The notes under the pieces are model-generated. The model worked only from the letters and a program-made list of their open reading frames with translations, searched no databases and had not been told where the DNA came from. From Bacilli bacterium (GTDB taxonomy: Bacteria; Bacillota_I; Bacilli_A; ML615J-28; CAG-698), in contig JAFZWP010000013.1 of assembly GCA_017617065.1 (NCBI GenBank), positions 62,001 through 126,000 of the forward strand: DNA of 64,000 nucleotides. Reading direction: 5' to 3'. Position 1 is the stretch's first letter. Each line of letters starts with the position of its first letter. Of the stretch, positions 1-64,000 are shown in pieces. The position numbers were made by a program, and so were the translations under genes.

Positions 1-652
1 GATCTTCTTTTGATAAGAATAAACGTTTAATAAATAAAGATATAGTTAACTTTACATTATTAGGACCAAAGTAGCCCATGAATTCACCATCACTATTTAG
101 TTGGATAATTCCAGTTGAGTTACCTTCACTAGTAATGAAGATATTGCCGTTCTTATCAACTACTACTTTAGTTGGACGGTACTGGCTATCTTCTCCAAAT
201 AACGCTTCAACTGGGCGGCCAAATGTCTTTAGTAATGTGCCATCACCACCAAATTTATAAACATTCTTTTCATCTGCTACAAAAATATTTCCATTACCAT
301 CAGTACATACACCTTGAGGACCAGACAGTGTCCCTTCCCCAATAGTAGTTACTGTAGCTGCACGCGTATCGTAGCGATATACTACTTTTGCTCCCTTATC
401 CGCAATATAAGCTATATCATTATCATCGATATAGATATCTTGAGGATTTGTTAGCCCTATATTAATTACGTTAACTCCTTCATATGCTAGAGGCGAAATA
501 TTAAGTTCACCTTCTAGACCAACCGCATATGTATTATATGGGTTATTGTTAATTTCACTTTTAGCTTCTACATGTTTACCATTTACGCAAACTACACAAA
601 CAACGAATACTATTAGTACCATTAGTATTCTTTTAATCATATTCTTCTTCAT
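1..652 (-). CDS. NHL-repeat membrane/secreted protein, partial (C-terminus off the left edge)
   Basis: The first roughly 217 residues of an exported protein are visible and the gene runs off the window. It starts with a hydrophobic signal segment ([19 protein letters not shown]), then beta-propeller (NHL-like) blades with the recurring pattern 'P.D.Y.D....Y.AD', 'GPQGVCTDGNGNIFVAD' and 'PTKVVVDKNGNIFIT'. The start codon overlaps the stop of the upstream permease gene (TAATG), so it is translationally coupled to it. An alternative start is the ATG at 640. It is the counterpart, by position and sequence style, of the 699-residue NHL-TPR-Yip1 protein at 41355-43454, which also follows a MalG gene. 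From that paralogue I infer that the missing part carries a TPR and a multi-helix Yip1-like domain. Biochemical role unknown; a structural or sensory subunit of the importer is only a guess. Confidence 0.75.
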   Translation of the reverse strand, partial: MKKNMIKRILMVLIVFVVCVVCVNGKHVEAKSEINNNPYNTYAVGLEGELNISPLAYEGVNVINIGLTNPQDIYIDDNDIAYIADKGAKVVYRYDTRAATVTTIGEGTLSGPQGVCTDGNGNIFVADEKNVYKFGGDGTLLKTFGRPVEALFGEDSQYRPTKVVVDKNGNIFITSEGNSTGIIQLNSDGEFMGYFGPNNVKLTISLFIKRLFLSKED

Positions 653-1524
653 TATTTAATACCTGAATGAGACATAGTGTCCATAACCTTAGATTGTAAG
701 AAGATAAAGATGACTAGATTTGGTACGAATATAATCAATGCTGCTGCTGCACTTACACCAGCTCCACTAATACTATTAGAGGCATTAGTTAAAGTTGATA
801 AGTAGTAAGCAAATGTTTGAAATTCTTCTTGGTTAACATATAAATTTGATGTTTCAGTATTGTTCCAAGCCGTTTGGAAGGCAAGGATTGCTACTGTTAC
901 TAAAGCAGGTTTAATTAGAGGTAGGATGATCTTCGTATAAATGAAGAAATCACCAGCACCATCCATTTTCGCTGCTTCGATTAATTCGTTTGGTACTTCA
1001 TCAATAAATTGTTTTACTAAAAACAGTCCTACTGGAATTGCAAGTAATGGTAAGATATGTGCCCATAAAGTATTAATAATTCCAATCTTGGAAATAATTA
1101 AGAATCTAGGAATTATAACTGCACAGCTTACGAACATCATTGATAAAGTATTGATTTCGAATAATACTGATTTTAATTTAAATTTTTTCTTTGATAAGAT
1201 GTAACCAGCCATTGAAGAAATGATAACTGATAGAGCCGTTACCGCTAAAGTAACAATAATACTATTGATTAAATAACGATAAATTGGAAGTCCAGTTGAA
1301 CCACTTCTTTGGAATAAATCCACAAAGTTACCAAATGTTGGGTTACGTACAAAGAATTTAGGTGGGAATTCTAACAACTCATCTAATGGTTTAAAGGCTG
1401 AAACAAACAAATAAACGATTGGTAAAGCCATAAACGCAGCAAGTGGTACGATGATGATGTAGAACTTGATTTGATCACGAGTGAAATGTTTAGGATTGAA
1501 CTTTGTTCCAGTATTATATCTCAT
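652..1524 (-). CDS. Carbohydrate ABC transporter permease, MalG type (operon A)
   Basis: Inner-membrane subunit of a CUT1-type sugar importer. 290 residues, the usual length for MalG-like permeases, with about six membrane segments. The cytoplasmic EAA loop that docks the ATPase is clear ('[20 protein letters not shown]', about residues 187-206). The C-terminus 'MSHSGIK' is typical of the family, and the MalG paralogue at 43454-44416 ends 'MAHSGIK'. A strong AAAGGAGGT ribosome-binding site lies inside the end of the upstream malF-like gene, and the start overlaps its stop by 4 nt (ATGA). It is preceded in the operon by MalF, two binding proteins and the GH94 fusion enzyme, so the cargo is probably a beta-1,2-glucan oligosaccharide; that is inference from context. 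No ATPase gene accompanies it. Confidence 0.93.
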
Positions 1525-2504
1525 CGTTTTTTACCTCCTTTCTTCTCACGAAAGACACTAGTAAAAATACGATTGAAGATGTACACGATTATTAGTAAAA
1601 TTACTGATAATGCGGCACTCATACCAAGTTCTTTTCTTAAAACTCCATAGTCATCGATGTGGTTAACAACAAGTTGTCCGGCATTTTGTGGAGTTGGGTT
1701 AGATCCAGATAACTGAACACCAATTGCTCCGGCACTAAATGCACCAACGATTGCCATTACGGCACCGAATAACATTTGTGATTTCATATTTGGAACAGTA
1801 ATATAGAATATTTCTTGAATTCTATTTCTAACGCCATCAATGGCAGCTGCTTCGTATTGTTCTTGATCTACATTAAGTAGTCCTGATAGCATCGCTAAGA
1901 ATCCAATACCCATACTACTCCATAAAGTTACCATCATCATAACTGGCATTAAGTATTCAGGAGATTGTAACCACTGAACAGGTTCAGTTATGAAACCTAA
2001 ATTAAGCATTATTGAGTTTAGGTAACCTTGCTCATCACCACTAAAGATGATCTTCCATAGAACTGTCATAGCTACACCTGAAGTCATTGAAGGTGAATAA
2101 ATAATTAAAGCTAATACAGTTCTTGCACCTTTTTGAATCTGTGATAAAATCCAAGCTAATATAAATGATAATACATATCCACCAGGCCCAACAACTAGGG
2201 CAAACACTAATGTGTTAGGTAGGATTGTTTTCATGAAATCAGAATCTTGAGTAAATAAATAAACATAATTATCTAACCCAACAAATTCTGGTTTAGAAAT
2301 ACCATTATAATATGTAAAACTAAATATAATAGCTACAATTATCGGAAGTACGATAAATACAATAAACATTAAGACATATGGGAATAAAAAGATAACAGTA
2401 GTTCTGTTGCCTTTATCCATCCATTGGCTAATCTTATCACCCATATTTCCAAAGAATTTCTTAAGTTTCTTGAAAAAAGATTGTTTCTCTACGCTATTTT
2501 CCAT
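1521..2504 (-). CDS. Carbohydrate ABC transporter permease, MalF type (operon A)
   Basis: Partner permease of the MalG-type protein. 327 residues with a charged cytoplasmic N-terminal tail of about 35 residues before the first membrane helix, and six predicted helices. The EAA motif is '[20 protein letters not shown]' (about residues 219-238). It shares distinctive blocks with the permease at 44409-45332 ('[12 protein letters not shown]', 'G.NPTPQ.AG' in an extracellular loop), so the two are paralogues rather than generic family members. It lies 3 nt downstream of the CBM-SBP fusion gene and overlaps the next permease by 4 nt, consistent with a single transcript from the promoter near 11.58 kb. 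Confidence 0.93.
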
Positions 2505-2507
2505 AGT

Positions 2508-5447
2508 TTATCCTCTCTCTTGCCAAGACTTAATTTCCTCAAGGGATGGAACCTTGTAAGGTTTTAATACATTACCGTCTTTATCTAAATATTTAAATTC
2601 AATCATCTTACGCTTGATTTCACGGTTTATTTCTAATGAATAATCCGTAACTGCCGCTCTAACAGAAACTGTATTAAATACACAAGCATTCCAAGCGTTA
2701 GATATTCCTCTTTCAATCATATAAGTAGCTGGTGTTTGAGGAACTTGATATAAATATTTCCATTGTTCTAAAATAACTTGTTTATCAACCTCAGGAATTG
2801 CCAGTGTCTTGAATGCTTCAAGATTAGCTGTATTCCATAAGAATAACTCTCCATAAGTTGCTTGGATTCCAGCCGCAAACCTAGTTTGTGTCTCAGTAGA
2901 TAACCACCATTTTAAGAAATCCCAAGCTTGTTCTTTTTTCTTTGACTTTTCAAAGATAACAACTGTCTTAGAATCAGCAGTTTGCGTTCTATTGATGTAT
3001 TCATCTTCTGTTCCTTCATTATATTTAACACCAGGTGTTAATGTAATTGCCCATTTACCAACAATTTCAGGAGCAGCATGAGTAAGTTGTAAATATGTAT
3101 CGAAGTTAGCAATACCAACTGGACTCATACCATTTCTAAAATCGTTATAGAAGTTTTGCGTTGTTAAAGGAAGTGAATAGATTGTGAATAAATCAACCAT
3201 CATATTCATAGCTTGAATTCCTTCAGGTGTATCAATTTCAGCCCTTAGGAAGTCATCACTATAAATGTTACATCCATATTGATAATAAAATGCTGCTGTT
3301 GTTCCAAGTGATTTAAGACCTGCTCCTCCTGCCATTGGCATATAGAAATTCATGCCATAACGTTGCAGTGTAGGTAGCATTCCAATAATATCTTCATAAG
3401 TCTCAGGAACTTCTAGTCCAATCTTATCTAAAATATCTTTACGATAGAATAATACTTGGAAATCTTGCGTTTCCGGAAGACCATATACTTTTTCACCTTC
3501 AATAAAACTAATTAATGATCCCGGTGTCATAGTTTTTATAGTAGTATAAAAACCATCCATACTCCTTAGATCTGCTAATGCTCCTCTTATACCTAGTGTA
3601 TAAGGAACTCCCGATCCAACACCGATTGCCGCATCCGGTTGGGTATTAGATGCATTAGCATATGTAAGTTTAGATTCGTCAGGTAGTAAGCTTAGTCTTA
3701 CTTTAATACCACTAGCTGGTGTATAGTAAGCATCCGCAAACTGTTGAAGAAGGGATACATAATAAGTTGAACGATTCATCCAAATAGTAACTGAATCTTT
3801 ATCAGCTGCATCGACTTTAGATCTAAATACTCTTTGGCAAGTAGCAAAATACTTAATAAAGAAATTATTTCTAATCTTAGGTAATTTTGCTTGATCTCCA
3901 TAAATATAAATCTTATCGATTGATAGAGGACTAAATGTAGATGTATGAAGGGAATTAGATAACATCAAGGATGCTGATGCAGACCCTTCATATAAAATAT
4001 TTAATTTAGTCGGAAGTTTATTAGGATCCTTAGCTAAAGATACAATCTTCTTATAAGCATTATTGATTTGTTGATACAAACGATTTTCTTTTTTAGGATT
4101 AGACATACTATATTTTGAAATATAGTCTAATAATACTTCTAATCTTTCTTTCCAATTATTAAGTCTAGTTCTAGCGGTAGGAATAAATGCATCAATATTC
4201 CATGTTTTATTCTTATCGGTATTACCACCAGTTAGTTTAATGATTTCTAGATATAATTCATTGATTTCATTAATTAGGCTAACTAATTCATAATAAATTG
4301 GTGCTTGATAAGATGCATCAAGTTGGAATGTTAAATAATGTTCGCCTTCTTCTAAATAGAAATACATTTCTTCATCATTATTATTTAACACTTCATAATC
4401 ATAAGATCCCCTACGATTGTTTAAATTGTTTTTAAAACAATATCTATTTAAATTATCATATAACACCACATTATCAATTAATACTTTAGAATAAATTGAT
4501 GTAAATGTTTGCGAAATATAATATTTAATAGCTATTTTATAATAACCTGCCTCATTTACTTTAAATGCATAAGTAATACTATTACCTGATTCATTAAATG
4601 AATCACCAGATAAGTTGTTTAACTTATTTTTAGAAGTTGAGAAAGGTGTTAAATGTGGCATTTGACTAGATGTAGCAGAAATATCAGGTGATGATTTATA
4701 AGCAGGATCTTCTCCTTCTAATATAATCATCTTATCAGTTGATGCTACATTTTGTGGCTTAGTATATTCTTGATAATCAACCTTTTTAAATAAATAAATA
4801 TCACCAAGTAATAAATCACCAGCTGCTTTTTCAATCTCAATGATGTGAGCACCGCTTGTTAGATTAAATGATAATGGTTTATCGTTATAGTAACGTTGGT
4901 CATATAAGAAATATTTACTCCATACGTTATATCTAACTTGCATTTGATTTACTTCATTTTGATAAATATCATAAACTTCTTCTTTGGAAGAATCTGTCCA
5001 ATAAGTAGGTAAGCAAATATTTGCATAATCATCATTATTCACGCCATCTACTCTTACATTAACTGTTATGTCTTGGACATCATTTTGTAAAGATTTATAA
5101 TCAAGAGCTAACTCATATTCGCCACTAGTCACTACATTTATATTAAATGTAATGATATCATCACCAGTCCAACGATATACTTTTTTACCATATTCTTCAT
5201 CATCAATTAAATTTGCTTCTTCAATTGCTGTATTAATATCAACTTTTTGAAATTCCCTTGTTTCATCATAATTTAAAAGTTTAGTCTGAGCAGGGAACAA
5301 ATTGTTCCCTTGCTCATCTTTACTTACATTAACAAAGAAAGATATTAGTATTAATACCAAATTGATTAAGGCAAATATGATGAAGAACCTGATAAAAAAC
5401 TTTTTTATCACTGGTCCAGTAATTTTACCTTTTAACCCTAGAGCCAT
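2508..5447 (-). CDS. Membrane-anchored carbohydrate-binding/solute-binding fusion protein (operon A)
   Basis: 979 residues, about twice the length of a normal sugar-binding protein. The N-terminus has one membrane anchor (about residues 18-40) and no lipobox. Two beta-rich modules follow (about 70-230 and 240-385) with the look of CBM35/CBM6-type galactose-binding folds: 'TSGEYELALDYKSL', 'EGEDPAY', and 'EAGYYKIAIKYY...LEEGEHYLTFQLD'. Then a helical linker (about 390-480), then a type-1 extracellular solute-binding domain (about 550-950) recognisable by 'DAAIGVGSG', 'VYGLPETQDFQVLFYRKDIL' and 'AWDFLKWWLS'. AGGAGG lies just before the start. It sits between a stand-alone SBP gene and MalF, so this importer has two binding proteins. 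I infer that it holds polymer or large oligosaccharide at the membrane and passes ligand to the permease. Paralogue: 45325-48318. Confidence 0.85.
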   Translation of the reverse strand: MALGLKGKITGPVIKKFFIRFFIIFALINLVLILISFFVNVSKDEQGNNLFPAQTKLLNYDETREFQKVDINTAIEEANLIDDEEYGKKVYRWTGDDIITFNINVVTSGEYELALDYKSLQNDVQDITVNVRVDGVNNDDYANICLPTYWTDSSKEEVYDIYQNEVNQMQVRYNVWSKYFLYDQRYYNDKPLSFNLTSGAHIIEIEKAAGDLLLGDIYLFKKVDYQEYTKPQNVASTDKMIILEGEDPAYKSSPDISATSSQMPHLTPFSTSKNKLNNLSGDSFNESGNSITYAFKVNEAGYYKIAIKYYISQTFTSIYSKVLIDNVVLYDNLNRYCFKNNLNNRRGSYDYEVLNNNDEEMYFYLEEGEHYLTFQLDASYQAPIYYELVSLINEINELYLEIIKLTGGNTDKNKTWNIDAFIPTARTRLNNWKERLEVLLDYISKYSMSNPKKENRLYQQINNAYKKIVSLAKDPNKLPTKLNILYEGSASASLMLSNSLHTSTFSPLSIDKIYIYGDQAKLPKIRNNFFIKYFATCQRVFRSKVDAADKDSVTIWMNRSTYYVSLLQQFADAYYTPASGIKVRLSLLPDESKLTYANASNTQPDAAIGVGSGVPYTLGIRGALADLRSMDGFYTTIKTMTPGSLISFIEGEKVYGLPETQDFQVLFYRKDILDKIGLEVPETYEDIIGMLPTLQRYGMNFYMPMAGGAGLKSLGTTAAFYYQYGCNIYSDDFLRAEIDTPEGIQAMNMMVDLFTIYSLPLTTQNFYNDFRNGMSPVGIANFDTYLQLTHAAPEIVGKWAITLTPGVKYNEGTEDEYINRTQTADSKTVVIFEKSKKKEQAWDFLKWWLSTETQTRFAAGIQATYGELFLWNTANLEAFKTLAIPEVDKQVILEQWKYLYQVPQTPATYMIERGISNAWNACVFNTVSVRAAVTDYSLEINREIKRKMIEFKYLDKDGNVLKPYKVPSLEEIKSWQERG

Positions 5448-5493
5448 GGTTCCTCCTAATTCTTTTAGTTTTTTAAGTTAGTATTCAATCTAA

Positions 5494-7014
5494 TTAGTAT
5501 TCTAATCCCATTGAAGCGAAATCATCAGCTACTAGTTGATTGATTCTGTCATTTAATTCTTTTGTCATATAGTTAATATAATCATTAATTGAAATCTTGC
5601 CTCCGCAAGTATCCCATACTAAATCACCAATTGTAAGTAAGCTACCTTCTCTAACACCTTCAATAGAAATACCAGTGTTAAATGTATATCTTGCTTTTAA
5701 GAATCCAGGAACTGTCTTATTACCTTCTACGATAACTTCAACTTTGCCTTGGTTAGCAGCATCAAATGTTTCTTGTAAACCTTTCATCTTAATGTATGAG
5801 AACCATTTAGCAGAAATTTCAGGTTTTGTATTTAGAGGAATACAAGTTAAAGATAAGCCTGCATCTGGATTATTATCTAAAATATCAAACATAGCTTGAG
5901 CGCCTTCTGCACCAAATGTTAAGTATTTAGCAACTTCATATGCTGCTTCAGCGTGTTTTGTGCTCTTAGACAAGCATACGAAGTCAGTAGCTGCCATTAC
6001 TTTTCCATCAGGATATGAAGTAAAGATGCAATCGAAATCTACATTTTCATATGTACCTGCCCAAGAACCTTCTTGGATGAATCCCATTCTACCAGCTTTG
6101 AATACATCACTTGCAGATCCACTACCTAAAATTAATGATCTATATTCTTCTGCATCATCACCTTCACCAACTGTTGCTGGGATTGAATCATATACATATT
6201 GGCCTTGAGGATCACCTAAATCAGCAATAACTCTTAAAGCATCAAGTAATGCTTCGCTTCTGAAATCAAATTCATGACCATTCCAAGTAAAGTGTTTTGT
6301 CTTACCAGTTGTATCGAATGTAGCAGGTAACCAGTTAATCATATCACCAACAGCATTCATGCCGATAACACCAGTTCCATCCATATGGTTAATATCTTTC
6401 ATTGCTTTAACTACACTAATCCATTCTTCTGTAGAGAATGCACCAGGAGCAAACATTTCTTCAGCGCTCTTATTACCAGTTAGATAATCATCGATTAATT
6501 CTAAGTTAGCAAATAAGCCCATATAATATTGTCCGGCTGGAACTGCAAAAATATGATCATTATAAGTAATTGATTCTCTTAAAGCAGAAGGAATGTCTTC
6601 CCATTCGCTATCAGCTTTTGCAAGGCTTGTAATATCCATTGCCCATTGATTAATAACAGCTGTAGGTACGCTATTAACAAAGAATACATCTGGAAGTTCA
6701 CCAGCAGATGCCATTGTAGCTAAGAATTCATCATAGCCAGTACCATCAACTGGAATTACCATTTCAATACGAATTGTAGATGAAGCTTTATTAAATGCTT
6801 CTACTCTTCTTCTAGTTAAGTTGTTGTCTTCTTCAGTACCGAAGTTCCAACTACAAAATGTGACTACAGTCTTTTTAACTTTATTATTGCCACCACCATT
6901 TTCGCTTCCGCCGCCGTTTTCATTTCCACCGCTAGCTTCACCACAGCCAATTAAAATTAGGCTAAACAAGCAAATAAACATTGCCATAACGATTGTTAAA
7001 ACTCTTTTTTTCAT
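5494..7014 (-). CDS. Extracellular sugar-binding lipoprotein (ABC transporter SBP, operon A)
   Basis: 506 residues. Signal peptide with lipobox LIGC (lipidated Cys about residue 24), then a Gly/Asn/Ser-rich flexible tether (about 25-45) and a family-1 extracellular solute-binding domain: 'VTFCSWNFGTEEDNN', 'ELPDVFFVNS', 'GRMGFIQEGSWAG' and 'AAYEVAKYLTFG'. It should deliver sugar ligand to the MalF/MalG pair downstream. The start overlaps the stop of the GH94 fusion gene (AATGA), and its ribosome-binding site (AAAGGAG) is inside that gene's last codons, so enzyme and receptor are translationally coupled. Ligand inferred from the coupled enzyme: beta-1,2-linked gluco-oligosaccharides, unproven. 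Confidence 0.93.
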   Translation of the reverse strand: MKKRVLTIVMAMFICLFSLILIGCGEASGGNENGGGSENGGGNNKVKKTVVTFCSWNFGTEEDNNLTRRRVEAFNKASSTIRIEMVIPVDGTGYDEFLATMASAGELPDVFFVNSVPTAVINQWAMDITSLAKADSEWEDIPSALRESITYNDHIFAVPAGQYYMGLFANLELIDDYLTGNKSAEEMFAPGAFSTEEWISVVKAMKDINHMDGTGVIGMNAVGDMINWLPATFDTTGKTKHFTWNGHEFDFRSEALLDALRVIADLGDPQGQYVYDSIPATVGEGDDAEEYRSLILGSGSASDVFKAGRMGFIQEGSWAGTYENVDFDCIFTSYPDGKVMAATDFVCLSKSTKHAEAAYEVAKYLTFGAEGAQAMFDILDNNPDAGLSLTCIPLNTKPEISAKWFSYIKMKGLQETFDAANQGKVEVIVEGNKTVPGFLKARYTFNTGISIEGVREGSLLTIGDLVWDTCGGKISINDYINYMTKELNDRINQLVADDFASMGLEY

Positions 7015-10000
7015 TTTCTTTCTCCTTTAATAAAATCTAATTTTTCTAGAGCTTTTTTTGTCATATCACAACACATAAAATATTTCCAAACCGTTTCATT
7101 TTGGAAGTTATCCAACATGATAATGGTTGGCCCTTTATCTATACCTATATAGCAATCGCTAATATAACCAGTATCGAAATTGTAGCACTCGCAAATCCCA
7201 TATAATTTATTGAGTCCTTCAATTAAATTAAAATATTCTAACGCTTTCAAAGACTCTTTTGGGGTAAACACGATACTTGATAAGGCTGCATATGGAGCAA
7301 CACTTCCATCAAGTTCTTGTTTAATTGGTTTGTCAAAGCCCCAAGGTGGTGCTCCATAAACCATATAGCCTTTTTGCCCTTGGAAAGCAGATAATCCCCA
7401 AGAATCCTCTTTATATGTTTTAGACCATGTTTGATCGATACAATACTGCCTATTAGCAAGCGTTGCATCAATACTATTCTTAAACCAATTGATGTTATCA
7501 TCAGTTTTAAGTCCTCTAAAATCAATAAAGCAATGAGTGAATTGGTGAATGAATAAAGCATTGCCATAACAATGTACCAATTCATTACCTTTATATGATC
7601 CTATGTGGCGCTTAAATCCATGATATAAATCTAGCGAGTCTTGTTTTGTTGTAGAATCTTTTGCCGCATACAGGTAATAAATCATCAATTGTTCCGCATA
7701 ATGATCCCAGGTTGCTGGACAGTATCCATCAGTATCCTTCCAATTATTATACGAATATGCCATCTTAATAACTTTTTTACCATCTTTAATAGTTACAAAA
7801 TGATCCCAATCAACTCTATTAACTAAATACTTAACATCTTTTTCAATATCACCTTTAAAATAGCTAGCTGCCGTAATTGCACCCATTAATAAAATAGCTG
7901 TATCGATTGTAGAAAACTCACTTTTTTGATTGATACCTGTAACTGGATCCACAAAATGTGGTAACAGTCCGTGAAAGTCTTCCATCTTAAGTAAACTATC
8001 AATTGTTACTCTAACACGATCTTTGGCATCTTTTTTGCTAACTAATCCTCTTTCCGCCGCTACTACTATTGCTGCTAAGCCAAAACCAATGCCGGCAGTA
8101 GATGCGCGGTACCTTTTAGATGTAGAAAAGATTTTATCTAGCGTTAAGCCATTATCTCCCGACTCATTCCAAAAGAAATCAAAACATCCTTTAATTTCTT
8201 TATTGATTAATTCATTTTCTAAATAAACATCAATGATATTCTCTTCTTTATTAATTAATGATTTATCAAATACAAATCCACCACTTCTATAAATGTTAGG
8301 TGAAGTTACATAGTCTATTTCATCACCATTAATAATTATTTTCTTCTTAGTTTTATTTAAATGATAATTAATGATAACTTTTTTATTATTAATTCTAAAT
8401 TCTAGACTGAAATCATCTAAATAACTAGGAATTACTGGATCAAGTATTACTTTATTCTTTTCTTCTTTAATTCCTAAGAAATTAGAAGTTAGAGCATTTA
8501 GATAAATGCCTGGACCACTAGAGTATACTCTCCATCCTCCTTTAACGCCTACTTCACCAGTTTTTAGTTTATTAAAGTTATCTTTAGCTATATATCTAGT
8601 ATTAAAACAACCATCACTACTACTAAAATATGAATTTCTTTGACGTGGCAAAGCATTCTTAACTACATCGGTTACAATTATTGGATTAATCTTATTAAGT
8701 CCATCATAGAAATGGCAAGATAGGCCTAACTTATGCATCGCTTCTAAATACCTTACATTAGCATGGCAATACTGTAATCCAATTTCGCGGCCAAAGTTTG
8801 CTGCCGTTTCAGCACGGTTGAAATATGTTTTAATTCCCCCATTATACTTAACAGCATCACTCATCAACCTAGCCCCATCAGGGAAGGTTAGATTGTCATC
8901 CACAATCTTAGCCGCATTAATCGCTTGCTTTTCATCAAACATCTCAGAAATTATTCCTCTAGTTAAAGGTAATAATCGATATTTAATGCCACTTTCTTTA
9001 TCAGATGGGTGAATTATGTAATCAATTCCATCATTTCTAAAATGAATGAATCCTGCAGGTACACCATCTTTAATAACTAATTTGTTATAATCTTCTTTAA
9101 TACCTTTGGCTAATTCTAATAATTTATTAGATAAGCTTGCATCAACTCCATCAAGTTTATTTCCTAATCTCGTAAATGCTTCATAAGTTAAACTTGTAGT
9201 CCAACCAGAAACCATCTCTTTTTTATGATCTGAATTAGCTGGTTGTAAAGTATCATCCCAGTCACCACCACCATAACAAGATAGTTTAGTTCCACTAATA
9301 AAATTATCTTCAATTGTTTTTATTTCTTTTAGAATATGTTCTTTAATACTATATCCACTAGTATATTTAATTCCATCCATACTAGTGTATGGTACTAATT
9401 CATCTAAAATACTATAATCATCAGTTGCTTCTAAATATAAAGCAACTAGTCTTAATGGCCATACAATAATATCACCATGACTTGTTAAGTCTTGAATGTT
9501 ATAGAACTTATCAAACATGAACCATTGAGGGAAATTACCATTTTCTAAAAATTGATGTTTATAAACATCTAAAATGATATTTCTCACTCTATCATACTTA
9601 TGCATACTTAAGAATAGTTCTGCTGGTCCTTGGCAAACATCTCTAGTTCCCCAAGCAGCTCCACTATATTGTTCAAGTCCATGTGGAGTTAAGTAATGAC
9701 ATAAAGCATCATGTGCATACCAATATACTAAATAATTATATGATTCAAGTTGCTTTGTTCCTTTAATATTAAAACCATTAACAAATTCGCTAACTTTTTC
9801 TAAGTAATAAGCTGTATCTTTTTCAAAATCCAAATGATTATCATCAGTATGAGAACTAGATATAAACATCTTAAAGCCATTAGATTTTAATCTAAATGTT
9901 AATAAGTTTTCATCTCTAGATAAATTATCTAAATAGAATACTCTATCATCACTTATTTCATAATCTTCGCTTAATCCCATCTTAAAGAATAAATCAGGAT

Positions 10001-11507
10001 ATTTATTATAAGTCATTGATCCGTGATCAAACATTATTCTAGTAATTAAGTCTTCTTTACTAACATGAACCAAGCTTTCATGTTCTCTTTCACCCATTAC
10101 TAAGTGATTAGTAATTACTAAATCATATTTAATTCCTTTAAGTGATTTAAATTCCAATTCTACTTTAGAAGTATCAAAACTTACATAAGTTTTAATTTCT
10201 AATGTATCTTCTTTTAGTTTGTAAATCCACTTTAGGTAATTTATGCCCATAACAAATGCACTAGGCATACCAAGTAATCTATATTTACCATCAATATTAA
10301 TAAATATTCTTTGCCCACTTATCTTTTGTACATTAAGTGGATTTCTTAAATTACTTAGTAATTTATTAAATGATGTGTTTCCACACACAATTTGGGAATT
10401 AAATAAACCAAATATATAACCAGTTGTAGCTATTACGTTTTCAAAATCGTAAGAACCATCTTCAAATTTATTTTGACTATAAATGATATTTCCACTAGGA
10501 CGTTCTATGTATCTTTCTTTTTCACTTAAAACTACATGTGATTTATCATCTAAGAAGAAAGACATTATTCTTCCATCAATCTTTTCTTCTAGATGTCTAT
10601 TTGGAAACATCTCATCTACATCAATATCTTCTGCTTCTAAAATATCATCATATGATATCTTTAAATCTATTTTCTTAAACTCATCAGCACTAAAATCATA
10701 TTTTCTATTTTCAACTTTTTTATAAATATCTAATACTTTTTCTTTATATAAAGGTTTACTAATAGCATCAGGATGACTAGCACTATAATATGAATAAAAT
10801 ACCACTCTTGCGTCTTTATCTAAGTTAATTTTTTCACTTTGTAATGCATGATATGCAAATTCATATTGATATATTTCATTATCTAGATGTGATTTAGATA
10901 AACAGATAGGTAAATTATTAAACTTATAATCTTTACCAAAGAATTGGAAGCCATCGATATCATAACTTACATTTTTAGTAATTGTAGAAGATTCTAAATA
11001 TAAACTATCACCTTGGTTTTGGCGTGAACACAATGTATATCCATCATTATCTAAATATGCTTTATGATCAATGTATTGTGAAACATATGCTTCATTATTT
11101 GAAATTGCATAAATATTACTAATTGAAACATCGAGGCCGTAGAATACTTCTACAACTTTACCTTTTACTTTATCTAATCTAACATCAAATAGTAAAGCGT
11201 TTTCAATTATTGAAAAAATTATATGGTATTGGACCCCTTCAAAGCTACCGATGTAGACTACATAGTTATTAACTTCATCATGCGTAAATAATACTTTTGA
11301 AGGCGAATCAATACCAATCATTCGCGAAAACTTACCATCTACCCTAATGTATAAATTAGCGATTGATGGTTCTAAATTGTTTGAAACATATGTGTTGATT
11401 CTATTAATGCCACTTCTGATTTCTTGAATGTTACCACTCTCTAAAACCTTAGCATTTAGCTCTTCACTACCAACTAAATATGTTTTAATTTGTTGTTTAG
11501 GAAACAT
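7011..11507 (-). CDS. GH94 phosphorylase (1,2-beta-oligoglucan phosphorylase type) fused to a PF10091/GH144-like domain
   Basis: About 1,498 residues with no signal peptide, so cytosolic. Residues 1 to about 1080 match GH94 phosphorylases in layout: an N-terminal beta-sandwich, then an (alpha/alpha)6 barrel with 'GTRDVCQGPAELF', 'GNFPQWFMFD', the catalytic-acid motif 'GGDWDDTLQP' (Asp near residue 754), and the late 'GGWRVYSSGPGIYLN' loop. About 1,100 residues is the usual size of 1,2-beta-oligoglucan (sophorose) phosphorylases, as in Listeria and Lachnoclostridium. Residues about 1090-1498 form a second helical barrel typical of PF10091, the fold of GH144 endo-beta-1,2-glucanases ('GCFDFFWNE', 'SGDNGLTLDK', 'STIDTAILLMGAI', 'DSWGLSAFQG', 'YGAPPWGFD'). 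I infer phosphorolysis of beta-1,2-glucans to glucose-1-phosphate. Start: an ATG at 11519 is also open, but the GGGG that can serve as ribosome-binding site lies between it and the ATG at 11507, so 11507 is preferred. Confidence 0.85.
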   Translation of the reverse strand: MFPKQQIKTYLVGSEELNAKVLESGNIQEIRSGINRINTYVSNNLEPSIANLYIRVDGKFSRMIGIDSPSKVLFTHDEVNNYVVYIGSFEGVQYHIIFSIIENALLFDVRLDKVKGKVVEVFYGLDVSISNIYAISNNEAYVSQYIDHKAYLDNDGYTLCSRQNQGDSLYLESSTITKNVSYDIDGFQFFGKDYKFNNLPICLSKSHLDNEIYQYEFAYHALQSEKINLDKDARVVFYSYYSASHPDAISKPLYKEKVLDIYKKVENRKYDFSADEFKKIDLKISYDDILEAEDIDVDEMFPNRHLEEKIDGRIMSFFLDDKSHVVLSEKERYIERPSGNIIYSQNKFEDGSYDFENVIATTGYIFGLFNSQIVCGNTSFNKLLSNLRNPLNVQKISGQRIFINIDGKYRLLGMPSAFVMGINYLKWIYKLKEDTLEIKTYVSFDTSKVELEFKSLKGIKYDLVITNHLVMGEREHESLVHVSKEDLITRIMFDHGSMTYNKYPDLFFKMGLSEDYEISDDRVFYLDNLSRDENLLTFRLKSNGFKMFISSSHTDDNHLDFEKDTAYYLEKVSEFVNGFNIKGTKQLESYNYLVYWYAHDALCHYLTPHGLEQYSGAAWGTRDVCQGPAELFLSMHKYDRVRNIILDVYKHQFLENGNFPQWFMFDKFYNIQDLTSHGDIIVWPLRLVALYLEATDDYSILDELVPYTSMDGIKYTSGYSIKEHILKEIKTIEDNFISGTKLSCYGGGDWDDTLQPANSDHKKEMVSGWTTSLTYEAFTRLGNKLDGVDASLSNKLLELAKGIKEDYNKLVIKDGVPAGFIHFRNDGIDYIIHPSDKESGIKYRLLPLTRGIISEMFDEKQAINAAKIVDDNLTFPDGARLMSDAVKYNGGIKTYFNRAETAANFGREIGLQYCHANVRYLEAMHKLGLSCHFYDGLNKINPIIVTDVVKNALPRQRNSYFSSSDGCFNTRYIAKDNFNKLKTGEVGVKGGWRVYSSGPGIYLNALTSNFLGIKEEKNKVILDPVIPSYLDDFSLEFRINNKKVIINYHLNKTKKKIIINGDEIDYVTSPNIYRSGGFVFDKSLINKEENIIDVYLENELINKEIKGCFDFFWNESGDNGLTLDKIFSTSKRYRASTAGIGFGLAAIVVAAERGLVSKKDAKDRVRVTIDSLLKMEDFHGLLPHFVDPVTGINQKSEFSTIDTAILLMGAITAASYFKGDIEKDVKYLVNRVDWDHFVTIKDGKKVIKMAYSYNNWKDTDGYCPATWDHYAEQLMIYYLYAAKDSTTKQDSLDLYHGFKRHIGSYKGNELVHCYGNALFIHQFTHCFIDFRGLKTDDNINWFKNSIDATLANRQYCIDQTWSKTYKEDSWGLSAFQGQKGYMVYGAPPWGFDKPIKQELDGSVAPYAALSSIVFTPKESLKALEYFNLIEGLNKLYGICECYNFDTGYISDCYIGIDKGPTIIMLDNFQNETVWKYFMCCDMTKKALEKLDFIKGERK

Positions 11508-11525
11508 AAAATACCCCATTTACGT

Positions 11526-11548
11526 AAACGTTTTACTGAAACGTTTCA
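11526..11548. promoter_or_regulatory. Two LacI-type operators in tandem upstream of the GH94 fusion gene
   Basis: TGAAACGTTTCA at 11537-11548 is a perfect 12-bp palindrome. A second AAACGTTT palindrome core sits at 11526-11533, centred 13 bp away. Both have the central CG typical of LacI/GalR-family operators. They lie between the predicted transcription start and the start codon, a position suited to roadblock repression. The cognate regulator is not adjacent; the LacI gene at 54011-55036 or a CcpA-like protein are candidates. Confidence 0.7.
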
Positions 11549-11564
11549 ATAACTTTACATATGC

Positions 11565-11593
11565 ATTTTAACACAATTTATATTTTTTGTAAA
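11565..11593 (-). promoter_or_regulatory. Sigma-A-type promoter of operon A (GH94-SBP-permeases)
   Basis: On the minus strand a -35 hexamer TTTACA (11588-11593) and a -10 hexamer TAAAAT (11565-11570) are separated by 17 bp. The two LacI-type palindromes lie just downstream. This is the only promoter I see ahead of the closely packed genes from 11.5 kb to the left edge. Confidence 0.7.
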
Positions 11594-11640
11594 CTCTTAC
11601 GAACCACTTTAATATTTATTCTTGATTTTAATTAAAAAAA

Positions 11641-11664
11641 GACTTAAAGAATAATCTTTAAGTC
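11641..11664 (-). terminator. Rho-independent terminator after the CotH gene
   Basis: A perfect 10-bp stem (GACTTAAAGA/TCTTTAAGTC) with a 4-nt loop, followed on the minus strand by seven T residues (11634-11640). It starts 2 nt beyond the CotH stop codon and separates it from operon A. The rest of the 11520-11665 interval holds the operon A promoter and operators. Confidence 0.9.
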
Positions 11665-11665
11665 T

Positions 11666-13162
11666 TTATTTACAATATGTTTTCATCATAAAGTCAAGCT
11701 TAGCATATAGCCATTCTCTTACAAATTCCACATGTCCATCCCATGTAGTGATAGCTACGATTTCAGGTGGATTTGGCCAGCCATACTTGCCTAATATTTT
11801 CCATTTAGTAAAGTTTTCTAGAAAATATGGTTTATATAACATTACTTCTTCTATCTTTTCATCAACTACCATATGGATAATATCATAGTATTTAGTTAGT
11901 TTTTCTTTTACTAAATCTTTAAATTCTTGATGTTTTAATAAATATTTATACCAAGTATTAGTATTAGCAAATAATCTATCCGAAAATCTAGCTTGATCAT
12001 TATAATCTACATTGCCTGCACTAATATCAAAGTCCCAAATAGGACCATTTTTTACTTTATCACCTTTATCTTTCGATATATACCAACTAGAAAAGTTGAC
12101 ATCGATTGATGAGAATAATTCATGAATGATATAGCCATCCGCAAAACTATCTACATCAATGCATTTCTTTACTTGTTCGTAAGATGAATTCTTAATTGTA
12201 TCAATACAGAACTGAATATAGTTTTTAATTCTTGTGCATTCAGATTTATTAAAGTTTTCACCATCAGTCTTTGGCGCTTTAATACCATAAGGTTGACCTT
12301 CGGCGTAGAAATAATCTAAGCCTTCCGTCTTTCCTTCATCAAGAATTCTTTTATCTAGTTCTAATAAAAAGCTAATTTGGTTATCAATATCATCATTGAT
12401 TTCCACGCGATTTTTTCCAACTTCAATTTGTTCACAAATTAAATATAATCCTTGATATGCTCCATTTACATAAACAGAAGCATATTGCATCGATGTAGTA
12501 TAAGGAACATCATCAAATGCATAAGCAATTGAATAAGCTAAATAATTTCTAATCAAGCTAGGATCTACATAATTGGCAATTAATGTCCAGTCTTTGTTAG
12601 CACCATTACCAAATAAATCTACTTTTTGATTGAATTTAATTCGATAAGGTTTTTTCGGTTTATCCCATGTGGAATTACCACGGCCTTTAATTTTTGCTTC
12701 TACTCTAGTTAGGTTATATTCAGGATTCTTATTATCATCTACTGTAATTGTACAGTTTAGATAAGTCTCTTTAGATGTAATTGCTTTACCATTTTCAGTA
12801 TTAATAAATATTGTAGGATATTCATAAATAATCTTTCTAAAGTTAGCTACAAGTGTTACATCGCTAGTAACATTAGCGATTTGTCTTTTTTCATCTTTAA
12901 CCCCATCGCTCCAAGATACAAATTCATATCCGAATGTGGCAATGGCTTTAACTATTTTACTTGAATTTCCTTCTTCTACCGATTGTACTTCAGCCCCACT
13001 AATGTAGCCGCCTTCATTAGCTACAAACACTACATTATGATAAATCTTCTGCACTTCTTCGGTATTATCATTTTGGCTTTGTTCAGCTGGTGTTTCATTT
13101 ACACAAGCAACAAACATAAAGACCATTAATATTAACAATAAAAAACTCAAATAGCGTTTCAT
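11666..13162 (-). CDS. CotH-kinase-family lipoprotein with an InlB-type repeat
   Basis: 498 residues. Lipobox FVAC near residue 20 predicts a surface lipoprotein. About residues 40-110 resemble a bacterial (InlB B-type) repeat ending in 'YEFVSWSDG....VTLVANF'. From about 115 the CotH kinase fold follows: 'VEAKIKGRGNSTWDKPKKPY', 'ANYVDPSLIRNYLAY', 'QGLYLICEQIEVGKNRVEI', and 'GPIWDFDISAGN' (about residue 372). CotH-family proteins are atypical protein kinases first known from spore coats, and related lipoproteins occur on the surface of many gut anaerobes. The substrate here is unknown. It has its own promoter and terminator, so it is not part of the adjacent glucan operon. Confidence 0.88.
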   Translation of the reverse strand: MKRYLSFLLLILMVFMFVACVNETPAEQSQNDNTEEVQKIYHNVVFVANEGGYISGAEVQSVEEGNSSKIVKAIATFGYEFVSWSDGVKDEKRQIANVTSDVTLVANFRKIIYEYPTIFINTENGKAITSKETYLNCTITVDDNKNPEYNLTRVEAKIKGRGNSTWDKPKKPYRIKFNQKVDLFGNGANKDWTLIANYVDPSLIRNYLAYSIAYAFDDVPYTTSMQYASVYVNGAYQGLYLICEQIEVGKNRVEINDDIDNQISFLLELDKRILDEGKTEGLDYFYAEGQPYGIKAPKTDGENFNKSECTRIKNYIQFCIDTIKNSSYEQVKKCIDVDSFADGYIIHELFSSIDVNFSSWYISKDKGDKVKNGPIWDFDISAGNVDYNDQARFSDRLFANTNTWYKYLLKHQEFKDLVKEKLTKYYDIIHMVVDEKIEEVMLYKPYFLENFTKWKILGKYGWPNPPEIVAITTWDGHVEFVREWLYAKLDFMMKTYCK

Positions 13163-13180
13163 TTATATTACCTCAACTAC

Positions 13181-13209
13181 ATAATACTAAATATTAAAAA
13201 AATAAGCAA
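13181..13209 (-). promoter_or_regulatory. Promoter of the CotH gene
   Basis: Minus-strand -35 TTGCTT (13204-13209) and -10 TATTAT (13181-13186), 17-bp spacer. The expected transcript start is only about 12-15 nt before the ribosome-binding GAGG, so the leader would be very short. Confidence 0.55.
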
Positions 13210-13232
13210 ATATTATACCCCGAATAAAAAAA

Positions 13233-13254
13233 ATCAATTGGTTTCCCAATTGAT
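13233..13254 (-). terminator. Terminator of the PadR-DUF1700-DUF4097 operon
   Basis: A 9-bp perfect stem (ATCAATTGG/CCAATTGAT) with a 4-nt loop, followed on the minus strand by a run of T residues (13225-13232). It begins 8 nt after the DUF4097 stop codon. Confidence 0.9.
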
Positions 13255-13262
13255 TTTTATCA

Positions 13263-14279
13263 TTATTCACCACTTTCAATAGATAGTTTAATGTCACCAG
13301 TTGATGTATTCACTTCACATAACCCACCTGTAGTTGATTTAGGAACATCCGGTGTACCAGTTGATGTATGAACATAGAAAATCTTATCAGTTAAGAAACT
13401 TCCCGTTACATCACCTGTTGAAGTATCGATTTTTATTTCTGCTGCATCACATTTATCAAACTTAACATCACCTGTAGATGCTTTAATAACCATCTTTCCA
13501 GATACTACAACGCTAGTTAAGACTTTCTTACCAGTAGTAGTTTCTAAATAAATATCTTTAGTAGTTACATTAGATAGTCTAAGTTTACCTGTATCAGCTA
13601 TTTCAATAATTTCGTTAGTGGCGCTTACATTTTCTAAAGTATGATCACCTGTATCAGTATTAATAACTAAAGTGTCATTTATTACTACATTCTTTAAACT
13701 AATATCACCTGTTGAAGCTGATAAACCTAATTTATTAGCATTAAAATCAGTTATATTGATTTTACCAGTTGATACACTAACTACTGCCTCACCCATGTTT
13801 GTAGATAGGTTAACATTACCCGTAGAGATTTTAATATAAACATTAGTAAAATTATAAGCACCATTGATTGATAAATCACCCGTTGCTCCTTTGAATGATA
13901 ATTGTTCGAATGTTTTAGCTGGCATATAAATTGTTACTGAGCTTTTCAAAACACCAAACCAGCTAATACGATTATACCATTTACGATTATCTTCTTGTTT
14001 AATTGTTAAAGTACCATTACTTACTTCAACAGTATGTTTTAAATCTTCTGTTTCTTTACATACTACTTTCTTTTCTTCACTAATTACTATTTCAACGTTT
14101 GATGTATCAACATCAATATTAATCTTATCAAAGTCTTCATTTAATTCATGAGGAACTTCTATCATTTTATTATTAGCATCACTAAATCCATTCTTGGCTA
14201 CAATTATGCCAAATATTGCTCCACCGACTAATACTAGTCCTACTGCTACAATCAATATAATTAATCTAACTTTACTCAT
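13263..14279 (-). CDS. DUF4097-family beta-strand-repeat membrane protein
   Basis: 338 residues: one N-terminal membrane helix (about 7-27), then an extracytoplasmic right-handed beta-solenoid of short repeats with the recurring 'STGD/STGK/DTGD' turn roughly every 20 residues. These repeats are diagnostic of DUF4097 (adhesin-like/LiaX-related) proteins. It overlaps the DUF1700 gene by 8 nt. The PadR-DUF1700-DUF4097 trio is a well-known Bacillota arrangement associated with envelope stress, but the exact function is not settled for the family, and nothing here narrows it. Confidence 0.88.
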   Translation of the reverse strand: MSKVRLIILIVAVGLVLVGGAIFGIIVAKNGFSDANNKMIEVPHELNEDFDKINIDVDTSNVEIVISEEKKVVCKETEDLKHTVEVSNGTLTIKQEDNRKWYNRISWFGVLKSSVTIYMPAKTFEQLSFKGATGDLSINGAYNFTNVYIKISTGNVNLSTNMGEAVVSVSTGKINITDFNANKLGLSASTGDISLKNVVINDTLVINTDTGDHTLENVSATNEIIEIADTGKLRLSNVTTKDIYLETTTGKKVLTSVVVSGKMVIKASTGDVKFDKCDAAEIKIDTSTGDVTGSFLTDKIFYVHTSTGTPDVPKSTTGGLCEVNTSTGDIKLSIESGE

Positions 14280-14874
14280 TTTTATTTCCTCCTATAAATC
14301 CTAATTTAATTTTGAATAAGCTTTTCTTAGTTAGTTTAATAACTAATTTAGTTACATAAATTGATGCATAATATGCAAGGATTGCAAGTCCTGCCCCAGT
14401 TATTGCACAAGCAATATATAAACCACCAGCAACAGGATTACCACCAGCTACATTAATGATAGCCATAACTAGTCCACCAATACTACCTGCTGCACAAGAA
14501 ATGCATACTACATATACTACAAGTACTAATACCCATATTAATAAGTAAGCAACTAAAGCTAATACACAAGCTGTAATTAATAGAGGAAACCAAAGTGGAA
14601 ATCCAAGAATTAATAAAACAATTTCCCAAGCTTTAGGCTTTCTAGTATTTTTAGCTTTTTCTTTCACGATATTATGTAGTGGTGTTTCTTCTAATATCTT
14701 ATTCACCACTTCATCAATACTACCTATTTGACTAACAGCTTCTTCTTCGCCTAATCCTTCTTCCATAGCATCATCTATCATTTCACTATAGAATTCAACT
14801 CTTGAATCAATAGCTTCTTTAGATATTCCATTTAATCTTTTTCTTAACTCAAAAACAAATTCGTTCTTAGTCAT
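14272..14874 (-). CDS. DUF1700/HAAS-domain membrane protein
   Basis: About 200 residues. The N-terminal 60 residues are the HAAS-type helical domain ('MTKNEFVFELRKRLNGISKE', 'EEGLGEEEAVSQIGSIDEV') that usually partners a PadR regulator, followed by four hydrophobic segments. The start at 14874 is chosen because AAGGAGG lies 6-7 nt upstream; an earlier in-frame ATG at 14901 lies within padR and has no such site. Overlaps both neighbours by 8 nt. Likely function: membrane relay or anti-regulator for the PadR protein; inference from family context. Confidence 0.85.
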   Translation of the reverse strand: MTKNEFVFELRKRLNGISKEAIDSRVEFYSEMIDDAMEEGLGEEEAVSQIGSIDEVVNKILEETPLHNIVKEKAKNTRKPKAWEIVLLILGFPLWFPLLITACVLALVAYLLIWVLVLVVYVVCISCAAGSIGGLVMAIINVAGGNPVAGGLYIACAITGAGLAILAYYASIYVTKLVIKLTKKSLFKIKLGFIGGNKNE

Positions 14875-15184
14875 ACTTATCCTCCTTACAAATAAATTCA
14901 TATATTGTCATCATTTCTTTTAATTCTTCTTTAAATTCTTCAATTCGATCTAATCCATTACTAGTTATATGGTAATACTTTCTAAGTCTACCATTGTGTT
15001 CTACTGATCTAGTAATTAACATCTTTGCTTCTTCTAGCCTCTTTAGAATTGTATACAGTGTAGATTCCGATAATTCTAAGAACGGACTAACATCCTTAAT
15101 TATCTTATAACCATAACTATCTTCATTCTTTATAGCTGCTAGGACGCAGACATCTAAAACACCTCTTTTTAATTGTGCATCCAT
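14867..15184 (-). CDS. PadR-family transcriptional regulator
   Basis: 105 residues, the normal size of short (subfamily-2) PadR proteins. Winged-helix core 'KRGVLDVCVLAAIKNEDSYG', 'LSESTLYTILKRLEEAKML', then the wing 'GRLRKYYHITSNGLDRIEEF' and a C-terminal dimerisation helix. First gene of a three-gene operon. An inverted repeat overlapping its own -10 box suggests autorepression. Ligand or signal unknown. Confidence 0.92.
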   Translation of the reverse strand: MDAQLKRGVLDVCVLAAIKNEDSYGYKIIKDVSPFLELSESTLYTILKRLEEAKMLITRSVEHNGRLRKYYHITSNGLDRIEEFKEELKEMMTIYEFICKEDKYD

Positions 15185-15202
15185 ATAATACTTCTCCTTA
15201 CG

Positions 15203-15237
15203 TAATACATCATATCACGAGGTATTATATATGTCAA
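15203..15237 (-). promoter_or_regulatory. padR promoter with overlapping inverted repeat (probable PadR operator)
   Basis: Near-consensus promoter on the minus strand: TTGACA (15232-15237), 17-bp spacer, TATGAT (15209-15214). The inverted repeat TAATAC (15203-15208)/GTATTA (15222-15227) brackets the -10 element, the layout expected of a PadR autoregulatory site. Confidence 0.75.
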
Positions 15238-15261
15238 CACTTTTTTATAAGAAAAATAAAA

Positions 15262-15284
15262 AAACCTGACATTTAGTCAGGTTT
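15262..15284 (-). terminator. Terminator of the deoC-deoD end of the ileS operon
   Basis: A 9-bp perfect stem (AAACCTGAC/GTCAGGTTT) with loop ATTTA at 15271-15275, followed on the minus strand by a T-rich tract. Six nt separate it from the deoD stop codon. Confidence 0.9.
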
Positions 15285-15289
15285 AATTA

Positions 15290-16009
15290 TTATTTAATAG
15301 CAGCATCTAATGCTATTTCTACCATTTTCATTAATGATTTATGTCTTTCTTCTGATGTAGTTGCTTCATGTGTAACAAATGAATCAGATATTGTAAGCAA
15401 GCATGCTGCTTTCTTACCTAATGCTTTAGCATTAGCAAATAAAGCAAAAGATTCCATTTCTACACAAGATACACCTTGAGGATTTACTACATCTTGGTAA
15501 ATATCACCATGTTCACGGTAGAATACATCAGATGAATGTACTTTACCAACTGTTACAGGGTATCCTAGTTTTTTAGCACTAGCTTCAAGTTTTTTAACTA
15601 ATGATTTATTAGCAGCAATAGTATGACTTCTATAACCAAAAGCAACTTTGGCAAAGTTTGATTCACTATATGCTTTATCTGCTATTACTACATCATAAAC
15701 ATTTAATTCTTTTACATAGCTTCCAGCAGATCCAATTCTAATAATCTGTTCTACATCATAGAATTTGAATAATTCATAAGAATAGATTCCAATACTAGGT
15801 TGGCCCATTCCTGATCCCATAACTGTTACTTTTTTACCTTTATATAACCCAGTAAAACCAAACATATTTCTAACGCTATTAATTTTCTTAACATCAGTTA
15901 AATATTTATTAGCTATATATTCAGCTCTAAGAGGATCTCCTGGCATTAAAACAGTCTTTGCGAAATCATCTTTATTTACTACTTCAATATGGGGTGTAGG
16001 AATACTCAT
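15290..16009 (-). CDS. deoD: Purine-nucleoside phosphorylase, DeoD type
   Basis: 239 residues, the usual size of hexameric DeoD. Reversible phosphorolysis of purine (deoxy)ribonucleosides in the cytosol. Motifs: 'MPGDPLRAEYIA' (phosphate site), 'GSGMGQPSIGIYSYELF', 'IRIGSAGSY', 'CVEMESFALFANA' (ribose-binding Met-Glu), and 'LTISDSFVTHE' (base-binding Asp). The start overlaps the deoC stop (TAATG). With deoC it makes a nucleoside-salvage pair: the deoxyribose-1-phosphate formed would need a phosphopentomutase, not present in the window, to become the deoC substrate. Confidence 0.97.
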   Translation of the reverse strand: MSIPTPHIEVVNKDDFAKTVLMPGDPLRAEYIANKYLTDVKKINSVRNMFGFTGLYKGKKVTVMGSGMGQPSIGIYSYELFKFYDVEQIIRIGSAGSYVKELNVYDVVIADKAYSESNFAKVAFGYRSHTIAANKSLVKKLEASAKKLGYPVTVGKVHSSDVFYREHGDIYQDVVNPQGVSCVEMESFALFANAKALGKKAACLLTISDSFVTHEATTSEERHKSLMKMVEIALDAAIK

Positions 16010-16665
16010 TATTTGTTCTCCTTTTGTGCTGCTTCCATAATAGCAATACCAGCTGAAGCACCAATTCTTGTTGCTCCTGCTTCTACTAATGCTTTAACAT
16101 CATCATAAGTTTTAATACCACCACTAGCCTTTACTTCCATATTAGGAGCAATGTTAGCTTTCATAATAGCAACATCATGAGCATTTGCTCCACCTGTTCC
16201 AAAACCAGTTGATGTCTTAACAAAATTTGCTTTTGCTAATGTTGCTGCTTTGCAAACTTCGCACTTTTCATAATCATCTAAATAACATGTTTCAATTATT
16301 ACTTTAACAGTATTGCCTTTTGCAGCTTTAACTACGGCAGCAATTTCAGCTTCAATATATGCAAAATCATGTTCTTTAGCTTTGCCGATATTGATAACCA
16401 TATCAATTTCTTGTGCACCATTATTAACTGCATCAACAGTTTCAGCTTCTTTAATAGCAATTGTATTAGCGCCTAATGGGAAACCAATTACTGTACAAAC
16501 TAAAACATCGCTTCCTTTAAGAAGTTTTGCTGCTAAACTAACATTAACTGGATTTACACAAACGCTTTTGAAGTGATACTCTTTAGCTTCGTTACAAAGC
16601 TTAATAATATCCTCTTCTTTAGCGTAAGCCTTAAGTAAAGTATGATCAATTAATTTATTAACCAT
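16009..16665 (-). CDS. deoC: Deoxyribose-phosphate aldolase
   Basis: 218 residues, typical length. Splits 2-deoxyribose-5-phosphate to glyceraldehyde-3-phosphate and acetaldehyde. TIM-barrel motifs: 'LIDHTLLKAYA', 'VCTVIGFPLGAN', 'EIDMVINIGKA', the Schiff-base lysine in 'VKTSTGFGTGGA' (about residue 147), and 'VKASGGIKTYDD'. It sits 2 nt downstream of an uncharacterised gene and directly before deoD, at the tail of the yggS-ileS operon. Confidence 0.97.
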   Translation of the reverse strand: MVNKLIDHTLLKAYAKEEDIIKLCNEAKEYHFKSVCVNPVNVSLAAKLLKGSDVLVCTVIGFPLGANTIAIKEAETVDAVNNGAQEIDMVINIGKAKEHDFAYIEAEIAAVVKAAKGNTVKVIIETCYLDDYEKCEVCKAATLAKANFVKTSTGFGTGGANAHDVAIMKANIAPNMEVKASGGIKTYDDVKALVEAGATRIGASAGIAIMEAAQKENK

Positions 16666-16667
16666 TT

Positions 16668-17522
16668 TTATTCCTCAATTGCATCGCATAAGCGAAGTGG
16701 TACAAATGTAGATGCATCAATAGCAAACTTAGCAAGTTTCTTAACTTCTTTTTTACAAGCTTTAGCATTCTTACCTTTAATTACATATAAATCAGGTAAG
16801 AAAGTCTTAATTTCAATAAAGTATTTGCTTAAGATTCTATAGAAATCAGCCCTCTTAACTAAATAAGTTTCGCCTTCATTCTCTACATAAATATAATCAA
16901 TGTATGGAGGGAATACAGATTGTTCACCAAGTGTCCATCTGTATCCAATACCTGATACATTATTTACATGGCTAATCATAGGGAAGCAACTTCCAACAAC
17001 AACTTCACCATTATAATAATCAATTAAGCTTTGAATGCTTCTTTGATACTTAAATACGATACCAAGTTTTTCACCATCAAGTTTAATCTTTCCTTGAAGT
17101 CCATATTCTTCTACATATTGAGCACGCATTTGTTCAAATAAAACTAACATATCAACTACGTTGAATGGTTTAACATCTTCAAATGATTCGTGATAAATAT
17201 CTAAATCAAATTGCTTACAAATCTTTTGGGCTAAAGTTAAAATTTCTTTAGCTAAGAATGATGGGATTAATACTGGCATTTCAAGTAAAAAGTTAATGTT
17301 AATGTAAGCTGGATTTAAATCATAAATACCTTTTACACGTGATTGACGTGTAATTAAATAACGATATTCAAATTCAAAATCTTTATCATTACATACTGCT
17401 TCTACATATTCATCAGTATAATAAATCTTAAAATTAGGTAATGTTTCAAAATAATCTAAAACTTTATCGAAATCGATTTTTTCTAGACTACTCTTACGAA
17501 AGAAATGAATATTAATTGCCAT
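16668..17522 (-). CDS. Uncharacterised protein between ileS and deoC
   Basis: 284 residues, soluble, no signal peptide or membrane helix; I do not recognise the family. It is rich in aromatic and acidic residues, with blocks such as 'FEYRYLITRQSRVKGIYDLN', 'FEQMRAQYVEEYGLQGKIKL' and 'YRWTLGEQSVFPPYIDYIYV', and a Lys-rich C-terminus. An earlier in-frame ATG (17546) exists inside ileS, but the AGGAGG site and TAATG overlap with the ileS stop fix the start at 17522. Its position in an operon with ileS suggests a housekeeping role, but nothing more can be said. Confidence 0.8.
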   Translation of the reverse strand: MAINIHFFRKSSLEKIDFDKVLDYFETLPNFKIYYTDEYVEAVCNDKDFEFEYRYLITRQSRVKGIYDLNPAYININFLLEMPVLIPSFLAKEILTLAQKICKQFDLDIYHESFEDVKPFNVVDMLVLFEQMRAQYVEEYGLQGKIKLDGEKLGIVFKYQRSIQSLIDYYNGEVVVGSCFPMISHVNNVSGIGYRWTLGEQSVFPPYIDYIYVENEGETYLVKRADFYRILSKYFIEIKTFLPDLYVIKGKNAKACKKEVKKLAKFAIDASTFVPLRLCDAIEE

Positions 17523-20278
17523 TATTTTTCCTCCTCTAATACGCATCTACATCTATCACATAATTCATCTTCATCAACGCTATCAACTACTTGCCAACAT
17601 CTAGCACAGATGACACCGCCTCTTGCACTTACTTTAATATTTCCACTAGGATAATCCACACCATCACTTAATTTATCATTTACTCTAAATTCAGAAACGA
17701 TAAATAAAGTCTTAGGATCAGCTTGTAAACTATCAAGTAATGATTTGACTTCAGAGTTTGGCTTAATCTCTACAAGTGCGCTTAATGATTTACCGATAAT
17801 CTTCGCATTTCTTGCTTCTTCAATTGCTTTTAAGACATCATCTCTTAAAGCCATTAACTTAGCATATTTATCAAATAGGTTATCTGCTTCTTCATGTTTA
17901 ACTACTTTAACCATATCAAGTAGAGCAACTGAAGATTCTTTTTTACCATTCATATATGAATAGATCTCTTCACAAGTAAATGGAATCATTGGTGTTAATA
18001 ATCTAAGTAAACTATCTAAATGTTGATAGAATACTGTTTGAATGCTTCTACGTGCTAAGTTATTAGTAGCTTCAATATATAATATATCTTTTGTGAAGTC
18101 TAAATAGAACGCTGATAAATCATTAGTCATATAATTTAATACTAGCCTATATACTTCGCTAAAGTTATATTCATCATATGCTTTATAAGCTTTTTCTAGT
18201 AAATCGTTAAGTTTGCATACCATGTAACGATCTACTTCAGATAATTTTTCATATGGTACCTTATCAGTATCATCATTATAATCACTTAAATTACCTAGTA
18301 AGAATCTAAATGTATTTCTAATTTTACGATAAGCTTCCGCATTCTGTTTTACAATATCAATACTAATTCGCACATCAGCTGTATATTCTACACTGGCAAC
18401 CCATAATCTTAAAATATCAGCGCCAAATTCTTGACATACTTTAAGTGGATCAATTGTATTGCCTAAAGATTTAGACATCTTATTTCCAGCACCATCTAAA
18501 ACAAATCCGTGAGTTAATACTTCTTTGTAAGGAGCTTTGCCAGTAACAGCAACTCCAGTTGATAAACTAGAATTGAACCAACCTCTATATTGGTCGGCAC
18601 CTTCTAGGTACAAATCTACAGGGTAATTATATTTTTCACGTTTGCAAACATATTGGTGACTGCTTCCGGAATCAAACCATACATCCATGATATCATTTTC
18701 TTTTGTAAAGATACCATTTGGAGAATGAGGGTTAGTATAACCTGCTGGAAGTAATTCTTTTGCTTCTTTCTCAAACCATACATTAGATCCATATTTTTCA
18801 AATAGATCAGCTACATGATTAATAATATCTGTATCTAGGATGATTTCTCCATCTTCGCAATAGAATACTGGAATTGGTACACCCCATACTCTTTGACGGG
18901 AAATACACCAAGCTTCTCTATCTTTTACCATATTGCTAATCCTAACTTCACCCCAAGATGGAATCCAGTGTACGCCAGCAATATTTTCTAACATATCTTT
19001 CTTAATATCATCAATTGAAGCAAACCATTGAGCAGTTGCTCTAAAGATTATTGGTTTATTAGTACGCCAATCATGAGGATATGAGTGCGTTACTTCTTCA
19101 GCTTTTAGTAAAATTTCTTTAGAAGCTAGTTTTTCCATAATTGGTGCTTGGGCTTTTTCATAGAATAAGCCAGCAAATTCACCAGCTTCTTCAGTCATAA
19201 AACCACGACTATCAACTGGGCATACTACTTCTAAATTATATTTTTTACCAACGATGTAGTCATCTTCACCATGTCCTGGAGCTGTATGAACTAAACCAGT
19301 ACCACTTTCAAGTGTTACATGGTCTCCACAAATCACTGGGCAAATTCTATCGTTTAATGGATGGAAATATGTAACATATTCTAGATCTGCTCCACTTAAT
19401 TCTTTTATAATTTCGTGTTCTTTTTCCTCTCCACAAACATGATTTAGAAAACTTTCTAGTAATTCTTTTGCAACCACAAATTTACGATTATTAAATTTAG
19501 CTACCCTAACTACCACATAAGTAAACTCCGCATTAACACAAACAGCAAGGTTTGCAGGGATTGTCCAAGGAGTAGTTGTCCAAATTACTAATTCTTCATC
19601 TTTATCTAATACACCTTTACCATCTTTTACTTTAAATGCTAAGTAGATTGATGGAGATGTGATGTCATGATATTCAATTTCAGCTTCAGCTAGGGCAGTT
19701 TCTGAAGATGGTGACCAATATACTGGTTTTAATCCTTTGTAGATATAACCATGTGACGCCATCTTACCGAAGACTCTAATTTGTTCAGCCTCAAAATCTT
19801 TAGCTAATGTTAAATAAGGATTATTAAAATCACCAATTACACCAAGCCTCTTAAATCCTGTTTTTTGGCCTTCCACTTGTTTAAGTGCATATTCTTCACA
19901 TAATTTTCTAAATTCGCTAACACTTAATTCTTTACGATTAACTTTAGAATTCTTAGTTAATGCATTTTCAATTGGTAGCCCGTGTGTATCCCAACCAGGA
20001 ACATATGGAGCATAAAAGCCAGACATTGATTTATACCTAATAATAAAATCTTTTAAGATTTTATTTAAAGCATGACCTACGTGAATGCTACCATTTGCAT
20101 AAGGTGGACCATCGTGAAGAATGAATGATGGTTTACCTTCATTTTTCTTTAAAACTTCATGATAAATATCTTTATTTTCCCAATCATCTACCATAGCTGG
20201 TTCTTTTTGATTAAGATTAGCTCTCATTGAGAACTCAGTATTCATCATATGTAATGTATCTTTATAATCTTTTGCCAT
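17522..20278 (-). CDS. ileS: Isoleucyl-tRNA synthetase
   Basis: 918 residues. Class I synthetase signatures: HIGH-type '[14 protein letters not shown]' (about residues 57-70) and 'KMSKSLGN' (about 600), with the CP1 editing domain between ('[14 protein letters not shown]'), and a C-terminal zinc-binding module with paired CxxC motifs ('CARCW', 'CDRCRC'), as in the bacterial short-type enzyme. It follows yggT by 11 nt, as in the division-cluster order of many Firmicutes, though ylmH and divIVA are absent here. There is no room for a T-box leader directly upstream, so any control acts at the yggS promoter. Confidence 0.98.
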
Positions 20279-20289
20279 AAATTACCTAC

Positions 20290-20559
20290 CTAATAAAGTG
20301 TTGTTAATAATTGTAAATAATAAAATATACAATTAATCCCAAAAGAGTAAATAAATAGCCCAATCATTGGTGTTAAATCTAAAAAGCCAATTGTTAGCCA
20401 TCCTCTAAAAGGTTTTAAATAAAAGTCAGTTCCTTTTCTAAAAAAGTTAAATACTTTTGTTCCATAAAGTGGAGGAATCCAACTCATAATAATGCTTACA
20501 AACATAAATCCTTCATAGGCTAGCATTAGCCAATATAAAGCATAAATGATGTAAACCAT
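20290..20559 (-). CDS. yggT: YggT-family integral membrane protein
   Basis: 89 residues with two hydrophobic regions and the family core 'IIMSWIPPLYG....FFRKGTDFYLKPFRG' followed by 'DLTPMIGLFIY'. YggT proteins sit in the division/ileS cluster of many Gram-positive bacteria; a role in membrane or division-site organisation is proposed but unproven. The start overlaps the sepF stop (TAATG). Confidence 0.92.
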   Translation of the reverse strand: MVYIIYALYWLMLAYEGFMFVSIIMSWIPPLYGTKVFNFFRKGTDFYLKPFRGWLTIGFLDLTPMIGLFIYSFGINCIFYYLQLLTTLY

Positions 20560-20909
20560 TATTTATTATCCTCTACATATTGTAGTAATGATCCATCTTC
20601 ATAATCTTTCTTGCTACCAAAGATAAATAGTTTAGGTCCAATTCTAATAGCTTGGCCTTCAAGAGCATAAACTACACCTGATATGAAAGATAACATATAG
20701 TTGCAATCAACCCCATTTAATTTATCAAAGTTAACAATAACTGGTTTACCACCTAGAATTGTATCGCAAATCTTAAATAATTCTTCATCATCTTTAGTAT
20801 TCACATAAATATATTCTAAACGGTCAAATGCAGTAAGTAATCCGGGTTTGTTTTCACCTTTATAATCTGTAAACTTAAATTCTTTTTCTTTCTTACGATT
20901 AAAACGCAT
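20559..20909 (-). CDS. sepF: Cell division protein SepF
   Basis: 116 residues. After a basic N-terminal stretch comes the SepF/DUF552 beta-alpha core: 'DDEELFKICDTILGGKPVIV', 'GVDCNYMLSFISGVVYALEG', 'IRIGPKLFIFG'. SepF binds FtsZ and anchors or orders the Z ring on the membrane. The N-terminal amphipathic membrane helix is shorter than in Bacillus subtilis SepF. Placed between yggS and yggT, the conserved order. Presence implies a walled, FtsZ-dividing cell. Confidence 0.92.
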   Translation of the reverse strand: MRFNRKKEKEFKFTDYKGENKPGLLTAFDRLEYIYVNTKDDEELFKICDTILGGKPVIVNFDKLNGVDCNYMLSFISGVVYALEGQAIRIGPKLFIFGSKKDYEDGSLLQYVEDNK

Positions 20910-20918
20910 ATTATCCTC

Positions 20919-21575
20919 CTATTTATTAATATATTTAGTAAACTTAGATCCAATTCTAATTAGAGTTGATCCATATTGTAAAGCGATGCGATAATCATTG
21001 CTCATACCCATTGATAATTCATGGCATGGAGCATATTCAAGTCCCATTTCTTCAACTTCTTCTTTCATATCTTGCATTTTCTTAAATGATCTAGCTAATT
21101 CTTCTTCATCATTAGTAAGGCGCGCTATACACATTAAGCCAATTACTCTAATCTTAGAACATTTAGATAGACTCTTAATAAGTGGTTTTACTTTACTTAA
21201 AGTAACACCAGACTTATTAGGTTCATCAGAAATATTAACTTGAACAAAGCAATCAAGTGGTTTTTCTAAACGTTTATCAAATTCCATAGCAATTGATAAT
21301 CTGTCTAAAGTATGTAAGCAATCAATTCTATTTACTAAATCTCTTACTTTTCTAGATTGAACTACGCCAAAGAAATGCCACTTAACATTATAATCTTTTA
21401 ATGCTTCATACTTTTCTAAAAACATATCTGCTCTGTTTTCACCTAACTCTGTGATTCCAGCTTCAATTATTTTTTTAGTTCCTTCAATATCTAAGTACTT
21501 CGTAGCAGCTACTACTTTTGCGCCATGCGCCGCCGCTTCAGCTTTTACTTTTTCAACTTTTTCTTTTAAATCCAT
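20919..21575 (-). CDS. yggS: YggS-family pyridoxal-phosphate homeostasis protein
   Basis: 218 residues. PLP-binding alanine-racemase-like barrel without racemase partner domain: 'AHGAKVVAATKYLD' (PLP lysine), 'ELGENRADMFLEKY', 'WHFFGVVQSRKVRDLV', 'CFVQVNISDEPNKSGV', 'ELSMGMSNDYRIALQYGSTL'. The open frame extends upstream to 21656 but would place the start on the -35 box, so the ATG at 21575 (preceded by AAAAGG) is preferred; spacing to that site is short. A better AAGGAG lies near 21606 but has no in-frame start after it except this ATG, so the true initiation is slightly uncertain. Confidence 0.93.
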   Translation of the reverse strand: MDLKEKVEKVKAEAAAHGAKVVAATKYLDIEGTKKIIEAGITELGENRADMFLEKYEALKDYNVKWHFFGVVQSRKVRDLVNRIDCLHTLDRLSIAMEFDKRLEKPLDCFVQVNISDEPNKSGVTLSKVKPLIKSLSKCSKIRVIGLMCIARLTNDEEELARSFKKMQDMKEEVEEMGLEYAPCHELSMGMSNDYRIALQYGSTLIRIGSKFTKYINK

Positions 21576-21627
21576 AATCCTTTTGCATCGACAAGCGATA
21601 CTTCTCCTTATAACTATTCTATTTACC

Positions 21628-21656
21628 ATTATACAACGAAAAGCGCTTATTTGCAA
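21628..21656 (-). promoter_or_regulatory. Promoter of the yggS-sepF-yggT-ileS-deoC-deoD operon
   Basis: Minus-strand -35 TTGCAA (21651-21656) and perfect -10 TATAAT (21628-21633), 17-bp spacer. It lies directly after the terminator of the preceding transcript, and no further promoter or terminator is evident until the hairpin at 15.27 kb. Confidence 0.8.
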
Positions 21657-21682
21657 TTGATTTTAAGACTAAAAAAAATGAA

Positions 21683-21709
21683 AAAGATTACCTTAAATTG
21701 GTAATCTTT
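21683..21709 (-). terminator. Terminator of the argS/membrane-protein transcript
   Basis: A 10-bp perfect stem (AAAGATTACC/GGTAATCTTT) with a 7-nt loop; on the minus strand it is followed by T-rich sequence (TTTTTCA then eight T). Six nt after the stop of the 230-residue membrane protein. Confidence 0.9.
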
Positions 21710-21715
21710 ATTCTT

Positions 21716-22408
21716 CTATGCCGTTACAGTTGGCACATCATCATTATCGTTATCGATATTAGGATTAATCTCTTCCTCTTTTTGAATTTCTATTTGATCA
21801 CTAGTTGGGGCAACTTTACCTTCTTCTAATTTGGCATTTTCCGTAATCCTTTTAGCAGCAATTTCATGTCTATATGATGAATAACCTTTAATGCCATTAA
21901 ATACAATGAAACCAGCTGATAAAATAGCAAATGCTAATATTACCCAGCCTAGTGTATTAGATGTAAATCCACCACTAGCTACAATCCATGTTCCTACTGT
22001 TAATAAGATGATATTAGCTAAGAATGGTAAAAATGTAGTTACATCTTTTCTTAGCGATGTACCTAAGAAATATACAAAGCCATGTAAATATAATATTCCA
22101 CCAATGATATAACCAAATATCTTCTTATTACCATCAATATCATTACCTTTATTGATAGCTAGTATTATTAGTACAACTCCAGCAGCCACTTCAATTATCA
22201 TCTCGCCAGCATAAAACCATTTTAATAGTTTATCTTCAGTTGTCTTAACTAAAGGTATAATTCTAAATAAGCCTAAGAAAACAAATATAATACCTACAAT
22301 AAAATATAAGGCAATAGGTACAAATTTACAAACTAAGCCTACCCCTAAAATGATAGCAGCACCAATAAATTCAAAAAGCCATAAATATTTTTTAAATAAT
22401 GCTTTCAT
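21716..22408 (-). CDS. Six-helix integral membrane protein of unknown function
   Basis: 230 residues with about six membrane segments arranged as three hairpins, and an acidic, Asp/Asn-rich cytoplasmic tail (about residues 190-230, 'NPNIDNDNDDVP'). The pattern of repeated two-helix units resembles HdeD/DUF308-type proteins, but I cannot assign it firmly. The start overlaps the argS stop (TAATG), so it is co-translated with argS; the pairing gives no functional clue. Confidence 0.75.
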   Translation of the reverse strand: MKALFKKYLWLFEFIGAAIILGVGLVCKFVPIALYFIVGIIFVFLGLFRIIPLVKTTEDKLLKWFYAGEMIIEVAAGVVLIILAINKGNDIDGNKKIFGYIIGGILYLHGFVYFLGTSLRKDVTTFLPFLANIILLTVGTWIVASGGFTSNTLGWVILAFAILSAGFIVFNGIKGYSSYRHEIAAKRITENAKLEEGKVAPTSDQIEIQKEEEINPNIDNDNDDVPTVTA

Positions 22409-24048
22409 TACATTTTCTCCTTAACGCCAACGCCAATTAAGCTAAGAGCATCTTTTAAGACGATGCCAGTAGCTTTACTTACTGTTAACAGCTGGTTAGT
22501 TTTATCTAAATCATCACTAATAATTTTATTATCATTATAAAATGAGTGGAATGCGCTAGCTAGGCTATATACGTATGTAGAGATTTTGTGAGGAAGGCGC
22601 TTTGTAGCGGCTTCTTCCACAACCTTAGGATATTGAAGAAGTAAGCCAACTAATTCTTTAACTTCATCTTCTACTTTATCTAGACTAGTAGACTCGATAA
22701 ATTCTAAATTATTAGCTTGCATGTTTCTAAATAAACTACAAATTCTCGCATATGCATATTGAACATAATATACAGGGTTTTCATTTGATTGTTTTACAAT
22801 CAAATCTAAATCTAGATCCATATGACTAGATAATGCTTTTGATGAGAACATATAACGCAAAGCATCAACTCCTGCTTCATCAATTAAGTCTTTTAAAGTA
22901 ATCGCTTTACCGCTACGTTTACTCATTTTGACTTCTTCACCATCTTTTAGTACTCTAACCATTTGCAATATCTCTACGATTAGCTTATCTGGATCATATC
23001 CCATATAATATATTGCTGCTTTTAATCTATCAATATATCCATGGTGATCAGCACCAAGTACATCAATGATTGTATCATATCCTCTAGATAACTTATTAGA
23101 ATGGTACGCAATATCAGGAGTAAGATAAGTTAAGGTAGAATCACTCTTAACAATTACTCTATCTTTTTCATCACCCTGTGCTTCTGTCTTTAACCAAATA
23201 GCACCATCTTTAGTATATGTATCACCATCATTAACAAGTTTATCAATAGTTGCCTTAACTGCGCCACTATCGTATAAAGATTTTTCGCTAAACCATACAT
23301 CAAAGTCTACACCAAATTCTGTTAATACTACTTTTAATTGGTCCAATAAATACTTAACACCATATTCTCTAAAATATGCAAACCAATCTTCTTTTAAATA
23401 TTTATCACCATGTAGTTTAACTAAGTCTTTGGCAATCGTAATAATCTCTGGACCGTGGTAATAATCGTCTAGCAAATTACATTCTAATCCTAGCTGTTCT
23501 TTGTATCTTTCATAGATACTATAAGCTAAATTATTGATTTGATTGCCACCATCATTAACATAATATTCCCTAGTAACATCGTATCCACATTTTGTTAGAA
23601 TACGGGCCATTGAATCTCCATATGCTGCTCCTCTAGCATGCCCTACATGAAGAAAACCAGTTGGGTTTGCACTAACATATTCTAGGTTAATTTTCTTACC
23701 ATTACCAATATTACTAGATCCAAATTTATCAAGCTCACTAATAATTTGGAATACCACATCATTAAGATGACCTTGATCCATAAAGAAATTAATAAAGCCA
23801 GCACCAGCTACTTCTACTTTACTTAAATTATTCTTCTTTAAATCAATTTTACTAACGATATCATTAGCAATAATAAGTGGTGATTTTCTTAATGCTCTAG
23901 CAAGTCTCATAGCTACATTAACAGAATAATCACCAAATGTAGGATCTTTTGGCACTTCAAAGAAAATATCAATATCTTCTTCTACACCTAGTTCTTTAAT
24001 AATTTCTTTTAAGTCTAATTTTAAATTTTCTAATGTTTGATTTATCAT
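22408..24048 (-). CDS. argS: Arginyl-tRNA synthetase
   Basis: About 546 residues, normal for bacterial ArgRS. N-terminal Add1 domain, then the HIGH-type motif 'ANPTGFLHVGHARGA' (about residue 136), 'DVLGADHHGY', 'MVRVLKDGEEVKMSKRSGKA' and the C-terminal anticodon-binding DALR domain ('ENPVYYVQYAYARICS'). The frame opens at a GTG (24057), but the ATG at 24048, with AGGTG 6 nt upstream, is the more likely start. It follows the PIN toxin gene by 56 nt. Confidence 0.97.
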   Translation of the reverse strand: MINQTLENLKLDLKEIIKELGVEEDIDIFFEVPKDPTFGDYSVNVAMRLARALRKSPLIIANDIVSKIDLKKNNLSKVEVAGAGFINFFMDQGHLNDVVFQIISELDKFGSSNIGNGKKINLEYVSANPTGFLHVGHARGAAYGDSMARILTKCGYDVTREYYVNDGGNQINNLAYSIYERYKEQLGLECNLLDDYYHGPEIITIAKDLVKLHGDKYLKEDWFAYFREYGVKYLLDQLKVVLTEFGVDFDVWFSEKSLYDSGAVKATIDKLVNDGDTYTKDGAIWLKTEAQGDEKDRVIVKSDSTLTYLTPDIAYHSNKLSRGYDTIIDVLGADHHGYIDRLKAAIYYMGYDPDKLIVEILQMVRVLKDGEEVKMSKRSGKAITLKDLIDEAGVDALRYMFSSKALSSHMDLDLDLIVKQSNENPVYYVQYAYARICSLFRNMQANNLEFIESTSLDKVEDEVKELVGLLLQYPKVVEEAATKRLPHKISTYVYSLASAFHSFYNDNKIISDDLDKTNQLLTVSKATGIVLKDALSLIGVGVKEKM

Positions 24049-24067
24049 ATTATTCACCTATGTATCA

Positions 24068-24096
24068 ATTATACTACTAAAAATACCTTTAATAAA
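24068..24096 (-). promoter_or_regulatory. Possible argS promoter
   Basis: Minus-strand perfect -10 TATAAT (24068-24073), with a weak -35 TTTATT (24091-24096) at 17 bp. No terminator separates argS from the toxin gene, so read-through from the toxin-antitoxin operon is also possible. Confidence 0.45.
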
Positions 24097-24104
24097 GATA
24101 AAAA

Positions 24105-24527
24105 CTAGGCCTTTTCAAGAATCATATCTACAAATTTATTAGGTTCAATTGCAGGTAATCCTAAATTTTCATAATCTTTAGTGTTCCTTGTGATTATAAA
24201 ATCAATGTTGCTTCTTTTAGCCCCTTCAAATAGTACTGCATCTTCATAATCATTATTGTTTGAAATAAGAGCATTAATACAATCTTCTCCAGTTGTATCA
24301 ATTATTGTCAAAAAATCATATATGATGTTCAAAATATATCTAGAATCAATTTCACTATGCGAATGTTTTCTAATAATATATCTCACATCAATTGCCGACT
24401 TAGCTGAAATGTATCCTTCAAAATCATCATCAGCAGCTAATAATAATAGATTTTGGGCGTCTTGAAAGAATGGATCCCTTTTTTGCAAAGCATCGATGAT
24501 TACGCAAGTATCAATTAACACTTTCAT
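24105..24527 (-). CDS. PIN-domain toxin (putative ribonuclease) of a type II toxin-antitoxin pair
   Basis: 140 residues. PIN fold of the PIN_3 type: N-terminal 'VLIDTCVIIDALQKRDPF' with the first metal-binding Asp, a central acidic position in 'NNDYEDAVLFEGAKRSNIDF', and 'IITRNTKDYENLGLPAIEP' with the late Asp. These acidic residues hold Mg for RNA cleavage in the family. The start overlaps the antitoxin stop by 4 nt (ATGA), the normal coupling for such pairs. RNA target not predictable. Confidence 0.9.
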   Translation of the reverse strand: MKVLIDTCVIIDALQKRDPFFQDAQNLLLLAADDDFEGYISAKSAIDVRYIIRKHSHSEIDSRYILNIIYDFLTIIDTTGEDCINALISNNNDYEDAVLFEGAKRSNIDFIITRNTKDYENLGLPAIEPNKFVDMILEKA

Positions 24528-24739
24528 ATTTTATTAATCCTTTCTTCTAAATCAGCTTCAATATCTATATCATTTGGCAGGCAGCCAAAAATCCCTTTCA
24601 ACCTTTCAACTCTATCCTTATATGGATTAGTTAACTTACTAATTACTTTTCCATTTTTAGTGACAAATACATCTTCTTCCTTAGATAAAATAAGATATTT
24701 ACTTACATTGTTTTTAAGTTCTGTTGCTGTAATATTCAT
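24524..24739 (-). CDS. Phd/YefM-family antitoxin
   Basis: 71 residues. N-terminal DNA-binding domain 'MNITATELKNNVSKYLILSK' followed by 'EEDVFVTKNGKVISKLTNP', classic for Phd/YefM, then a charged flexible C-terminal tail (about 45-71) that would wrap the toxin. AGGAGG-like site (GGAGG) ahead of the start. Expected to repress its own promoter, where three palindromes are present. Confidence 0.92.
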   Translation of the reverse strand: MNITATELKNNVSKYLILSKEEDVFVTKNGKVISKLTNPYKDRVERLKGIFGCLPNDIDIEADLEERINKI

Positions 24740-24760
24740 AATATACCTCCATCTAATTAG

Positions 24761-24789
24761 ATTATATATAATAAATGTACATTATGCAA
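24761..24789 (-). promoter_or_regulatory. Promoter of the toxin-antitoxin operon
   Basis: Minus-strand -35 TTGCAT (24784-24789) and perfect -10 TATAAT (24761-24766), spacer 17 bp. The first operator palindrome lies inside the spacer. Confidence 0.8.
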
Positions 24790-24826
24790 TATAAAAATGT
24801 ACATCATTTTAAAAATAATGTACATT
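24774..24826. promoter_or_regulatory. Triple ATGTACAT operator of the toxin-antitoxin operon
   Basis: Three copies of the perfect palindrome ATGTACAT at 24775-24782, 24797-24804 and 24818-24825, spaced 22 and 21 bp centre to centre, i.e. about two helical turns, so on one face of the DNA. The first lies between -35 and -10 of the antitoxin promoter. Such phased sites suit cooperative binding by a toxin-antitoxin complex. Confidence 0.8.
24796..24826 (-). terminator. Probable pepF terminator built from operator copies 2 and 3
   Basis: On the minus strand the two distal palindromes and the sequence between them can pair as one long hairpin (about 14-15 bp, one wobble, short T/A loop), followed by TTTTTAT. 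It begins 9 nt after the pepF stop codon. The same DNA therefore may serve as terminator for pepF and operator for the antitoxin gene. Confidence 0.65.
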
Positions 24827-24834
24827 TTCAAATC

Positions 24835-26541
24835 TTATTTTAGCTTACTTTCAAACTCATCAATTACTTTACTAATCTTTTCACTTACCCATTTAATAGT
24901 TTCTTCTTCAAATGGATTATCTAGATTAGATTCTTTTAATAATGCAAAGTAACCTTTAGTTCCACCAAGTTTACATAAGTTCATATAACCATTAAATGCT
25001 TCCTCAAAGTTTTCAAGTCCTTTTAAGAAATATTGATATGCACAAGTTTGTGCTAATGCATAATCAATATAATAGAATGGATATAAGAATATATGTTGTT
25101 TCTGCATCCAGAAACCGCCTTCGCTTAAGAACTTATTACCATCATAATCACGCCATGGCATAAATTCTTCTTCAATTTTCTTCCAAGTAGTGCGTCTCTC
25201 CATTGCACCCATCTTTGGATTTTCAAAGATAGCATGTTGGAAAGCATCGACGCTTACTAAATATGGAATAACTTCTAGTGATTTAACTAAATGATGATAG
25301 CGATATTTATCTACATTTTCCCCAAAGAATTTATCCATAAATGGATAAGTAAAGTGTTCCATTGACATTGAATGAATTTCATTGATTTCACTAGTAGATG
25401 ACATTTGACTCATTAGTTCTATGTTTCTAGCTCCTAAATATGCTTGGAAAGCATGACCAGCTTCATGTGTTAATACATCCACATCCGTACTAGTTCCATT
25501 GAAATTAGAAAAGATAAATGGTGCTTTATACTTTGGAATAAATGTACAATAACCACCTAAATGCTTACCTGGTCTAGTAGTTAGGTCAAATAGTTTATGT
25601 TCACACATAAAATCAAAGAATTCACCAGTTTCTTTTGATAATTCGTGATACATTGTTTTTGCTTTTTCTACTAATTCTTCTTCAGTTCCAAGTGGAGTAG
25701 CATTTCCTTCTTTAAATGTTAGTTCTTCATCATACCAATGAAGTTTATCAATCTCTAAATCTTTAACTTGTTTTTCATATAATTTAGAACATAGAGGAAC
25801 GATATATTTCTTAACTGCTTCTCTAAATTTAGCTACATCTTCTTTAGTATAATCATATCTACCTCTAGCAATATATGAATAATCAATAAATGAATCAAAT
25901 TTTAATCTTTTAGCTTTCTTAACTCTTAAATCAATTAATTTAGTATATAAATTATCTAAATTGTCGCTAACTGAAGCATATAAATCAGCCCATGCTACAA
26001 ATGCTTCCTTGCGTTCCTCTCTATCAGTAGATTGCATATGTTTAAGTAGTCCATAGAAGTTACATTCTTCACCTCTAAAATTAGTTTTACAAGCAGCAAC
26101 ATCTTTAGAATATTTTTGAGTCAAAGTTCCTTCTTTTATTGATAAAAGAATAATCTTAGGACTCATTATCTTTTTAGACATTTCTAAATCTTGAATTAAG
26201 AAATCACCATATTCTTTTTTTATATCTTCTTTATATTTACTCTTTAATACTGTATTTGTTAAAGAAAGCATTGCTAAAGAAAGAGGAGCACTAGCTTTAT
26301 TAATGTATTTTTCTTCTTCATCATAAAACTTATCAGTTGTATCAATTGTATTACGAATGGATGCAATAGTAGCCATTGATAATAAATCTTTTAATAATTC
26401 TTCTGTTGCTACATATGCTTTCTTAAACTCTTCATATGATGCAGCATTTTTCATTAATTTAATGTTGCCTCTTACATCTTTACTAGCTTTCTTAAAATCC
26501 GGTCTTACATATTTAATATCTTCAAATTTGCCTAGTTCCAT
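24835..26541 (-). CDS. pepF: Oligoendopeptidase F-type M3 metallopeptidase
   Basis: About 568 residues, cytosolic, in the range of M3B oligoendopeptidases. Zinc site HExxH appears as 'LTHEAGHAFQAY' (about residue 360), with the downstream glutamate in 'SSTSEINEIHSMSMEHFTYP' and the family block 'LYPFYYIDYALAQTCAYQYF'. It hydrolyses short peptides. The frame opens at a GTG (26562) overlapping the esterase gene, but AAGGAG 6 nt upstream of the ATG at 26541 fixes the start. It follows the CE7-type esterase with a 10-nt gap, so it can share a transcript with manA and the esterase without a functional link. Confidence 0.94.
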   Translation of the reverse strand: MELGKFEDIKYVRPDFKKASKDVRGNIKLMKNAASYEEFKKAYVATEELLKDLLSMATIASIRNTIDTTDKFYDEEEKYINKASAPLSLAMLSLTNTVLKSKYKEDIKKEYGDFLIQDLEMSKKIMSPKIILLSIKEGTLTQKYSKDVAACKTNFRGEECNFYGLLKHMQSTDREERKEAFVAWADLYASVSDNLDNLYTKLIDLRVKKAKRLKFDSFIDYSYIARGRYDYTKEDVAKFREAVKKYIVPLCSKLYEKQVKDLEIDKLHWYDEELTFKEGNATPLGTEEELVEKAKTMYHELSKETGEFFDFMCEHKLFDLTTRPGKHLGGYCTFIPKYKAPFIFSNFNGTSTDVDVLTHEAGHAFQAYLGARNIELMSQMSSTSEINEIHSMSMEHFTYPFMDKFFGENVDKYRYHHLVKSLEVIPYLVSVDAFQHAIFENPKMGAMERRTTWKKIEEEFMPWRDYDGNKFLSEGGFWMQKQHIFLYPFYYIDYALAQTCAYQYFLKGLENFEEAFNGYMNLCKLGGTKGYFALLKESNLDNPFEEETIKWVSEKISKVIDEFESKLK

Positions 26542-26551
26542 AACATTCTCC

Positions 26552-27526
26552 TTAAAAATCACATTTTAGTATTTTCTTCGCAAATTCAATCTTCTTTGGT
26601 AAATGGATTTCTTCGAATCCACCATGTCCATATCCCTCATATGGATATAGTTCTTTATAGCAGTTCATCTTTTTATATGCTTGATAAAAATATTTAGGTG
26701 GACATACATTATCTACCGTACCAAACGAAGAAATGACAGAAGCTTTAATTCTAGGTGCCATATTAATCACATCAAAATAATCTTGATTAGCCATTACAGT
26801 TTCTTTTAATTTTGGATGATCTTTCAAAAAATCATCTATAACTGTATATTTTCCTTCCCTATTTATTATTCTATCTTTAATTGCGCAATCACTTGGTACA
26901 TCAGATAAAGAAACTTTAATGTCATAATCAGACATAGCTGATACCATTAAAGATAATCCACCACCTTGGCTAGGGCCTGCTACGATTAGTGGCTGGCTTG
27001 CTAAAGGTGTACCATTTATATCTTTAAAAAGGTTAGGATCTTTAATAATATCAAGTAGTTTTAAAGCATCTTGATCTAGTCTTTTGTTGTAGCATGTCTC
27101 TAAATCGTCAATATTGAAACAAGCTGAAGGATAATCCATATAACGATATTTCGTATTATCGATTACCTTTCCATTTTGAAAACGCATATCGATAGCAAAT
27201 ACATTAAATCCAGCAGCTACTAAATTCATGCAGTGCCACTCGTTATCGGGATGATCAATATAGCTCATATGACCATGATAATATGCTACTACTGGACGAG
27301 ATGGTTCCCATCTTAAATATAATTTAGCAAATATCTTAGCACCATTTACTGAATCATAATAAAAATCAATAATCTTACCAAAACCATCTAATCTTACATC
27401 TTCTTTTACTATCTCTACATGATTCTTAACATCATGTACTTCTTTAAGCCATTTTGCCCATCTCTCATCAAAGTCAGCTGGCTTAATAGTAGATACATTA
27501 CATTCTAGATTCTTTAAATCAAACAT
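26552..27526 (-). CDS. Acetyl-xylan esterase/cephalosporin-C deacetylase family (CE7-like) esterase, cytosolic
   Basis: 324 residues, no signal peptide. Alpha/beta-hydrolase of the AXE1 type: 'AYYHGHMSYIDH' (oxyanion region), 'FNVFAIDMRFQ', nucleophile Ser in 'VAGPSQGGGLSL' (about residue 184), acid Asp in 'SSFGTVDNVCPP', and His in 'YEGYGHGGFEE'. CE7 enzymes remove acetyl groups from short oligosaccharides inside the cell. It lies 4 nt after manA and downstream of the mannan operon, so deacetylation of imported acetylated manno-oligosaccharides is the likely job (inference). Confidence 0.9.
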   Translation of the reverse strand: MFDLKNLECNVSTIKPADFDERWAKWLKEVHDVKNHVEIVKEDVRLDGFGKIIDFYYDSVNGAKIFAKLYLRWEPSRPVVAYYHGHMSYIDHPDNEWHCMNLVAAGFNVFAIDMRFQNGKVIDNTKYRYMDYPSACFNIDDLETCYNKRLDQDALKLLDIIKDPNLFKDINGTPLASQPLIVAGPSQGGGLSLMVSAMSDYDIKVSLSDVPSDCAIKDRIINREGKYTVIDDFLKDHPKLKETVMANQDYFDVINMAPRIKASVISSFGTVDNVCPPKYFYQAYKKMNCYKELYPYEGYGHGGFEEIHLPKKIEFAKKILKCDF

Positions 27527-27530
27527 ATTC

Positions 27531-28469
27531 TTATTTATATGATTCTACGATCACTAATTTACCTTTCCCTTTTATTTCTTCTTCGATAGCATTACTAGTA
27601 ACAATAAAGCTTTCACCTACACTAATAATCATATCTTCATATCTAAATAAACCACTAGCTACTGTACACAAATAATATTTATGCTCTTTGTTCATAAATC
27701 TAATTTGACGGCGTACATTCACTAATTTGATATTAAAATATTCATTATCCCATAATACATAATCATCTCTACTATCTAAATAGTCAGTATCATCAATTGT
27801 AGCATCATTTGGTACTTTAATTACATCTAATGATTTATCTAAATGCAATTCTCGCAAGTTTCCATTTTTGTCTTTGCGATTATAATCATAAAGTCTATAA
27901 GTTAGGTTAGAGGACTGTTGAACCTCTAAAAGAACTAAACCTTTACCTAAAGCATGGATTGTTCCAGCTGGAACTGGTACAAAGTTTCCTCTTTTAACAT
28001 CATGGTATTTAAGGAACGAGAAATCACCACTTCTAGCCATTTTCTCTAAATTTGCTTTATCTAGCTGATTATGGCCATAAACAATTTTTCCATGATCGCT
28101 ATTTATAATTAACCATGATTCAGTTTTACCTAAATCATTATCTTTTTTTGCATATTCATCATCAGGATGAACTTGCACACTTAAATCAGCACTAGTCGCT
28201 ATCATCTTCACTAGAATCGGAAATTCTACTGAAGTAGAATTAGCAAACAATTCGTGATGTTCTTTATATAACTTGTCAAGAGTTACCCCTTGGTATTTTC
28301 CATTTTTAATTGTAGATGGGAAATCTTTATAACCAGATATTGTCCATAATTCCCCAAAGTCTTTATCTTCTTTTGTTAAGTTTAATACATCTTTAAAATA
28401 TTTACCGCCCCATATCATTTCTCTTAAAGGGCTATCTAAAAATAAAATTCTGTCGTTATCTTTATTCAT
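27531..28469 (-). CDS. manA: Mannose-6-phosphate isomerase, type I
   Basis: 312 residues, the Bacillus-type short form. Interconverts mannose-6-phosphate and fructose-6-phosphate. Zinc-site blocks: 'LSVQVHPDDEYAKK' (His pair region), 'GKTESWLII', and 'VPAGTIHALGKGLVLLEVQQ'. GAGG precedes the start. It begins about 36 nt after the terminator of the giant-lipoprotein operon and is the natural final step for mannose released by that operon, although the window shows no mannokinase or phosphomannomutase. Confidence 0.95.
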   Translation of the reverse strand: MNKDNDRILFLDSPLREMIWGGKYFKDVLNLTKEDKDFGELWTISGYKDFPSTIKNGKYQGVTLDKLYKEHHELFANSTSVEFPILVKMIATSADLSVQVHPDDEYAKKDNDLGKTESWLIINSDHGKIVYGHNQLDKANLEKMARSGDFSFLKYHDVKRGNFVPVPAGTIHALGKGLVLLEVQQSSNLTYRLYDYNRKDKNGNLRELHLDKSLDVIKVPNDATIDDTDYLDSRDDYVLWDNEYFNIKLVNVRRQIRFMNKEHKYYLCTVASGLFRYEDMIISVGESFIVTSNAIEEEIKGKGKLVIVESYK

Positions 28470-28504
28470 AATAAAACCTCATTTATTTATAAATAATAAA
28501 AAAA

Positions 28505-28546
28505 GAATAGCATTACCCGAAGGTAATACCGTAGGTAATACTATCC
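28505..28546 (-). terminator. Terminator of the mannan-operon directon
   Basis: A 13-bp stem (28505-28517 with 28534-28546, two G-T wobbles) with a 16-nt loop that itself contains the near-palindrome GGTATTACC, followed on the minus strand by seven T. It lies 18 nt after the giant-gene stop. No strong separate promoter for manA is visible after it, so partial read-through into manA and the CE7-type esterase is possible. Confidence 0.85.
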
Positions 28547-28564
28547 TTTATTAATTAAATTTGA

Positions 28565-31500
28565 TTATTGCAATTCATTGCCAAGGAATGAAACTGTGCC
28601 TTGATATGATGCATCACCATTAGTGATTGTTAGATTGATTGTAGTTGTAGCATCTGCTGCAGGAGCTGAAGCTAATGTTACATAACATCTAACTGCACTT
28701 GCACTATAATTAGAGAATAATGTACCAACAACATTAATGCTTTCGCATGTAGCTGTTGCGCTGAATTGTGCCATATTTTCAGCTGTTAAGCCGATACTAG
28801 TTGGATCAATCCAAATCCATGCGCCAGCACCTTCAATGTGGTTACGTGCATCGCCTTCTGCTTGTAAGTTAGTTAATTGGAATGCAGCAGGGCTTGAAGC
28901 TTGTCCATTAGGTAATGCATAAACTTCAAATGAATTAATTCTTACTTGTGCACTTAAATTAGAAACTTTGAATGAATCAACTGGTGCAGCAAATACAACA
29001 GTAACAACCTTTGCATTGACAGTAACAGTTGCTCCCTCAGGGAAAGTAGAATTCTTTAATGCTGTAGCATAGTCATTAGAGTTTGCATTGAACACAACTT
29101 TGATTAATCCATTGTAATGAACTTCAATAGATTGTTTTGCATAAACTCTTATAGGGTTAACATAAGGTTCACCGCTATTGCTATTACAAGTAGTTGATGA
29201 ATTATCTTTATTAGCGATAAATGTTACATCACCTTGTACCCATTCTAGTTTATCAGCAGTTTTTGTTGACATAGTTCCTGTAGATGCGCTAGCAAATGAG
29301 AAATCAGCCACTTTTTCAGGTTCTACTGCACCTTCTTCTTTTGTTTCAACTACGATTTGAGTTGGTCCACCAATTGTAGCAGTGTATACGCCTTCAACAG
29401 CTTCTACATCCACACCATTAACTTTTACGCCTACTAATTCGTGGCCATTTGCTACATCAACTTTGAATGTGAATGTAGATCCATTTACGCCACTTTCAGC
29501 ACTAATTTCTTTAACTGTTGCATGTTCACTAGAATCTTGAGAAACACTAACTGTACTTGTTCCAGCTTTGCAAGCATCAATTACAGAATATAGAGATTCA
29601 CCATCAACCTTAGTTGTTGCGATTTGAAGAGTTCCGCCATAGTTCATTAAGTAAGCATGAACTAAAACTTCATCATTTACATAAACATTTTCAATACCAG
29701 TACCTTTAGATGCAGTATAGATTGCTAATAATGGTTTACCATTTAATGTACTAGCAATTTTTGCATTTTGTACATATGTACCTTTGTCTTCGCCAGCATT
29801 TACTACATAGCCCTTAATCCATACTTCTTGAACATCTACATATGCGCTAGATGAAGATCTACCCATTCTAGCAGCAAGATCTAGAGCTTCTTCAACAGTT
29901 AATGGATTAGCTTGAGTACCTTTATCATAACTTAATACGCAGTTACCTACATATAAGTATGTGCTTCCGCTAATTGAACTTCTTGTAACGAATACAACTG
30001 ATTTAACTTCTGCTGCATCAAATGTTAATTCTTGATCAATTAAGCCTTGTGTAACTGGAATTGTTACCCAGTTGTTAGCATCACCAGCGATGAATACTTC
30101 ACTTCCGTTAGCTAATACTAATTTAACTTTAACTGAGAAGTCTTGTGCACCACTGAAGTAGTTACCAACTTTGAATGATAATTTGTTTGCTAATCCTAAA
30201 ACTTCGCCATCTTTGTTATAAGTAAATCTCATAGGTACACTATAACCATTTACCATATTAACAACTTTAACGCCATCTTTAGTTCTAGCATTCATTTGAC
30301 CAGTAATTACATTCCATTTATCGTTCTTGTAATTTTCACGAGTCCATTTAGTACTATTGTAAGCGCCATCGCTTCCTGGATGATCAGCAAATAAGTTAAC
30401 ATTTGCAGGAGCAGCAGGAATAGTATATCCTTCTTCTACAACAACGTCATAGATATTAACTGCTGCATCCATACCACCAATGAAATATGTACCAGGAGTA
30501 GTAATAACATATTCAAGAATAGTAAGTTCTCCACTACCATATACTTGCTTACTAGTAATAACGTTCTTATCAGCATCAAAGATATGTAGTGTTCTAGTTT
30601 CAGAATTTGAACTATAAACATAAACTGTAACTTTTACAGATGAAGATTTTGTAGTGAATTTAATAGCACGAGCAGTTGGAGCAGATTTTCCACCTAATTT
30701 CATTCTTTTAGTGAAAGATAATGATCCAGCGTTTTTGCTATTTGCTTCTACAACAACAGTTTTATCTGCTGTAGCTAGTACTGTAAAGAAGTCTGCAAAT
30801 TGTGTATCTTCTTCAAGAGTAGCAGCTTGCATACCAGATACGTTTAGAGAATGCTTAGTATATGGATATGGAGCAACATGAACTTGTAATTCTGCTTTTC
30901 CTTCATTACCAGCAGCATCTTTAACTTTAACTGTAACTTTATAATCACCAGCGATTAATTGGTTAAGTGTTAATCCACCTAAGTCAACCATTTCTTGAGT
31001 AACTGCAATTGCACCATCGAAATCATCGTTAGCGCTTATGCCAGCTAATAATTGACCAAATAATGCAGATGCATCTTGACCTTCAGTTAAGTTAGCAGCA
31101 GCTAATGCAGTAGCAACTGAATCAGCAACAGTAACAACTGGAGCAGTCTTATCAATAGCAACTGTCATAGTGTTTGTAGCAGGATCATAAACAAGTTTAT
31201 ATTTTAAAGCTTGTCCTGGCATCCAACGATTGCCATCAGCTGATTCATGATATAAAGATTTATCCCATGCATCGCCAGTCTTTTCAGCTGCAGTAATAGC
31301 ACCTGCAAATTTAGCATTTGTATACCATAATGCAACTTCTGAATCATCTTCACCTACAACAACGAATGAAATTCTATTCCATGCGCCAAGATCAACTAAT
31401 GCTTCGTATTTACCATCTACTAATGCGAATTCGCCTTGTTTAGCTCCAGCATATTTAACTGCTTTAATTGTAGCAGGAACTGCAGGAACTGCGAAGTCGA

Positions 31501-34500
31501 TTGATAATGTATTAGTAGCAGGATTATATGCTACGCTATAATGAGTTTCACCATCTGCACTTAGGATGAATTCTCCTCTTTCAGCTGCATCGTCTTCTGA
31601 ATATAATACATTAGACCATGTAGCACCAGCTTTAGCTTCTAAAACTGCACTACCAATAACTTTAGCATTATCATAAGTTAAAACTTTTTTAGTTTCATCA
31701 GCAAATTCTAAAGTGAATGTAGCTCTTTGCCAAGAAGTAGCTAATGCAAATGTGCCTTCATAAATACCAGTTGCTTCATTTAATGTTAATGCACCTTCAG
31801 CATTTCCACCCATCTTAACACCAGTTAAAACTGGAGCTTCAGGTTTAACATATACTAATTGACTGATATAGAATGGATGTCCAGAACCAGTTTCACTGAT
31901 GTTAGGGAATACTACCATAGCAGGCTTGCTTGCATCATAAGTGAAGCTTGAAAAATCAATTGAACCGCTTATGGCTTTTCCATCCATTGAAATCCATTTT
32001 TCAGCAGATCCATTATTATTAGGTTTAATACATAATACTTCGCCCTTTGTACCACGAACTACATACTTAACTTCCGTAGCACCAGTTAAATCAACAGGTA
32101 ATGCAATTTCGATGCAATCCCAAGGTTCAGCATTATCAGCAGCTTTTGTTAATACTAAATCTCTACAAGCTTGAACATATTGATTGCTTAAAGTAATTGG
32201 AGCAAGTAATAAGTCAATTGGATCTTTTCCTTCACCTTGTAATTCTAATTTAGTAACTGTAAATTCATTGCTTTCACCAGCCTTATTGAAGTCTGGGAAA
32301 ATAATCATAGTTTGCTTTTCAGCATTCCATGCAAAGTTTTCAGCAGCATTCCATTCTACTTGAACAGCAGCGCCTGTTCCGTTTGCAGGAACTTCAACTT
32401 GGTCATTAACTTTGATTACGAATGGAGCACCAGCAGGGCCAGTAACTTCTGCAACCATCTTAGTGTAACCAGTTAAATCAGCATTAGTCTTTAGACCAAC
32501 CCAATCCCATTGACCGCCACCAGTCTTCATCATACGAATTTGATGAGCAACTTGGATAGTCTTAGGATTAATTGTTCCTTCTAATAAATCTACGCTATCT
32601 TCTACTGCTTCAGGGTAAACTGGAACATAATCAGGAATAGTAAGTGGGCTTCCTTTTGGAACAAGAATTTCAAATGCTGCTACTGCTGCATCGTATGCTT
32701 CTGTTCCTTCAACTAATAGGCTTCCATCTTTCTTAGAGATATTGAAACCACGTTTAATGTAGTTGCCCCACCATTCTTCAGTGATTTCTACTCTTTCATC
32801 TGAAGTGTTATTTTCTCTTGATGCTTGTTTGTTTTCATCAATCCATCCTTCAGGACGATATTGATAGCCATCAGCAATCTTAATTACTGAACCAACTGGT
32901 AATTCTTCTTTAGTGAATGTCTTTGTAGCAACAAACTTTTGAGAAGTTGTATCACCAGAGATTAATTGGTTGTAACGAGTTGAATCAGTTGTGTTGTAGT
33001 AACCATTACCTAAAATGTACTTGCTTGCTTCAACTTTAACTAAGTCTTCATCACCACTTTGACCTTGTTCAGGTTTTGTAACTAAGTAAGATAATGCAAG
33101 AACATATACAGGATTACCAGAACCAGTTGCATTAGGGTTAACGAAGAAGATAACTGCTGATTTAGCATTGTTGTAAGCCATACCAGTTAAACTAATGATA
33201 CCTTCTTGTAATGAACCAGTTAATGTAAGAGCCTTTTCATATCCACCATTATCATTTGGTTTAATGATAATAGAGTCGCCAGCTGTACCAATTACAGCGT
33301 ATTTAACTGCAGCATAACCGCTTAAATCATCGCTTACTTGGAACTTAGCGCAATCCCATGGTTCAGAATTAGAAGCTGGTTTTGTTAAAATAACCATCTT
33401 CTTAGCTGCGCAAGGATCACACTTAGTTAATGCACCAGCTAATAGATTAATAGGTTCTTTTCCTTCACCTTGTAATTCTAATTTAACAATTGCGAATTCG
33501 TTACCTTCACCAACCACATTGAAATCTGGGAACATAATCATAGTCTTCTTTGCAGCATCCCATGCAAAGTCTGCAGGAGCAGTCCATTCAACATGATTTA
33601 TTCCACCATTTCCATTTGCAGTGACTTCAATTGAATCATTAACTTTTAATACAAATGGCTTACCATCAGGACCGATTACATCAGCAACAACTTTATTGTA
33701 GCCTGTTAAATCATCTTCAACTGTTAAGCCAACCCAATCCCATTGACCGCCACCAGTCTTAGAAACTACTAAGCCATAAGATGCTTCGTGGTGTTGAGGA
33801 TCGATTGTAGCATTAAGTAAGTTAACGTCACCGATTTCTTTTGTTGAGTAAATAGCAAATTCTTTGAAGTAAATATTGTTACCAGCAACATCGCCAGCAT
33901 CGCCTGTAGGACCTACACAGAATTCAAGTGTTGGACCACTGTCAGCACCAGCAGTGCTATGTTTGTCATATGTGAATAATACAGTGTATTCAGCATATTC
34001 AGTACCAATCTTTACAAGTTTGCTATAATCTTCAGCAATTGTAAATGCATCCATCCATGGATCAGCCCATAGACCAATACCAAGGTTGAATTGTAATTGT
34101 CTAGCTTGATCAGCTTTAGCAACGATCTTTAATACATAAGATTCGCCTTCAACTAATTCAAGACCACTATATTTAACTTTGTTAGCAGATGCCCATCCAC
34201 CAACTGATGCTAAAGCGATTGTGTATTCGCCATCAGCTTCAGTGATTGTACATGCTTCTGCATTAGCGATTGCATCTGGAGCTAAATCAATAACAACTTG
34301 GTCAGCAACTAGTTTAGTGTTACCTTTTTCTCTTACAGAAATAGCAATTTCAACTTCTGCTTTATTGCCAGCAGCATCTGAAATTTCAATAACAACTTTG
34401 TATTCGCCAGCTTCGTTGAATTTAACTTGATCTAAGCCTTTAACATTAGCTTCAGTCAATGTCATAGCGCCATCTACATTATCAGTAACTGTTAAGTTAG

Positions 34501-37012
34501 CGATAATATCAGCAGCAGTTAATGGAGTACCAACATAAGTCTTAAGTGCTTTACCTTCAACTTTTGGAGCTTCTTTATCGTTAACTGTAATTGTAACAGT
34601 TAATGTAGCACTGTTACCACTTGAGTCTTTAACAGTATAAACGATATCATATGTTCCAACTACGTTAAGATTTGCGTTGTGTTGAATCATATCTGTAGTG
34701 ATTGTGATTACACCATCAACATCATCTGTAGCAGTGATGAACTTAGTGATATCTGGAGCAGCTGAGAATTGATCAAATACTTTAACAAGTCCATCAACTT
34801 CAGCTAATACTGGAGCAGTTGTATCTGCTTCTTCTAAGACTTTAATTTGTAAAGTAATAGTAGCTTCTTTACCTTCACTATCAGCAACTTTATAAACAAC
34901 ATCATATGTACCAGCTTTACTCATATCAACATTTTCAGTAATGTGAGCAGCAGTAATTTGAATGTCAGCTGCATCTTCTCTATCGTGAGCAGTTACATAT
35001 TGAGTAAGATCAGGTTTGTCTTGACCTTTACCAAATGTAGTTGGAAGATCTTTATTAATAGTTAAAGTAGGAGCTGCATTTTCATTTGATAATAGATAGA
35101 ATTGTAAATTATCAAAGTAGAATGTATTACCAACTTCTTCGGCTGCATTCCAAGTGAATGCTCCACCATTCTTTAATTCGCATGAAATACCGCTATATCC
35201 ATTAGCACTCTTGTCTGAATGAACATAGAATACAACATACTTAGTTTCCCAATCTGTTGAAACGCTTAACATGTAGTTAGATGCACCTTCGAAGTTTTCT
35301 AACCATACAGGAGCATCAGCAGCTAAACCAATACGTACAGACATATTTCTAGCAACAGCTGCTTTAACATCAAACTTCAACATATACCAGTTTTCAGCTT
35401 GTAATACTGTAGAATCAGTATCGATAATTGGGCAAGATGCTGAGTCATATCCTGGGTTTTCATTTGATCTATTATGATGTACTAATACACCATCTCTAGT
35501 ATACATTTCAGGATCACCAGCACCACCATGTAATCTAAATCCTTCCCAAATTGGATCAGTTGTGCCTTCTGCATAAGTTGAATCTGTTGAGAATGTAGGA
35601 TCTGTAATTAAATTTGTGCTATATGCTTTTGCAAATTCTACAGTTCTAGTAGCTTCGCCTCTATTGTTGCTTGAGTCAACAACATAGATTACAACTTGTT
35701 GTTCACCAGTTGCACCAGCAGCGATTCCACTTAAATCAACATCAAGACCAGCGTTTACTGGGCCATCAACATTATCGCTTGCAGTAACGCCAGCTAATAC
35801 TAATGGTTTAAGTGCAGCAGCATTTGCTAATAATTCTACTGGAAGAACCATCTTTCCTTCAGGAACATTGATTACAGGAGCAATAACGTCTTTAGCTTCT
35901 GCGAATGCGAATTTAACATCGCTAAATGTTAAGCTTGCATCAGCTGGAGCAGCAAGTTTTACAGCACCTTCTAAGATTGCAGAATTAACTCTGAAGTAAA
36001 CAGTAACATCATTGTCACCAGCAGCTAATGCGATCTTAGCTTGAGCAGTACCATTAGTAATGCTTGGAACAAGTTCACATGCAGCAGCAGCATTTACTTT
36101 GAATGTTAATTTAGCTAATGCGAATGCAGAAAGTTGAGTATTAATGCTTTCTAATGCAACAGCAAATTGATAATCAGCTTCAACTTTTGCAAATTCTTTA
36201 GCTGCTAAATCTTCGAATTGGAATTCGCCTAAGCCAACAGTAATAACTCTTGTAGCTTCAGCTTTATTTCCAGCAGCATCTGATACTTCATATTTAACTG
36301 AGTATTCGCCAAGTTTCCAAACATCTACTTCACCAGTAATCTTAATGTTTGCAGTAACATCGCCATCGATGGCATCATTAGCGCTTACATTATCAGTTAA
36401 TTTGAATTGTGTATCACCAATTATAATAGTTTTAGCACTTGTACCAGTTAATAATGGAGCATCTGTATCGTTTGAAACAACAGTAACTTTTCTTGTAACA
36501 GTTGTAACGTTACCAGCGCTATCTCTAACAGTATAAGTTGCAATGTATTCGCCAACTAAATTGAAGTTAACGTTTCCATCATATTGAATTTGATCTGTTA
36601 GATCACCATCTTCTTCATCACGGGCAGTTACGCCTTGAAGTGGTACAAATCTTTCGCCTTTTAAGATTTGAACATCATCTGCACCACTAATAACTGGAGC
36701 GTTATCAGCAATAACAGTGACTTCTATACTTGCTTCGCCAGTTTTCTTTCCTTTTGAAGCGGTTACAGTGATAGTAACTTTACCAGCACTAACACCGGTT
36801 ACACTACCGTCTTTTACAGTAGCGACAGCATCATTACTTGAAGCCCAAGTGAATGTAGCTCCACTCTTTGATGCTTCAGGAGTCAACTTGATTGTTTGAC
36901 CAACTTTAACTTGAGTATCGCCTGATACTTTAACAGTAACTTTACCGCAGGCTACTAAGCTAAAGGTTACAAGTAACAATAAAATTGACATCAAAATTCT
37001 TTTTGTTCTCAT
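28565..37012 (-). CDS. Giant multi-domain (Ig-like, CBM-like) surface lipoprotein
   Basis: 2,815 residues. Lipobox LVAC (Cys22). Order by eye: Big_2 Ig domain (24-100); two DUF5011/HYR-like Ig domains (105-258); further Ig (376-462); a CBM4/9-like sandwich (463-640); three more DUF5011 domains (645-890); a second CBM4/9-like module (890-1050); a two-part beta module with 'TGGGQWDWVGL' near 1089, repeated near 1501 (412 residues apart); two tandem SusE/F-like repeats (about 1725-1960, 'YDPATNTMTV'); another Ig; and C-terminal modules including one with 'VQEVWIKGYVVNAG' (DUF6359-like, about 2330-2440). No catalytic motif and no LPxTG. Last gene of the mannan directon, 48 nt after MalG2, AAGGAGG site. 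I infer a polysaccharide-capturing scaffold on the cell surface. By eye it is Ala/Thr-rich and less AT-rich than its neighbours. Confidence 0.85.
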   Translation of the reverse strand: MRTKRILMSILLLLVTFSLVACGKVTVKVSGDTQVKVGQTIKLTPEASKSGATFTWASSNDAVATVKDGSVTGVSAGKVTITVTASKGKKTGEASIEVTVIADNAPVISGADDVQILKGERFVPLQGVTARDEEDGDLTDQIQYDGNVNFNLVGEYIATYTVRDSAGNVTTVTRKVTVVSNDTDAPLLTGTSAKTIIIGDTQFKLTDNVSANDAIDGDVTANIKITGEVDVWKLGEYSVKYEVSDAAGNKAEATRVITVGLGEFQFEDLAAKEFAKVEADYQFAVALESINTQLSAFALAKLTFKVNAAAACELVPSITNGTAQAKIALAAGDNDVTVYFRVNSAILEGAVKLAAPADASLTFSDVKFAFAEAKDVIAPVINVPEGKMVLPVELLANAAALKPLVLAGVTASDNVDGPVNAGLDVDLSGIAAGATGEQQVVIYVVDSSNNRGEATRTVEFAKAYSTNLITDPTFSTDSTYAEGTTDPIWEGFRLHGGAGDPEMYTRDGVLVHHNRSNENPGYDSASCPIIDTDSTVLQAENWYMLKFDVKAAVARNMSVRIGLAADAPVWLENFEGASNYMLSVSTDWETKYVVFYVHSDKSANGYSGISCELKNGGAFTWNAAEEVGNTFYFDNLQFYLLSNENAAPTLTINKDLPTTFGKGQDKPDLTQYVTAHDREDAADIQITAAHITENVDMSKAGTYDVVYKVADSEGKEATITLQIKVLEEADTTAPVLAEVDGLVKVFDQFSAAPDITKFITATDDVDGVITITTDMIQHNANLNVVGTYDIVYTVKDSSGNSATLTVTITVNDKEAPKVEGKALKTYVGTPLTAADIIANLTVTDNVDGAMTLTEANVKGLDQVKFNEAGEYKVVIEISDAAGNKAEVEIAISVREKGNTKLVADQVVIDLAPDAIANAEACTITEADGEYTIALASVGGWASANKVKYSGLELVEGESYVLKIVAKADQARQLQFNLGIGLWADPWMDAFTIAEDYSKLVKIGTEYAEYTVLFTYDKHSTAGADSGPTLEFCVGPTGDAGDVAGNNIYFKEFAIYSTKEIGDVNLLNATIDPQHHEASYGLVVSKTGGGQWDWVGLTVEDDLTGYNKVVADVIGPDGKPFVLKVNDSIEVTANGNGGINHVEWTAPADFAWDAAKKTMIMFPDFNVVGEGNEFAIVKLELQGEGKEPINLLAGALTKCDPCAAKKMVILTKPASNSEPWDCAKFQVSDDLSGYAAVKYAVIGTAGDSIIIKPNDNGGYEKALTLTGSLQEGIISLTGMAYNNAKSAVIFFVNPNATGSGNPVYVLALSYLVTKPEQGQSGDEDLVKVEASKYILGNGYYNTTDSTRYNQLISGDTTSQKFVATKTFTKEELPVGSVIKIADGYQYRPEGWIDENKQASRENNTSDERVEITEEWWGNYIKRGFNISKKDGSLLVEGTEAYDAAVAAFEILVPKGSPLTIPDYVPVYPEAVEDSVDLLEGTINPKTIQVAHQIRMMKTGGGQWDWVGLKTNADLTGYTKMVAEVTGPAGAPFVIKVNDQVEVPANGTGAAVQVEWNAAENFAWNAEKQTMIIFPDFNKAGESNEFTVTKLELQGEGKDPIDLLLAPITLSNQYVQACRDLVLTKAADNAEPWDCIEIALPVDLTGATEVKYVVRGTKGEVLCIKPNNNGSAEKWISMDGKAISGSIDFSSFTYDASKPAMVVFPNISETGSGHPFYISQLVYVKPEAPVLTGVKMGGNAEGALTLNEATGIYEGTFALATSWQRATFTLEFADETKKVLTYDNAKVIGSAVLEAKAGATWSNVLYSEDDAAERGEFILSADGETHYSVAYNPATNTLSIDFAVPAVPATIKAVKYAGAKQGEFALVDGKYEALVDLGAWNRISFVVVGEDDSEVALWYTNAKFAGAITAAEKTGDAWDKSLYHESADGNRWMPGQALKYKLVYDPATNTMTVAIDKTAPVVTVADSVATALAAANLTEGQDASALFGQLLAGISANDDFDGAIAVTQEMVDLGGLTLNQLIAGDYKVTVKVKDAAGNEGKAELQVHVAPYPYTKHSLNVSGMQAATLEEDTQFADFFTVLATADKTVVVEANSKNAGSLSFTKRMKLGGKSAPTARAIKFTTKSSSVKVTVYVYSSNSETRTLHIFDADKNVITSKQVYGSGELTILEYVITTPGTYFIGGMDAAVNIYDVVVEEGYTIPAAPANVNLFADHPGSDGAYNSTKWTRENYKNDKWNVITGQMNARTKDGVKVVNMVNGYSVPMRFTYNKDGEVLGLANKLSFKVGNYFSGAQDFSVKVKLVLANGSEVFIAGDANNWVTIPVTQGLIDQELTFDAAEVKSVVFVTRSSISGSTYLYVGNCVLSYDKGTQANPLTVEEALDLAARMGRSSSSAYVDVQEVWIKGYVVNAGEDKGTYVQNAKIASTLNGKPLLAIYTASKGTGIENVYVNDEVLVHAYLMNYGGTLQIATTKVDGESLYSVIDACKAGTSTVSVSQDSSEHATVKEISAESGVNGSTFTFKVDVANGHELVGVKVNGVDVEAVEGVYTATIGGPTQIVVETKEEGAVEPEKVADFSFASASTGTMSTKTADKLEWVQGDVTFIANKDNSSTTCNSNSGEPYVNPIRVYAKQSIEVHYNGLIKVVFNANSNDYATALKNSTFPEGATVTVNAKVVTVVFAAPVDSFKVSNLSAQVRINSFEVYALPNGQASSPAAFQLTNLQAEGDARNHIEGAGAWIWIDPTSIGLTAENMAQFSATATCESINVVGTLFSNYSASAVRCYVTLASAPAADATTTINLTITNGDASYQGTVSFLGNELQ

Positions 37013-37060
37013 AATTTTAAAACTTTTCCTCCTTAACTTTTATAATTTGATTGTTTAAAA

Positions 37061-38005
37061 TTATTCACCAGCAATACCTGAACGATCCGCGCTCTCTACA
37101 AACCATTTTTGAGTGAACGCATACAATAACAATAATGGCAAAATTGTCAACATTGTTCCCGCAAATAAAACACCTTGATTAAACGATTCCGCCGCAGCTC
37201 CAATACCAATCGATCCAGATGGGAATAGTTGAGCATACATATGTTCAAAACTAGATAATGCCATCTGTAAAGTGGTGATGTTTCCTTGGAAATACGTTAC
37301 CGCTAAAACCGTTTCATTCCAGTACCATACAAATGAATATAATATACATATTATAAATGCTGGTACTGACATAGGAATCGCAATTCTAATGAAGATTCCT
37401 ACTTCACTCGCTCCATCAATCTCCGCAGATTCACTTAATTCATGAGGTATCACTTTAAAAAACTGATAGAAAATTAAGATGAATACGCTTTGACGCAATC
37501 CAAATCCAGTTAGCGCTGGATAGATATACGCCTTTAGACTGCCTAACATTTTTAACTTTTGAAATATGACATATGTCGGGATACTCATTAACATTGTTGG
37601 AAGTAAGAAAATACCAACAAGTAGTGCCATCCAGATTTTTTTACCTGGAAACTCAAAATGAGCAAATCCATAACCAATCAGTGACGATGAGATCACCGCG
37701 CATAATGTTGGCAGAATACCAACTTTTAGAGAATCACCAAGTGATTTCCAAAAGTTTAAAACTTCGTTTGCTTTTTGATAATTATTAAAAACAAACTTTG
37801 TTGGAATCCAAATTACCGTTGGATCCATTAAATCCTCTAAACCCATAAAGCTTTTTGAAACCATCTTTAGGATAGGATAAAGGAAAATAAAACTAATACC
37901 GATTAATAACATGTAGATGAAGAATTTGCCAATTAAGCCAGACTCGCCTCGCTCACCTAGCATAATCTTCTTAAATGTCCTCTTCTTCTTAAATGTATTT
38001 TCCAT
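37061..38005 (-). CDS. Second MalG-type sugar ABC permease (mannan operon)
   Basis: About 314 residues with six membrane segments and an EAA loop 'ESAEIDGASEVGIFIRIAIP', in which the usual first Ala is Ser. It is more divergent from the other two MalG proteins here than they are from each other, and ends 'ADRSGIAGE'. The start at 38005 is chosen for the AGGTGG site 5 nt upstream; an earlier in-frame start at 38035 lies inside the malF-like gene. No dedicated binding protein directly flanks this pair. Confidence 0.9.
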   Translation of the reverse strand: MENTFKKKRTFKKIMLGERGESGLIGKFFIYMLLIGISFIFLYPILKMVSKSFMGLEDLMDPTVIWIPTKFVFNNYQKANEVLNFWKSLGDSLKVGILPTLCAVISSSLIGYGFAHFEFPGKKIWMALLVGIFLLPTMLMSIPTYVIFQKLKMLGSLKAYIYPALTGFGLRQSVFILIFYQFFKVIPHELSESAEIDGASEVGIFIRIAIPMSVPAFIICILYSFVWYWNETVLAVTYFQGNITTLQMALSSFEHMYAQLFPSGSIGIGAAAESFNQGVLFAGTMLTILPLLLLYAFTQKWFVESADRSGIAGE

Positions 38006-38012
38006 AACCCAC

Positions 38013-39068
38013 CTACTTATACTTCCTATTAGCAAGTTTGAAGATTAATACATATACTAATATTACCACGATCTCAATACCGAATAATATCCAAGAAAGA
38101 GCTGAAGCATAATCACGTCCGTACTCAGGTGGAGCGATATTTGAACTAATTATACCTGTTAGCTCGTTACCTGTATTGGCATATATTACGGTAGTATAGA
38201 TAATATTAATCGTAATTAGGGGCATTAATGTCGGGAAGGTAATTTTCCAGAACATTTCCCATTTATTTGCACCATCAATGCTAGCTGCTTCATAAACTGC
38301 TGTGTTATCTTTTTGTAAACCTGCCAGAAATACTAAAGTTTGTACACCGCTAAACCATAAAATTAAAATGATTTTACCGAATACATCTATAATTATTTCT
38401 ACAACTCTCTCAGGTAAATAGAAATCTAACATCCCGCGAAGCTCAGAGCTTTGCAAAGTTGATACCGTAAGTAAATCATAAGCGTTAAAGTAATTTAGTA
38501 AATTACCAGAAAGTAAGATAACTGGAATGAAGAATATCATTCTAAAGATCTTAATTCCTTTTAATTTACGATGAAGTAGTAACGCTAAAAGTAATGAGAA
38601 GATCAAAACTAGTGGAACTACAACTGCAATATCGACAAGTGTAGATATAATTGCTTCCACATGTTCAGGATTATCTTGGAAGATTTGTTTAAACTGGCTA
38701 AAGCCAAATCCTTCAATAAAGAACTTAACTACATTCGTTCCAGCAATAACTTTTGTACCCGCAAAATCCGCAAGTGCCATTCGTATTGATTGGATAACTG
38801 GTCTAACAGCAAATAAAATAAATCCCACAATCCATAGCGATATAAACAAATATCCAGCTACAGCTTTTTTATGTTTGTTTGAAACATTCTTTCGGTATTT
38901 AGCAAGCAACCAGCTTATACCAGTATATTTACCAATAAATCTTAATCCTTTACCAATCCATACTGCTAATTTGCATCTAACGAATTCACTAATAACAATA
39001 TAGATTTTCTTAAAGAATATGCTAATCTTATCCCAAATCTTTTTAAAGAACTCTTTAATCTTTTTCAT
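38013..39068 (-). CDS. Second MalF-type sugar ABC permease (mannan operon)
   Basis: 351 residues. An unusually long, Lys-rich amphipathic N-terminal region (about residues 1-70) precedes the first transmembrane helix. Six helices follow, with EAA loop 'EAASIDGANKWEMFWKITFP'. It starts 2 nt after the DUF5696-like gene and pairs with the MalG gene 7 nt downstream. Probable partner receptors are the large CBM-SBP fusion or the giant lipoprotein; that is speculative. Confidence 0.9.
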   Translation of the reverse strand: MKKIKEFFKKIWDKISIFFKKIYIVISEFVRCKLAVWIGKGLRFIGKYTGISWLLAKYRKNVSNKHKKAVAGYLFISLWIVGFILFAVRPVIQSIRMALADFAGTKVIAGTNVVKFFIEGFGFSQFKQIFQDNPEHVEAIISTLVDIAVVVPLVLIFSLLLALLLHRKLKGIKIFRMIFFIPVILLSGNLLNYFNAYDLLTVSTLQSSELRGMLDFYLPERVVEIIIDVFGKIILILWFSGVQTLVFLAGLQKDNTAVYEAASIDGANKWEMFWKITFPTLMPLITINIIYTTVIYANTGNELTGIISSNIAPPEYGRDYASALSWILFGIEIVVILVYVLIFKLANRKYK

Positions 39069-39070
39069 TA

Positions 39071-41362
39071 TTAGTTACCTCCTTTCACTAAATAGCTATA
39101 AGGAGACAAACTAACTCCGTCCACATTAACCACTTTATTATTGTAGTTAACATAGATTACTACACCATTACTATAACTACATTTACTAACACCGCTATCT
39201 ACGTAACTATGACTGGTCATTCTTGCTCCAATTACATTAGATAAAGCGTTATTAGTATCTTTGTACATTTTAACCATTAAATCTTTCCATAAATCATATT
39301 GTGTAGAATTCAAATACTCATAATTTGTATATCTTAAATCATAAGCTTCTTCACTAGTTATTATGAATGATGGATAGATATTATACTCAATCATTCTTAA
39401 AACGGCTAAATCATAATCACTAATATAATTTATATTAGGCATGTACATATTTATTATACCACTAATTAAAATAGATACAAATGGAATAGAATCAGTTTCA
39501 TAAACAAATTTATTAGATTCATAAAATGCATCATAATAATTTGATAAATACTTGAGCAAATATGAATTTGGCTTTTCGGCGCCAATTTTATAACCTTCAA
39601 TTTTACTTAGTTCTGTTGCTACTTGATCAATCATTTGTGTTCTATAAATAGCATCTGATTTATAACGATATGAATAAGCCGAATTTAAGTTATCAATCTT
39701 TAAGCCAGTAATATTAAGTTTATTAAACTTATTAGTCTTCTTCGTTATTAATCTAGATAAATCACTAGGTAAAACATAATATCCAATTTGTTCTTGTGAA
39801 GACTTTTGCGTTACTTCAAATGGTGAAAGACCAATTCGCTTAACATTTTTACTGCTAGTTCCATAACTACTTGATACATATGGATTAATTGTATAATCGA
39901 TACTATATCCTTTTTCATCGATGTAACTTGCTAACTTTTTAAGCTTTGATGCTCCACCAAGGCGAATAGCCGCTTTAGCATTCATTGCTCCTTGCGTGAA
40001 GTAACCACCCCTATTCCAGCCAAGGTAAGTAATATCAAAATTATTAACTTCACTTTGTTCTAGATCTTTAATAATATCTAATGCTTCCATAAATGATGTC
40101 ATTTTGACATAATTCTTACCAAATAAGCCTGGTTTATAATCAAGACCTAAGATTTCTAATCTTAGTGGGATATTACTACTAGCTTCAATTACATTATCAA
40201 GACCTAAATCTTCGCGATAAGCATTAGCCATACCAACATAGTTAGCATCATCCCCATTTAAGAATGTATAACTAATCGTATAATTTGATGGATAAGGATT
40301 TTCATTTAATAATGTCATTGTAGATGTAGACATCTTTACATTAAATGTATCCTTTACATAATACTTAAAGAAAGTCGTATTGACAGGAATTAAGCTATAC
40401 ATATATGGATATGAATGTAGTTCGCAACTTCCATAGCCATCTTCTACTTGACATAAGAAGCTTGCTTGATTGTAACCATGATTAACTCCATAAATTGGTA
40501 AGCTTAAAACACCATTCTCTTTTAAGTTATTACTAGCTGGATATTCGGTAAAACTATAATCATCACCATATAGTTTCTTAATATATGCTGTTGATGATTT
40601 GTGTTGATTATATCTTACTAGCGCTCCAGACCCATCAGGGATAAAACTATATCCATTTATTTCATAGTTTTCTGATCCAAAATAAGGGAATAAGATAATA
40701 CTTTTTAGTTTTGAATCTTTTGGATTAAGTGTACCAGCTATTTCTTCTTTAATTGAATCATAAGGAACACTAACAAATAGCTTATCATCATCAAGTCTAA
40801 ATTCAACTTTAAAGCTAATTAAGTAATTCAAACTAGAAAACTTAACATTAGCATCAAAACCATTATTAACTTTAGTTACTGTATTAGAAGCTACAGCTTT
40901 TTTGTTTTCTTTAGAAGTATAATAAACTTCTGCTGATTTAATAATACCTTTACTATCAACTGAATAATATTCAATAGTAATTCCTGATTCAATCTTACTT
41001 TGTACAGCTGCTGTATTAATGAATTCATGGGCCCTCTCATAAGTAGATAACCATGTATAGCCATTTGATTTATCATAGACAGCAATACCAAATGTAGATG
41101 ACTTGAAATATAAACTAATTTTAGAGTTTTCTGCCATCAACTGGTAACCATCTTCTAAAAGGTTTGCTCTTTTATCTACTATTTCAATCGGCGTAGTATC
41201 TTCTACTTGTGTGAAGAAATTACTTGATGGATCAAGTTCGTGAAGCAACTGGACTTCACCACTTGTATCCTTTGCCCTAACATTAATTACATTAACTGTA
41301 AACAATATGCCAATCATTAACACAATCAAGCAAGTGATAATTTTCTGAATTTTTCTATCCAC
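39071..41362 (-). CDS. DUF5696-like exported protein, probable TIM-barrel
   Basis: 763 residues. Signal/anchor segment at about 9-28, then a beta-rich N-terminal half ('YDKSNGYTWLSTYERAHEF', 'ILFPYFGSENYEINGYSFIP', 'PDGSGALVRYNQHKS'), and a C-terminal half that reads like a (beta/alpha)8 barrel ('DITYLGWNRGGYFTQG', 'YSIDYTINPYVS', 'LNITGLKIDNLNSAY', 'GYKIGAEKPNSYLL'). I assign it to DUF5696 from remembered family features; no enzymatic activity is established. The start is a GTG at 41362 behind an excellent AAGGAGGTGA site, overlapping the NHL-Yip1 gene by 8 nt. Located between the NHL protein and the second permease pair, it is plausibly an extracytoplasmic glycan-processing or docking factor. 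Confidence 0.7.
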   Translation of the reverse strand: MDRKIQKIITCLIVLMIGILFTVNVINVRAKDTSGEVQLLHELDPSSNFFTQVEDTTPIEIVDKRANLLEDGYQLMAENSKISLYFKSSTFGIAVYDKSNGYTWLSTYERAHEFINTAAVQSKIESGITIEYYSVDSKGIIKSAEVYYTSKENKKAVASNTVTKVNNGFDANVKFSSLNYLISFKVEFRLDDDKLFVSVPYDSIKEEIAGTLNPKDSKLKSIILFPYFGSENYEINGYSFIPDGSGALVRYNQHKSSTAYIKKLYGDDYSFTEYPASNNLKENGVLSLPIYGVNHGYNQASFLCQVEDGYGSCELHSYPYMYSLIPVNTTFFKYYVKDTFNVKMSTSTMTLLNENPYPSNYTISYTFLNGDDANYVGMANAYREDLGLDNVIEASSNIPLRLEILGLDYKPGLFGKNYVKMTSFMEALDIIKDLEQSEVNNFDITYLGWNRGGYFTQGAMNAKAAIRLGGASKLKKLASYIDEKGYSIDYTINPYVSSSYGTSSKNVKRIGLSPFEVTQKSSQEQIGYYVLPSDLSRLITKKTNKFNKLNITGLKIDNLNSAYSYRYKSDAIYRTQMIDQVATELSKIEGYKIGAEKPNSYLLKYLSNYYDAFYESNKFVYETDSIPFVSILISGIINMYMPNINYISDYDLAVLRMIEYNIYPSFIITSEEAYDLRYTNYEYLNSTQYDLWKDLMVKMYKDTNNALSNVIGARMTSHSYVDSGVSKCSYSNGVVIYVNYNNKVVNVDGVSLSPYSYLVKGGN

Positions 41363-43454
41363 GGAAAATCACCTCCTTGACAAGATCCACATTAAATCCA
41401 AACAATTGTGCAAATACTAAATACAACAAGATTATTACAATTACTAATACTAGCATCATAAATGCAGTTAATAATAAATTAACGATTGTTTGTTTAGCCG
41501 AGAAATTATGCGTTTCTTTTATAACAACAAATAATAATATTCCTGTCCAAATAAACATTACTACTAATGGGAAGTAATATAAGAATCCTTCATTTAGAGT
41601 TAATGCATTAGATATTAGTATTATCCAAGGCATAACAATTACAATTGGCATTAATGAACCCATTGTATTGATTGTAATTGTTCTAAATGTTCCTTCACCA
41701 CTCATTAGTGAAGATATTAAGTAATTGCTTACAATAAACAAAGCAATTGGTAAAATAATCTTCGTTAATTCTTTTAATAAAATTGTTCTTTCTAGTACTA
41801 CATCAGTAAATAAGAATCCTGTTGCTACCAAAGATAATAAATAAATTCCTAATAATAATACTAATACTATTAAAGCATTATAGATTTTAATTCGTTTATC
41901 ATATCTTACATAATATACGGCATCAAATGGATGACGGATATATTTAAACATAATTAAAATACTTTTAACCTTTGGTCTACTTGCCACCTTCTTAATTGGA
42001 TTAGTTATTTTATCTAAATAATGATGTTTCTTATTAGTCTTAATAACTACTATAATTGCTATTATTACTAAAACAGCAATAATGGCTACTATACTAATGT
42101 TTTTCATTAGCCATAAGTTTCTAGCTTCCCAGAATGCTTCCGAATATTGTTCTTTCGCATTGGCTAATTTAAACTTTTCCATAGCTCCATCATAATCACG
42201 TTCTAGATAATATGCCATTCCGATACCTTTATGAGCTAGGTCAAACATTGAATTATATCTCAAAACTTCTTCCCAAAGATCTTTTGATTCTTCATATTTA
42301 CCGCTCATATAAAGTTCTAAGGCTTCATGAACTTTTGTGGAGAACTCGGTCTTTCTAAATACTTGAATGGACGATGCTTGATCATCAACTACATATAAAT
42401 CATCTTTGCTATCTACCGCAATTGATGAAGCAGATTTAAATAAACCAAGTTGTTCATCACCACTAATAGTTCCTGAGAACATGAATAGAAGGTTTCCTTC
42501 AATATCATATTCAAAGATTGTTCCACCTTTACTAACAGCATAAACTGTTTTATGGTTAGAACTCCATGAATCCACAAAACTATTTGATACTATCATATCG
42601 TTAGTATAGAAGTTTAGACCACCGATATTAACTTTTTTAATAGTATCACCTAAATCATTTTGAACTACTCCTTGTGTTACAGTGTAGATATATCCAGAAT
42701 CATCTAACATTACGTTTTCTGGAGCTGGAGCAATCTTCTTTGTTAACACAACTTTTTCATTTTCCCCATAAAGGTAATTTTTTAGTAAATCAAGGAAGTT
42801 ACCACTTGAAGAGTTTGGTGCAAAGAAGTTTAGGAATCTATTTTCACTATTAACTAAAAGTACACCATTGCTTGATCCATGCGATACGATATACATCGTA
42901 TAGTTAGAATCAACTGCTATCTTCATTGGACGGTACAAGAAGTCATCAACTTCCATTAATGATCCACTTGGTCTACTAAATGTTTTATCAAGTGTTGCTG
43001 TCTTTAAGTTTTTATCAAATTTATAAACAGCTACTTTACCTGTATCGGTTTTTTGATTATCACCAAAATCAGTAACATAAACATATTCATTTCTAACGAA
43101 TAAACCATTAGGTTTAATCAATATGTCACTACCAAATTCAGTAATATAAGTCCAATCTTTATCTAAAATTACAACACGTTTATTTCCAGTATCGCATACA
43201 TAGAAATAATCTTCTTTATCAATGAATAAATCTTGAGGTGAATTAAAGGCATCATCTTCACCTAGACCATTTACAAATGATTTAATGTTTTGGATTGGGT
43301 CATATGCTCCTTGTGTTTCCACAATCTCTCCATATCTATTTACAGTACGCGTTACATATGGAGCACTTGCCTTAACATTTAAGCAAGATATTATAACCAC
43401 AATCGCTAGTATAGCGATAAAGTATTTTGTAATTAATCTAACTCTTTTATTCAT
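41355..43454 (-). CDS. NHL-repeat / TPR / Yip1-like membrane protein
   Basis: 699 residues. Signal peptide (1-30), six or so NHL-type propeller blades (about 50-350: 'FNSPQDLFIDKEDYFYVCDT', 'KPNGLFVRNEYVYVTDFGD', 'SSIAVDSKDDLYVVDD'), a TPR pair (about 365-430: 'YEESKDLWEEVLRYNSMFDL', 'DYDGAMEKF'), a transmembrane helix (about 447-467), and a five-helix Yip1-like domain (about 500-690). The outside propeller, tethered through TPR to a membrane domain, suggests a sensor or assembly factor for the importer (inference). The start overlaps the MalG stop by 1 nt (TAATG), exactly as its paralogue does at 652. Confidence 0.85.
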   Translation of the reverse strand: MNKRVRLITKYFIAILAIVVIISCLNVKASAPYVTRTVNRYGEIVETQGAYDPIQNIKSFVNGLGEDDAFNSPQDLFIDKEDYFYVCDTGNKRVVILDKDWTYITEFGSDILIKPNGLFVRNEYVYVTDFGDNQKTDTGKVAVYKFDKNLKTATLDKTFSRPSGSLMEVDDFLYRPMKIAVDSNYTMYIVSHGSSNGVLLVNSENRFLNFFAPNSSSGNFLDLLKNYLYGENEKVVLTKKIAPAPENVMLDDSGYIYTVTQGVVQNDLGDTIKKVNIGGLNFYTNDMIVSNSFVDSWSSNHKTVYAVSKGGTIFEYDIEGNLLFMFSGTISGDEQLGLFKSASSIAVDSKDDLYVVDDQASSIQVFRKTEFSTKVHEALELYMSGKYEESKDLWEEVLRYNSMFDLAHKGIGMAYYLERDYDGAMEKFKLANAKEQYSEAFWEARNLWLMKNISIVAIIAVLVIIAIIVVIKTNKKHHYLDKITNPIKKVASRPKVKSILIMFKYIRHPFDAVYYVRYDKRIKIYNALIVLVLLLGIYLLSLVATGFLFTDVVLERTILLKELTKIILPIALFIVSNYLISSLMSGEGTFRTITINTMGSLMPIVIVMPWIILISNALTLNEGFLYYFPLVVMFIWTGILLFVVIKETHNFSAKQTIVNLLLTAFMMLVLVIVIILLYLVFAQLFGFNVDLVKEVIFRG

Positions 43455-44416
43455 TATTTAATACCTGAATGAGCCATCGTATTCATAACTTGTTTTTGAA
43501 GAATAATGAACAAAATCAAGTTAGGCATGAATATGATTAAGCTTGCAGCTGCTTGGATACCTTGGGCAGCAATTGAGTTAGTTGATAAGGTTAGCGTTCC
43601 AAAGTAGTATGGTAGTGTTTTTAGTGCTTCATCTACAATATAAAGTGATGAAGTTTCTGTATTATTCCATACAGTTTGGAATGCTAGTATTGCTACAGTA
43701 GCTAGGGCTGGCTTTACCATTGGTAGAGTTACGTGCCAATATACTTGCCACTTTGATGCTCCATCAATGATTGCCGCTTCATTTAATTCTTTAGGAATTT
43801 GTTCCATAAATTGTTTTAGTAAGAATACACCTACTGGCATTGCAATTAATGGAATAATGTGAGCTAAATAAGTATTAGCAATTCCTAAATATGTAATCAT
43901 CATAAATCTTGGTACTGCTACCGCAATTGCGATAAACATAATAGCAAGTTGGTTAGCAGCATATAAGAACTTTTTACCTTTGAAATTTAAGTATGTGAAA
44001 GCAAATGCTGCTAAACTACTTAAAAGTAAAGATATAACGATAACTAAAATACTTACTAAAATACTATTAAACAAATATCTACCAAATGGAATATCAGTTT
44101 GGCTAGTCGCATGAACTAAAGCTCTAAAGTTATCGAAGCTTATCCTACTTGCAAAGAATTTAGGAGGGTAAGCATATAACTCTTCAATTGGTTTAAATGC
44201 ATGCGAAACAATAAATAATATAGGTAAGATTGTTAGTACTAAAACTGGAAGTAAAATCAAATAGAATTTGATTTGACTTGGATGGAAGCCTTTAGGGTCA
44301 ATCATTGCCCCAAAGTAAGAAGGCCTCTTTCTTCTTCTTTCTTTTGCCTCCATTTTTTTCTTCACTTTGTGAAGTTTCTTGTTTTCAGATTCAACGGTTC
44401 TTTTCATCTTAATCAT
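43454..44416 (-). CDS. MalG-type sugar ABC permease (mannan operon, first pair)
   Basis: About 320 residues; six helices, EAA loop 'EAAIIDGASKWQVYWHVTLP', C-terminus 'TMAHSGIK'. Shares 'QFYLILLP/IKFYLI' and 'AFQTVWNNTETSSLY' style blocks with the operon A MalG, so the two are close paralogues. A Lys/Arg-rich N-terminal tail of about 40 residues precedes the first helix. The open frame extends to 44455, but the start is probably the ATG at 44416, just after AGGTCGG, or the ATG at 44407. Confidence 0.92.
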   Translation of the reverse strand: MIKMKRTVESENKKLHKVKKKMEAKERRRKRPSYFGAMIDPKGFHPSQIKFYLILLPVLVLTILPILFIVSHAFKPIEELYAYPPKFFASRISFDNFRALVHATSQTDIPFGRYLFNSILVSILVIVISLLLSSLAAFAFTYLNFKGKKFLYAANQLAIMFIAIAVAVPRFMMITYLGIANTYLAHIIPLIAMPVGVFLLKQFMEQIPKELNEAAIIDGASKWQVYWHVTLPMVKPALATVAILAFQTVWNNTETSSLYIVDEALKTLPYYFGTLTLSTNSIAAQGIQAAASLIIFMPNLILFIILQKQVMNTMAHSGIK

Positions 44417-45332
44417 CCGACCTAAATAAATGGTTAGCAACGAAATAGAATACAAGAACTAACATCAGTAATACTACTGATAAGCTTGAGGCATATCCCA
44501 TTTCCATACGACTAAATGCATAATCTTGCATATGGTCACTAATTAGCCAGCCGGCTAATTGTGGTGTTGGGCTTGCACCCGTTAAAGCGGTAGCAAGACC
44601 AGCTGAGTTAAATGTAGATACGATTGCCATTACAGCACCGAACATCATTTGTGGTCTCATTGAAGGAATTGTAATATAGATTATTTCTTGGAATCTATTC
44701 TTCATTCCGTCCACATATGCAGCTTCATAAATTTCACGGTTGGTATTTAAAATACCAGAAAGCATGGCTAAGAATCCAATACCCATACTACTCCATAACC
44801 CTACAAATACCATAATGATAAAGATAGTTGTTTTATCTTGAAGGAATTGGAGTGGTTCGTTAACGATTCCCCAGCTTAATAATAAATAGTTAATATAGCC
44901 TCTACTATCACCACTAAACATAGCTTTCCATACAACTGATATTAATACACTACCAGTTAGAGATGGGCTATATAAGATAATAGCAGCGACATTTCTAAAC
45001 CTTCTTGGAAGTTGAGCTAATACCCAAGCTAAGAAAAAGGCTAGCATATATCCTACTGGACCAACAATTAAAGCATATTTAATTGTGTTAGGTAATGCTG
45101 ACTGCATAAAGTCTAAGTCTTGTGTAAACAAAGTTACATAGTTTGTTAGACCGATGAAGTGCGGCATATTAACACCATCATAATATGCAAACGATAATAA
45201 GAAGGAAATTAATATTAGTAATACTACAAATACTAAGAAGATTATCGCATAAGGGCCAATAAACAAATAAGCCGTATTAAAGCGTCTATTTCTAGCTTTA
45301 TTATCTTTAGATATAACTTGTGACTTATTCAT
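44409..45332 (-). CDS. MalF-type sugar ABC permease (mannan operon, first pair)
   Basis: 307 residues, six helices, EAA loop 'EAAYVDGMKNRFQEIIYITI'. Closely parallels the operon A MalF ('[12 protein letters not shown]', 'GASPTPQLAG', 'MFGAVMAIV'). Its start lies 8 nt inside the end of the CBM-SBP fusion gene. Likely imports manno- or glucomanno-oligosaccharides with the downstream MalG; substrate inferred from the GH130, GH2 and esterase genes upstream. Confidence 0.93.
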   Translation of the reverse strand: MNKSQVISKDNKARNRRFNTAYLFIGPYAIIFLVFVVLLILISFLLSFAYYDGVNMPHFIGLTNYVTLFTQDLDFMQSALPNTIKYALIVGPVGYMLAFFLAWVLAQLPRRFRNVAAIILYSPSLTGSVLISVVWKAMFSGDSRGYINYLLLSWGIVNEPLQFLQDKTTIFIIMVFVGLWSSMGIGFLAMLSGILNTNREIYEAAYVDGMKNRFQEIIYITIPSMRPQMMFGAVMAIVSTFNSAGLATALTGASPTPQLAGWLISDHMQDYAFSRMEMGYASSLSVVLLMLVLVFYFVANHLFRSDD

Positions 45333-48318
45333 CTTGTCTTCCCTTTACCCATCTTGAGATATTTGAGTTATTTGGTACTACATAACTTGAATTAGTTGTT
45401 CCTTCTTCAACTAAACCAAACTCTTTATATTTACGATATAGTTCACGGTTCATCTTATCAACCGATTCACTAACCGCAACTCTTACATCCATTCTATCAA
45501 TTACAACTTTATTCCAAATGTTAGATAACTCCCTTTCTACTACATAACTTCCAGGTAGAACTGCAGGAATTCTTGACCATTTAGCAGCAATTGATATTTG
45601 TTCTTTAATTTCACGATCCCATGGGCTTCGCTTAAGCGCATCTACATTAGCTGGAATTATTAAATATTTTTCCCCAAGACGCATTTGAATATTTTGTAAA
45701 TATTCAACTTGTGTATTTGTAGAATGCCACCATTTTAGAAATTCCCATGCTTCATCTTTCATCTTTGAATTCTTAAACATGATAGAACACTTACCATAAG
45801 CTGTTGCCCATCTTTCAACTTCACCATCGTTATCTGTATCAAAACCAGGAATTGGACTAATTCCCCACTGACCAGTTAGTTCAGGAGATGCATATTTAAG
45901 TTGTAAATACATATCAATAGTTCCAACACCAATTGGTAGAGTTCCTGATCTAAAGTGTTCAAAGAAATTAGATACTTGAAGTGGCATGTTATAAACATTA
46001 AATAGATCAGTCATATAAGTAATTGCACTAATTACTTCTTCTGTATCTACAGTAGTAGTTACACCACTTTCACTAAATACTTCGCCACCAAATAAATAAA
46101 TAAACTGTGTCGTAGCACCGAAATTCTTATATGTAGAATCAGATCCTAGTGGATGATAGAAATTCATTTGATAACTTTGTAAAATTGGTAACATCTTTAA
46201 AACTTCATCCCAAGTTGACGGTACATCTAAGTCTAGATAATCTAGAATATCTTTACGATAAAACATTATGTACATACCTTGAGTTTCTGGAATTGCATAA
46301 ACACCATCTTTACAAATAACTGGTGTAAAGCAGTTAGCATAAATATTTGATGTAACTTCCTCAAAATCATCGAACTGTTTTAAATCATATAAAATTCCAC
46401 GAAGAGCATAACTATATGGTTCCCAGCTATCAATACTTAATACTAAATCTGGATTAGTCTTTGTAGCATTGTTTAAAACAATCTTTTGACTAGAAGGTAA
46501 AATACTAATTTTAACCTTCTGTCCAGTAGCAGCTGTATATTCATCATCAACCATATTTTGAAGAATATCTAAATATAGAGTTGATTGAGCAATCCATACT
46601 TCTAATACATCATCATTAGCATTGCCTGATACTTTATATCGTTTATCAAAGAATGAATAAACAAATGATTTAATGCTAAACCATGCTTTAGCAAATATAT
46701 TAGATTTAGCTTTAGGAAGTTTAGCTGCTCCATCATATAAATACATACAATCAATGCTCATTGGTTCACTAAGTAAAGTTCCAATAGCATTACCAATTAA
46801 TTGGTAAGCAGAACCACTTCCTGAATTTAATTGATTTAACTTCAAGTGAATTCTATTAGGTCTTGCGCATAACTTTCTTAAAAGTTTTGAAGCATTATGT
46901 AATGTTTGGATTTCTGATGCTTCTCTTGACTCAGGATTCATTGCATTGATGGCATCATATACAGCATCAACCCTCTCAGCAAATGATTGTAAAATCTTTA
47001 CAAGATCAGGAATATATTTCACAATATTCCAATCATTATATGCATTAGATGATGAACCTGTAATTGATGCTACTAGTAAGCCTAGACTATTAATGCCATC
47101 CATTACTGAATATAATTCTTGAATGTATGGATTGTATCTAGATAAACTAGTTTCTAGTGTAATTGTATGTAATCCAGTTTCTAAATAGAACATATATGGA
47201 TTACCATTTGCATCGCTTAATGTTAAATTACGCCATTTTTGGGTTTCAGGGAAAGCATAGCCTACCATTTCGTTAAACGGAATTTTCCCATCTATATAAA
47301 TGTTCTTCATTGCATTTAAGCCTTTTAAACTATTTTGTAAATACTTAAATGCAATACTATAAAGACCACTCTCAGTAATTTCTACTTCATATGTATAACT
47401 TGTTCCCCCACGGCTAGATGAAGATCCATCTACCATGTTTAAAACAGTATTCTTATAAGCAGCAGGAGTCATCCCTGGGTCTTTATAATAAGAAGCTTTA
47501 ATTTCAACGTCATTTTTATACTTGAATGATTCGGCTTGAATTGTATTGATTCCGCCTACTACTTTTGCATTAGCATGGCTAGATGCGTAAGTATTATAAT
47601 CAACCAAGTTTTCTTGTCCTTTAATATAGAACTTTTCAAGTTCTAATTCATAATCAAATGGTTTGATTGTGATATAGTTAATTCCTTCATTTAGTAAGAA
47701 ATAGAATGGCTCTACATACCTAGCATTAACATCATCAAAGTAATACTTGTATGCTTTATCAATCGATTTAGAGTATGGAAGCATTTCATTTCCATAACTG
47801 TTATATCGTTTGGCCTCATCTCTAACTTCTAGTTCCCACATTACATCAAGTGGTAGTTCGCTTGCTTCATTAAATGGTATTTCTCCATTTATTTTTATTT
47901 CAATATAAGGTTCATCATCAAATGATGTGGCAATACGATACATCATTCCTAAATGATATAAACCTGTAGTCGGAGCGATAACTACCATATTGAACTCTTG
48001 ATCTACTTTTACATGCGCTGCTAATCCTTCTTCGTTATCTGCATATTGGATAGTCGGATTTAAAAGCATTACAGCTGGATCACTAACACTAAACTCAGCC
48101 TCATCAATGTTAGATTTAGAGTTAGTAGATGATAATCTATTCAATGTTTGATAATAAGCAGTTTCTCTAAATTCAGAAGTATCGATGCTTGAGGAACTGC
48201 TAGTATCACTAGCAGTTACCTCTATAAAGCAAATCGGTACAATAGCAATGATAGCGATTAGCAACATTACTATCTTTTTTAAATATTTAATTGAGTGCGG
48301 TTTCAGTTTTTTATTCAT
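45325..48318 (-). CDS. Exported carbohydrate-binding/solute-binding fusion protein (mannan operon)
   Basis: About 997 residues, paralogue of 2508-5447. N-terminal hydrophobic signal (about 14-36, possible cleavage after 'TASD'), two CBM35-like sandwiches (about 60-240: 'TTGLYHLGMMYRIA'; and 250-395: 'TIQAESFKYK', 'ESGLYSIAFKYLQ', 'LETGLHTITLET'), a helical linker (about 400-500), and a C-terminal type-1 solute-binding domain (about 560-960: 'YAIPETQGMYIMFYRKDIL', 'VPSTWDEVLKMLPIL', 'AWEFLKWWHS'). The ATG at 48318, with AGAGGT about 8 nt upstream, is preferred over an earlier in-frame start at 48369 inside the SBP gene. Second receptor of the mannan importer, probably gripping longer chains. 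Confidence 0.85.
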   Translation of the reverse strand: MNKKLKPHSIKYLKKIVMLLIAIIAIVPICFIEVTASDTSSSSSIDTSEFRETAYYQTLNRLSSTNSKSNIDEAEFSVSDPAVMLLNPTIQYADNEEGLAAHVKVDQEFNMVVIAPTTGLYHLGMMYRIATSFDDEPYIEIKINGEIPFNEASELPLDVMWELEVRDEAKRYNSYGNEMLPYSKSIDKAYKYYFDDVNARYVEPFYFLLNEGINYITIKPFDYELELEKFYIKGQENLVDYNTYASSHANAKVVGGINTIQAESFKYKNDVEIKASYYKDPGMTPAAYKNTVLNMVDGSSSSRGGTSYTYEVEITESGLYSIAFKYLQNSLKGLNAMKNIYIDGKIPFNEMVGYAFPETQKWRNLTLSDANGNPYMFYLETGLHTITLETSLSRYNPYIQELYSVMDGINSLGLLVASITGSSSNAYNDWNIVKYIPDLVKILQSFAERVDAVYDAINAMNPESREASEIQTLHNASKLLRKLCARPNRIHLKLNQLNSGSGSAYQLIGNAIGTLLSEPMSIDCMYLYDGAAKLPKAKSNIFAKAWFSIKSFVYSFFDKRYKVSGNANDDVLEVWIAQSTLYLDILQNMVDDEYTAATGQKVKISILPSSQKIVLNNATKTNPDLVLSIDSWEPYSYALRGILYDLKQFDDFEEVTSNIYANCFTPVICKDGVYAIPETQGMYIMFYRKDILDYLDLDVPSTWDEVLKMLPILQSYQMNFYHPLGSDSTYKNFGATTQFIYLFGGEVFSESGVTTTVDTEEVISAITYMTDLFNVYNMPLQVSNFFEHFRSGTLPIGVGTIDMYLQLKYASPELTGQWGISPIPGFDTDNDGEVERWATAYGKCSIMFKNSKMKDEAWEFLKWWHSTNTQVEYLQNIQMRLGEKYLIIPANVDALKRSPWDREIKEQISIAAKWSRIPAVLPGSYVVERELSNIWNKVVIDRMDVRVAVSESVDKMNRELYRKYKEFGLVEEGTTNSSYVVPNNSNISRWVKGRQDE

Positions 48319-48343
48319 ACTGAATACCTCTTTTCTTTTTTTA

Positions 48344-49900
48344 TTAGTTAGTTTGACCTGCAATTGCATCAGCTAATGCTTGTTTTCTTAAACTATATGC
48401 TTGTGTAGCTGCATCTTGAATTGTTTCATATAAAGTAGCATAATGTGCTTCACCCATAAGGATTGCGCCTAAATAGTTTTCTGCTTTAAATGTGTTTTCA
48501 CCAGCATCCCAAGCAACGATTTCTTTGTTGGCTTTGATTGCGCCATTTCTTAATGATTCAGGGAATTCTACAGCGCCATAACCAGGAGCTGAAACTGCAT
48601 ATGGAATATGATCCCAAATTAGGTTTTCACCTTGTCCATTATAACCATAATCAGCAACTGGATATGGATAGTTATTAGCAGACATATATAATTCAGTACT
48701 ATATTTATCGTATAAATCATATCTTGTGATAATTCCATCTTCACCAAAGCTCATGAACTTTAATAATTGATAAGCTGCAGCTTTGTTTTCACAAAGTTGT
48801 GAAATACCAGCGATATCTGTATTTCCACCAGTTACACCGCTTGGACCAGGATATACATCCCAATCAAACAATAAATCATCCATTACATTTTTGAATGACC
48901 ATGCTGGTTCATGCCACATTGCAACTTGACCAGAATATCTAGGGTCATCAGTGCTACCATACCATGCAGCAAGTGTATCAGCATCGATGGCATTAACTAA
49001 CCAACCATCAGCCATTCCTTCTTCCATCTTAGCCATAGCATTGATGAATGCTAAATCATCAAAGTTAAATTTTGTTCCATCAAATCCAACAGCTAACCAT
49101 TTAGCACCTGCTACAGGATCACTCTTCATCTTTAAAACTTTTGGTAATTCGAAATAATACTCTTCTGTTCCGTAAATTCCAATCTTATGTTCAGTTCCTC
49201 TAGCTTCAGTAACAGCTTTTGCGATTGATTCCATTTGTTCCCATGTCCAATCATATTTTGGAGCTTGGATGTTACAAGAAGCTAATAAGTCTTTATTAAC
49301 GATCCATAATTCAGGATAAATGAATGTAGGTAAACAATATCTTTTACCTTCATATAATCCTAAGTTCTTTAAACTATCGAACATATATTTAGCATCATCA
49401 TCATGATCGAAGAAATCACCGATATCAGCTAACATATTATAAGGTAATAAGTTTTCTAATCTGTTGATTAGGAATACATCTGGTAATTGATTTTCTTCTT
49501 CACTAGCAGCAAGTAACGTAATTAAGTTAGTTTCAAATTCATAATCTTCGCCAACTGGCATCATTTCTACTTTAATGTTAGGATATTTTTCCATAAATGC
49601 TTGAAGCATTAAAGTATCAATTGTTACTACTTCTGGGTCTACCCATTGCCATGTAGCATAAGTTAATGTAATTTCTTTTTCTTGCCAATCTGGAGTACCA
49701 TTTTTATCAGCATCCCAGAATAATTCGTTTTCTGTCCATTGGTGTTCTCCACCTTGACCACTATTGCCGCTATTGCCGCTATTACCACCATTGTTACCTT
49801 GGCCACCATTTTCTTCACCGCAGGCAACTAATGCTAATACTAGTAAGCAAACGAAGCATAGCATAACAAGTTTAGGTAAAAATTTAATTAATCTTTTCAT
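48344..49900 (-). CDS. Extracellular sugar-binding lipoprotein (ABC transporter SBP, mannan operon)
   Basis: 518 residues. Lipobox LVAC, then a Gly/Asn/Ser/Gln-rich tether with repeated 'GNSGNSGNSG', then a short calcium-loop-like stretch 'DADKNGTPDW' (D-x-D-x-N-G-x-x-D) before the family-1 solute-binding domain ('LPDVFLINRLENLLPYNMLA', 'VAMWHEPAWSF', 'AAAYQLLKFMSFG'). First gene of the transport block in the mannan operon, 14 nt after a GH130 gene. Presumed ligand: beta-mannan or glucomannan oligosaccharide, from context. Confidence 0.92.
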   Translation of the reverse strand: MKRLIKFLPKLVMLCFVCLLVLALVACGEENGGQGNNGGNSGNSGNSGQGGEHQWTENELFWDADKNGTPDWQEKEITLTYATWQWVDPEVVTIDTLMLQAFMEKYPNIKVEMMPVGEDYEFETNLITLLAASEEENQLPDVFLINRLENLLPYNMLADIGDFFDHDDDAKYMFDSLKNLGLYEGKRYCLPTFIYPELWIVNKDLLASCNIQAPKYDWTWEQMESIAKAVTEARGTEHKIGIYGTEEYYFELPKVLKMKSDPVAGAKWLAVGFDGTKFNFDDLAFINAMAKMEEGMADGWLVNAIDADTLAAWYGSTDDPRYSGQVAMWHEPAWSFKNVMDDLLFDWDVYPGPSGVTGGNTDIAGISQLCENKAAAYQLLKFMSFGEDGIITRYDLYDKYSTELYMSANNYPYPVADYGYNGQGENLIWDHIPYAVSAPGYGAVEFPESLRNGAIKANKEIVAWDAGENTFKAENYLGAILMGEAHYATLYETIQDAATQAYSLRKQALADAIAGQTN

Positions 49901-49914
49901 TTTCTTCTCCTTAC

Positions 49915-50928
49915 TTATTTCATTATTTCTTTAATTAATTCGTCTACTTTGCAAGTAGCGACACAACAGAATCTATCTGCACCACCATAATATACATATA
50001 GTGTATCCCCAACGATTACATTTCCAGTTGGGAATGTGCAGCCGTTATAAAAACCTTTTGTTTCATAATCTTCAGTTGGTTCTAAAATGAAATCTTTAGT
50101 TTGACCTAGTATCTTTTCAGGATCATTTAAGTCAAGTAATAAAGCACCAACTCTATAAGTATCATCTACATCAGATACACCATGATATAAAACTAACCAG
50201 CCATCTTTTGTTTTAAGAGGTGGAGTAGATCCTCCCATTTTCTTCTTCTCCCAATCATTTTTAGGAGTTAAGAACAATTTTGCTTCACCCCAATCTAGAC
50301 AATTATCAGAATAATTAATCCACATTGATGGTACATCACAGCCATACTTTGGCCCGTAAGCTTCCATTGGGCGCTCAAATCTTACAAACTTACCATTAAT
50401 TTTTTCTGGGAATAAGATAACATCTCTATTATCTGAATCATATTTAGTAATTCTACCTAACTTCTTCCAATGAATTAAATCAGGAGAAATTGCTAAACCT
50501 GTTTGACTTACGTTCCAACGTAAGCCCGTTGGTAAAAAGTCATTCATTGGTAAGTCAATTGTTACTTTTTTATCTTCACGCCAATATTGACCAGGTGCCC
50601 AAGGACGATAAGCATATGTTAAGAAGAATTCATTTTCAAACTTAACAAGTCTTGGGTCTTCACAGCAACCAGCATCATAATTATTTGGTGTTGGGGCTAA
50701 GACTGGTTTATCTGAATACCTTTCAAAATGAAAACCATCTTTAGATGTAGCAAGACCTAAATAAATAAAGTGGTCTCTATCGTTACCAGCAGCACGATAT
50801 AACATATAGAATGTGCCATTTTCGTACCATGCAGCAGGATTACATACAACTAATTCTTCCCATTGATTTTTAGGATTGGGTTTTAAGATTGGATTTCCTT
50901 CATATTTTTTTAATCTAAATGGTTCCAT
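49915..50928 (-). CDS. GH130 mannoside phosphorylase, copy 2
   Basis: 337 residues, cytosolic, five-bladed propeller of GH130. Core motifs: 'EGNPILKPNPKNQWEELVVC', 'GTFYMLYRAAG', 'CCEDPRLVKFENEFFLTY' with the family's catalytic Asp in EDPR (about residue 90), 'RDVILFPEKINGKFVRFERP', and 'GWLVLYHGV'. GH130 enzymes phosphorolyse beta-mannosides to mannose-1-phosphate. It differs from the GH130 at 53002-54018 (insert with 'WNVSQTGLAISPD', different N-terminus), so the two probably prefer different linkages or chain lengths; I cannot assign the subfamily. Start at 50928 chosen for AGAGGTG about 6 nt upstream; the frame is open to 50985. Confidence 0.93.
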   Translation of the reverse strand: MEPFRLKKYEGNPILKPNPKNQWEELVVCNPAAWYENGTFYMLYRAAGNDRDHFIYLGLATSKDGFHFERYSDKPVLAPTPNNYDAGCCEDPRLVKFENEFFLTYAYRPWAPGQYWREDKKVTIDLPMNDFLPTGLRWNVSQTGLAISPDLIHWKKLGRITKYDSDNRDVILFPEKINGKFVRFERPMEAYGPKYGCDVPSMWINYSDNCLDWGEAKLFLTPKNDWEKKKMGGSTPPLKTKDGWLVLYHGVSDVDDTYRVGALLLDLNDPEKILGQTKDFILEPTEDYETKGFYNGCTFPTGNVIVGDTLYVYYGGADRFCCVATCKVDELIKEIMK

Positions 50929-50938
50929 TACTTCACCT

Positions 50939-52999
50939 CTATTCAATAATAAATGCAATATCATTTGTAAATGCTGGAAAATCAATTACTACGTTTCCAC
51001 CACTTACACTAATATTCTTTTCTAATAACTGGTAACCTGTATCAGTATTATAAATTGTTAGTTTATAATTACCATCAGTAAATGGAATTGATACATTAAT
51101 GCCATTTAATTCACCAGTAGCATTATTATATTTCCATGCTTTATCATAAACATAACCATAAATTCGATTATCAAATCTATAACCAATTAGACCAACGCTA
51201 TCTGATTTAGTTACTCCATTTAAAGTTCTAAGTTGAGTATAATCAGCTCCACTTAAATTAAGTAGTTTAGCATAAGCGCCAGCACCGGCGAATTGATGAT
51301 ATAAATTATATGGATGAACATATGAATCCCACCACCAGTTCATAGCACCACCGGCACCACCACCCATCATACCAGCCCAACTTGCTTGTTTTAAGCTAAT
51401 ACCTTTAGGGTCTAAACGATAATTGTTTTGTCCATTTTCCCAGTCGATACCAATTTCAGCGTATAAGACTGGTTTTTTGTATTGGTTATATAGTCTATCT
51501 TGAACACTAGGAAGTGCTTCACAGATATTTTTATTTGCATATCCATAATTATGTGGACATACATAATCAATTTCATCTAAAGAGAATGCTAAACCTTGTT
51601 CAGTTTTATATGATGTAGATATCATATGGTTATATGGGTCATTTTGTCTAATGAATGTAGCCATTTCTTTATGCCAATTTTTAATGTTTACTGCGTAAAT
51701 TTCAGCGTTATCTGTCCAGTCTACTTCATTAAATAATTCCCAACACATAATTTTATCTGAGTAGCCGTATCTTGCTAAAATGTATTTTAATTCATTCTTA
51801 TAAACTGTTTTAGCTTGGAAATCAGTAAAGAATTTTTCTGGTTTATCTAAGATTCCGCCATTCTTTACATTGTATGGATTTGATGCCCATTCCGCATTAG
51901 TTTGACTTGAGAATTGACCATGATTGATAAGTGTAAGCATTACATAAATATCAAATTGTTCCGCATACTCAATAGTCCTATCAAGTCTACCAGCAAATGC
52001 AAGACGATCACTTAAATCATAAATGCTCTTACCCCAATGTAGACAGAATCCCCAAGTAGCCATCCATATACGAGCTATATTCATATTGTTATTGTGAGAA
52101 TTTAAGAACCATACATAGTAGTCATAAATCTTACGAGAATTATTAGTCCACCAACCAATATTTTCTCCAATTGGCATGAATGTAGATCCATCTTCATATT
52201 GGAATACACGGTTATTAGTTTTATCTACTTGAATTTGACCTTTATACTCTAAGTCACTATCAGCTACAGTAATTTTGCCATTTAATTCTTCGTATACACC
52301 ATCTGCAACCGCTACATAGATTTTATAATTCCATTCACCAGCTTCATCTGGTCTAAAACGTATACGATATTCCGGATCACCTGTAAGTTTAGTAATTTCC
52401 AAACCATTAGGTTCACCTTCTACAGCGTTACCTGTATTGATAAAAGTATCTAGACTAATTACATAATCGCGATACCAGAAAGCATCCACAACCATTGATT
52501 TACCAGATGGAGAAACAAATTCACCATATACATCGATGGCATTATAATCGAAAGGATTATAGTGATCTTTAATAAATCCTGGATTTCTTTCTTCTAAGCA
52601 AAGTTCAACTTTTTCATGAACTGTAGGAGTTGTGGTGATTTCACTTACTCCACAAAACAAACTAGTTCTATTAATCATTCTTTCCTTTACATTAATCTCA
52701 TATTCTTGAGTTGTATCTTCTACTTTTATATAGATGGTAACAGTTCCTTTAGCAATACCGCTAACGACTCCATCTTCTACTGTAGCGATGGTAGGATCAC
52801 TACTAGACCATAGAGGCACTTCTTCACTTCCATCTACTTTTGCAGATAACGTTATGGTTTCACCTACATAAACGTTACTCGCTCCGCTTATAGAAATAAT
52901 TATTTTTGATTCCGGCTCGTCTACCTCGCACCCTACAAGCACTAAAGCAAAGATACAAGCAATTACCAAGAACAGTAATTTCTTTATCCTTCCGACCAT
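50939..52999 (-). CDS. Clan-A (GH5-like) glycoside hydrolase lipoprotein with Big_2 and DUF5060-like domains
   Basis: 686 residues. Lipobox LVGC (Cys about 24). Big_2 Ig domain (about 33-105), then a DUF5060-like sandwich (about 120-250: 'YGEFVSPSGKSMVVDAFWYR', 'RFRPDEAGEWNYKIYV'), then a TIM-barrel with acid/base Glu in 'CWELFNEVDW' (about 421) and nucleophile Glu in 'VLYAEIGIDWE' (about 513), followed by a C-terminal beta domain. The paired Glu on strands 4 and 7 is the clan-A pattern. By position among mannan genes an endo-mannanase or mannosidase role is likely, but the barrel is not a textbook GH5 or GH26, so substrate remains inference. Surface-attached. Confidence 0.82.
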   Translation of the reverse strand: MVGRIKKLLFLVIACIFALVLVGCEVDEPESKIIISISGASNVYVGETITLSAKVDGSEEVPLWSSSDPTIATVEDGVVSGIAKGTVTIYIKVEDTTQEYEINVKERMINRTSLFCGVSEITTTPTVHEKVELCLEERNPGFIKDHYNPFDYNAIDVYGEFVSPSGKSMVVDAFWYRDYVISLDTFINTGNAVEGEPNGLEITKLTGDPEYRIRFRPDEAGEWNYKIYVAVADGVYEELNGKITVADSDLEYKGQIQVDKTNNRVFQYEDGSTFMPIGENIGWWTNNSRKIYDYYVWFLNSHNNNMNIARIWMATWGFCLHWGKSIYDLSDRLAFAGRLDRTIEYAEQFDIYVMLTLINHGQFSSQTNAEWASNPYNVKNGGILDKPEKFFTDFQAKTVYKNELKYILARYGYSDKIMCWELFNEVDWTDNAEIYAVNIKNWHKEMATFIRQNDPYNHMISTSYKTEQGLAFSLDEIDYVCPHNYGYANKNICEALPSVQDRLYNQYKKPVLYAEIGIDWENGQNNYRLDPKGISLKQASWAGMMGGGAGGAMNWWWDSYVHPYNLYHQFAGAGAYAKLLNLSGADYTQLRTLNGVTKSDSVGLIGYRFDNRIYGYVYDKAWKYNNATGELNGINVSIPFTDGNYKLTIYNTDTGYQLLEKNISVSGGNVVIDFPAFTNDIAFIIE

Positions 53000-53001
53000 T
53001 T

Positions 53002-54018
53002 TTATCTACCTAAATCGGCATCTCTACCAATACCTTCGTGATTTTCTTTAATATATTTAACTACTTCATCTACAGTTGTAAAGGCTAAAGCTAAATATGT
53101 ATCCGCAGCACCATAATAAATAGCAATTCTTCCTGTTGCTGCATCAACTAAACTAGTGCAAGGGAAGCAAACATTAGGAACAAAACCAACTTCTTCGTAT
53201 GGAGCTTCTGGTGTCATCAAATAATATTTGCAACGATATTTCACAATTGAAGGTTCATCTTTATCAAGGATTACACCACCAATGCTATAAACATAACCAT
53301 TACAATTATTAATAACACCATGGTAGAACATCAACCAACCATCTTCAATTTCAATTGGAGCAGGGCCGCCACCAATTTTAAGCCCTTGCCACCAGCCATT
53401 GCCACCTTTTTCCATAACGTGGCGATGACGTCCCCAATATCTCATATCAGGACTTTCCGAAATGAAGATATCACCGAATGGTGTATGACCATTATCCGAT
53501 ACTCTGCTAATTAACTTATACATACCATTTACTTTACGTGGGAATAATACACCATTTCTGTTAAATGGAAGTAATGGATTTTCTAATCTAACAAATGTCT
53601 TAAAGTCATATGTTCTAGCAATTCCAAGTGCTGGGCCATAAAACTCTGTACACCAAATAATATAATATGCATCTTCTACCTTAACTAATCTTGGATCATA
53701 TGCATAATATGGACGATATGGTTTACCATCTTCATCCACAAAATTAATTTCATGATCATCAATTTTCCAATTGATTCCATCATCACTATATCCCATTCTA
53801 AGATGAGGAAGACTAGCGATAGTTTCAGCTCTAAATACACCGATGAATTTACCATCTTTATAAATAACACCGCTATTAAATATTCTAGCTATTTTATCTA
53901 CTGGATGACGGTTAATAACTGGATTACCAGAATAACGCCAAATGGGACCAGGGCAGTTAGCTGGTTTATCTTCCCATGGAAGATTAGGAATGTTTTGTTC
54001 TCCTAGTGTCTTAATCAT
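53002..54018 (-). CDS. GH130 beta-1,4-mannoside phosphorylase, copy 1
   Basis: 338 residues, cytosolic. Opens with the GH130_1/_2-type signature 'IPNLPWEDKPANCPGPIWRY' and 'SGNPVINRHPVDKIARIFNS', then 'GVFRAETIASLPHLRMGYSD', catalytic-region 'YAYDPRLVKVEDAYYIIWCT' (Asp about 107), 'RNGVLFPRKVNGMYKLISR', and 'GGPAPIEIEDGWLMFYHGV'. This resembles beta-1,4-mannosyl-glucose or mannooligosaccharide phosphorylases, giving mannose-1-phosphate from imported mannobiose, mannosyl-glucose or longer chains. AAGGAG before the start; overlaps the LacI gene by 8 nt. Confidence 0.95.
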   Translation of the reverse strand: MIKTLGEQNIPNLPWEDKPANCPGPIWRYSGNPVINRHPVDKIARIFNSGVIYKDGKFIGVFRAETIASLPHLRMGYSDDGINWKIDDHEINFVDEDGKPYRPYYAYDPRLVKVEDAYYIIWCTEFYGPALGIARTYDFKTFVRLENPLLPFNRNGVLFPRKVNGMYKLISRVSDNGHTPFGDIFISESPDMRYWGRHRHVMEKGGNGWWQGLKIGGGPAPIEIEDGWLMFYHGVINNCNGYVYSIGGVILDKDEPSIVKYRCKYYLMTPEAPYEEVGFVPNVCFPCTSLVDAATGRIAIYYGAADTYLALAFTTVDEVVKYIKENHEGIGRDADLGR

Positions 54019-55036
54019 TGTTGCTCTCCTTATTTATATCTTTTATTGAATCACGTTCAATTAATGTCGTCTTAATTAATATACGATTGTATCTCTTGAT
54101 TGGATTATCAATCTTTTTAATGATTACTTTACATGCTACATCAACCATTTCATCTACGTTATTATCAACTGTAGTAATTTGTGGATTAGAACGAGTTGAA
54201 AACTTCGTATTGTCAAAACTTGCTACCGATATATCATCTGGCACTTTATAGCCTACCTCCTGAAGTAGTTTTATTAAATCATAAGCTACTTGGTCATTAT
54301 TACAAACAAAGGCGGAAGGCATATTTTCTGGTAAGGATAGTTTAATAAATTCACCATCATCATCTCTATCACTAATAATTAATTTATTATCAAGAACTAA
54401 CTTATTAGCTAACATTCCTCTACAATATCCTAAGAACCTATCTTGGATTGAGGATGTAGAGTAGATGTTCCCCACAAACCCAATTTTCTTGTGGCCTTTT
54501 CTAATAAGTAATTCTGTTAAATTCCAACCTGAATAAAAGTTATCAGTTACAACGCAATCTACTTGCGTGTTGTTTAAATAAAAATCAAAGAATATTACTG
54601 GTATATCTGATTCTTCGAATAGTTTTAAATAACTATCACTTAATTGTCCCATGACAATTAAGCCATCGACTTTATGATCAATATAAATCTCTGGAAGTTT
54701 TAAATCTTTTTCATCTTGCGGTTGAATAACTTCTAGAATTGAAGAATAACCAAGACTAGTAAGTTTAGTTACTACTTTAATGTATACACCGAAGTAATAA
54801 GAACTATCAGAACCTACATACCTATTAGGAATAATAACCCCTACATTATAGTTTTTATTAGTCTTTAGCCCTCTAGCAGCAGGGTTTACACGATATCCAA
54901 GTTCATTTGCTTTATCTTTAATTTCTTTTCTTAGTTCATCGCTAACGCCCGCTTTATCATTAAGCGCTTTGGAAACAGTAACTTTACTGACTCCGAACAT
55001 CCTAGCGATTTCTTCCATGCTTACTTTAGGACGCAT
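54011..55036 (-). CDS. LacI-family transcriptional regulator
   Basis: 341 residues. N-terminal HTH 'SMEEIARMFGVSKVTVSKAL', hinge 'NPAARGLKTNKNYNVGVIIP', then the periplasmic-binding-like core with 'FVGNIYSTSSIQDRFLGYCR' and 'PDDISVASFDNTKFSTRSNP'. Embedded inside the mannan operon between GH2 and GH130, so it is the likely local repressor, derepressed by a manno-oligosaccharide or phosphorylated product. Candidate sites: the repeats at the 59.2-kb promoter, possibly also the palindromes near 11.54 kb. The frame opens at a GTG (55045, touching the GH2 stop); the ATG at 55036 behind AGTGG is equally plausible. Confidence 0.93.
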   Translation of the reverse strand: MRPKVSMEEIARMFGVSKVTVSKALNDKAGVSDELRKEIKDKANELGYRVNPAARGLKTNKNYNVGVIIPNRYVGSDSSYYFGVYIKVVTKLTSLGYSSILEVIQPQDEKDLKLPEIYIDHKVDGLIVMGQLSDSYLKLFEESDIPVIFFDFYLNNTQVDCVVTDNFYSGWNLTELLIRKGHKKIGFVGNIYSTSSIQDRFLGYCRGMLANKLVLDNKLIISDRDDDGEFIKLSLPENMPSAFVCNNDQVAYDLIKLLQEVGYKVPDDISVASFDNTKFSTRSNPQITTVDNNVDEMVDVACKVIIKKIDNPIKRYNRILIKTTLIERDSIKDINKESNND

Positions 55037-55044
55037 AACTACCA

Positions 55045-57513
55045 CTAAAAACTATCAATTAGATTGATAATCTTAATATCCCTTTCTTTAATATTTTTGT
55101 TTGATTTAAATTTGATCACTTTTTCTTCTCCCTTATAAAGGTTAAAGAAATTATCATCAAAGATTACATCAGTGTTCTTTAAATCAACCCATACATATTT
55201 AGTATAAGTATCACTTACTAAATGTATTAAATATTCATCATCTTTCTTTTCTAGATAATACTTAATATTAGGCTTTGCTAATTCTAAATATTTATCCCTA
55301 ACAAATGATGCATAATTTTCAAATACGCCTTCATTTGTCTTTACTATTACTCTTAAATAACAATTAGTTTGTTCTTTAAAACTTAAATCAAATTCTAATT
55401 TTTCTAAGTCTAGTTTAGAATAACTACCTACTTTTAATTCTTTTGCACCACTTTGTAAGATGTTACCATCAAAATCACAAAGCATCCATTTGTAACTACC
55501 TACTAGCTCATTCTTAGTTTCATTAGTAATTACAATCTTAGCTTCTTGATGGCCAGCATCTACTGTATAATCAAGGCTAGCTGAAGATGATTCTTCAACA
55601 CTTACAATGATTGGTGCATAAAACCTTTTTGAATAATACTGTAATGCTTTATAGCGATCATAATAATCAATACTACTCCAAGAAGCTACTGGCCAACAAT
55701 CATTTAGTTGCCAATAAATTGCACCCATACAACGTGGATAATTTCTTCTTAAATGTTCAACACAATATCTAACAGCTTCTGCTTGAATAAGCTCTGATAC
55801 ATAAGCAATATATTCTAAATTCTTAGGATATTTAAACATTGAGCCAATGTAATTCATTATCTTTTGGTTAGCACTTCTATTCTTTTGATGTCTTTCCATC
55901 ACATAAGAATAAATGTTTCTATCTTCTGGATTTGTAAATGAATTAATTGTTTTCATACAAGGGAATGATTGCATTCCAAATTCACTTAACATTCTTGGAT
56001 AAATTGTTCTGTATGCTTCAATTGGTTTATTACCATGCCATACATCCCAATAATGAACATCACCACGACTATCACTATTTGGATCATCAAAGCCTCCACC
56101 ACTTGATGGACTTGATGGCCAGTAGAAAATATCTGGGGCTACACTATTAACTAAGCTAGGAATGAGTTCTTCATATTGATATAAATACCATTTCTTTGTG
56201 TATTCAGGTGATGGTATTCCCCAATTTAGAGCGGCTGTTTCATTTTCATTGTTCCCGCAAATCAACATTAAACTTGCATGATTATGAATTCTTTTTAAGT
56301 TATCGATGATTTCAGCTTTAATTTCAGTTACAAACAACTCATTTTCCATATTGTAGTATCCACAAGCAAACATTAAGTCTTGCCATACTAAAATACCAGC
56401 TTCATCGCACAAATCATAAAATTCATCACTTGGGTATAATGCTCCACCCCATACTCTAATACAATTCTGATTGCCTTCAATCATCGCCTTAATCAAAAAT
56501 CTTGTATGATTAATATCTTTATGAGGTGAAATATTATCTTCAATTATATAATCAGATCCTTTAATGAATACATCTTGGCCATTTACACAAACTGTGAAAG
56601 ACTCGCCATATTCATCTTTAATTCTTTTAATCTTGATATCACGTAAACCAATACGTTGTTTAAATGTATCTACAACTTTGTCTTTATAAATTAGTTTTAC
56701 TTCTAAATCATATAGTGGTTGATCACCATATCCAACTGGATACCATAATGACGGATTCTTAATATCAATATTAAATTCATTATGATCTAATGCTTTTTCT
56801 TCTTTTGTTACCCTAAAGTTAGTATTCGTAACACTAACTACTAATTTAGTATCTTTTACTAATAAATGATTATTAACTTTGATATTTAGTTTAGACACAT
56901 CTTTATTTGTATCCTGGTAAACTAATACATCATCGATTCTTCCTTTATCAATTATTTCAAGGAAGCATTTTCTCCAAATACCACCATCGGGCATTTGTGG
57001 ACCCCAGTCCCAGCCAAACATACAATGAGCTTTACGGATATTGGCATATCCTTTAACAGCATATTGCATATTCATTAATTGATGAGTGTTCTTTTTATCT
57101 TCTTCTTTGATAAATTCAAGACATGATTTAATTACTACCTTTAAACTATTTTCACCCACACGAATATAATCATTAATATTAATTATATACCTGCGGTGCA
57201 TATTATAAGTTTTAGTAACTAAATAATCATTTACATAAATTTCAGATATTGTATCAATACCTAAAAATACTAAATTGATTTCTTTTCTTAAATCTCTACT
57301 AGATAACTTAAATGATCTTGAATATGCATAATCATCTTTCATGATATCAAGCATTTTAGCTTCATTAGCTCTAAAGTATGGTTCTTCGATTAATTTATAG
57401 TGAAGTAGATCACTATAAATAGATCCTGGAACTTTTACTTTTAAGTTAGATACATTGTACCTAGCTAAAGCATCACTATTAAGTTGCCAATTACCATTAA
57501 GACTTTTACGCAT
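55045..57513 (-). CDS. GH2 beta-mannosidase
   Basis: 822 residues, cytosolic, full-length for GH2 mannosidases. Begins 'LNGNWQLNSDALARYNV', 'VPGSIYSDLLHYKLIEEPYF', typical of the beta-mannosidase branch. Sandwich domains are followed by a TIM barrel with 'IRVWGGALYPSDEFYDLCDE', acid/base Glu in 'LICGNNENETAALNW' (about 420) and nucleophile Glu in 'MLSEFGMQSFP' (about 510), then 'GAIYWQLNDCWPVASWSSID'. Releases mannose from non-reducing ends of imported manno-oligosaccharides. Second gene of the operon, 14 nt after the SGNH esterase. Confidence 0.95.
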   Translation of the reverse strand: MRKSLNGNWQLNSDALARYNVSNLKVKVPGSIYSDLLHYKLIEEPYFRANEAKMLDIMKDDYAYSRSFKLSSRDLRKEINLVFLGIDTISEIYVNDYLVTKTYNMHRRYIININDYIRVGENSLKVVIKSCLEFIKEEDKKNTHQLMNMQYAVKGYANIRKAHCMFGWDWGPQMPDGGIWRKCFLEIIDKGRIDDVLVYQDTNKDVSKLNIKVNNHLLVKDTKLVVSVTNTNFRVTKEEKALDHNEFNIDIKNPSLWYPVGYGDQPLYDLEVKLIYKDKVVDTFKQRIGLRDIKIKRIKDEYGESFTVCVNGQDVFIKGSDYIIEDNISPHKDINHTRFLIKAMIEGNQNCIRVWGGALYPSDEFYDLCDEAGILVWQDLMFACGYYNMENELFVTEIKAEIIDNLKRIHNHASLMLICGNNENETAALNWGIPSPEYTKKWYLYQYEELIPSLVNSVAPDIFYWPSSPSSGGGFDDPNSDSRGDVHYWDVWHGNKPIEAYRTIYPRMLSEFGMQSFPCMKTINSFTNPEDRNIYSYVMERHQKNRSANQKIMNYIGSMFKYPKNLEYIAYVSELIQAEAVRYCVEHLRRNYPRCMGAIYWQLNDCWPVASWSSIDYYDRYKALQYYSKRFYAPIIVSVEESSSASLDYTVDAGHQEAKIVITNETKNELVGSYKWMLCDFDGNILQSGAKELKVGSYSKLDLEKLEFDLSFKEQTNCYLRVIVKTNEGVFENYASFVRDKYLELAKPNIKYYLEKKDDEYLIHLVSDTYTKYVWVDLKNTDVIFDDNFFNLYKGEEKVIKFKSNKNIKERDIKIINLIDSF

Positions 57514-57527
57514 AACTAAATCCTTTT

Positions 57528-59180
57528 TTATTTATTTAATAATTCTTGAATAAATGCTACTAATTTATTGGCAATTACTTGATGGTTAGCTGCACTTGGA
57601 TGTGAGTTGTATCCCATACCATCACCAATAATCTTAATTGATGCTAAGCTTGGATTCTTAACTTGAGCAGCTGCTACGATACTTTCTGTAGCTGTAAAGA
57701 TATTGTTTTCATTCATCAAACCATATAAAACAATAATTTGCGCATCTGGATATATTTCATGAAGATAATCTAAGAATGCAATATATTTCTTTTGGAAAGT
57801 ATTCATTCTTGCATCTTTTTCAGTTGCGCTTGAACCAGCATTAATATATGACCAGTCGTTAGTTCCAAGGTTAACAACGATTACATCTGGAATAAATCTA
57901 GCAGCATTCCATTTTTCTGCTTCTACTTTATTCTTATAACTACTAAAGTCTGTATATTCATAAGCTTCAGGAACGTTAATTGTGTTAGGTGATGTCCATT
58001 GACTAAATGCGCATCCCCAACCACTAGCAGAGAATATATTAACATCCGCATTCATTGCTTGAGCAGTTAAGAAAGCAAATCCTTTTAAGGCATCAGAGTT
58101 TTCAGTAGTTTTACCGCTGCTACTTGGACTTCCTAAGTTACCATAACCAGTTGATGAAGATGCAGCGATAAATTCAAACTTAAGTGGTTTGTTTTCAATC
58201 TTTTGAATAAACATGCCATCAGTTCTAATTGATGTAACACCAATATGTGAATCAATTGATTCGCTACGTTTATATAAAGCAACTTTATGTTCTAATGCAT
58301 CTGTATTTCCACTAACTAAAGCGATATCTTGAGTTGCTTTATCTAAGAATAATGTCTTAGCATTTTTGAAATCATCATCAACTACTATAACGATGCAAGG
58401 TCTAGCACTTGCACTTAGGTAGTTTGTGGCTGTGATTGTAGCGATTACTTCGCTACCTTTGAAGAATAATTCAAAGCCACTAGCCGAATGGTAAACTTTA
58501 TTGACTTTGTTTTCCTCATCATAATAAGTTCTACCCATCCATTTAATATATCCGCCACTTACTAAATCTCTTTCTTTAAATTCCATAACTTGTCCTACTT
58601 TAGTATATTCAATAGGTTCAGAATAATCTGAATCTACATAGCCAGCTTTAGTAGCTTTAGCTTTAATACTAACTTGATAAGTTCCTTCTGGAAGTACAAG
58701 TTCAGCTACAGCCATACCAGCTTCAGCTTCTCTTTCAATAACAGTTTCGCCATTTACAAATCTTAAAATATATTGATCTGTGGCAGCAACCATATTGAAG
58801 AATACATATCCACCTTCTAGTGTTAGTCCACTAGGAGTAGCAATTTTATTTACTTTACTGTAAGTGATAGCATCACTCCAGTCAGATTCATTTCCATTAG
58901 CGCCAACTGCTTTAACACGTAAGCTATAATTACCAGCGCTTAAATTAAGTACGCTAACATTATCACCAGGGTTAACTGACACAGTTTTGCTTGTTCCATT
59001 TTCTGGTGTAACTTCACAAACATAACTGTTAGCGTTTTCATTTCCTTCAAATATTAAAATTTCATTTTCGATCTTTAAGCCAGTAGGTGCATCAATTGTT
59101 ACTTCAACAACTTCTCCACAACCTACTAAAACAAACATAAAAACAACTAAAAAAAGCTTTAAAAATAAATGTTTTTTCAT
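57528..59180 (-). CDS. CE2-like SGNH acetylesterase lipoprotein with fibronectin-III-like domains
   Basis: 550 residues. Lipobox LVGC; two Fn3-like repeats (about 30-110 and 112-195, both starting 'APTGLKI/TPSGLTL'); a jelly-roll domain (about 200-320) as in CE2 esterases ('KWMGRTYYDEENKVNKVYHS', 'GFELFFKGSEVIATI'); then an SGNH hydrolase: block I 'FIAASSSTGYGNLG' (Ser near 340, where the usual GDS/GNS reads ASSS), block III 'NLGTNDWSYIN' (about 440), and block V 'GMGYNSHPSAANHQ' (His about 526). CE2 enzymes deacetylate glucomannan and xylan at the cell surface. First gene behind the operon promoter. Confidence 0.87.
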   Translation of the reverse strand: MKKHLFLKLFLVVFMFVLVGCGEVVEVTIDAPTGLKIENEILIFEGNENANSYVCEVTPENGTSKTVSVNPGDNVSVLNLSAGNYSLRVKAVGANGNESDWSDAITYSKVNKIATPSGLTLEGGYVFFNMVAATDQYILRFVNGETVIEREAEAGMAVAELVLPEGTYQVSIKAKATKAGYVDSDYSEPIEYTKVGQVMEFKERDLVSGGYIKWMGRTYYDEENKVNKVYHSASGFELFFKGSEVIATITATNYLSASARPCIVIVVDDDFKNAKTLFLDKATQDIALVSGNTDALEHKVALYKRSESIDSHIGVTSIRTDGMFIQKIENKPLKFEFIAASSSTGYGNLGSPSSSGKTTENSDALKGFAFLTAQAMNADVNIFSASGWGCAFSQWTSPNTINVPEAYEYTDFSSYKNKVEAEKWNAARFIPDVIVVNLGTNDWSYINAGSSATEKDARMNTFQKKYIAFLDYLHEIYPDAQIIVLYGLMNENNIFTATESIVAAAQVKNPSLASIKIIGDGMGYNSHPSAANHQVIANKLVAFIQELLNK

Positions 59181-59197
59181 ATAGATACCTCACCTTA

Positions 59198-59239
59198 GTT
59201 AACATTTAGTTTATCGGTTAATTTATGTTAACACGATAA
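59198..59239. promoter_or_regulatory. Nested repeats at the mannan-operon promoter (probable LacI-type operators)
   Basis: GTTAACAT (59198-59205) and ATGTTAAC (59225-59232) form a perfect inverted repeat. Between them TTATCGGTTAA (59211-59221) and, overlapping the second arm, TTATCGTGTTAA read on the minus strand (59228-59239) are two related CG-centred elements. One overlaps the -10 box and the other sits just after the transcription start, as repressor sites would. They differ from the palindromes of operon A. Confidence 0.55.
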
Positions 59240-59253
59240 GCAAAATAAGTCAA
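59225..59253 (-). promoter_or_regulatory. Promoter of the 30-kb mannan operon
   Basis: Minus-strand -35 TTGACT (59248-59253) and -10 TAACAT (59225-59230), 17-bp spacer. It lies between the phosphatase terminator and the esterase gene. No convincing promoter or terminator was seen within the following 15 genes, whose gaps are all under 50 nt. Confidence 0.75.
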
Positions 59254-59325
59254 CTTTTATAGCGAAAAATATCTATAATTTTCTCTTTTTTCCATTAATT
59301 ATTTTTATTTTTTGAAAAATAAAAA

Positions 59326-59344
59326 GGGTATAAAATTTATACCC
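59326..59344 (-). terminator. Terminator of the M16C-MalY-phosphatase operon
   Basis: A 9-bp perfect stem (GGGTATAAA/TTTATACCC, extended by one A-T pair) with a minimal loop, followed on the minus strand by TTTTTATTTTTC. It overlaps the phosphatase stop codon (TAG at 59344-59346). The rest of 59181-59325 holds the mannan-operon promoter and about 60 nt of featureless AT-rich DNA. Confidence 0.85.
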
Positions 59345-59787
59345 TAAAATTTACTATTTATGTATTCAATTAATGCCTTACAGCCTAGTACTAAATCATT
59401 AAAACATTCTTCAAATCTTCGTGAATACCATGGATCTATTACATCTCTATAAATTCCTGCAAACTCTAATAATTTATGAATCTTTTCTGAATTATGAAAA
59501 TAATGATTTAAATCTATGATATTTTCTTCATCCATTCCAATGATTAAATCAAAGTTTTCAATATCTTCTTTTTTAATATGACGAGCATTGTGTCTAGTAA
59601 ATGGAATAGAATGTTTATTTAAAGTATTCTTAGCTTCATAATAAATATCATTACCAATCTCTTCGTAAGATGTGGCAGCAGAATCTATTAAATAATCACT
59701 ACTATTATTAGTGAGATACTTCATGATGTATTCAGCCATCACGCTTCTACAGATATTACCGTGGCATACAAATAATATTCGTTTCAT
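59344..59787 (-). CDS. Low-molecular-weight protein-tyrosine phosphatase
   Basis: 147 residues, the normal size. P-loop CX5R at the N-terminus: 'FVCHGNICRSVMAE' (Cys8, Arg14), and the general acid Asp in 'VIDPWYSRRFEECF' (about 116). Such enzymes dephosphorylate tyrosine or arginine residues on proteins, often with a cognate kinase, none of which is in the window. Begins 2 nt after the aminotransferase gene. Confidence 0.95.
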   Translation of the reverse strand: MKRILFVCHGNICRSVMAEYIMKYLTNNSSDYLIDSAATSYEEIGNDIYYEAKNTLNKHSIPFTRHNARHIKKEDIENFDLIIGMDEENIIDLNHYFHNSEKIHKLLEFAGIYRDVIDPWYSRRFEECFNDLVLGCKALIEYINSKF

Positions 59788-59789
59788 GA

Positions 59790-60962
59790 TTATTTCCTAT
59801 TATTAAGACAGGCAGCAATTCTTCCAAAGGCTTCCATTACAACTTTTTTTGGGGAAGCAATGCAAAATCTTTGGAATTGATCATTATCATCAAAGTGACT
59901 TCCAGACTGAGCAATTACGCGAGCTTCTTTATAAATAATATTATGAAGTTCATCATCACTAAATCCATATTTAGAAAAATCAATCCACAATATATAAGTC
60001 CCCTCTGGTTCCTTAACAATCGCCTTATCCATATTAGTATGAATGAATTCTACCACTTCTTTTATTTCTATATCTAAGTATTGGTTTAATTCATCTACCC
60101 AGCTAGCCGATTCATTATAAGCAGCAATTGTAGCTGCTATTTCGAATGGTGAAGCACTACTAAAATAACCATCATATAATTTGTTTAGTTTTTCTTCTTT
60201 AATAATAAAGTAAGTAGATGCTAAGCCTGCTAAATTAAATGTTTTATTAATACCATTACATGTAATTATTCCTCTTGGTCCAACTACTTTAACTAATGGT
60301 TTAAAGCATTTATCACTTCTTACGATATCACCATGTACTTCATCACTAATGATAACTACATGATAAAACCTACAAATATAAGCCATTTTAATTAAGTCTT
60401 CATCGCTAAATATTTTACCTGATGGGTTATGCGGATTACAAAGTACAAATGCTTTTGATACTTTACACGCTTCCTCAAATTCAATAAAATCAATGGAATA
60501 ATTACCATTATTATTTAACATTTTAACCCCAAGTAGTTTTCTTCCAATCCCATCAATATCACGGTGATATGAATAACTTGGAAGTAATACCATGATATTA
60601 TCCCCAACATTACTTACTCGACTAACCGCTTCTTCAATAGCTTTATGAGTACCATGTGAATGATATATTTTATAATCACTAATATCTAGGCCGTATCTAT
60701 TTAAATACCAATTATTAATAGCATCATAATAGTCTTTGTTAGGCATTGAATAACCATATATGCCATGTTTTGTTACTTCTTCAATCGCTTTTTTTATTGC
60801 TGGTGCACACCTAAAATCCATATCAGCCACATGTAAGGCAATTCTATCATTAGGTATTTCATCTTCCCCAAAGCAAGCAAGGGCAAAGCCCTCCTTTGCC
60901 CACTTACTTGAATAACTACCTTTTGAATTTTGGCGATCAATTATTTCATCAAAATTATACAT
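59790..60962 (-). CDS. MalY/PatB-type PLP-dependent aminotransferase (probable cystathionine beta-lyase)
   Basis: 390 residues, fold-type I PLP enzyme. 'DRIALHVADMDFRCAPAIKK' near the start is typical of MalY/PatB, with 'YGYSMPN', 'AFVLCNPHNPSGKIFSDEDL', 'VIISDEVHGDIVR' and the Schiff-base Lys in 'GINKTFNLAGL' (about 239); 'FQRFCIASPKKVV' carries the carboxylate-binding Arg. The usual reaction is C-S beta-lysis of cystathionine or cysteine. Situated 14 nt after the M16C peptidase gene. Confidence 0.92.
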   Translation of the reverse strand: MYNFDEIIDRQNSKGSYSSKWAKEGFALACFGEDEIPNDRIALHVADMDFRCAPAIKKAIEEVTKHGIYGYSMPNKDYYDAINNWYLNRYGLDISDYKIYHSHGTHKAIEEAVSRVSNVGDNIMVLLPSYSYHRDIDGIGRKLLGVKMLNNNGNYSIDFIEFEEACKVSKAFVLCNPHNPSGKIFSDEDLIKMAYICRFYHVVIISDEVHGDIVRSDKCFKPLVKVVGPRGIITCNGINKTFNLAGLASTYFIIKEEKLNKLYDGYFSSASPFEIAATIAAYNESASWVDELNQYLDIEIKEVVEFIHTNMDKAIVKEPEGTYILWIDFSKYGFSDDELHNIIYKEARVIAQSGSHFDDNDQFQRFCIASPKKVVMEAFGRIAACLNNRK

Positions 60963-60976
60963 TTTAATATCCTTTA

Positions 60977-63856
60977 TTATTTAAATAAATTCTTAGTTAA
61001 TTTGAATAATTCTTTATTTTCTTCAACCTTATTTTCATTACCAATTGTGCATATTCCACTATTTCTTAGAGCTTCTTCAAATAAAGGTTTAAGAGCTTTA
61101 ATGTCTTCAACTTTACAATTAATCATTTGTGCTCTTTCTTCTAATACTTTCTTACTATCCACATTAGTTAAATATGCTATCATTGCCACATCGCCTTTTT
61201 TCTTTGGTGGAAGCGGCGTATCAATATCCCCAAAAGTACCAATAATATAACCAGTTATATCACCATTTATACTATCAATATATTCAGGAATCTTCTTAAA
61301 TACTTCATAAGTTTCAGCTAGTTTTGGATCTCTATATGAGCCAAGCATTATATCGCCATCACGAGTGAAGTTACAATTAAATCCATAAGCTCCACCTAAT
61401 ACTCTTATTTGCATCCATAAATAATCAAATTTTAAAGCAGTACCTAATACTCTTAAAGCAGGATTATATTTAGATACTTTATTATAGTTACCTGCTAAGC
61501 ATGCAAATTGAACTGTGGAACTAGTTTTGAAACCTTCATTTTGATAATCAGGTACAAAACTAAATTTACCTTCTTCATATGCATCAGTATATAAATCATC
61601 ATCAAATTTCTTAACTAATGCTTCATCAATTCTAGAAGGATTAGTATATGAATAAATCAAATTCTCTTTTCTAAAAATAATATTAGTTAATTTTTCTAAA
61701 TTAGCTTTTAATTCTTCATATTTATTATCAAAATCAGCTTCTAATTCTTCAATAAATTTGTATTGATCAATACCTGATATTAATTCATTATATTTAGCAG
61801 CTTTCTTATAATAACTTAGAGCTCTATTCATACCAAAGCTCATTCCGCCACCTGATAAAGCCATTTGACCACGTGATTTATCTTTAGCTACAATTTCATA
61901 TAAACGCTTCTTATCATCAAATTTAGATGTTTTGATGATTTCTTTTACTATATCAAAAGCAAAATCTACTTTAGATTCTAATACTCTTACATCTACTGTT
62001 AAGTAAGGTAAGCAATCATCATCTTTTGTATAAGCAGTAGCAGCAAAACTAATACCACCAGTATTAATTAATACTTCATTTGATAGTTCAGAATAATTAT
62101 ATTGGTTTGTGGATACAGAACCTAATACACTAGTAAGTAACCCAACATAAGGAAGCAAGTCATTACCAACTTTAGAAAAATCAAACATAAGAGTTAAATA
62201 ATCAATACCATTAGTAAATAGGTCATGTCTAACTAGTTTAACACCATCTATATCATAAATATCGTTCTTAACTTCATCTAAATCTTTCTTAATATCATCA
62301 ATTGTAAGTTTAGGAAGTTTTGCTAAATCTTCTGGTTTATCTTGAGCTGCTTGATATTCTTTTAATGCTTTAGTATCTAAAACTAATTTATTGATTTCAT
62401 CTTCTGTTAAACTTGCTTTAAATTTAGCTAGCTTTTCAACTACTTTTGCTTCTTGTTCTTCGCCTAAAGAGTTAGATGGTTCACAAGTAACATATGCTAT
62501 ATGTTTATTATTTAATAAATATTTTTGGATAACTTTTTCAAAATAATCACCATTTGCATCATTTCTTAACTCTTTAAATATTTTATCAGTTAATAATCTA
62601 TTGAATGGATCATTTTCATCATATAGCCAAGTCTCTAAAGTATTAATAGCATACATTAATCCTTTTGGCGCACCACCAAAATCAGCTTCTCTAGTTTTGA
62701 ATTCATAGAAGTTTATAGCAGCAAGTAATGATTTCTTATCAATACCTTCCTTAACTATTTTAATTAGATTATCATTAATTATTTTACCAAACTCTTCTAC
62801 TTTACCACTCTTTGCATCTTTTACTTCAATTGAAAATGCCGGCTGTAACAATCCTGATTCGTATGAAGACATAACATCTTTACAAATGCCACTATCAAGT
62901 AATGCTTGTTTTAATGGTGCTCCTGGCATATCAAGTAATGCATAGTTGATAATGCTAAAGGCCATGGCAAGTTTTGAATCTTTGTTTTCCCCAATTAAGG
63001 CATTATATGAATAAAATGTTTTATCATCTAGTGATTCTTCTTTACCTACTGGATAATAATATTTTTCATATCTTGGCTTATCGAATGGTTTTTGTAGTTT
63101 AATTTCACTATTAACTTCAATCTTATTAAATTTAGATAAGTATTCTTTATCTAACCAATCTAACTTCTCATCCATATTCATATTTCCATATAAACAAATA
63201 TATGAATTAGCAGGATGATAATATTTAGAATGGAAATTCTTGAAGTTTTCATAAGTTAAATCAGGAATGAATTCTGGATCACCACCAGATTCAACTCCAT
63301 ATGTAGTATCAGGAAATAGTGCATGCATACTAGAGCGGTATAGAACTTGTTCAGGCGAAGAGAATGCACCTTTCATTTCGTTATATACTACGCCATTATA
63401 TGTAATAGGGCTATCTTTATCTTCTAATTCATAATGCCAACCTTCTTGTTTGAAGATCTCTTCATGAATGTATACATTAGGGTAGAATACTGCATCCATA
63501 TATACTTCCATTAAATTAGCAAAATCTTTATCATTACATGAAGCAACAGGATAAAGAGTTTTATCAGGAAATGTAATGGCATTTAAAAATGTATTTAAAG
63601 AACTCTTTAATAATTCCACAAACGGATCTTTAACTGGGAATTTCTTAGATCCACAAAGTGTAGAGTGTTCTAAGATATGAGGTACACCAGTGTCATCAGT
63701 AGGTGGTGTTCTAAATCCAATTTGGAACACTTTGTTTTCATCATCGTTAGATAGTAATAGTATTCTTGCTCCACTCTTATTATGCTTAAGTAATGTGGCA
63801 GTAGAGTGAATTTCCTCAATAAACATTTCTTTAATTATTTCATAATTATTATTCAT
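60977..63856 (-). CDS. M16C-family metallopeptidase (presequence-protease/insulinase type)
   Basis: 959 residues, the normal full-length double-chamber size. Inverted zinc motif HxxEH as 'HILEH' (residues 60-64), distal Glu in 'YNEMKGAFSSPEQVLY' (about 137), and 'NTFLNAITFPDKTLYPVAS' characteristic of the M16C branch. The C-terminal half is the non-catalytic clamshell with the 'LGGAYGFNCNFTRDGDIMLG' block (substrate-binding R/Y region). Degrades unfolded peptides in the cytosol. The ATG at 63856 is chosen over 63868 because GGAGG lies 6-7 nt upstream of it. Confidence 0.95.
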   Translation of the reverse strand: MNNNYEIIKEMFIEEIHSTATLLKHNKSGARILLLSNDDENKVFQIGFRTPPTDDTGVPHILEHSTLCGSKKFPVKDPFVELLKSSLNTFLNAITFPDKTLYPVASCNDKDFANLMEVYMDAVFYPNVYIHEEIFKQEGWHYELEDKDSPITYNGVVYNEMKGAFSSPEQVLYRSSMHALFPDTTYGVESGGDPEFIPDLTYENFKNFHSKYYHPANSYICLYGNMNMDEKLDWLDKEYLSKFNKIEVNSEIKLQKPFDKPRYEKYYYPVGKEESLDDKTFYSYNALIGENKDSKLAMAFSIINYALLDMPGAPLKQALLDSGICKDVMSSYESGLLQPAFSIEVKDAKSGKVEEFGKIINDNLIKIVKEGIDKKSLLAAINFYEFKTREADFGGAPKGLMYAINTLETWLYDENDPFNRLLTDKIFKELRNDANGDYFEKVIQKYLLNNKHIAYVTCEPSNSLGEEQEAKVVEKLAKFKASLTEDEINKLVLDTKALKEYQAAQDKPEDLAKLPKLTIDDIKKDLDEVKNDIYDIDGVKLVRHDLFTNGIDYLTLMFDFSKVGNDLLPYVGLLTSVLGSVSTNQYNYSELSNEVLINTGGISFAATAYTKDDDCLPYLTVDVRVLESKVDFAFDIVKEIIKTSKFDDKKRLYEIVAKDKSRGQMALSGGGMSFGMNRALSYYKKAAKYNELISGIDQYKFIEELEADFDNKYEELKANLEKLTNIIFRKENLIYSYTNPSRIDEALVKKFDDDLYTDAYEEGKFSFVPDYQNEGFKTSSTVQFACLAGNYNKVSKYNPALRVLGTALKFDYLWMQIRVLGGAYGFNCNFTRDGDIMLGSYRDPKLAETYEVFKKIPEYIDSINGDITGYIIGTFGDIDTPLPPKKKGDVAMIAYLTNVDSKKVLEERAQMINCKVEDIKALKPLFEEALRNSGICTIGNENKVEENKELFKLTKNLFK

Positions 63857-63884
63857 AATAGCCTCCATTTATAATATTTATTAC

Positions 63885-63912
63885 ATTATAACAAAAAAAG
63901 TTATAGTTTCAA
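63885..63912 (-). promoter_or_regulatory. Promoter of the M16C-MalY-phosphatase operon
   Basis: Minus-strand -35 TTGAAA (63907-63912) and perfect -10 TATAAT (63885-63890), 16-bp spacer. The -35 box occupies the apex of the preceding terminator hairpin. Confidence 0.7.
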
Positions 63913-63921
63913 ACTATAACT
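63899..63921 (-). terminator. Terminator of the RNA gene at the right edge
   Basis: Inverted repeat of 11 nt around a single central base (AGTTATAGTTT/AAACTATAACT), followed on the minus strand by seven T (63892-63898). Confidence 0.85.
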
Positions 63922-64000
63922 CTTCTTTTTCCCAGCCCAGAAAGCCGTTAATACGCATGTGAACCATAAAGTTCACAGGGTGGATGTCTCTTGCCTAGTT
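63922..64000 (-). ncRNA. ssrS: Candidate 6S RNA, 3' portion (gene continues past the right edge)
   Basis: No reading frame fits this 79-nt stretch, it is clearly less AT-rich than other intergenic DNA, and it ends at a strong terminator, so a structured RNA is likely. On the minus strand it contains a hairpin with stem TGTGAAC/GTTCACA and a 6-nt loop, directly preceded by ATCCACCC and followed by a TGCG segment and then CTGGGCTGGG near the 3' end. The 'CCACC..GAACTT..GGTTCA' order is what I remember from the 3' strand of bacterial 6S RNA, the RNA-polymerase-binding regulator. The 5' half that would close the terminal stem is outside the window, so this is a proposal, not proof. Confidence 0.5.

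Follow-up and report, generated by a model that had tools for sequence, protein, structure and literature searches.

The fusion gene

Phosphorylases of the 1,2-beta-oligoglucan (SOGP) type and enzymes that cut beta-1,2-glucans internally normally reside on separate proteins. In the window (i.e. the whole stretch of 64,000 nucleotides that was analysed), which comes from a Bacilli genome of rumen type, one gene on the minus strand appears to carry both, and a preliminary description had read it as a single-chain fusion of a GH94 phosphorylase with a PF10091/GH144-like domain. The questions raised by this locus are, therefore, whether the joining is genuine, what each half may catalyse, and whether the tether between them matters.

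The open reading frame opens at 11519 and, in its first-ATG form, spans 7011..11519 on the minus strand, encoding 1502 amino acids (P0002; residue numbers refer to this form throughout). The second ATG, at 11507, is likely to be the preferable start, as GGGG is found just 5′ of it and GAGGT precedes the same methionine in the orthologue of a second genome (G001), so that both ribosome-binding site and start are conserved; the gene would then span 7011..11507 (1498 amino acids), as in the preliminary description. Chance does not account for an open reading frame of 1502 codons in which five curated domains lie in register. Furthermore, G001 (JAGCUR010000016.1), an independent Bacilli metagenome-assembled genome (MAG) from yak rumen belonging to the same genus, contains an uninterrupted fusion of identical architecture and 80% identity, which rules out an assembly or frameshift artefact. 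Thus, the joining of SOGP and GH144 in one chain is real, and is confirmed by one continuous reading frame, its Pfam domains, its PDB relatives and the second MAG.

All Pfam matches lie above the curated cut-offs. From the N-terminus, the minus strand encodes: a SOGP_N beta-sandwich domain (residues 25-242, 10794..11447; PF21958, 1.1e-56); a SOGP_2nd supersandwich domain (residues 305-553, 9861..10607; PF21250, 5.2e-79); the GH94 (alpha/alpha)6 catalytic domain, with its Pfam stretch Glyco_hydro_94 at residues 685-953 (8661..9467; PF17167, 4.9e-11); the SOGP_4th C-terminal beta domain (residues 1016-1090, 8250..8474; PF21270, 7.5e-9); and a GH144-type (alpha/alpha)6 domain (residues 1103-1500, 7020..8213), recognized by PF10091 (residues 1270-1484, 2.9e-49), by PDB sequence matches and by Foldseek. 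The Pfam search found no glycosyltransferase domain on the chain, in agreement with the earlier claim, and a search of NCBIfam gave no match. The protein has no leader, the one feature that argues for the cytosolic location proposed for it at the outset.

Junction, selection and origin of the fusion

The junction (residues 1080-1103, 8211..8282, minus strand) was defined by comparison with the split genes of a genome of the same family (G006) and by an AlphaFold2 model of residues 303-1502 (overall pLDDT 75.5, pTM 0.77), in which the last strand of the SOGP part is predicted to continue directly, with no intervening linker, into the helix that opens the GH144 barrel, the block pLDDT of this stretch being 87-95. 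Comparison of the present genome (G000) with G001 gives dN/dS values of 0.17 (SOGP part), 0.09 (GH144 part) and 0.66 (49 codons at the junction), at high synonymous divergence. Both domains are under purifying selection and, given the low dN/dS in both parts, constraint has acted on each half ever since the two species diverged.

The genomes searched comprised 60 relatives, 395 of the class, 28 of the family, 392 of the phylum and 391 of the Clostridiales-MAG class, these overlapping sets totalling 1,272 with some genomes counted more than once (about 1,200 others). The full-length fusion was found only in G000 and G001, which are both of the sampled genomes of one genus; no place spanning both halves was found in the 391 genomes of the Clostridiales-MAG class, in plasmids or in phages, and no place in the plasmid and phage records reached 80% query coverage. 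The commonest alternative arrangement has SOGP and GH144 encoded by genes of their own. In G006 (CAKJYW010000038.1), the orthologous halves, a SOGP and a leaderless GH144 (53% and 57% identical), are neighbours in the same order, in different frames and with an 8 bp overlap (ATGGCTAG), within the same operon set and layout as around the fusion gene; its SOGP ends in ...NKEENVIEVYLNG*, where the fusion protein has ...NKEENIIDVYLENELINKEIKGCFDFFWNE. The same order, SOGP then GH144, is found unfused in G038 and in the Clostridial L036 and G761, while in G024 and G017 a GH144 gene lies upstream instead. In Tb.RUG.524 (L034), a SOGP of 60% identity is truncated at residue 927, where its contig stops. 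In the tree, the fused GH144 domain groups with its G006 neighbour (100/100). Because the nearest relatives keep the halves adjacent and in the same order, the fusion arose from a colinear gene pair, and stop loss with frame joining in such a pair is its simplest history.

Two further candidates for a fusion were dismissed. L036/G529, where a tblastn match spans 4-1498 and an open frame of 1567 had been reported, consists of two genes separated by several stops and a terminator-like hairpin, also when TAG is read as Gln, and the long frame of G048 is likewise two genes.

The phosphorylase half

The four domains that define a SOGP (SOGP_N, SOGP_2nd, GH94 and SOGP_4th) are all present and in order, and the best PDB relative of residues 32-1089 is LpSOGP (5h3z, 2.5e-237). 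When the GH94 catalytic half is taken separately, LpSOGP is matched with E=2.5e-151 and other GH94 phosphorylases with 8e-9 or weaker, which rules out a cellobiose-type phosphorylase. The preliminary description had assigned this part to the 1,2-beta-oligoglucan phosphorylase type and had offered to give up that assignment should it cluster with cellobiose or laminaribiose phosphorylases; LpSOGP is clearly the closest.

The roles of the LpSOGP residues, including that of the catalytic acid D760, are known (PMC5309861), and 14 of the 15 ligand positions of its catalytic half are identical in the fusion protein. By alignment, the catalytic acid corresponds to D756 (codon at 9252..9254, minus strand), which together with R626, D627, W754 and E912 (LpSOGP R630, D631, W758 and E917) would form the acid and subsite -1. 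The residues lining subsites +1/+2, which accommodate beta-1,2 chains, are found as Q617, R902, R911 and Y999 (LpSOGP Q621, R907, R916 and Y1004), along with N142 and Y145 contributed by the SOGP_N domain (LpSOGP N138 and Y141), and those binding phosphate as Y917, H919, S1000 and S1001 (LpSOGP Y922, H924, S1005 and S1006). The sole change among the mapped catalytic and ligand positions is that of G623, which makes a water-mediated contact in LpSOGP, to Ser. By every sequence criterion at hand the N-terminal half is a SOGP, and phosphorolysis of Sop3 and longer chains is the activity predicted for it.

The glucanase half

The best PDB relatives of residues ~1111-1497 are the GH144 enzymes CpSGL (5gzh) and XcSGL (8xul), both at ~1e-37. 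GH144 structures score 113-134 bits against the C-terminal domain, versus 26 bits for GH189 and GH194. With an AlphaFold2 model of this half (pLDDT 80.6, pTM 0.89), Foldseek returned 4gl3, 5gzh and 8xul among the top matches, the order of families being GH144, then GH189, GH192 and GH194, then GH162. Among the families of the SGL clan the domain thus appears closest to GH144, as judged from PDB sequence scores and Foldseek order. The region falls inside PF10091, a placement outside it being the outcome on which the preliminary description had proposed to abandon its reading.

The general acid, proposed base and clan-defining residues have been described for GH144 and its clan (PMC12102758, PMC10834661). 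In an alignment of 55 rows, E1276 (codon at 7692..7694, minus strand) corresponds to the general acid, CpSGL E211 and XcSGL E239, with Glu in 54 rows and the E239Q mutant of XcSGL as the lone exception. D1206 (7902..7904, minus strand) takes the place of CpSGL E142, the proposed general base; the fused domain has Asp here like XcSGL, whereas CpSGL has Glu, and the column is acidic in 50 of the 55 rows (Asp in 49, Glu in one). The clan-defining Glu, Phe and Tyr of GH144 are all present as E1276, F1323 and Y1385. Y1385 aligns directly with CpSGL Y330, and its assignment rests on the CpSGL alignment, the loop of XcSGL Y367 being apparently misplaced in the pairwise alignment. The columns of E1276, F1323 and I1460 are essentially invariant across the 55 rows; I1460 occupies the position of the GH162 base, where the Asp of GH162 is absent and the residue is hydrophobic as in GH144. 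D135 and D139, required for CpSGL activity, are Ser in the fused domain; according to the literature, they are not conserved across the clan (PMC12102758, PMC10834661).

The alignment of catalytic acids that the preliminary description had called for thus retains the general acid and the proposed base position of GH144 and lacks the GH162 base and the GH189 nucleophile. Of the three options left open there for this domain (hydrolytic, transglycosylating or only binding), the first is favoured, namely a putative inverting beta-1,2-glucan hydrolase, and the other two are disfavoured by the GH144 residues, by the alanine at the nucleophile site and by the dN/dS of 0.09. That the domain is a GH189-like transglycosylase, making or opening cyclic glucans, would fit the shared fold (TM 0.75 to 8wy1) and the fact that cyclic-glucan synthases combine such a barrel with GH94. 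Nevertheless, it strikes us as scarcely credible: GH189 similarity is ~100 bits below that to GH144 and, on alignment to two cyclic-glucan-synthase-like proteins, the Glu of the WGISES motif in the synthases is replaced by Ala1378 and the HH pair by Ile1460-Asp1461, the nucleophile (TiCGS E1442) having been placed by motif spacing (88 residues to the acid/base versus 86 in TiCGS). It is also highly unlikely, if somewhat less so, that the barrel is a non-catalytic module which binds glucan and feeds it to the phosphorylase. Long chains might be retained by a barrel attached in this way, and no substrate has been found for one group of the clan (Group 4 PgSGL4, PMC12102758), but E1276, D1206, F1323 and Y1385 are all retained and the GH144 half is the more strongly constrained of the two. 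Finally, an exo-acting or short-chain-specific GH144, e.g. one releasing sophorose, is conceivable in place of an endo-glucanase, as a homologue of this kind exists (PMC8861115, PMC11842490) and as the fused kind of GH144 forms a separate clade. This alternative, too, seems improbable, since the known exo enzyme has an extra N-terminal region that the fused domain lacks (PMC8861115). Besides, 5z06 (BDI_3064), which we take to be this exo-type homologue, is the weakest among the GH144 PDB matches.

The operon

A minus-strand operon begins with the fusion gene, which is preceded by a terminator and, immediately upstream, by two LacI-type palindromes (11524..11548, minus strand; around AAACGTTT at 11526 and 11539), and similar palindromic sites lie ahead of the orthologue in G001. 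A possible extended -10 promoter (TTTACA-17-TAAAAT; 11565..11593, minus strand) fits the consensus, such sites being no more numerous than in shuffled sequence. Downstream, on the same strand, are encoded a solute-binding lipoprotein (5494..7014; PF13416/PF01547; closest solved relative 22hh), whose gene overlaps the stop of the fusion gene by 4 bp, an N-extended, membrane-tethered protein with a C-terminal sugar-binding domain (2508..5447; PF01547), the solved relatives of which include the sophoro-oligosaccharide binder Lin1841, two ABC permeases (1521..2504 and 652..1524; both PF00528) and the 5′ part of an NHL/TPR membrane protein gene (1..652), which continues to the left of the window and has an orthologue in G001. 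The operon then proceeds with DUF5696, a permease, a second GH144, a GH3, a repeat-containing lipoprotein and a LacI regulator. The GH3 is leaderless and its relatives include the beta-1,2-glucan-associated Lin1840 (5.6e-139) and BT_3567 (1.5e-162), along with other GH3 enzymes. The SOGP cluster of Listeria follows the same logic (PMC3960220).

The second GH144 of the operon has a lipoprotein-type leader (leaders of GH144 proteins being assigned by a hydrophobicity rule rather than by SignalP) and stands apart from the fused domain in the tree, in another clade with its G001 and G006 orthologues. In several other Bacillota, a lipoprotein-type and a leaderless GH144 co-occur, and the leaderless proteins of the fused type form a clade of their own, so that their specificity may differ from that of CpSGL and XcSGL. 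In the fusion, the phosphorylase is therefore linked to the inner partner of a GH144 pair that recurs with one enzyme outside and one inside the cell.

Proposed mechanism and the role of the tether

The explanation that we consider probable is that the fusion protein is a cytosolic bifunctional enzyme, in which the GH144 barrel would hydrolyse imported beta-1,2-glucan, long or cyclic, at internal bonds and so feed phosphorolysis by the SOGP half; we infer the two activities, the glucan acted on and whatever kinetic advantage the tether may bring. Outside the cell, the lipoprotein GH144 would trim beta-1,2-glucan, and the importer would bring glucan chains into the cytosol. There, the fused barrel would cut long or ring-shaped glucan internally by inverting hydrolysis, each cut providing an extra non-reducing end, from which the SOGP half could free alpha-glucose-1-phosphate without ATP, down to sophorose, to be finished by the GH3 beta-glucosidase of the operon. 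A phosphorylase acting from chain ends cannot begin on a ring, and a cytosolic endo-enzyme is, therefore, most sensible for a cell that takes up rings or long chains. As a counterpoint, the operon also has an extracellular GH144 and, should that enzyme yield nothing longer than short oligosaccharides, an endo-enzyme in the cytosol would be nearly idle. A bolder version, which we regard as speculative and unlikely, is that the importer admits long or macrocyclic glucan, which the barrel would linearize, passing the non-reducing end straight to the phosphorylase as a catabolic mirror of cyclic-glucan synthase.

A neutral history has slightly less than an even chance of being correct. According to it, both halves work and the fusion merely fixes their stoichiometry, as a read-through of adjacent genes that brings neither channelling nor a new substrate; it agrees with the bifunctional-enzyme explanation on the activities and differs from it on whether the tether matters. 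G006, G038, L036 and G761 have the two genes side by side or overlapping, the fusion happened once, in a single genus, and the junction residues look less constrained than the domains, all of which would suit such a history. On the other side, the fusion has been retained in both genomes of the genus, whose proteins are ~80% identical and whose synonymous sites have diverged strongly, and the junction is modelled as rigid, with no loose linker, although both observations are compatible with neutrality.

Relation to known systems

The fusion protein has in common with known SOGPs the order of four domains, nearly all pocket residues and the leaderless state, and its gene is accompanied, like the SOGP cluster of Listeria innocua, by an ABC importer, a GH3 and a LacI regulator. 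However, known SOGPs stop after the fourth domain, at ~1,100 amino acids, whereas this chain runs on into the GH144 barrel. With CpSGL (5gzh/5gzk) and XcSGL (8xul), the fused domain shares the fold, the general acid, the proposed base position and the clan-defining residues; it differs in being leaderless and on a phosphorylase chain, at ~24-28% identity. The likeness to cyclic-glucan synthases drawn in the preliminary description holds in that their single chain, too, pairs GH94 with a barrel of the same (alpha/alpha)6 superfamily, but not in detail: the order is reversed (GT-GH189-GH94 in the synthases, GH94-GH144 here), the barrel is of GH144 and not GH189 type, the GH94 is of SOGP type, glycosyltransferase and membrane parts are missing, and the context is degradative. 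Compared with the split pair of G006, the difference is that between two overlapping genes and one.

No description of a SOGP-GH144 fusion was found in the part of the open literature covered. What is new is the domain architecture and not the chemistry, each activity being known singly and each half being an ordinary member of its family. Two predicted steps of beta-1,2-glucan breakdown inside the cell have become physically joined in evolution. This lends support to the view that leaderless GH144 proteins are cytosolic partners of SOGP and makes it testable what enters the cell, i.e. short oligosaccharides, long chains or rings. The protein may, in addition, serve as a natural bifunctional catalyst that converts beta-1,2-glucan and phosphate to glucose-1-phosphate. 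The label ‘putative glucoamylase’ attached to PF10091 would misguide the automatic annotation of such proteins.

Carbohydrate importers and their accessory proteins

An unusual accessory set is common to the LacI-type glucan operon headed by the SOGP-GH144 fusion gene (window 1-7014; L095:14537-18607, in one of the loci compared with the window, for comparison) and to a separate mannan-type cluster (window 37061-49900). In both clusters, this set comprises a DUF5696 protein, an NHL/TPR(/Yip1) membrane protein and permeases, together with a protein of approximately 1,000 aa in which an N-terminal extension is followed by a sugar-binding domain. DUF5696, of which no mention was found in the open-access papers searched, may be a conserved partner of the carbohydrate importers of these two clusters.

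The closest solved relative of the solute-binding protein of the glucan operon (window 5494-7014) is the family-1 solute-binding protein 22hh (five entries; E=5.7e-45), and Lin1841, the sophoro-oligosaccharide binder related to the N-extended sugar-binding protein of the same operon, is absent from its solved-structure matches. Directly upstream of the fusion, a gene with its own terminator at the end encodes a CotH-kinase-domain lipoprotein with List_Bact repeats (window 11666-13162).

Mannan-type utilization genes are also found at window 26552-28469 and 50939-59180, and encode an acetyl xylan esterase, a phosphomannose isomerase, a GH5-like/DUF5060 protein, a GH130 mannooligosaccharide phosphorylase, a LacI protein, a GH2 mannosidase and a CE2-like esterase. 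A surface-type protein of 2815 aa composed of bacterial Ig-like domains (window 28565-37012) is encoded between the esterase and the importer genes.

GH144 pairs and GH94-type neighbours

Pairs of GH144 proteins within the same genome, one with and one without a lipoprotein-type leader (as called by a hydrophobicity rule), recur and are often in tandem, being found in the window genome and among the compared loci (L021/L027, L022/L025, L026/L020, L043, L048-L050 and L054), which suggests a general division of labour between the outside and the inside of the cell. In another of the compared loci (L063:5723-11157), a GH94-type protein of 803 aa, only weakly similar to SOGP, adjoins a leader-bearing protein of 978 aa that is GH144-like over its N-terminal part.

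Follow-up and report, generated by a model that had tools for sequence, protein, structure and literature searches.

The window analysed here is a stretch of 64,000 nucleotides, and the gene under study occupies positions 28565-37012 of its minus strand. The gene is an intact ORF with an ATG start and encodes a modular lipoprotein of 2,815 residues, as an earlier note on this DNA had stated. The lipid anchor claimed there is also supported, since residues 19-22 form a lipobox (L-V-A-C) with a predicted lipidated Cys22. The features of the gene and its surroundings are as follows, with residues numbered along the 2,815-residue protein.

26552-28469 (-): mannose-6-phosphate isomerase and AXE1 acetyl esterase genes, just past the terminator
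28500-28550 (-): hairpin terminator directly 3' of the gene (fold z-score, T tail)
28568-28903 (-): C-terminal module, residues 2704-2815 (profile search, 3 proteins)
28901-29917 (-): three segments without assigned family, residues 2366-2704 (model pLDDT mostly <50)
29909-30421 (-): Z module, residues 2198-2368; predicted CBM-like jelly roll (model residues 151-318; profile search)
30425-30865 (-): relative of a pectate-lyase carbohydrate-binding domain (8wc1, 8x8h), residues 2050-2196 (sequence and fold match)
30869-31165 (-): Ig-like repeat 7, residues 1950-2048 (self-comparison)
31148-31849 (-): two Y modules, residues 1722-1955 (profile search; no Pfam or PDB match that counts)
31841-32203 (-): X2b module, residues 1604-1724; predicted beta-sandwich
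32204-32581 (-): X2a module with WDW motif, residues 1478-1603; CBM29-like predicted fold
32496-32527 (-): 32-nt stretch identical to 33729-33760
32627-33061 (-): W module, residues 1318-1462; a copy forms the C-terminus of a DUF4886 protein of the same genome
33059-33424 (-): X1b module, residues 1197-1318 (self-comparison, profile search)
33425-33811 (-): X1a module with WDW motif, residues 1068-1196; apparently converted by X2a (self-comparison, profile search)
33729-33760 (-): 32 nt identical to 32496-32527; the apparent gene-conversion tract starts here
33845-34306 (-): CBM4/9-type module C905, residues 903-1056 (core profile against 1gui_A CBM4)
34313-35080 (-): three Ig-like repeats, residues 645-900 (Pfam, self-comparison)
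35087-35617 (-): CBM4/9-type module C470, residues 466-642; related to C905 (z 11.8; profile search; Pfam CBM_4_9 in homologues)
35603-35890 (-): Ig-like repeat 3, residues 375-470 (self-comparison)
35891-36229 (-): small domain n270, residues 262-374; conserved across the core family (profile search, 25 ORFs, some being the same gene under several locus ids)
36233-36715 (-): two Ig-like (PF16403) repeats, residues 100-260 (Pfam, self-comparison; PDB match to 4hmc_A, Chitinase 60 residues 322-478, E 1.3e-19)
36713-36943 (-): Big_2 Ig-like domain, residues 24-100 (Pfam PF02368, E 5e-9)
36947-37012 (-): signal peptide with lipobox LVAC and Cys22; lipobox also in 15/15 homologues listed
37061-45332 (-): import operon with permeases D and C, DUF5696 protein, NHL/Yip1 membrane protein, permeases B and A
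45325-49900 (-): two solute-binding proteins (1014 and 518 aa), the first only with a Pfam SBP match
49915-59180 (-): mannan genes, namely GH130, GH5 lipoprotein, GH130, LacI regulator, GH2 beta-mannosidase-type and CE2 esterase

In transcription order, the operon begins with the CE2 esterase, the GH2 beta-mannosidase-type enzyme, the LacI regulator, GH130, the GH5 lipoprotein and GH130. The solute-binding proteins of 518 aa and then 1014 aa follow, and after them come two permeases, the NHL/Yip1 protein, the DUF5696 protein, two more permeases and the gene under study. Pfam assigned no family to the 518-aa protein; its name comes from its position and from its resemblance to a paralogue (5494-7014) with SBP matches. 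The ~1000-aa solute-binding proteins (45325-48369 and 2508-5447) carry a long N-terminal extension ahead of the SBP domain, and that of the paralogue at 2508-5447 gave weak CBM_35 and Golvesin_C matches. In the operons seen, the DUF5696 protein (39071-41362) and the NHL/TPR/Yip1 membrane protein (41355-43454) accompany four permeases.

The earlier note placed the gene at the end of the mannan operon. In support of this placement, the 95 nt that separate the gene from the next one are taken up by a hairpin with a T tail (fold z -4.75), although the mannose-6-phosphate isomerase gene adjoins. The alternative that the gene is not operon-terminal because this isomerase gene follows was ruled out by the hairpin. 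A hairpin after the core gene was present at 6/7 loci tested (the window and 5/6 others) and absent in L070. By itself, the simple hairpin scan did not exceed chance (1 found, 0.6 expected), and the fold z-scores carry the evidence. The 3' neighbours are, on the same strand, the mannose-6-phosphate isomerase, the AXE1 esterase and then an M3 peptidase. In the sister species the AXE1 esterase gene is split into two ORFs (L048:4796-5770).

Altogether, the protein comprises one Big_2 domain, seven Ig-like repeats, n270, two CBM4/9-type modules, four X modules in two pairs (residues 1068-1318 and 1478-1724), one W, two Y, one pectate-lyase-type module, one Z and a C-terminal stretch (residues 2366-2815). 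The Pfam scan detected PF16403 in 6 stretches of the Ig-like repeats (E 6.7e-53), and n270 had no Pfam family above the Pfam cut-off. For CBM_4_9, the window protein itself gave no Pfam match at E<=1; the family was found in core homologues (e.g. L054, E 3.1e-11), and the core family profile matched the CBM4 of laminarinase 16A (1gui_A, E 3.8e-7). The described alternation of Ig-like and CBM4/9-like modules holds for the first ~1060 residues but not beyond, where the modules are mostly side-by-side beta-modules with one more Ig repeat. No recognised catalytic family was found in the Pfam, NCBIfam and PDB sequence scans, in line with the earlier claim of a protein without a catalytic domain; residues 2366-2704 are without assigned family, and the Pfam scan of these pieces gave none. 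Structure prediction of the modules yielded usable folds for the X2 pair, the pectate-lyase-type module and Z, whereas Y and residues 2366-2704 were modelled poorly. The Pfam scan of 14 Y members gave one weak match (X25_BaPul_like, E 0.022, 1/14), and hmmsearch of the X and Y profiles against PDB sequences gave no useful match. The pectate-lyase-type module matched 8wc1/8x8h in sequence (E 1.5e-11 over residues 2056-2191) and its model matched them in fold (Z 17.5-18.0, 28-29% identity, 138-142 aligned of 144-151). Residues 2050-2196 are thus a relative of the pectate-lyase carbohydrate-binding domain, by sequence and fold over the whole domain. A weak relative of this module was found on a pectinesterase protein (L015).

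Residues ~100-1061, with their Ig repeats and CBM4/9-type modules, form a core that is conserved in 17 species of Bacilli/Mollicutes. The core profile was built from these residues aligned with five homologues. Among 395 genomes of the class, 16 matched the core at E<=1e-40; 14 hold the core, and two (G058 and G194) that matched in the Ig part only were dropped. A scan of named genomes gave 79 loci, the first 13 of which (L062-L074) were kept as core, while the other 66 were dropped as mainly Ig-repeat matches, judged from the listing. The dropped Clostridium tarantellae loci L075 and L078 showed 24-25% identity over most of the length and could be distant relatives. The 17 species are the 14 class genomes and L065, L068 and L069; the other ten L loci were equated with G genomes, with gene content among the grounds. 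Among the carriers are Peloplasma aerotolerans, several MAGs of Acholeplasmataceae and Tenericutes, and one Bacilli MAG from yak rumen that belongs to the window's genus.

The core gene lies directly after a homologue of the permease at 37061-38035 in 16/17 species; in the exception, L068, a DUF4886 lipoprotein intervenes. GH130 and/or GH5 homologues occur in the same gene run in 11/11 species where the sequence reaches, the other 6 not being reached. By this synteny, the tie of a lipid-anchored, non-catalytic, CBM-like protein to a mannan operon held up across the family. G060 and G147 also have a GlcNAc_2-epim family gene in the operon region, which would suit a mannobiose epimerase. In three relatives (L160, L162, L169), a protein of 504-512 aa is encoded directly after the core gene. 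Complete core homologues outside the window's genus have ~1,160-1,915 residues, compared with 2,815-2,964 within it, and in this form residues 1062-2815 are confined to that genus. The CBM4/9-type modules number two in the window protein and two to four in the core homologues, many of which have more than two.

The 31 X copies that we collected come from the genome that holds the window, from the sister species and from a single relative within the order. No Pfam family covers the 31 scanned members, which gave three single weak matches. In the first AlphaFold model, the X2 pair was well modelled (blocks mostly 70-90 pLDDT, model mean 60). In the VIA comparison, the best 11 of the 50 matches listed all belonged to CBM29-1 and CBM29-2 of Piromyces non-catalytic protein 1, at Z 10.9-11.3 and rmsd 2.5-2.8 with 120-121 residues aligned. 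The next were Dictyostelium CBM8 (Z 10.4), CBM4-2 (10.4), CBM11 (10.1) and MtGlu5 of Meiothermus (9.9). Given that CBM8 and CBM4 are tied with CBM29 within about 1 Z, the fold by itself does not single out CBM29. In Foldseek on the first model, Vip3, ion-channel and other large chains outranked CBM29 by E-value, with top rows of rmsd >15 A. At the sequence level, hhalign of X against CBM29-2 gave no similarity (probability 0.3, 19 columns), and hmmsearch of the X profile against PDB sequences gave no CBM29 chain at E<=10. As far as the consulted parts of the sources describe it, a W-x-W pair and a third aromatic are common to CBM29-2, the inserted CBM of MtGlu5 and CBM8 (PMC9063844, PMC9079177). 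Type-a X copies carry W-x-W in 9/11 and Y-x-W in 2/11, plus an invariant Tyr, as read from an alignment; these residues may correspond to the W24-x-W26 and Y46 aromatic platform of CBM29. In the window protein the Trp pairs are W1091/W1093 and W1502/W1504. Because there is no sequence link to CBM29, the X modules are CBM29-like by fold and motif and are not shown to be members. The predicted fold is a CBM29-like beta-jelly-roll, resembling the gluco/mannan-binding CBM29.

The two X pairs bear on the earlier claim that a module with TGGGQWDWVGL is duplicated 412 residues apart. The duplication is real, with the motif starting at residues 1086 and 1497, and the spacing is 411 residues (1233 nt). 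The 32-nt identity claimed between 33729-33760 and 32496-32527 is exact. In register, the duplicated DNA showed 172-nt copies that are 80% identical and 151-nt copies that are 77% identical. X1a and X2a share 75/123 residues (z = 67 against 100 shuffles), far above chance. X1a here is 61% identical to X2a and 50% identical to its own orthologue in the sister species, whereas X1a and X2a of the sister species are 36% identical. The site-by-site excess of identity to X2a is limited to residues ~1085-1190 of X1a, with the 32-nt identity at the start of the tract, and X1b has no comparable excess. The sister species (L063) already carries both X pairs. The duplication was therefore conserved, as the earlier note allowed, and not fairly recent, as it also suggested: it predates the split from the sister species, and one half-module was apparently overwritten later. 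Recent duplication was thus ruled out as the source of the near-identity. The identity of 61% here versus 36% in the sister, confined to one tract, is best interpreted as intragenic gene conversion, in which X2a overwrote X1a. Elsewhere in the protein, the sister species carries other sequence at the W position and at residues ~2560-2704, between conserved flanks, and three Y modules compared with two in the window protein.

X matches were found in 30/395 class genomes, and 28 of these 30 also have DUF5696, compared with 110/395 overall. The Fisher value for this comparison takes no account of how the genomes are related. From the X matches listed we typed 37 places, one per contig (or one per gene for G000 and G001 on their mannan and beta-1,2-glucan contigs), and took the best 3 DUF5696 genes per genome as listed. 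At least 22 of the 37 have a listed DUF5696 gene within 25 kb, and DUF5696 was found on 2 further contigs, G006 C38 and G141 C16. In many fetched X stretches, the X protein adjoins a small solute-binding protein or lies near a GH3 and a PF10091 protein, which we take to be GH144-type; neighbourhoods of the latter kind look like a beta-1,2-glucan system. No such neighbours were present in several fetched stretches, among them G153, G131 C3, G002, G017, G176, G329 C18, G272 and G246. In the window's own genome, an X protein lies close to each of the four DUF5696 genes: those of the mannan, beta-1,2-glucan and GH16-bearing (C20) systems and the one on C4, where an opposite-strand gene separates the two.

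The second of these importers occupies window positions 1-11519 and the 20 kb before the window (L010), with SOGP-domain, PF10091 and GH3 genes. It probably serves beta-1,2-glucan, judging by these genes, and ends in its own X-module lipoprotein of 1200 aa with 7 X copies. In the third system, an X and CBM4/9 lipoprotein (L011:7786-12119) adjoins a GH16 lipoprotein, and the system probably serves a beta-1,3 or mixed-linkage glucan. One X and one Z also occur in a BspA-type leucine-rich-repeat protein of 1411 aa (L013:3135-7370, C24), with no listed DUF5696 gene nearby. DUF4886 lipoproteins lie near importers at L012:7079-9517 and L068:8248-9792. The former carries one X copy, and its W module shares ~54-55% identity with the W of the window protein; the W match to the L068 protein reached E 0.011 only. 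With X in the mannan, beta-1,2-glucan and GH16 DUF5696 systems, the window protein combines a core of the mannan type with modules that are typical of sister systems. Since its C-terminal ~1,750 residues consist of modules also found on lipoproteins and enzymes of other operons, the protein may touch more than mannan.

The envelope of the host was assessed from two wall markers. Neither PF00905 (PBP transpeptidase) nor PF00953 (MraY-type transferase) was matched in the window's own genome, which is 98.75% complete, while they were matched in 10/14 and 12/14 control genomes, respectively. These results suggest that the cell is probably wall-less, and a lipoprotein of 2,815 residues would then stand directly in the medium. 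The core carrier Peloplasma aerotolerans is described as wall-less in the part of the report consulted (PMC11122141).

Taking together the anatomy, the lipobox, the terminator hairpin, the synteny, the shared modules and the missing peptidoglycan markers, we favour the reading, at a probability of roughly three in four, that the protein is a non-catalytic, lipid-anchored surface receptor that captures glycan for a beta-mannan import operon; the binding, the substrate and the hand-over to the transporter are what we infer. The Ig repeats would hold the CBM4/9-type modules away from the membrane and give them reach. At the surface of the probably wall-less cell, these modules would capture mannan or plant cell-wall material that bears it. 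Mannan held near the GH5 lipoprotein and the solute-binding proteins of the operon would be cut by the former, and the solute-binding proteins and the four permeases would supply the GH130 phosphorylases with imported oligosaccharides. In the window's genus, the ~1,750 added residues, with their CBM29-like X, pectate-lyase-type and other modules, probably widen the grip to other plant cell-wall glycans. It counts against a glycan receptor that many beta-sandwich modules bind proteins or nothing, and X, which occurs mostly in other operons, may not bind mannan. Further points against it are the restriction of the CBM29 likeness to the fold, the size of the segment without assigned family (residues 2366-2704), and a number of CBM4/9-type modules below that of many core homologues.

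The mixed origin of the C-terminal half raises a serious if somewhat doubtful alternative, namely that this half is a general adhesin for plant particles (pectin, beta-glucans, mannan) in the rumen, with the mannan operon serving only as its site of expression. It joins modules of different systems, including the pectate-lyase type, W from a DUF4886 protein, and X, whose DUF5696 operons in several cases include beta-1,2-glucan genes; the replacement of W and of residues 2560-2704 by other sequence in the sister species fits the same picture. Against the adhesin, the core common to 17 species is specific to the mannan operon in its synteny, and glycan binding by the added modules is presumed. 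For X above all, the main rival is that the modules make protein-protein contacts, with the transporter, with the GH5 lipoprotein or among themselves, in a surface complex instead of binding sugar. X does follow the DUF5696 importer type more than one sugar, as evidenced by the genome counts above and by X proteins of the own genome beside mannan, beta-1,2-glucan and GH16-bearing systems. We nevertheless consider docking unlikely, because the fold predicted for X is that of sugar binders and the type-a copies keep a W-x-W pair like that of CBM29-2, the Meiothermus CBM and Dictyostelium CBM8.

Ig-rich bacterial surface proteins can bind host factors, and Ig-rich Listeria surface proteins were among the weaker matches of the core search. 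A host-interaction or adhesion protein, directed at mucin or epithelium and in the operon by chance, is nonetheless very improbable, given that the gene follows the same permease of a mannan-type operon in nearly all species. In addition, one carrier, Peloplasma aerotolerans, is described as a free-living mud-volcano species in the part of the report consulted (PMC11122141).

Beyond this locus, a glycan receptor of this kind could represent an undescribed class of glycan capture in wall-less and related Bacilli, a proposal that we advance tentatively, at close to but short of even odds. Each DUF5696 importer, defined as four permeases, the DUF5696 and NHL/Yip1 proteins and a giant and a small solute-binding protein, would have its own CBM-array receptor lipoprotein replacing SusD/SGBP. 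There would be two recombining receptor lineages, one in which an Ig-CBM4/9 core serves mannan and one in which tandem CBM29-like X modules serve other beta-glycans, with the window protein as a hybrid and X as a new CBM family. Such a CBM-type family would lie outside Pfam and follow one importer type rather than one enzyme class. How polysaccharide is held during import without a SusCD pair is poorly described in Gram-positive-lineage and wall-less gut bacteria. DUF5696 was not named in any paper found in the open-licence literature, and among the titles seen there none dealt with Gram-positive mannan surface glycan-binding lipoproteins with ABC transporters. The receptor gene is conserved and strictly placed, and one carrier of both core and operon, P. 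aerotolerans M4Ah, is cultured; the reading is therefore testable.

Several known systems invite comparison. The cellulosomal scaffold suggested by the earlier note was ruled out, as cohesin and dockerin were absent from the Pfam scan at E<=1. Piromyces equi NCP1 is a fungal cellulosome protein. Like NCP1 with its CBM29-1 and CBM29-2, the window protein is non-catalytic and has modules of CBM29-type fold (predicted here) with a W-x-W motif; unlike it, X has no detectable sequence similarity to NCP1. According to the portion of the literature consulted, CBM29 binds both cello- and manno-oligosaccharides (PMC13357471). Sas20, from the amylosome of Ruminococcus bromii, is likewise described as binding polysaccharide at the cell surface in a Gram-positive gut bacterium (PMC9112005). 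Sas20 acts on starch within amylosome complexes, whereas the window protein has no dockerin or cohesin match. The 8wc1/8x8h domain is named as part of putative pectate lyases, and its relative here lies in a protein without a recognised enzyme domain.

The closest parallel concerns the earlier suggestion of a Sus-type binding protein. SusE/F and SGBP-A/B of Bacteroidota are non-catalytic, lipid-anchored proteins of several beta-sandwich modules encoded in an import operon. Unlike SusCD systems, the window operon has BPD_transp_1 ABC permeases and solute-binding proteins and no outer-membrane pair. Unlike SGBPs, the protein has 2815 residues, its cell is probably wall-less, and no sequence relation was found. 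With permeases and solute-binding proteins in place of SusC/SusD, membership in the SGBPs does not stand. The likeness lies in a lipoprotein without a recognised catalytic domain in a polysaccharide utilisation operon, and SGBP-B (7kwb) is among the fold matches of X (Z 9.7, rmsd 3.5 over 136). A protein that works like the SGBPs is therefore the best reading.
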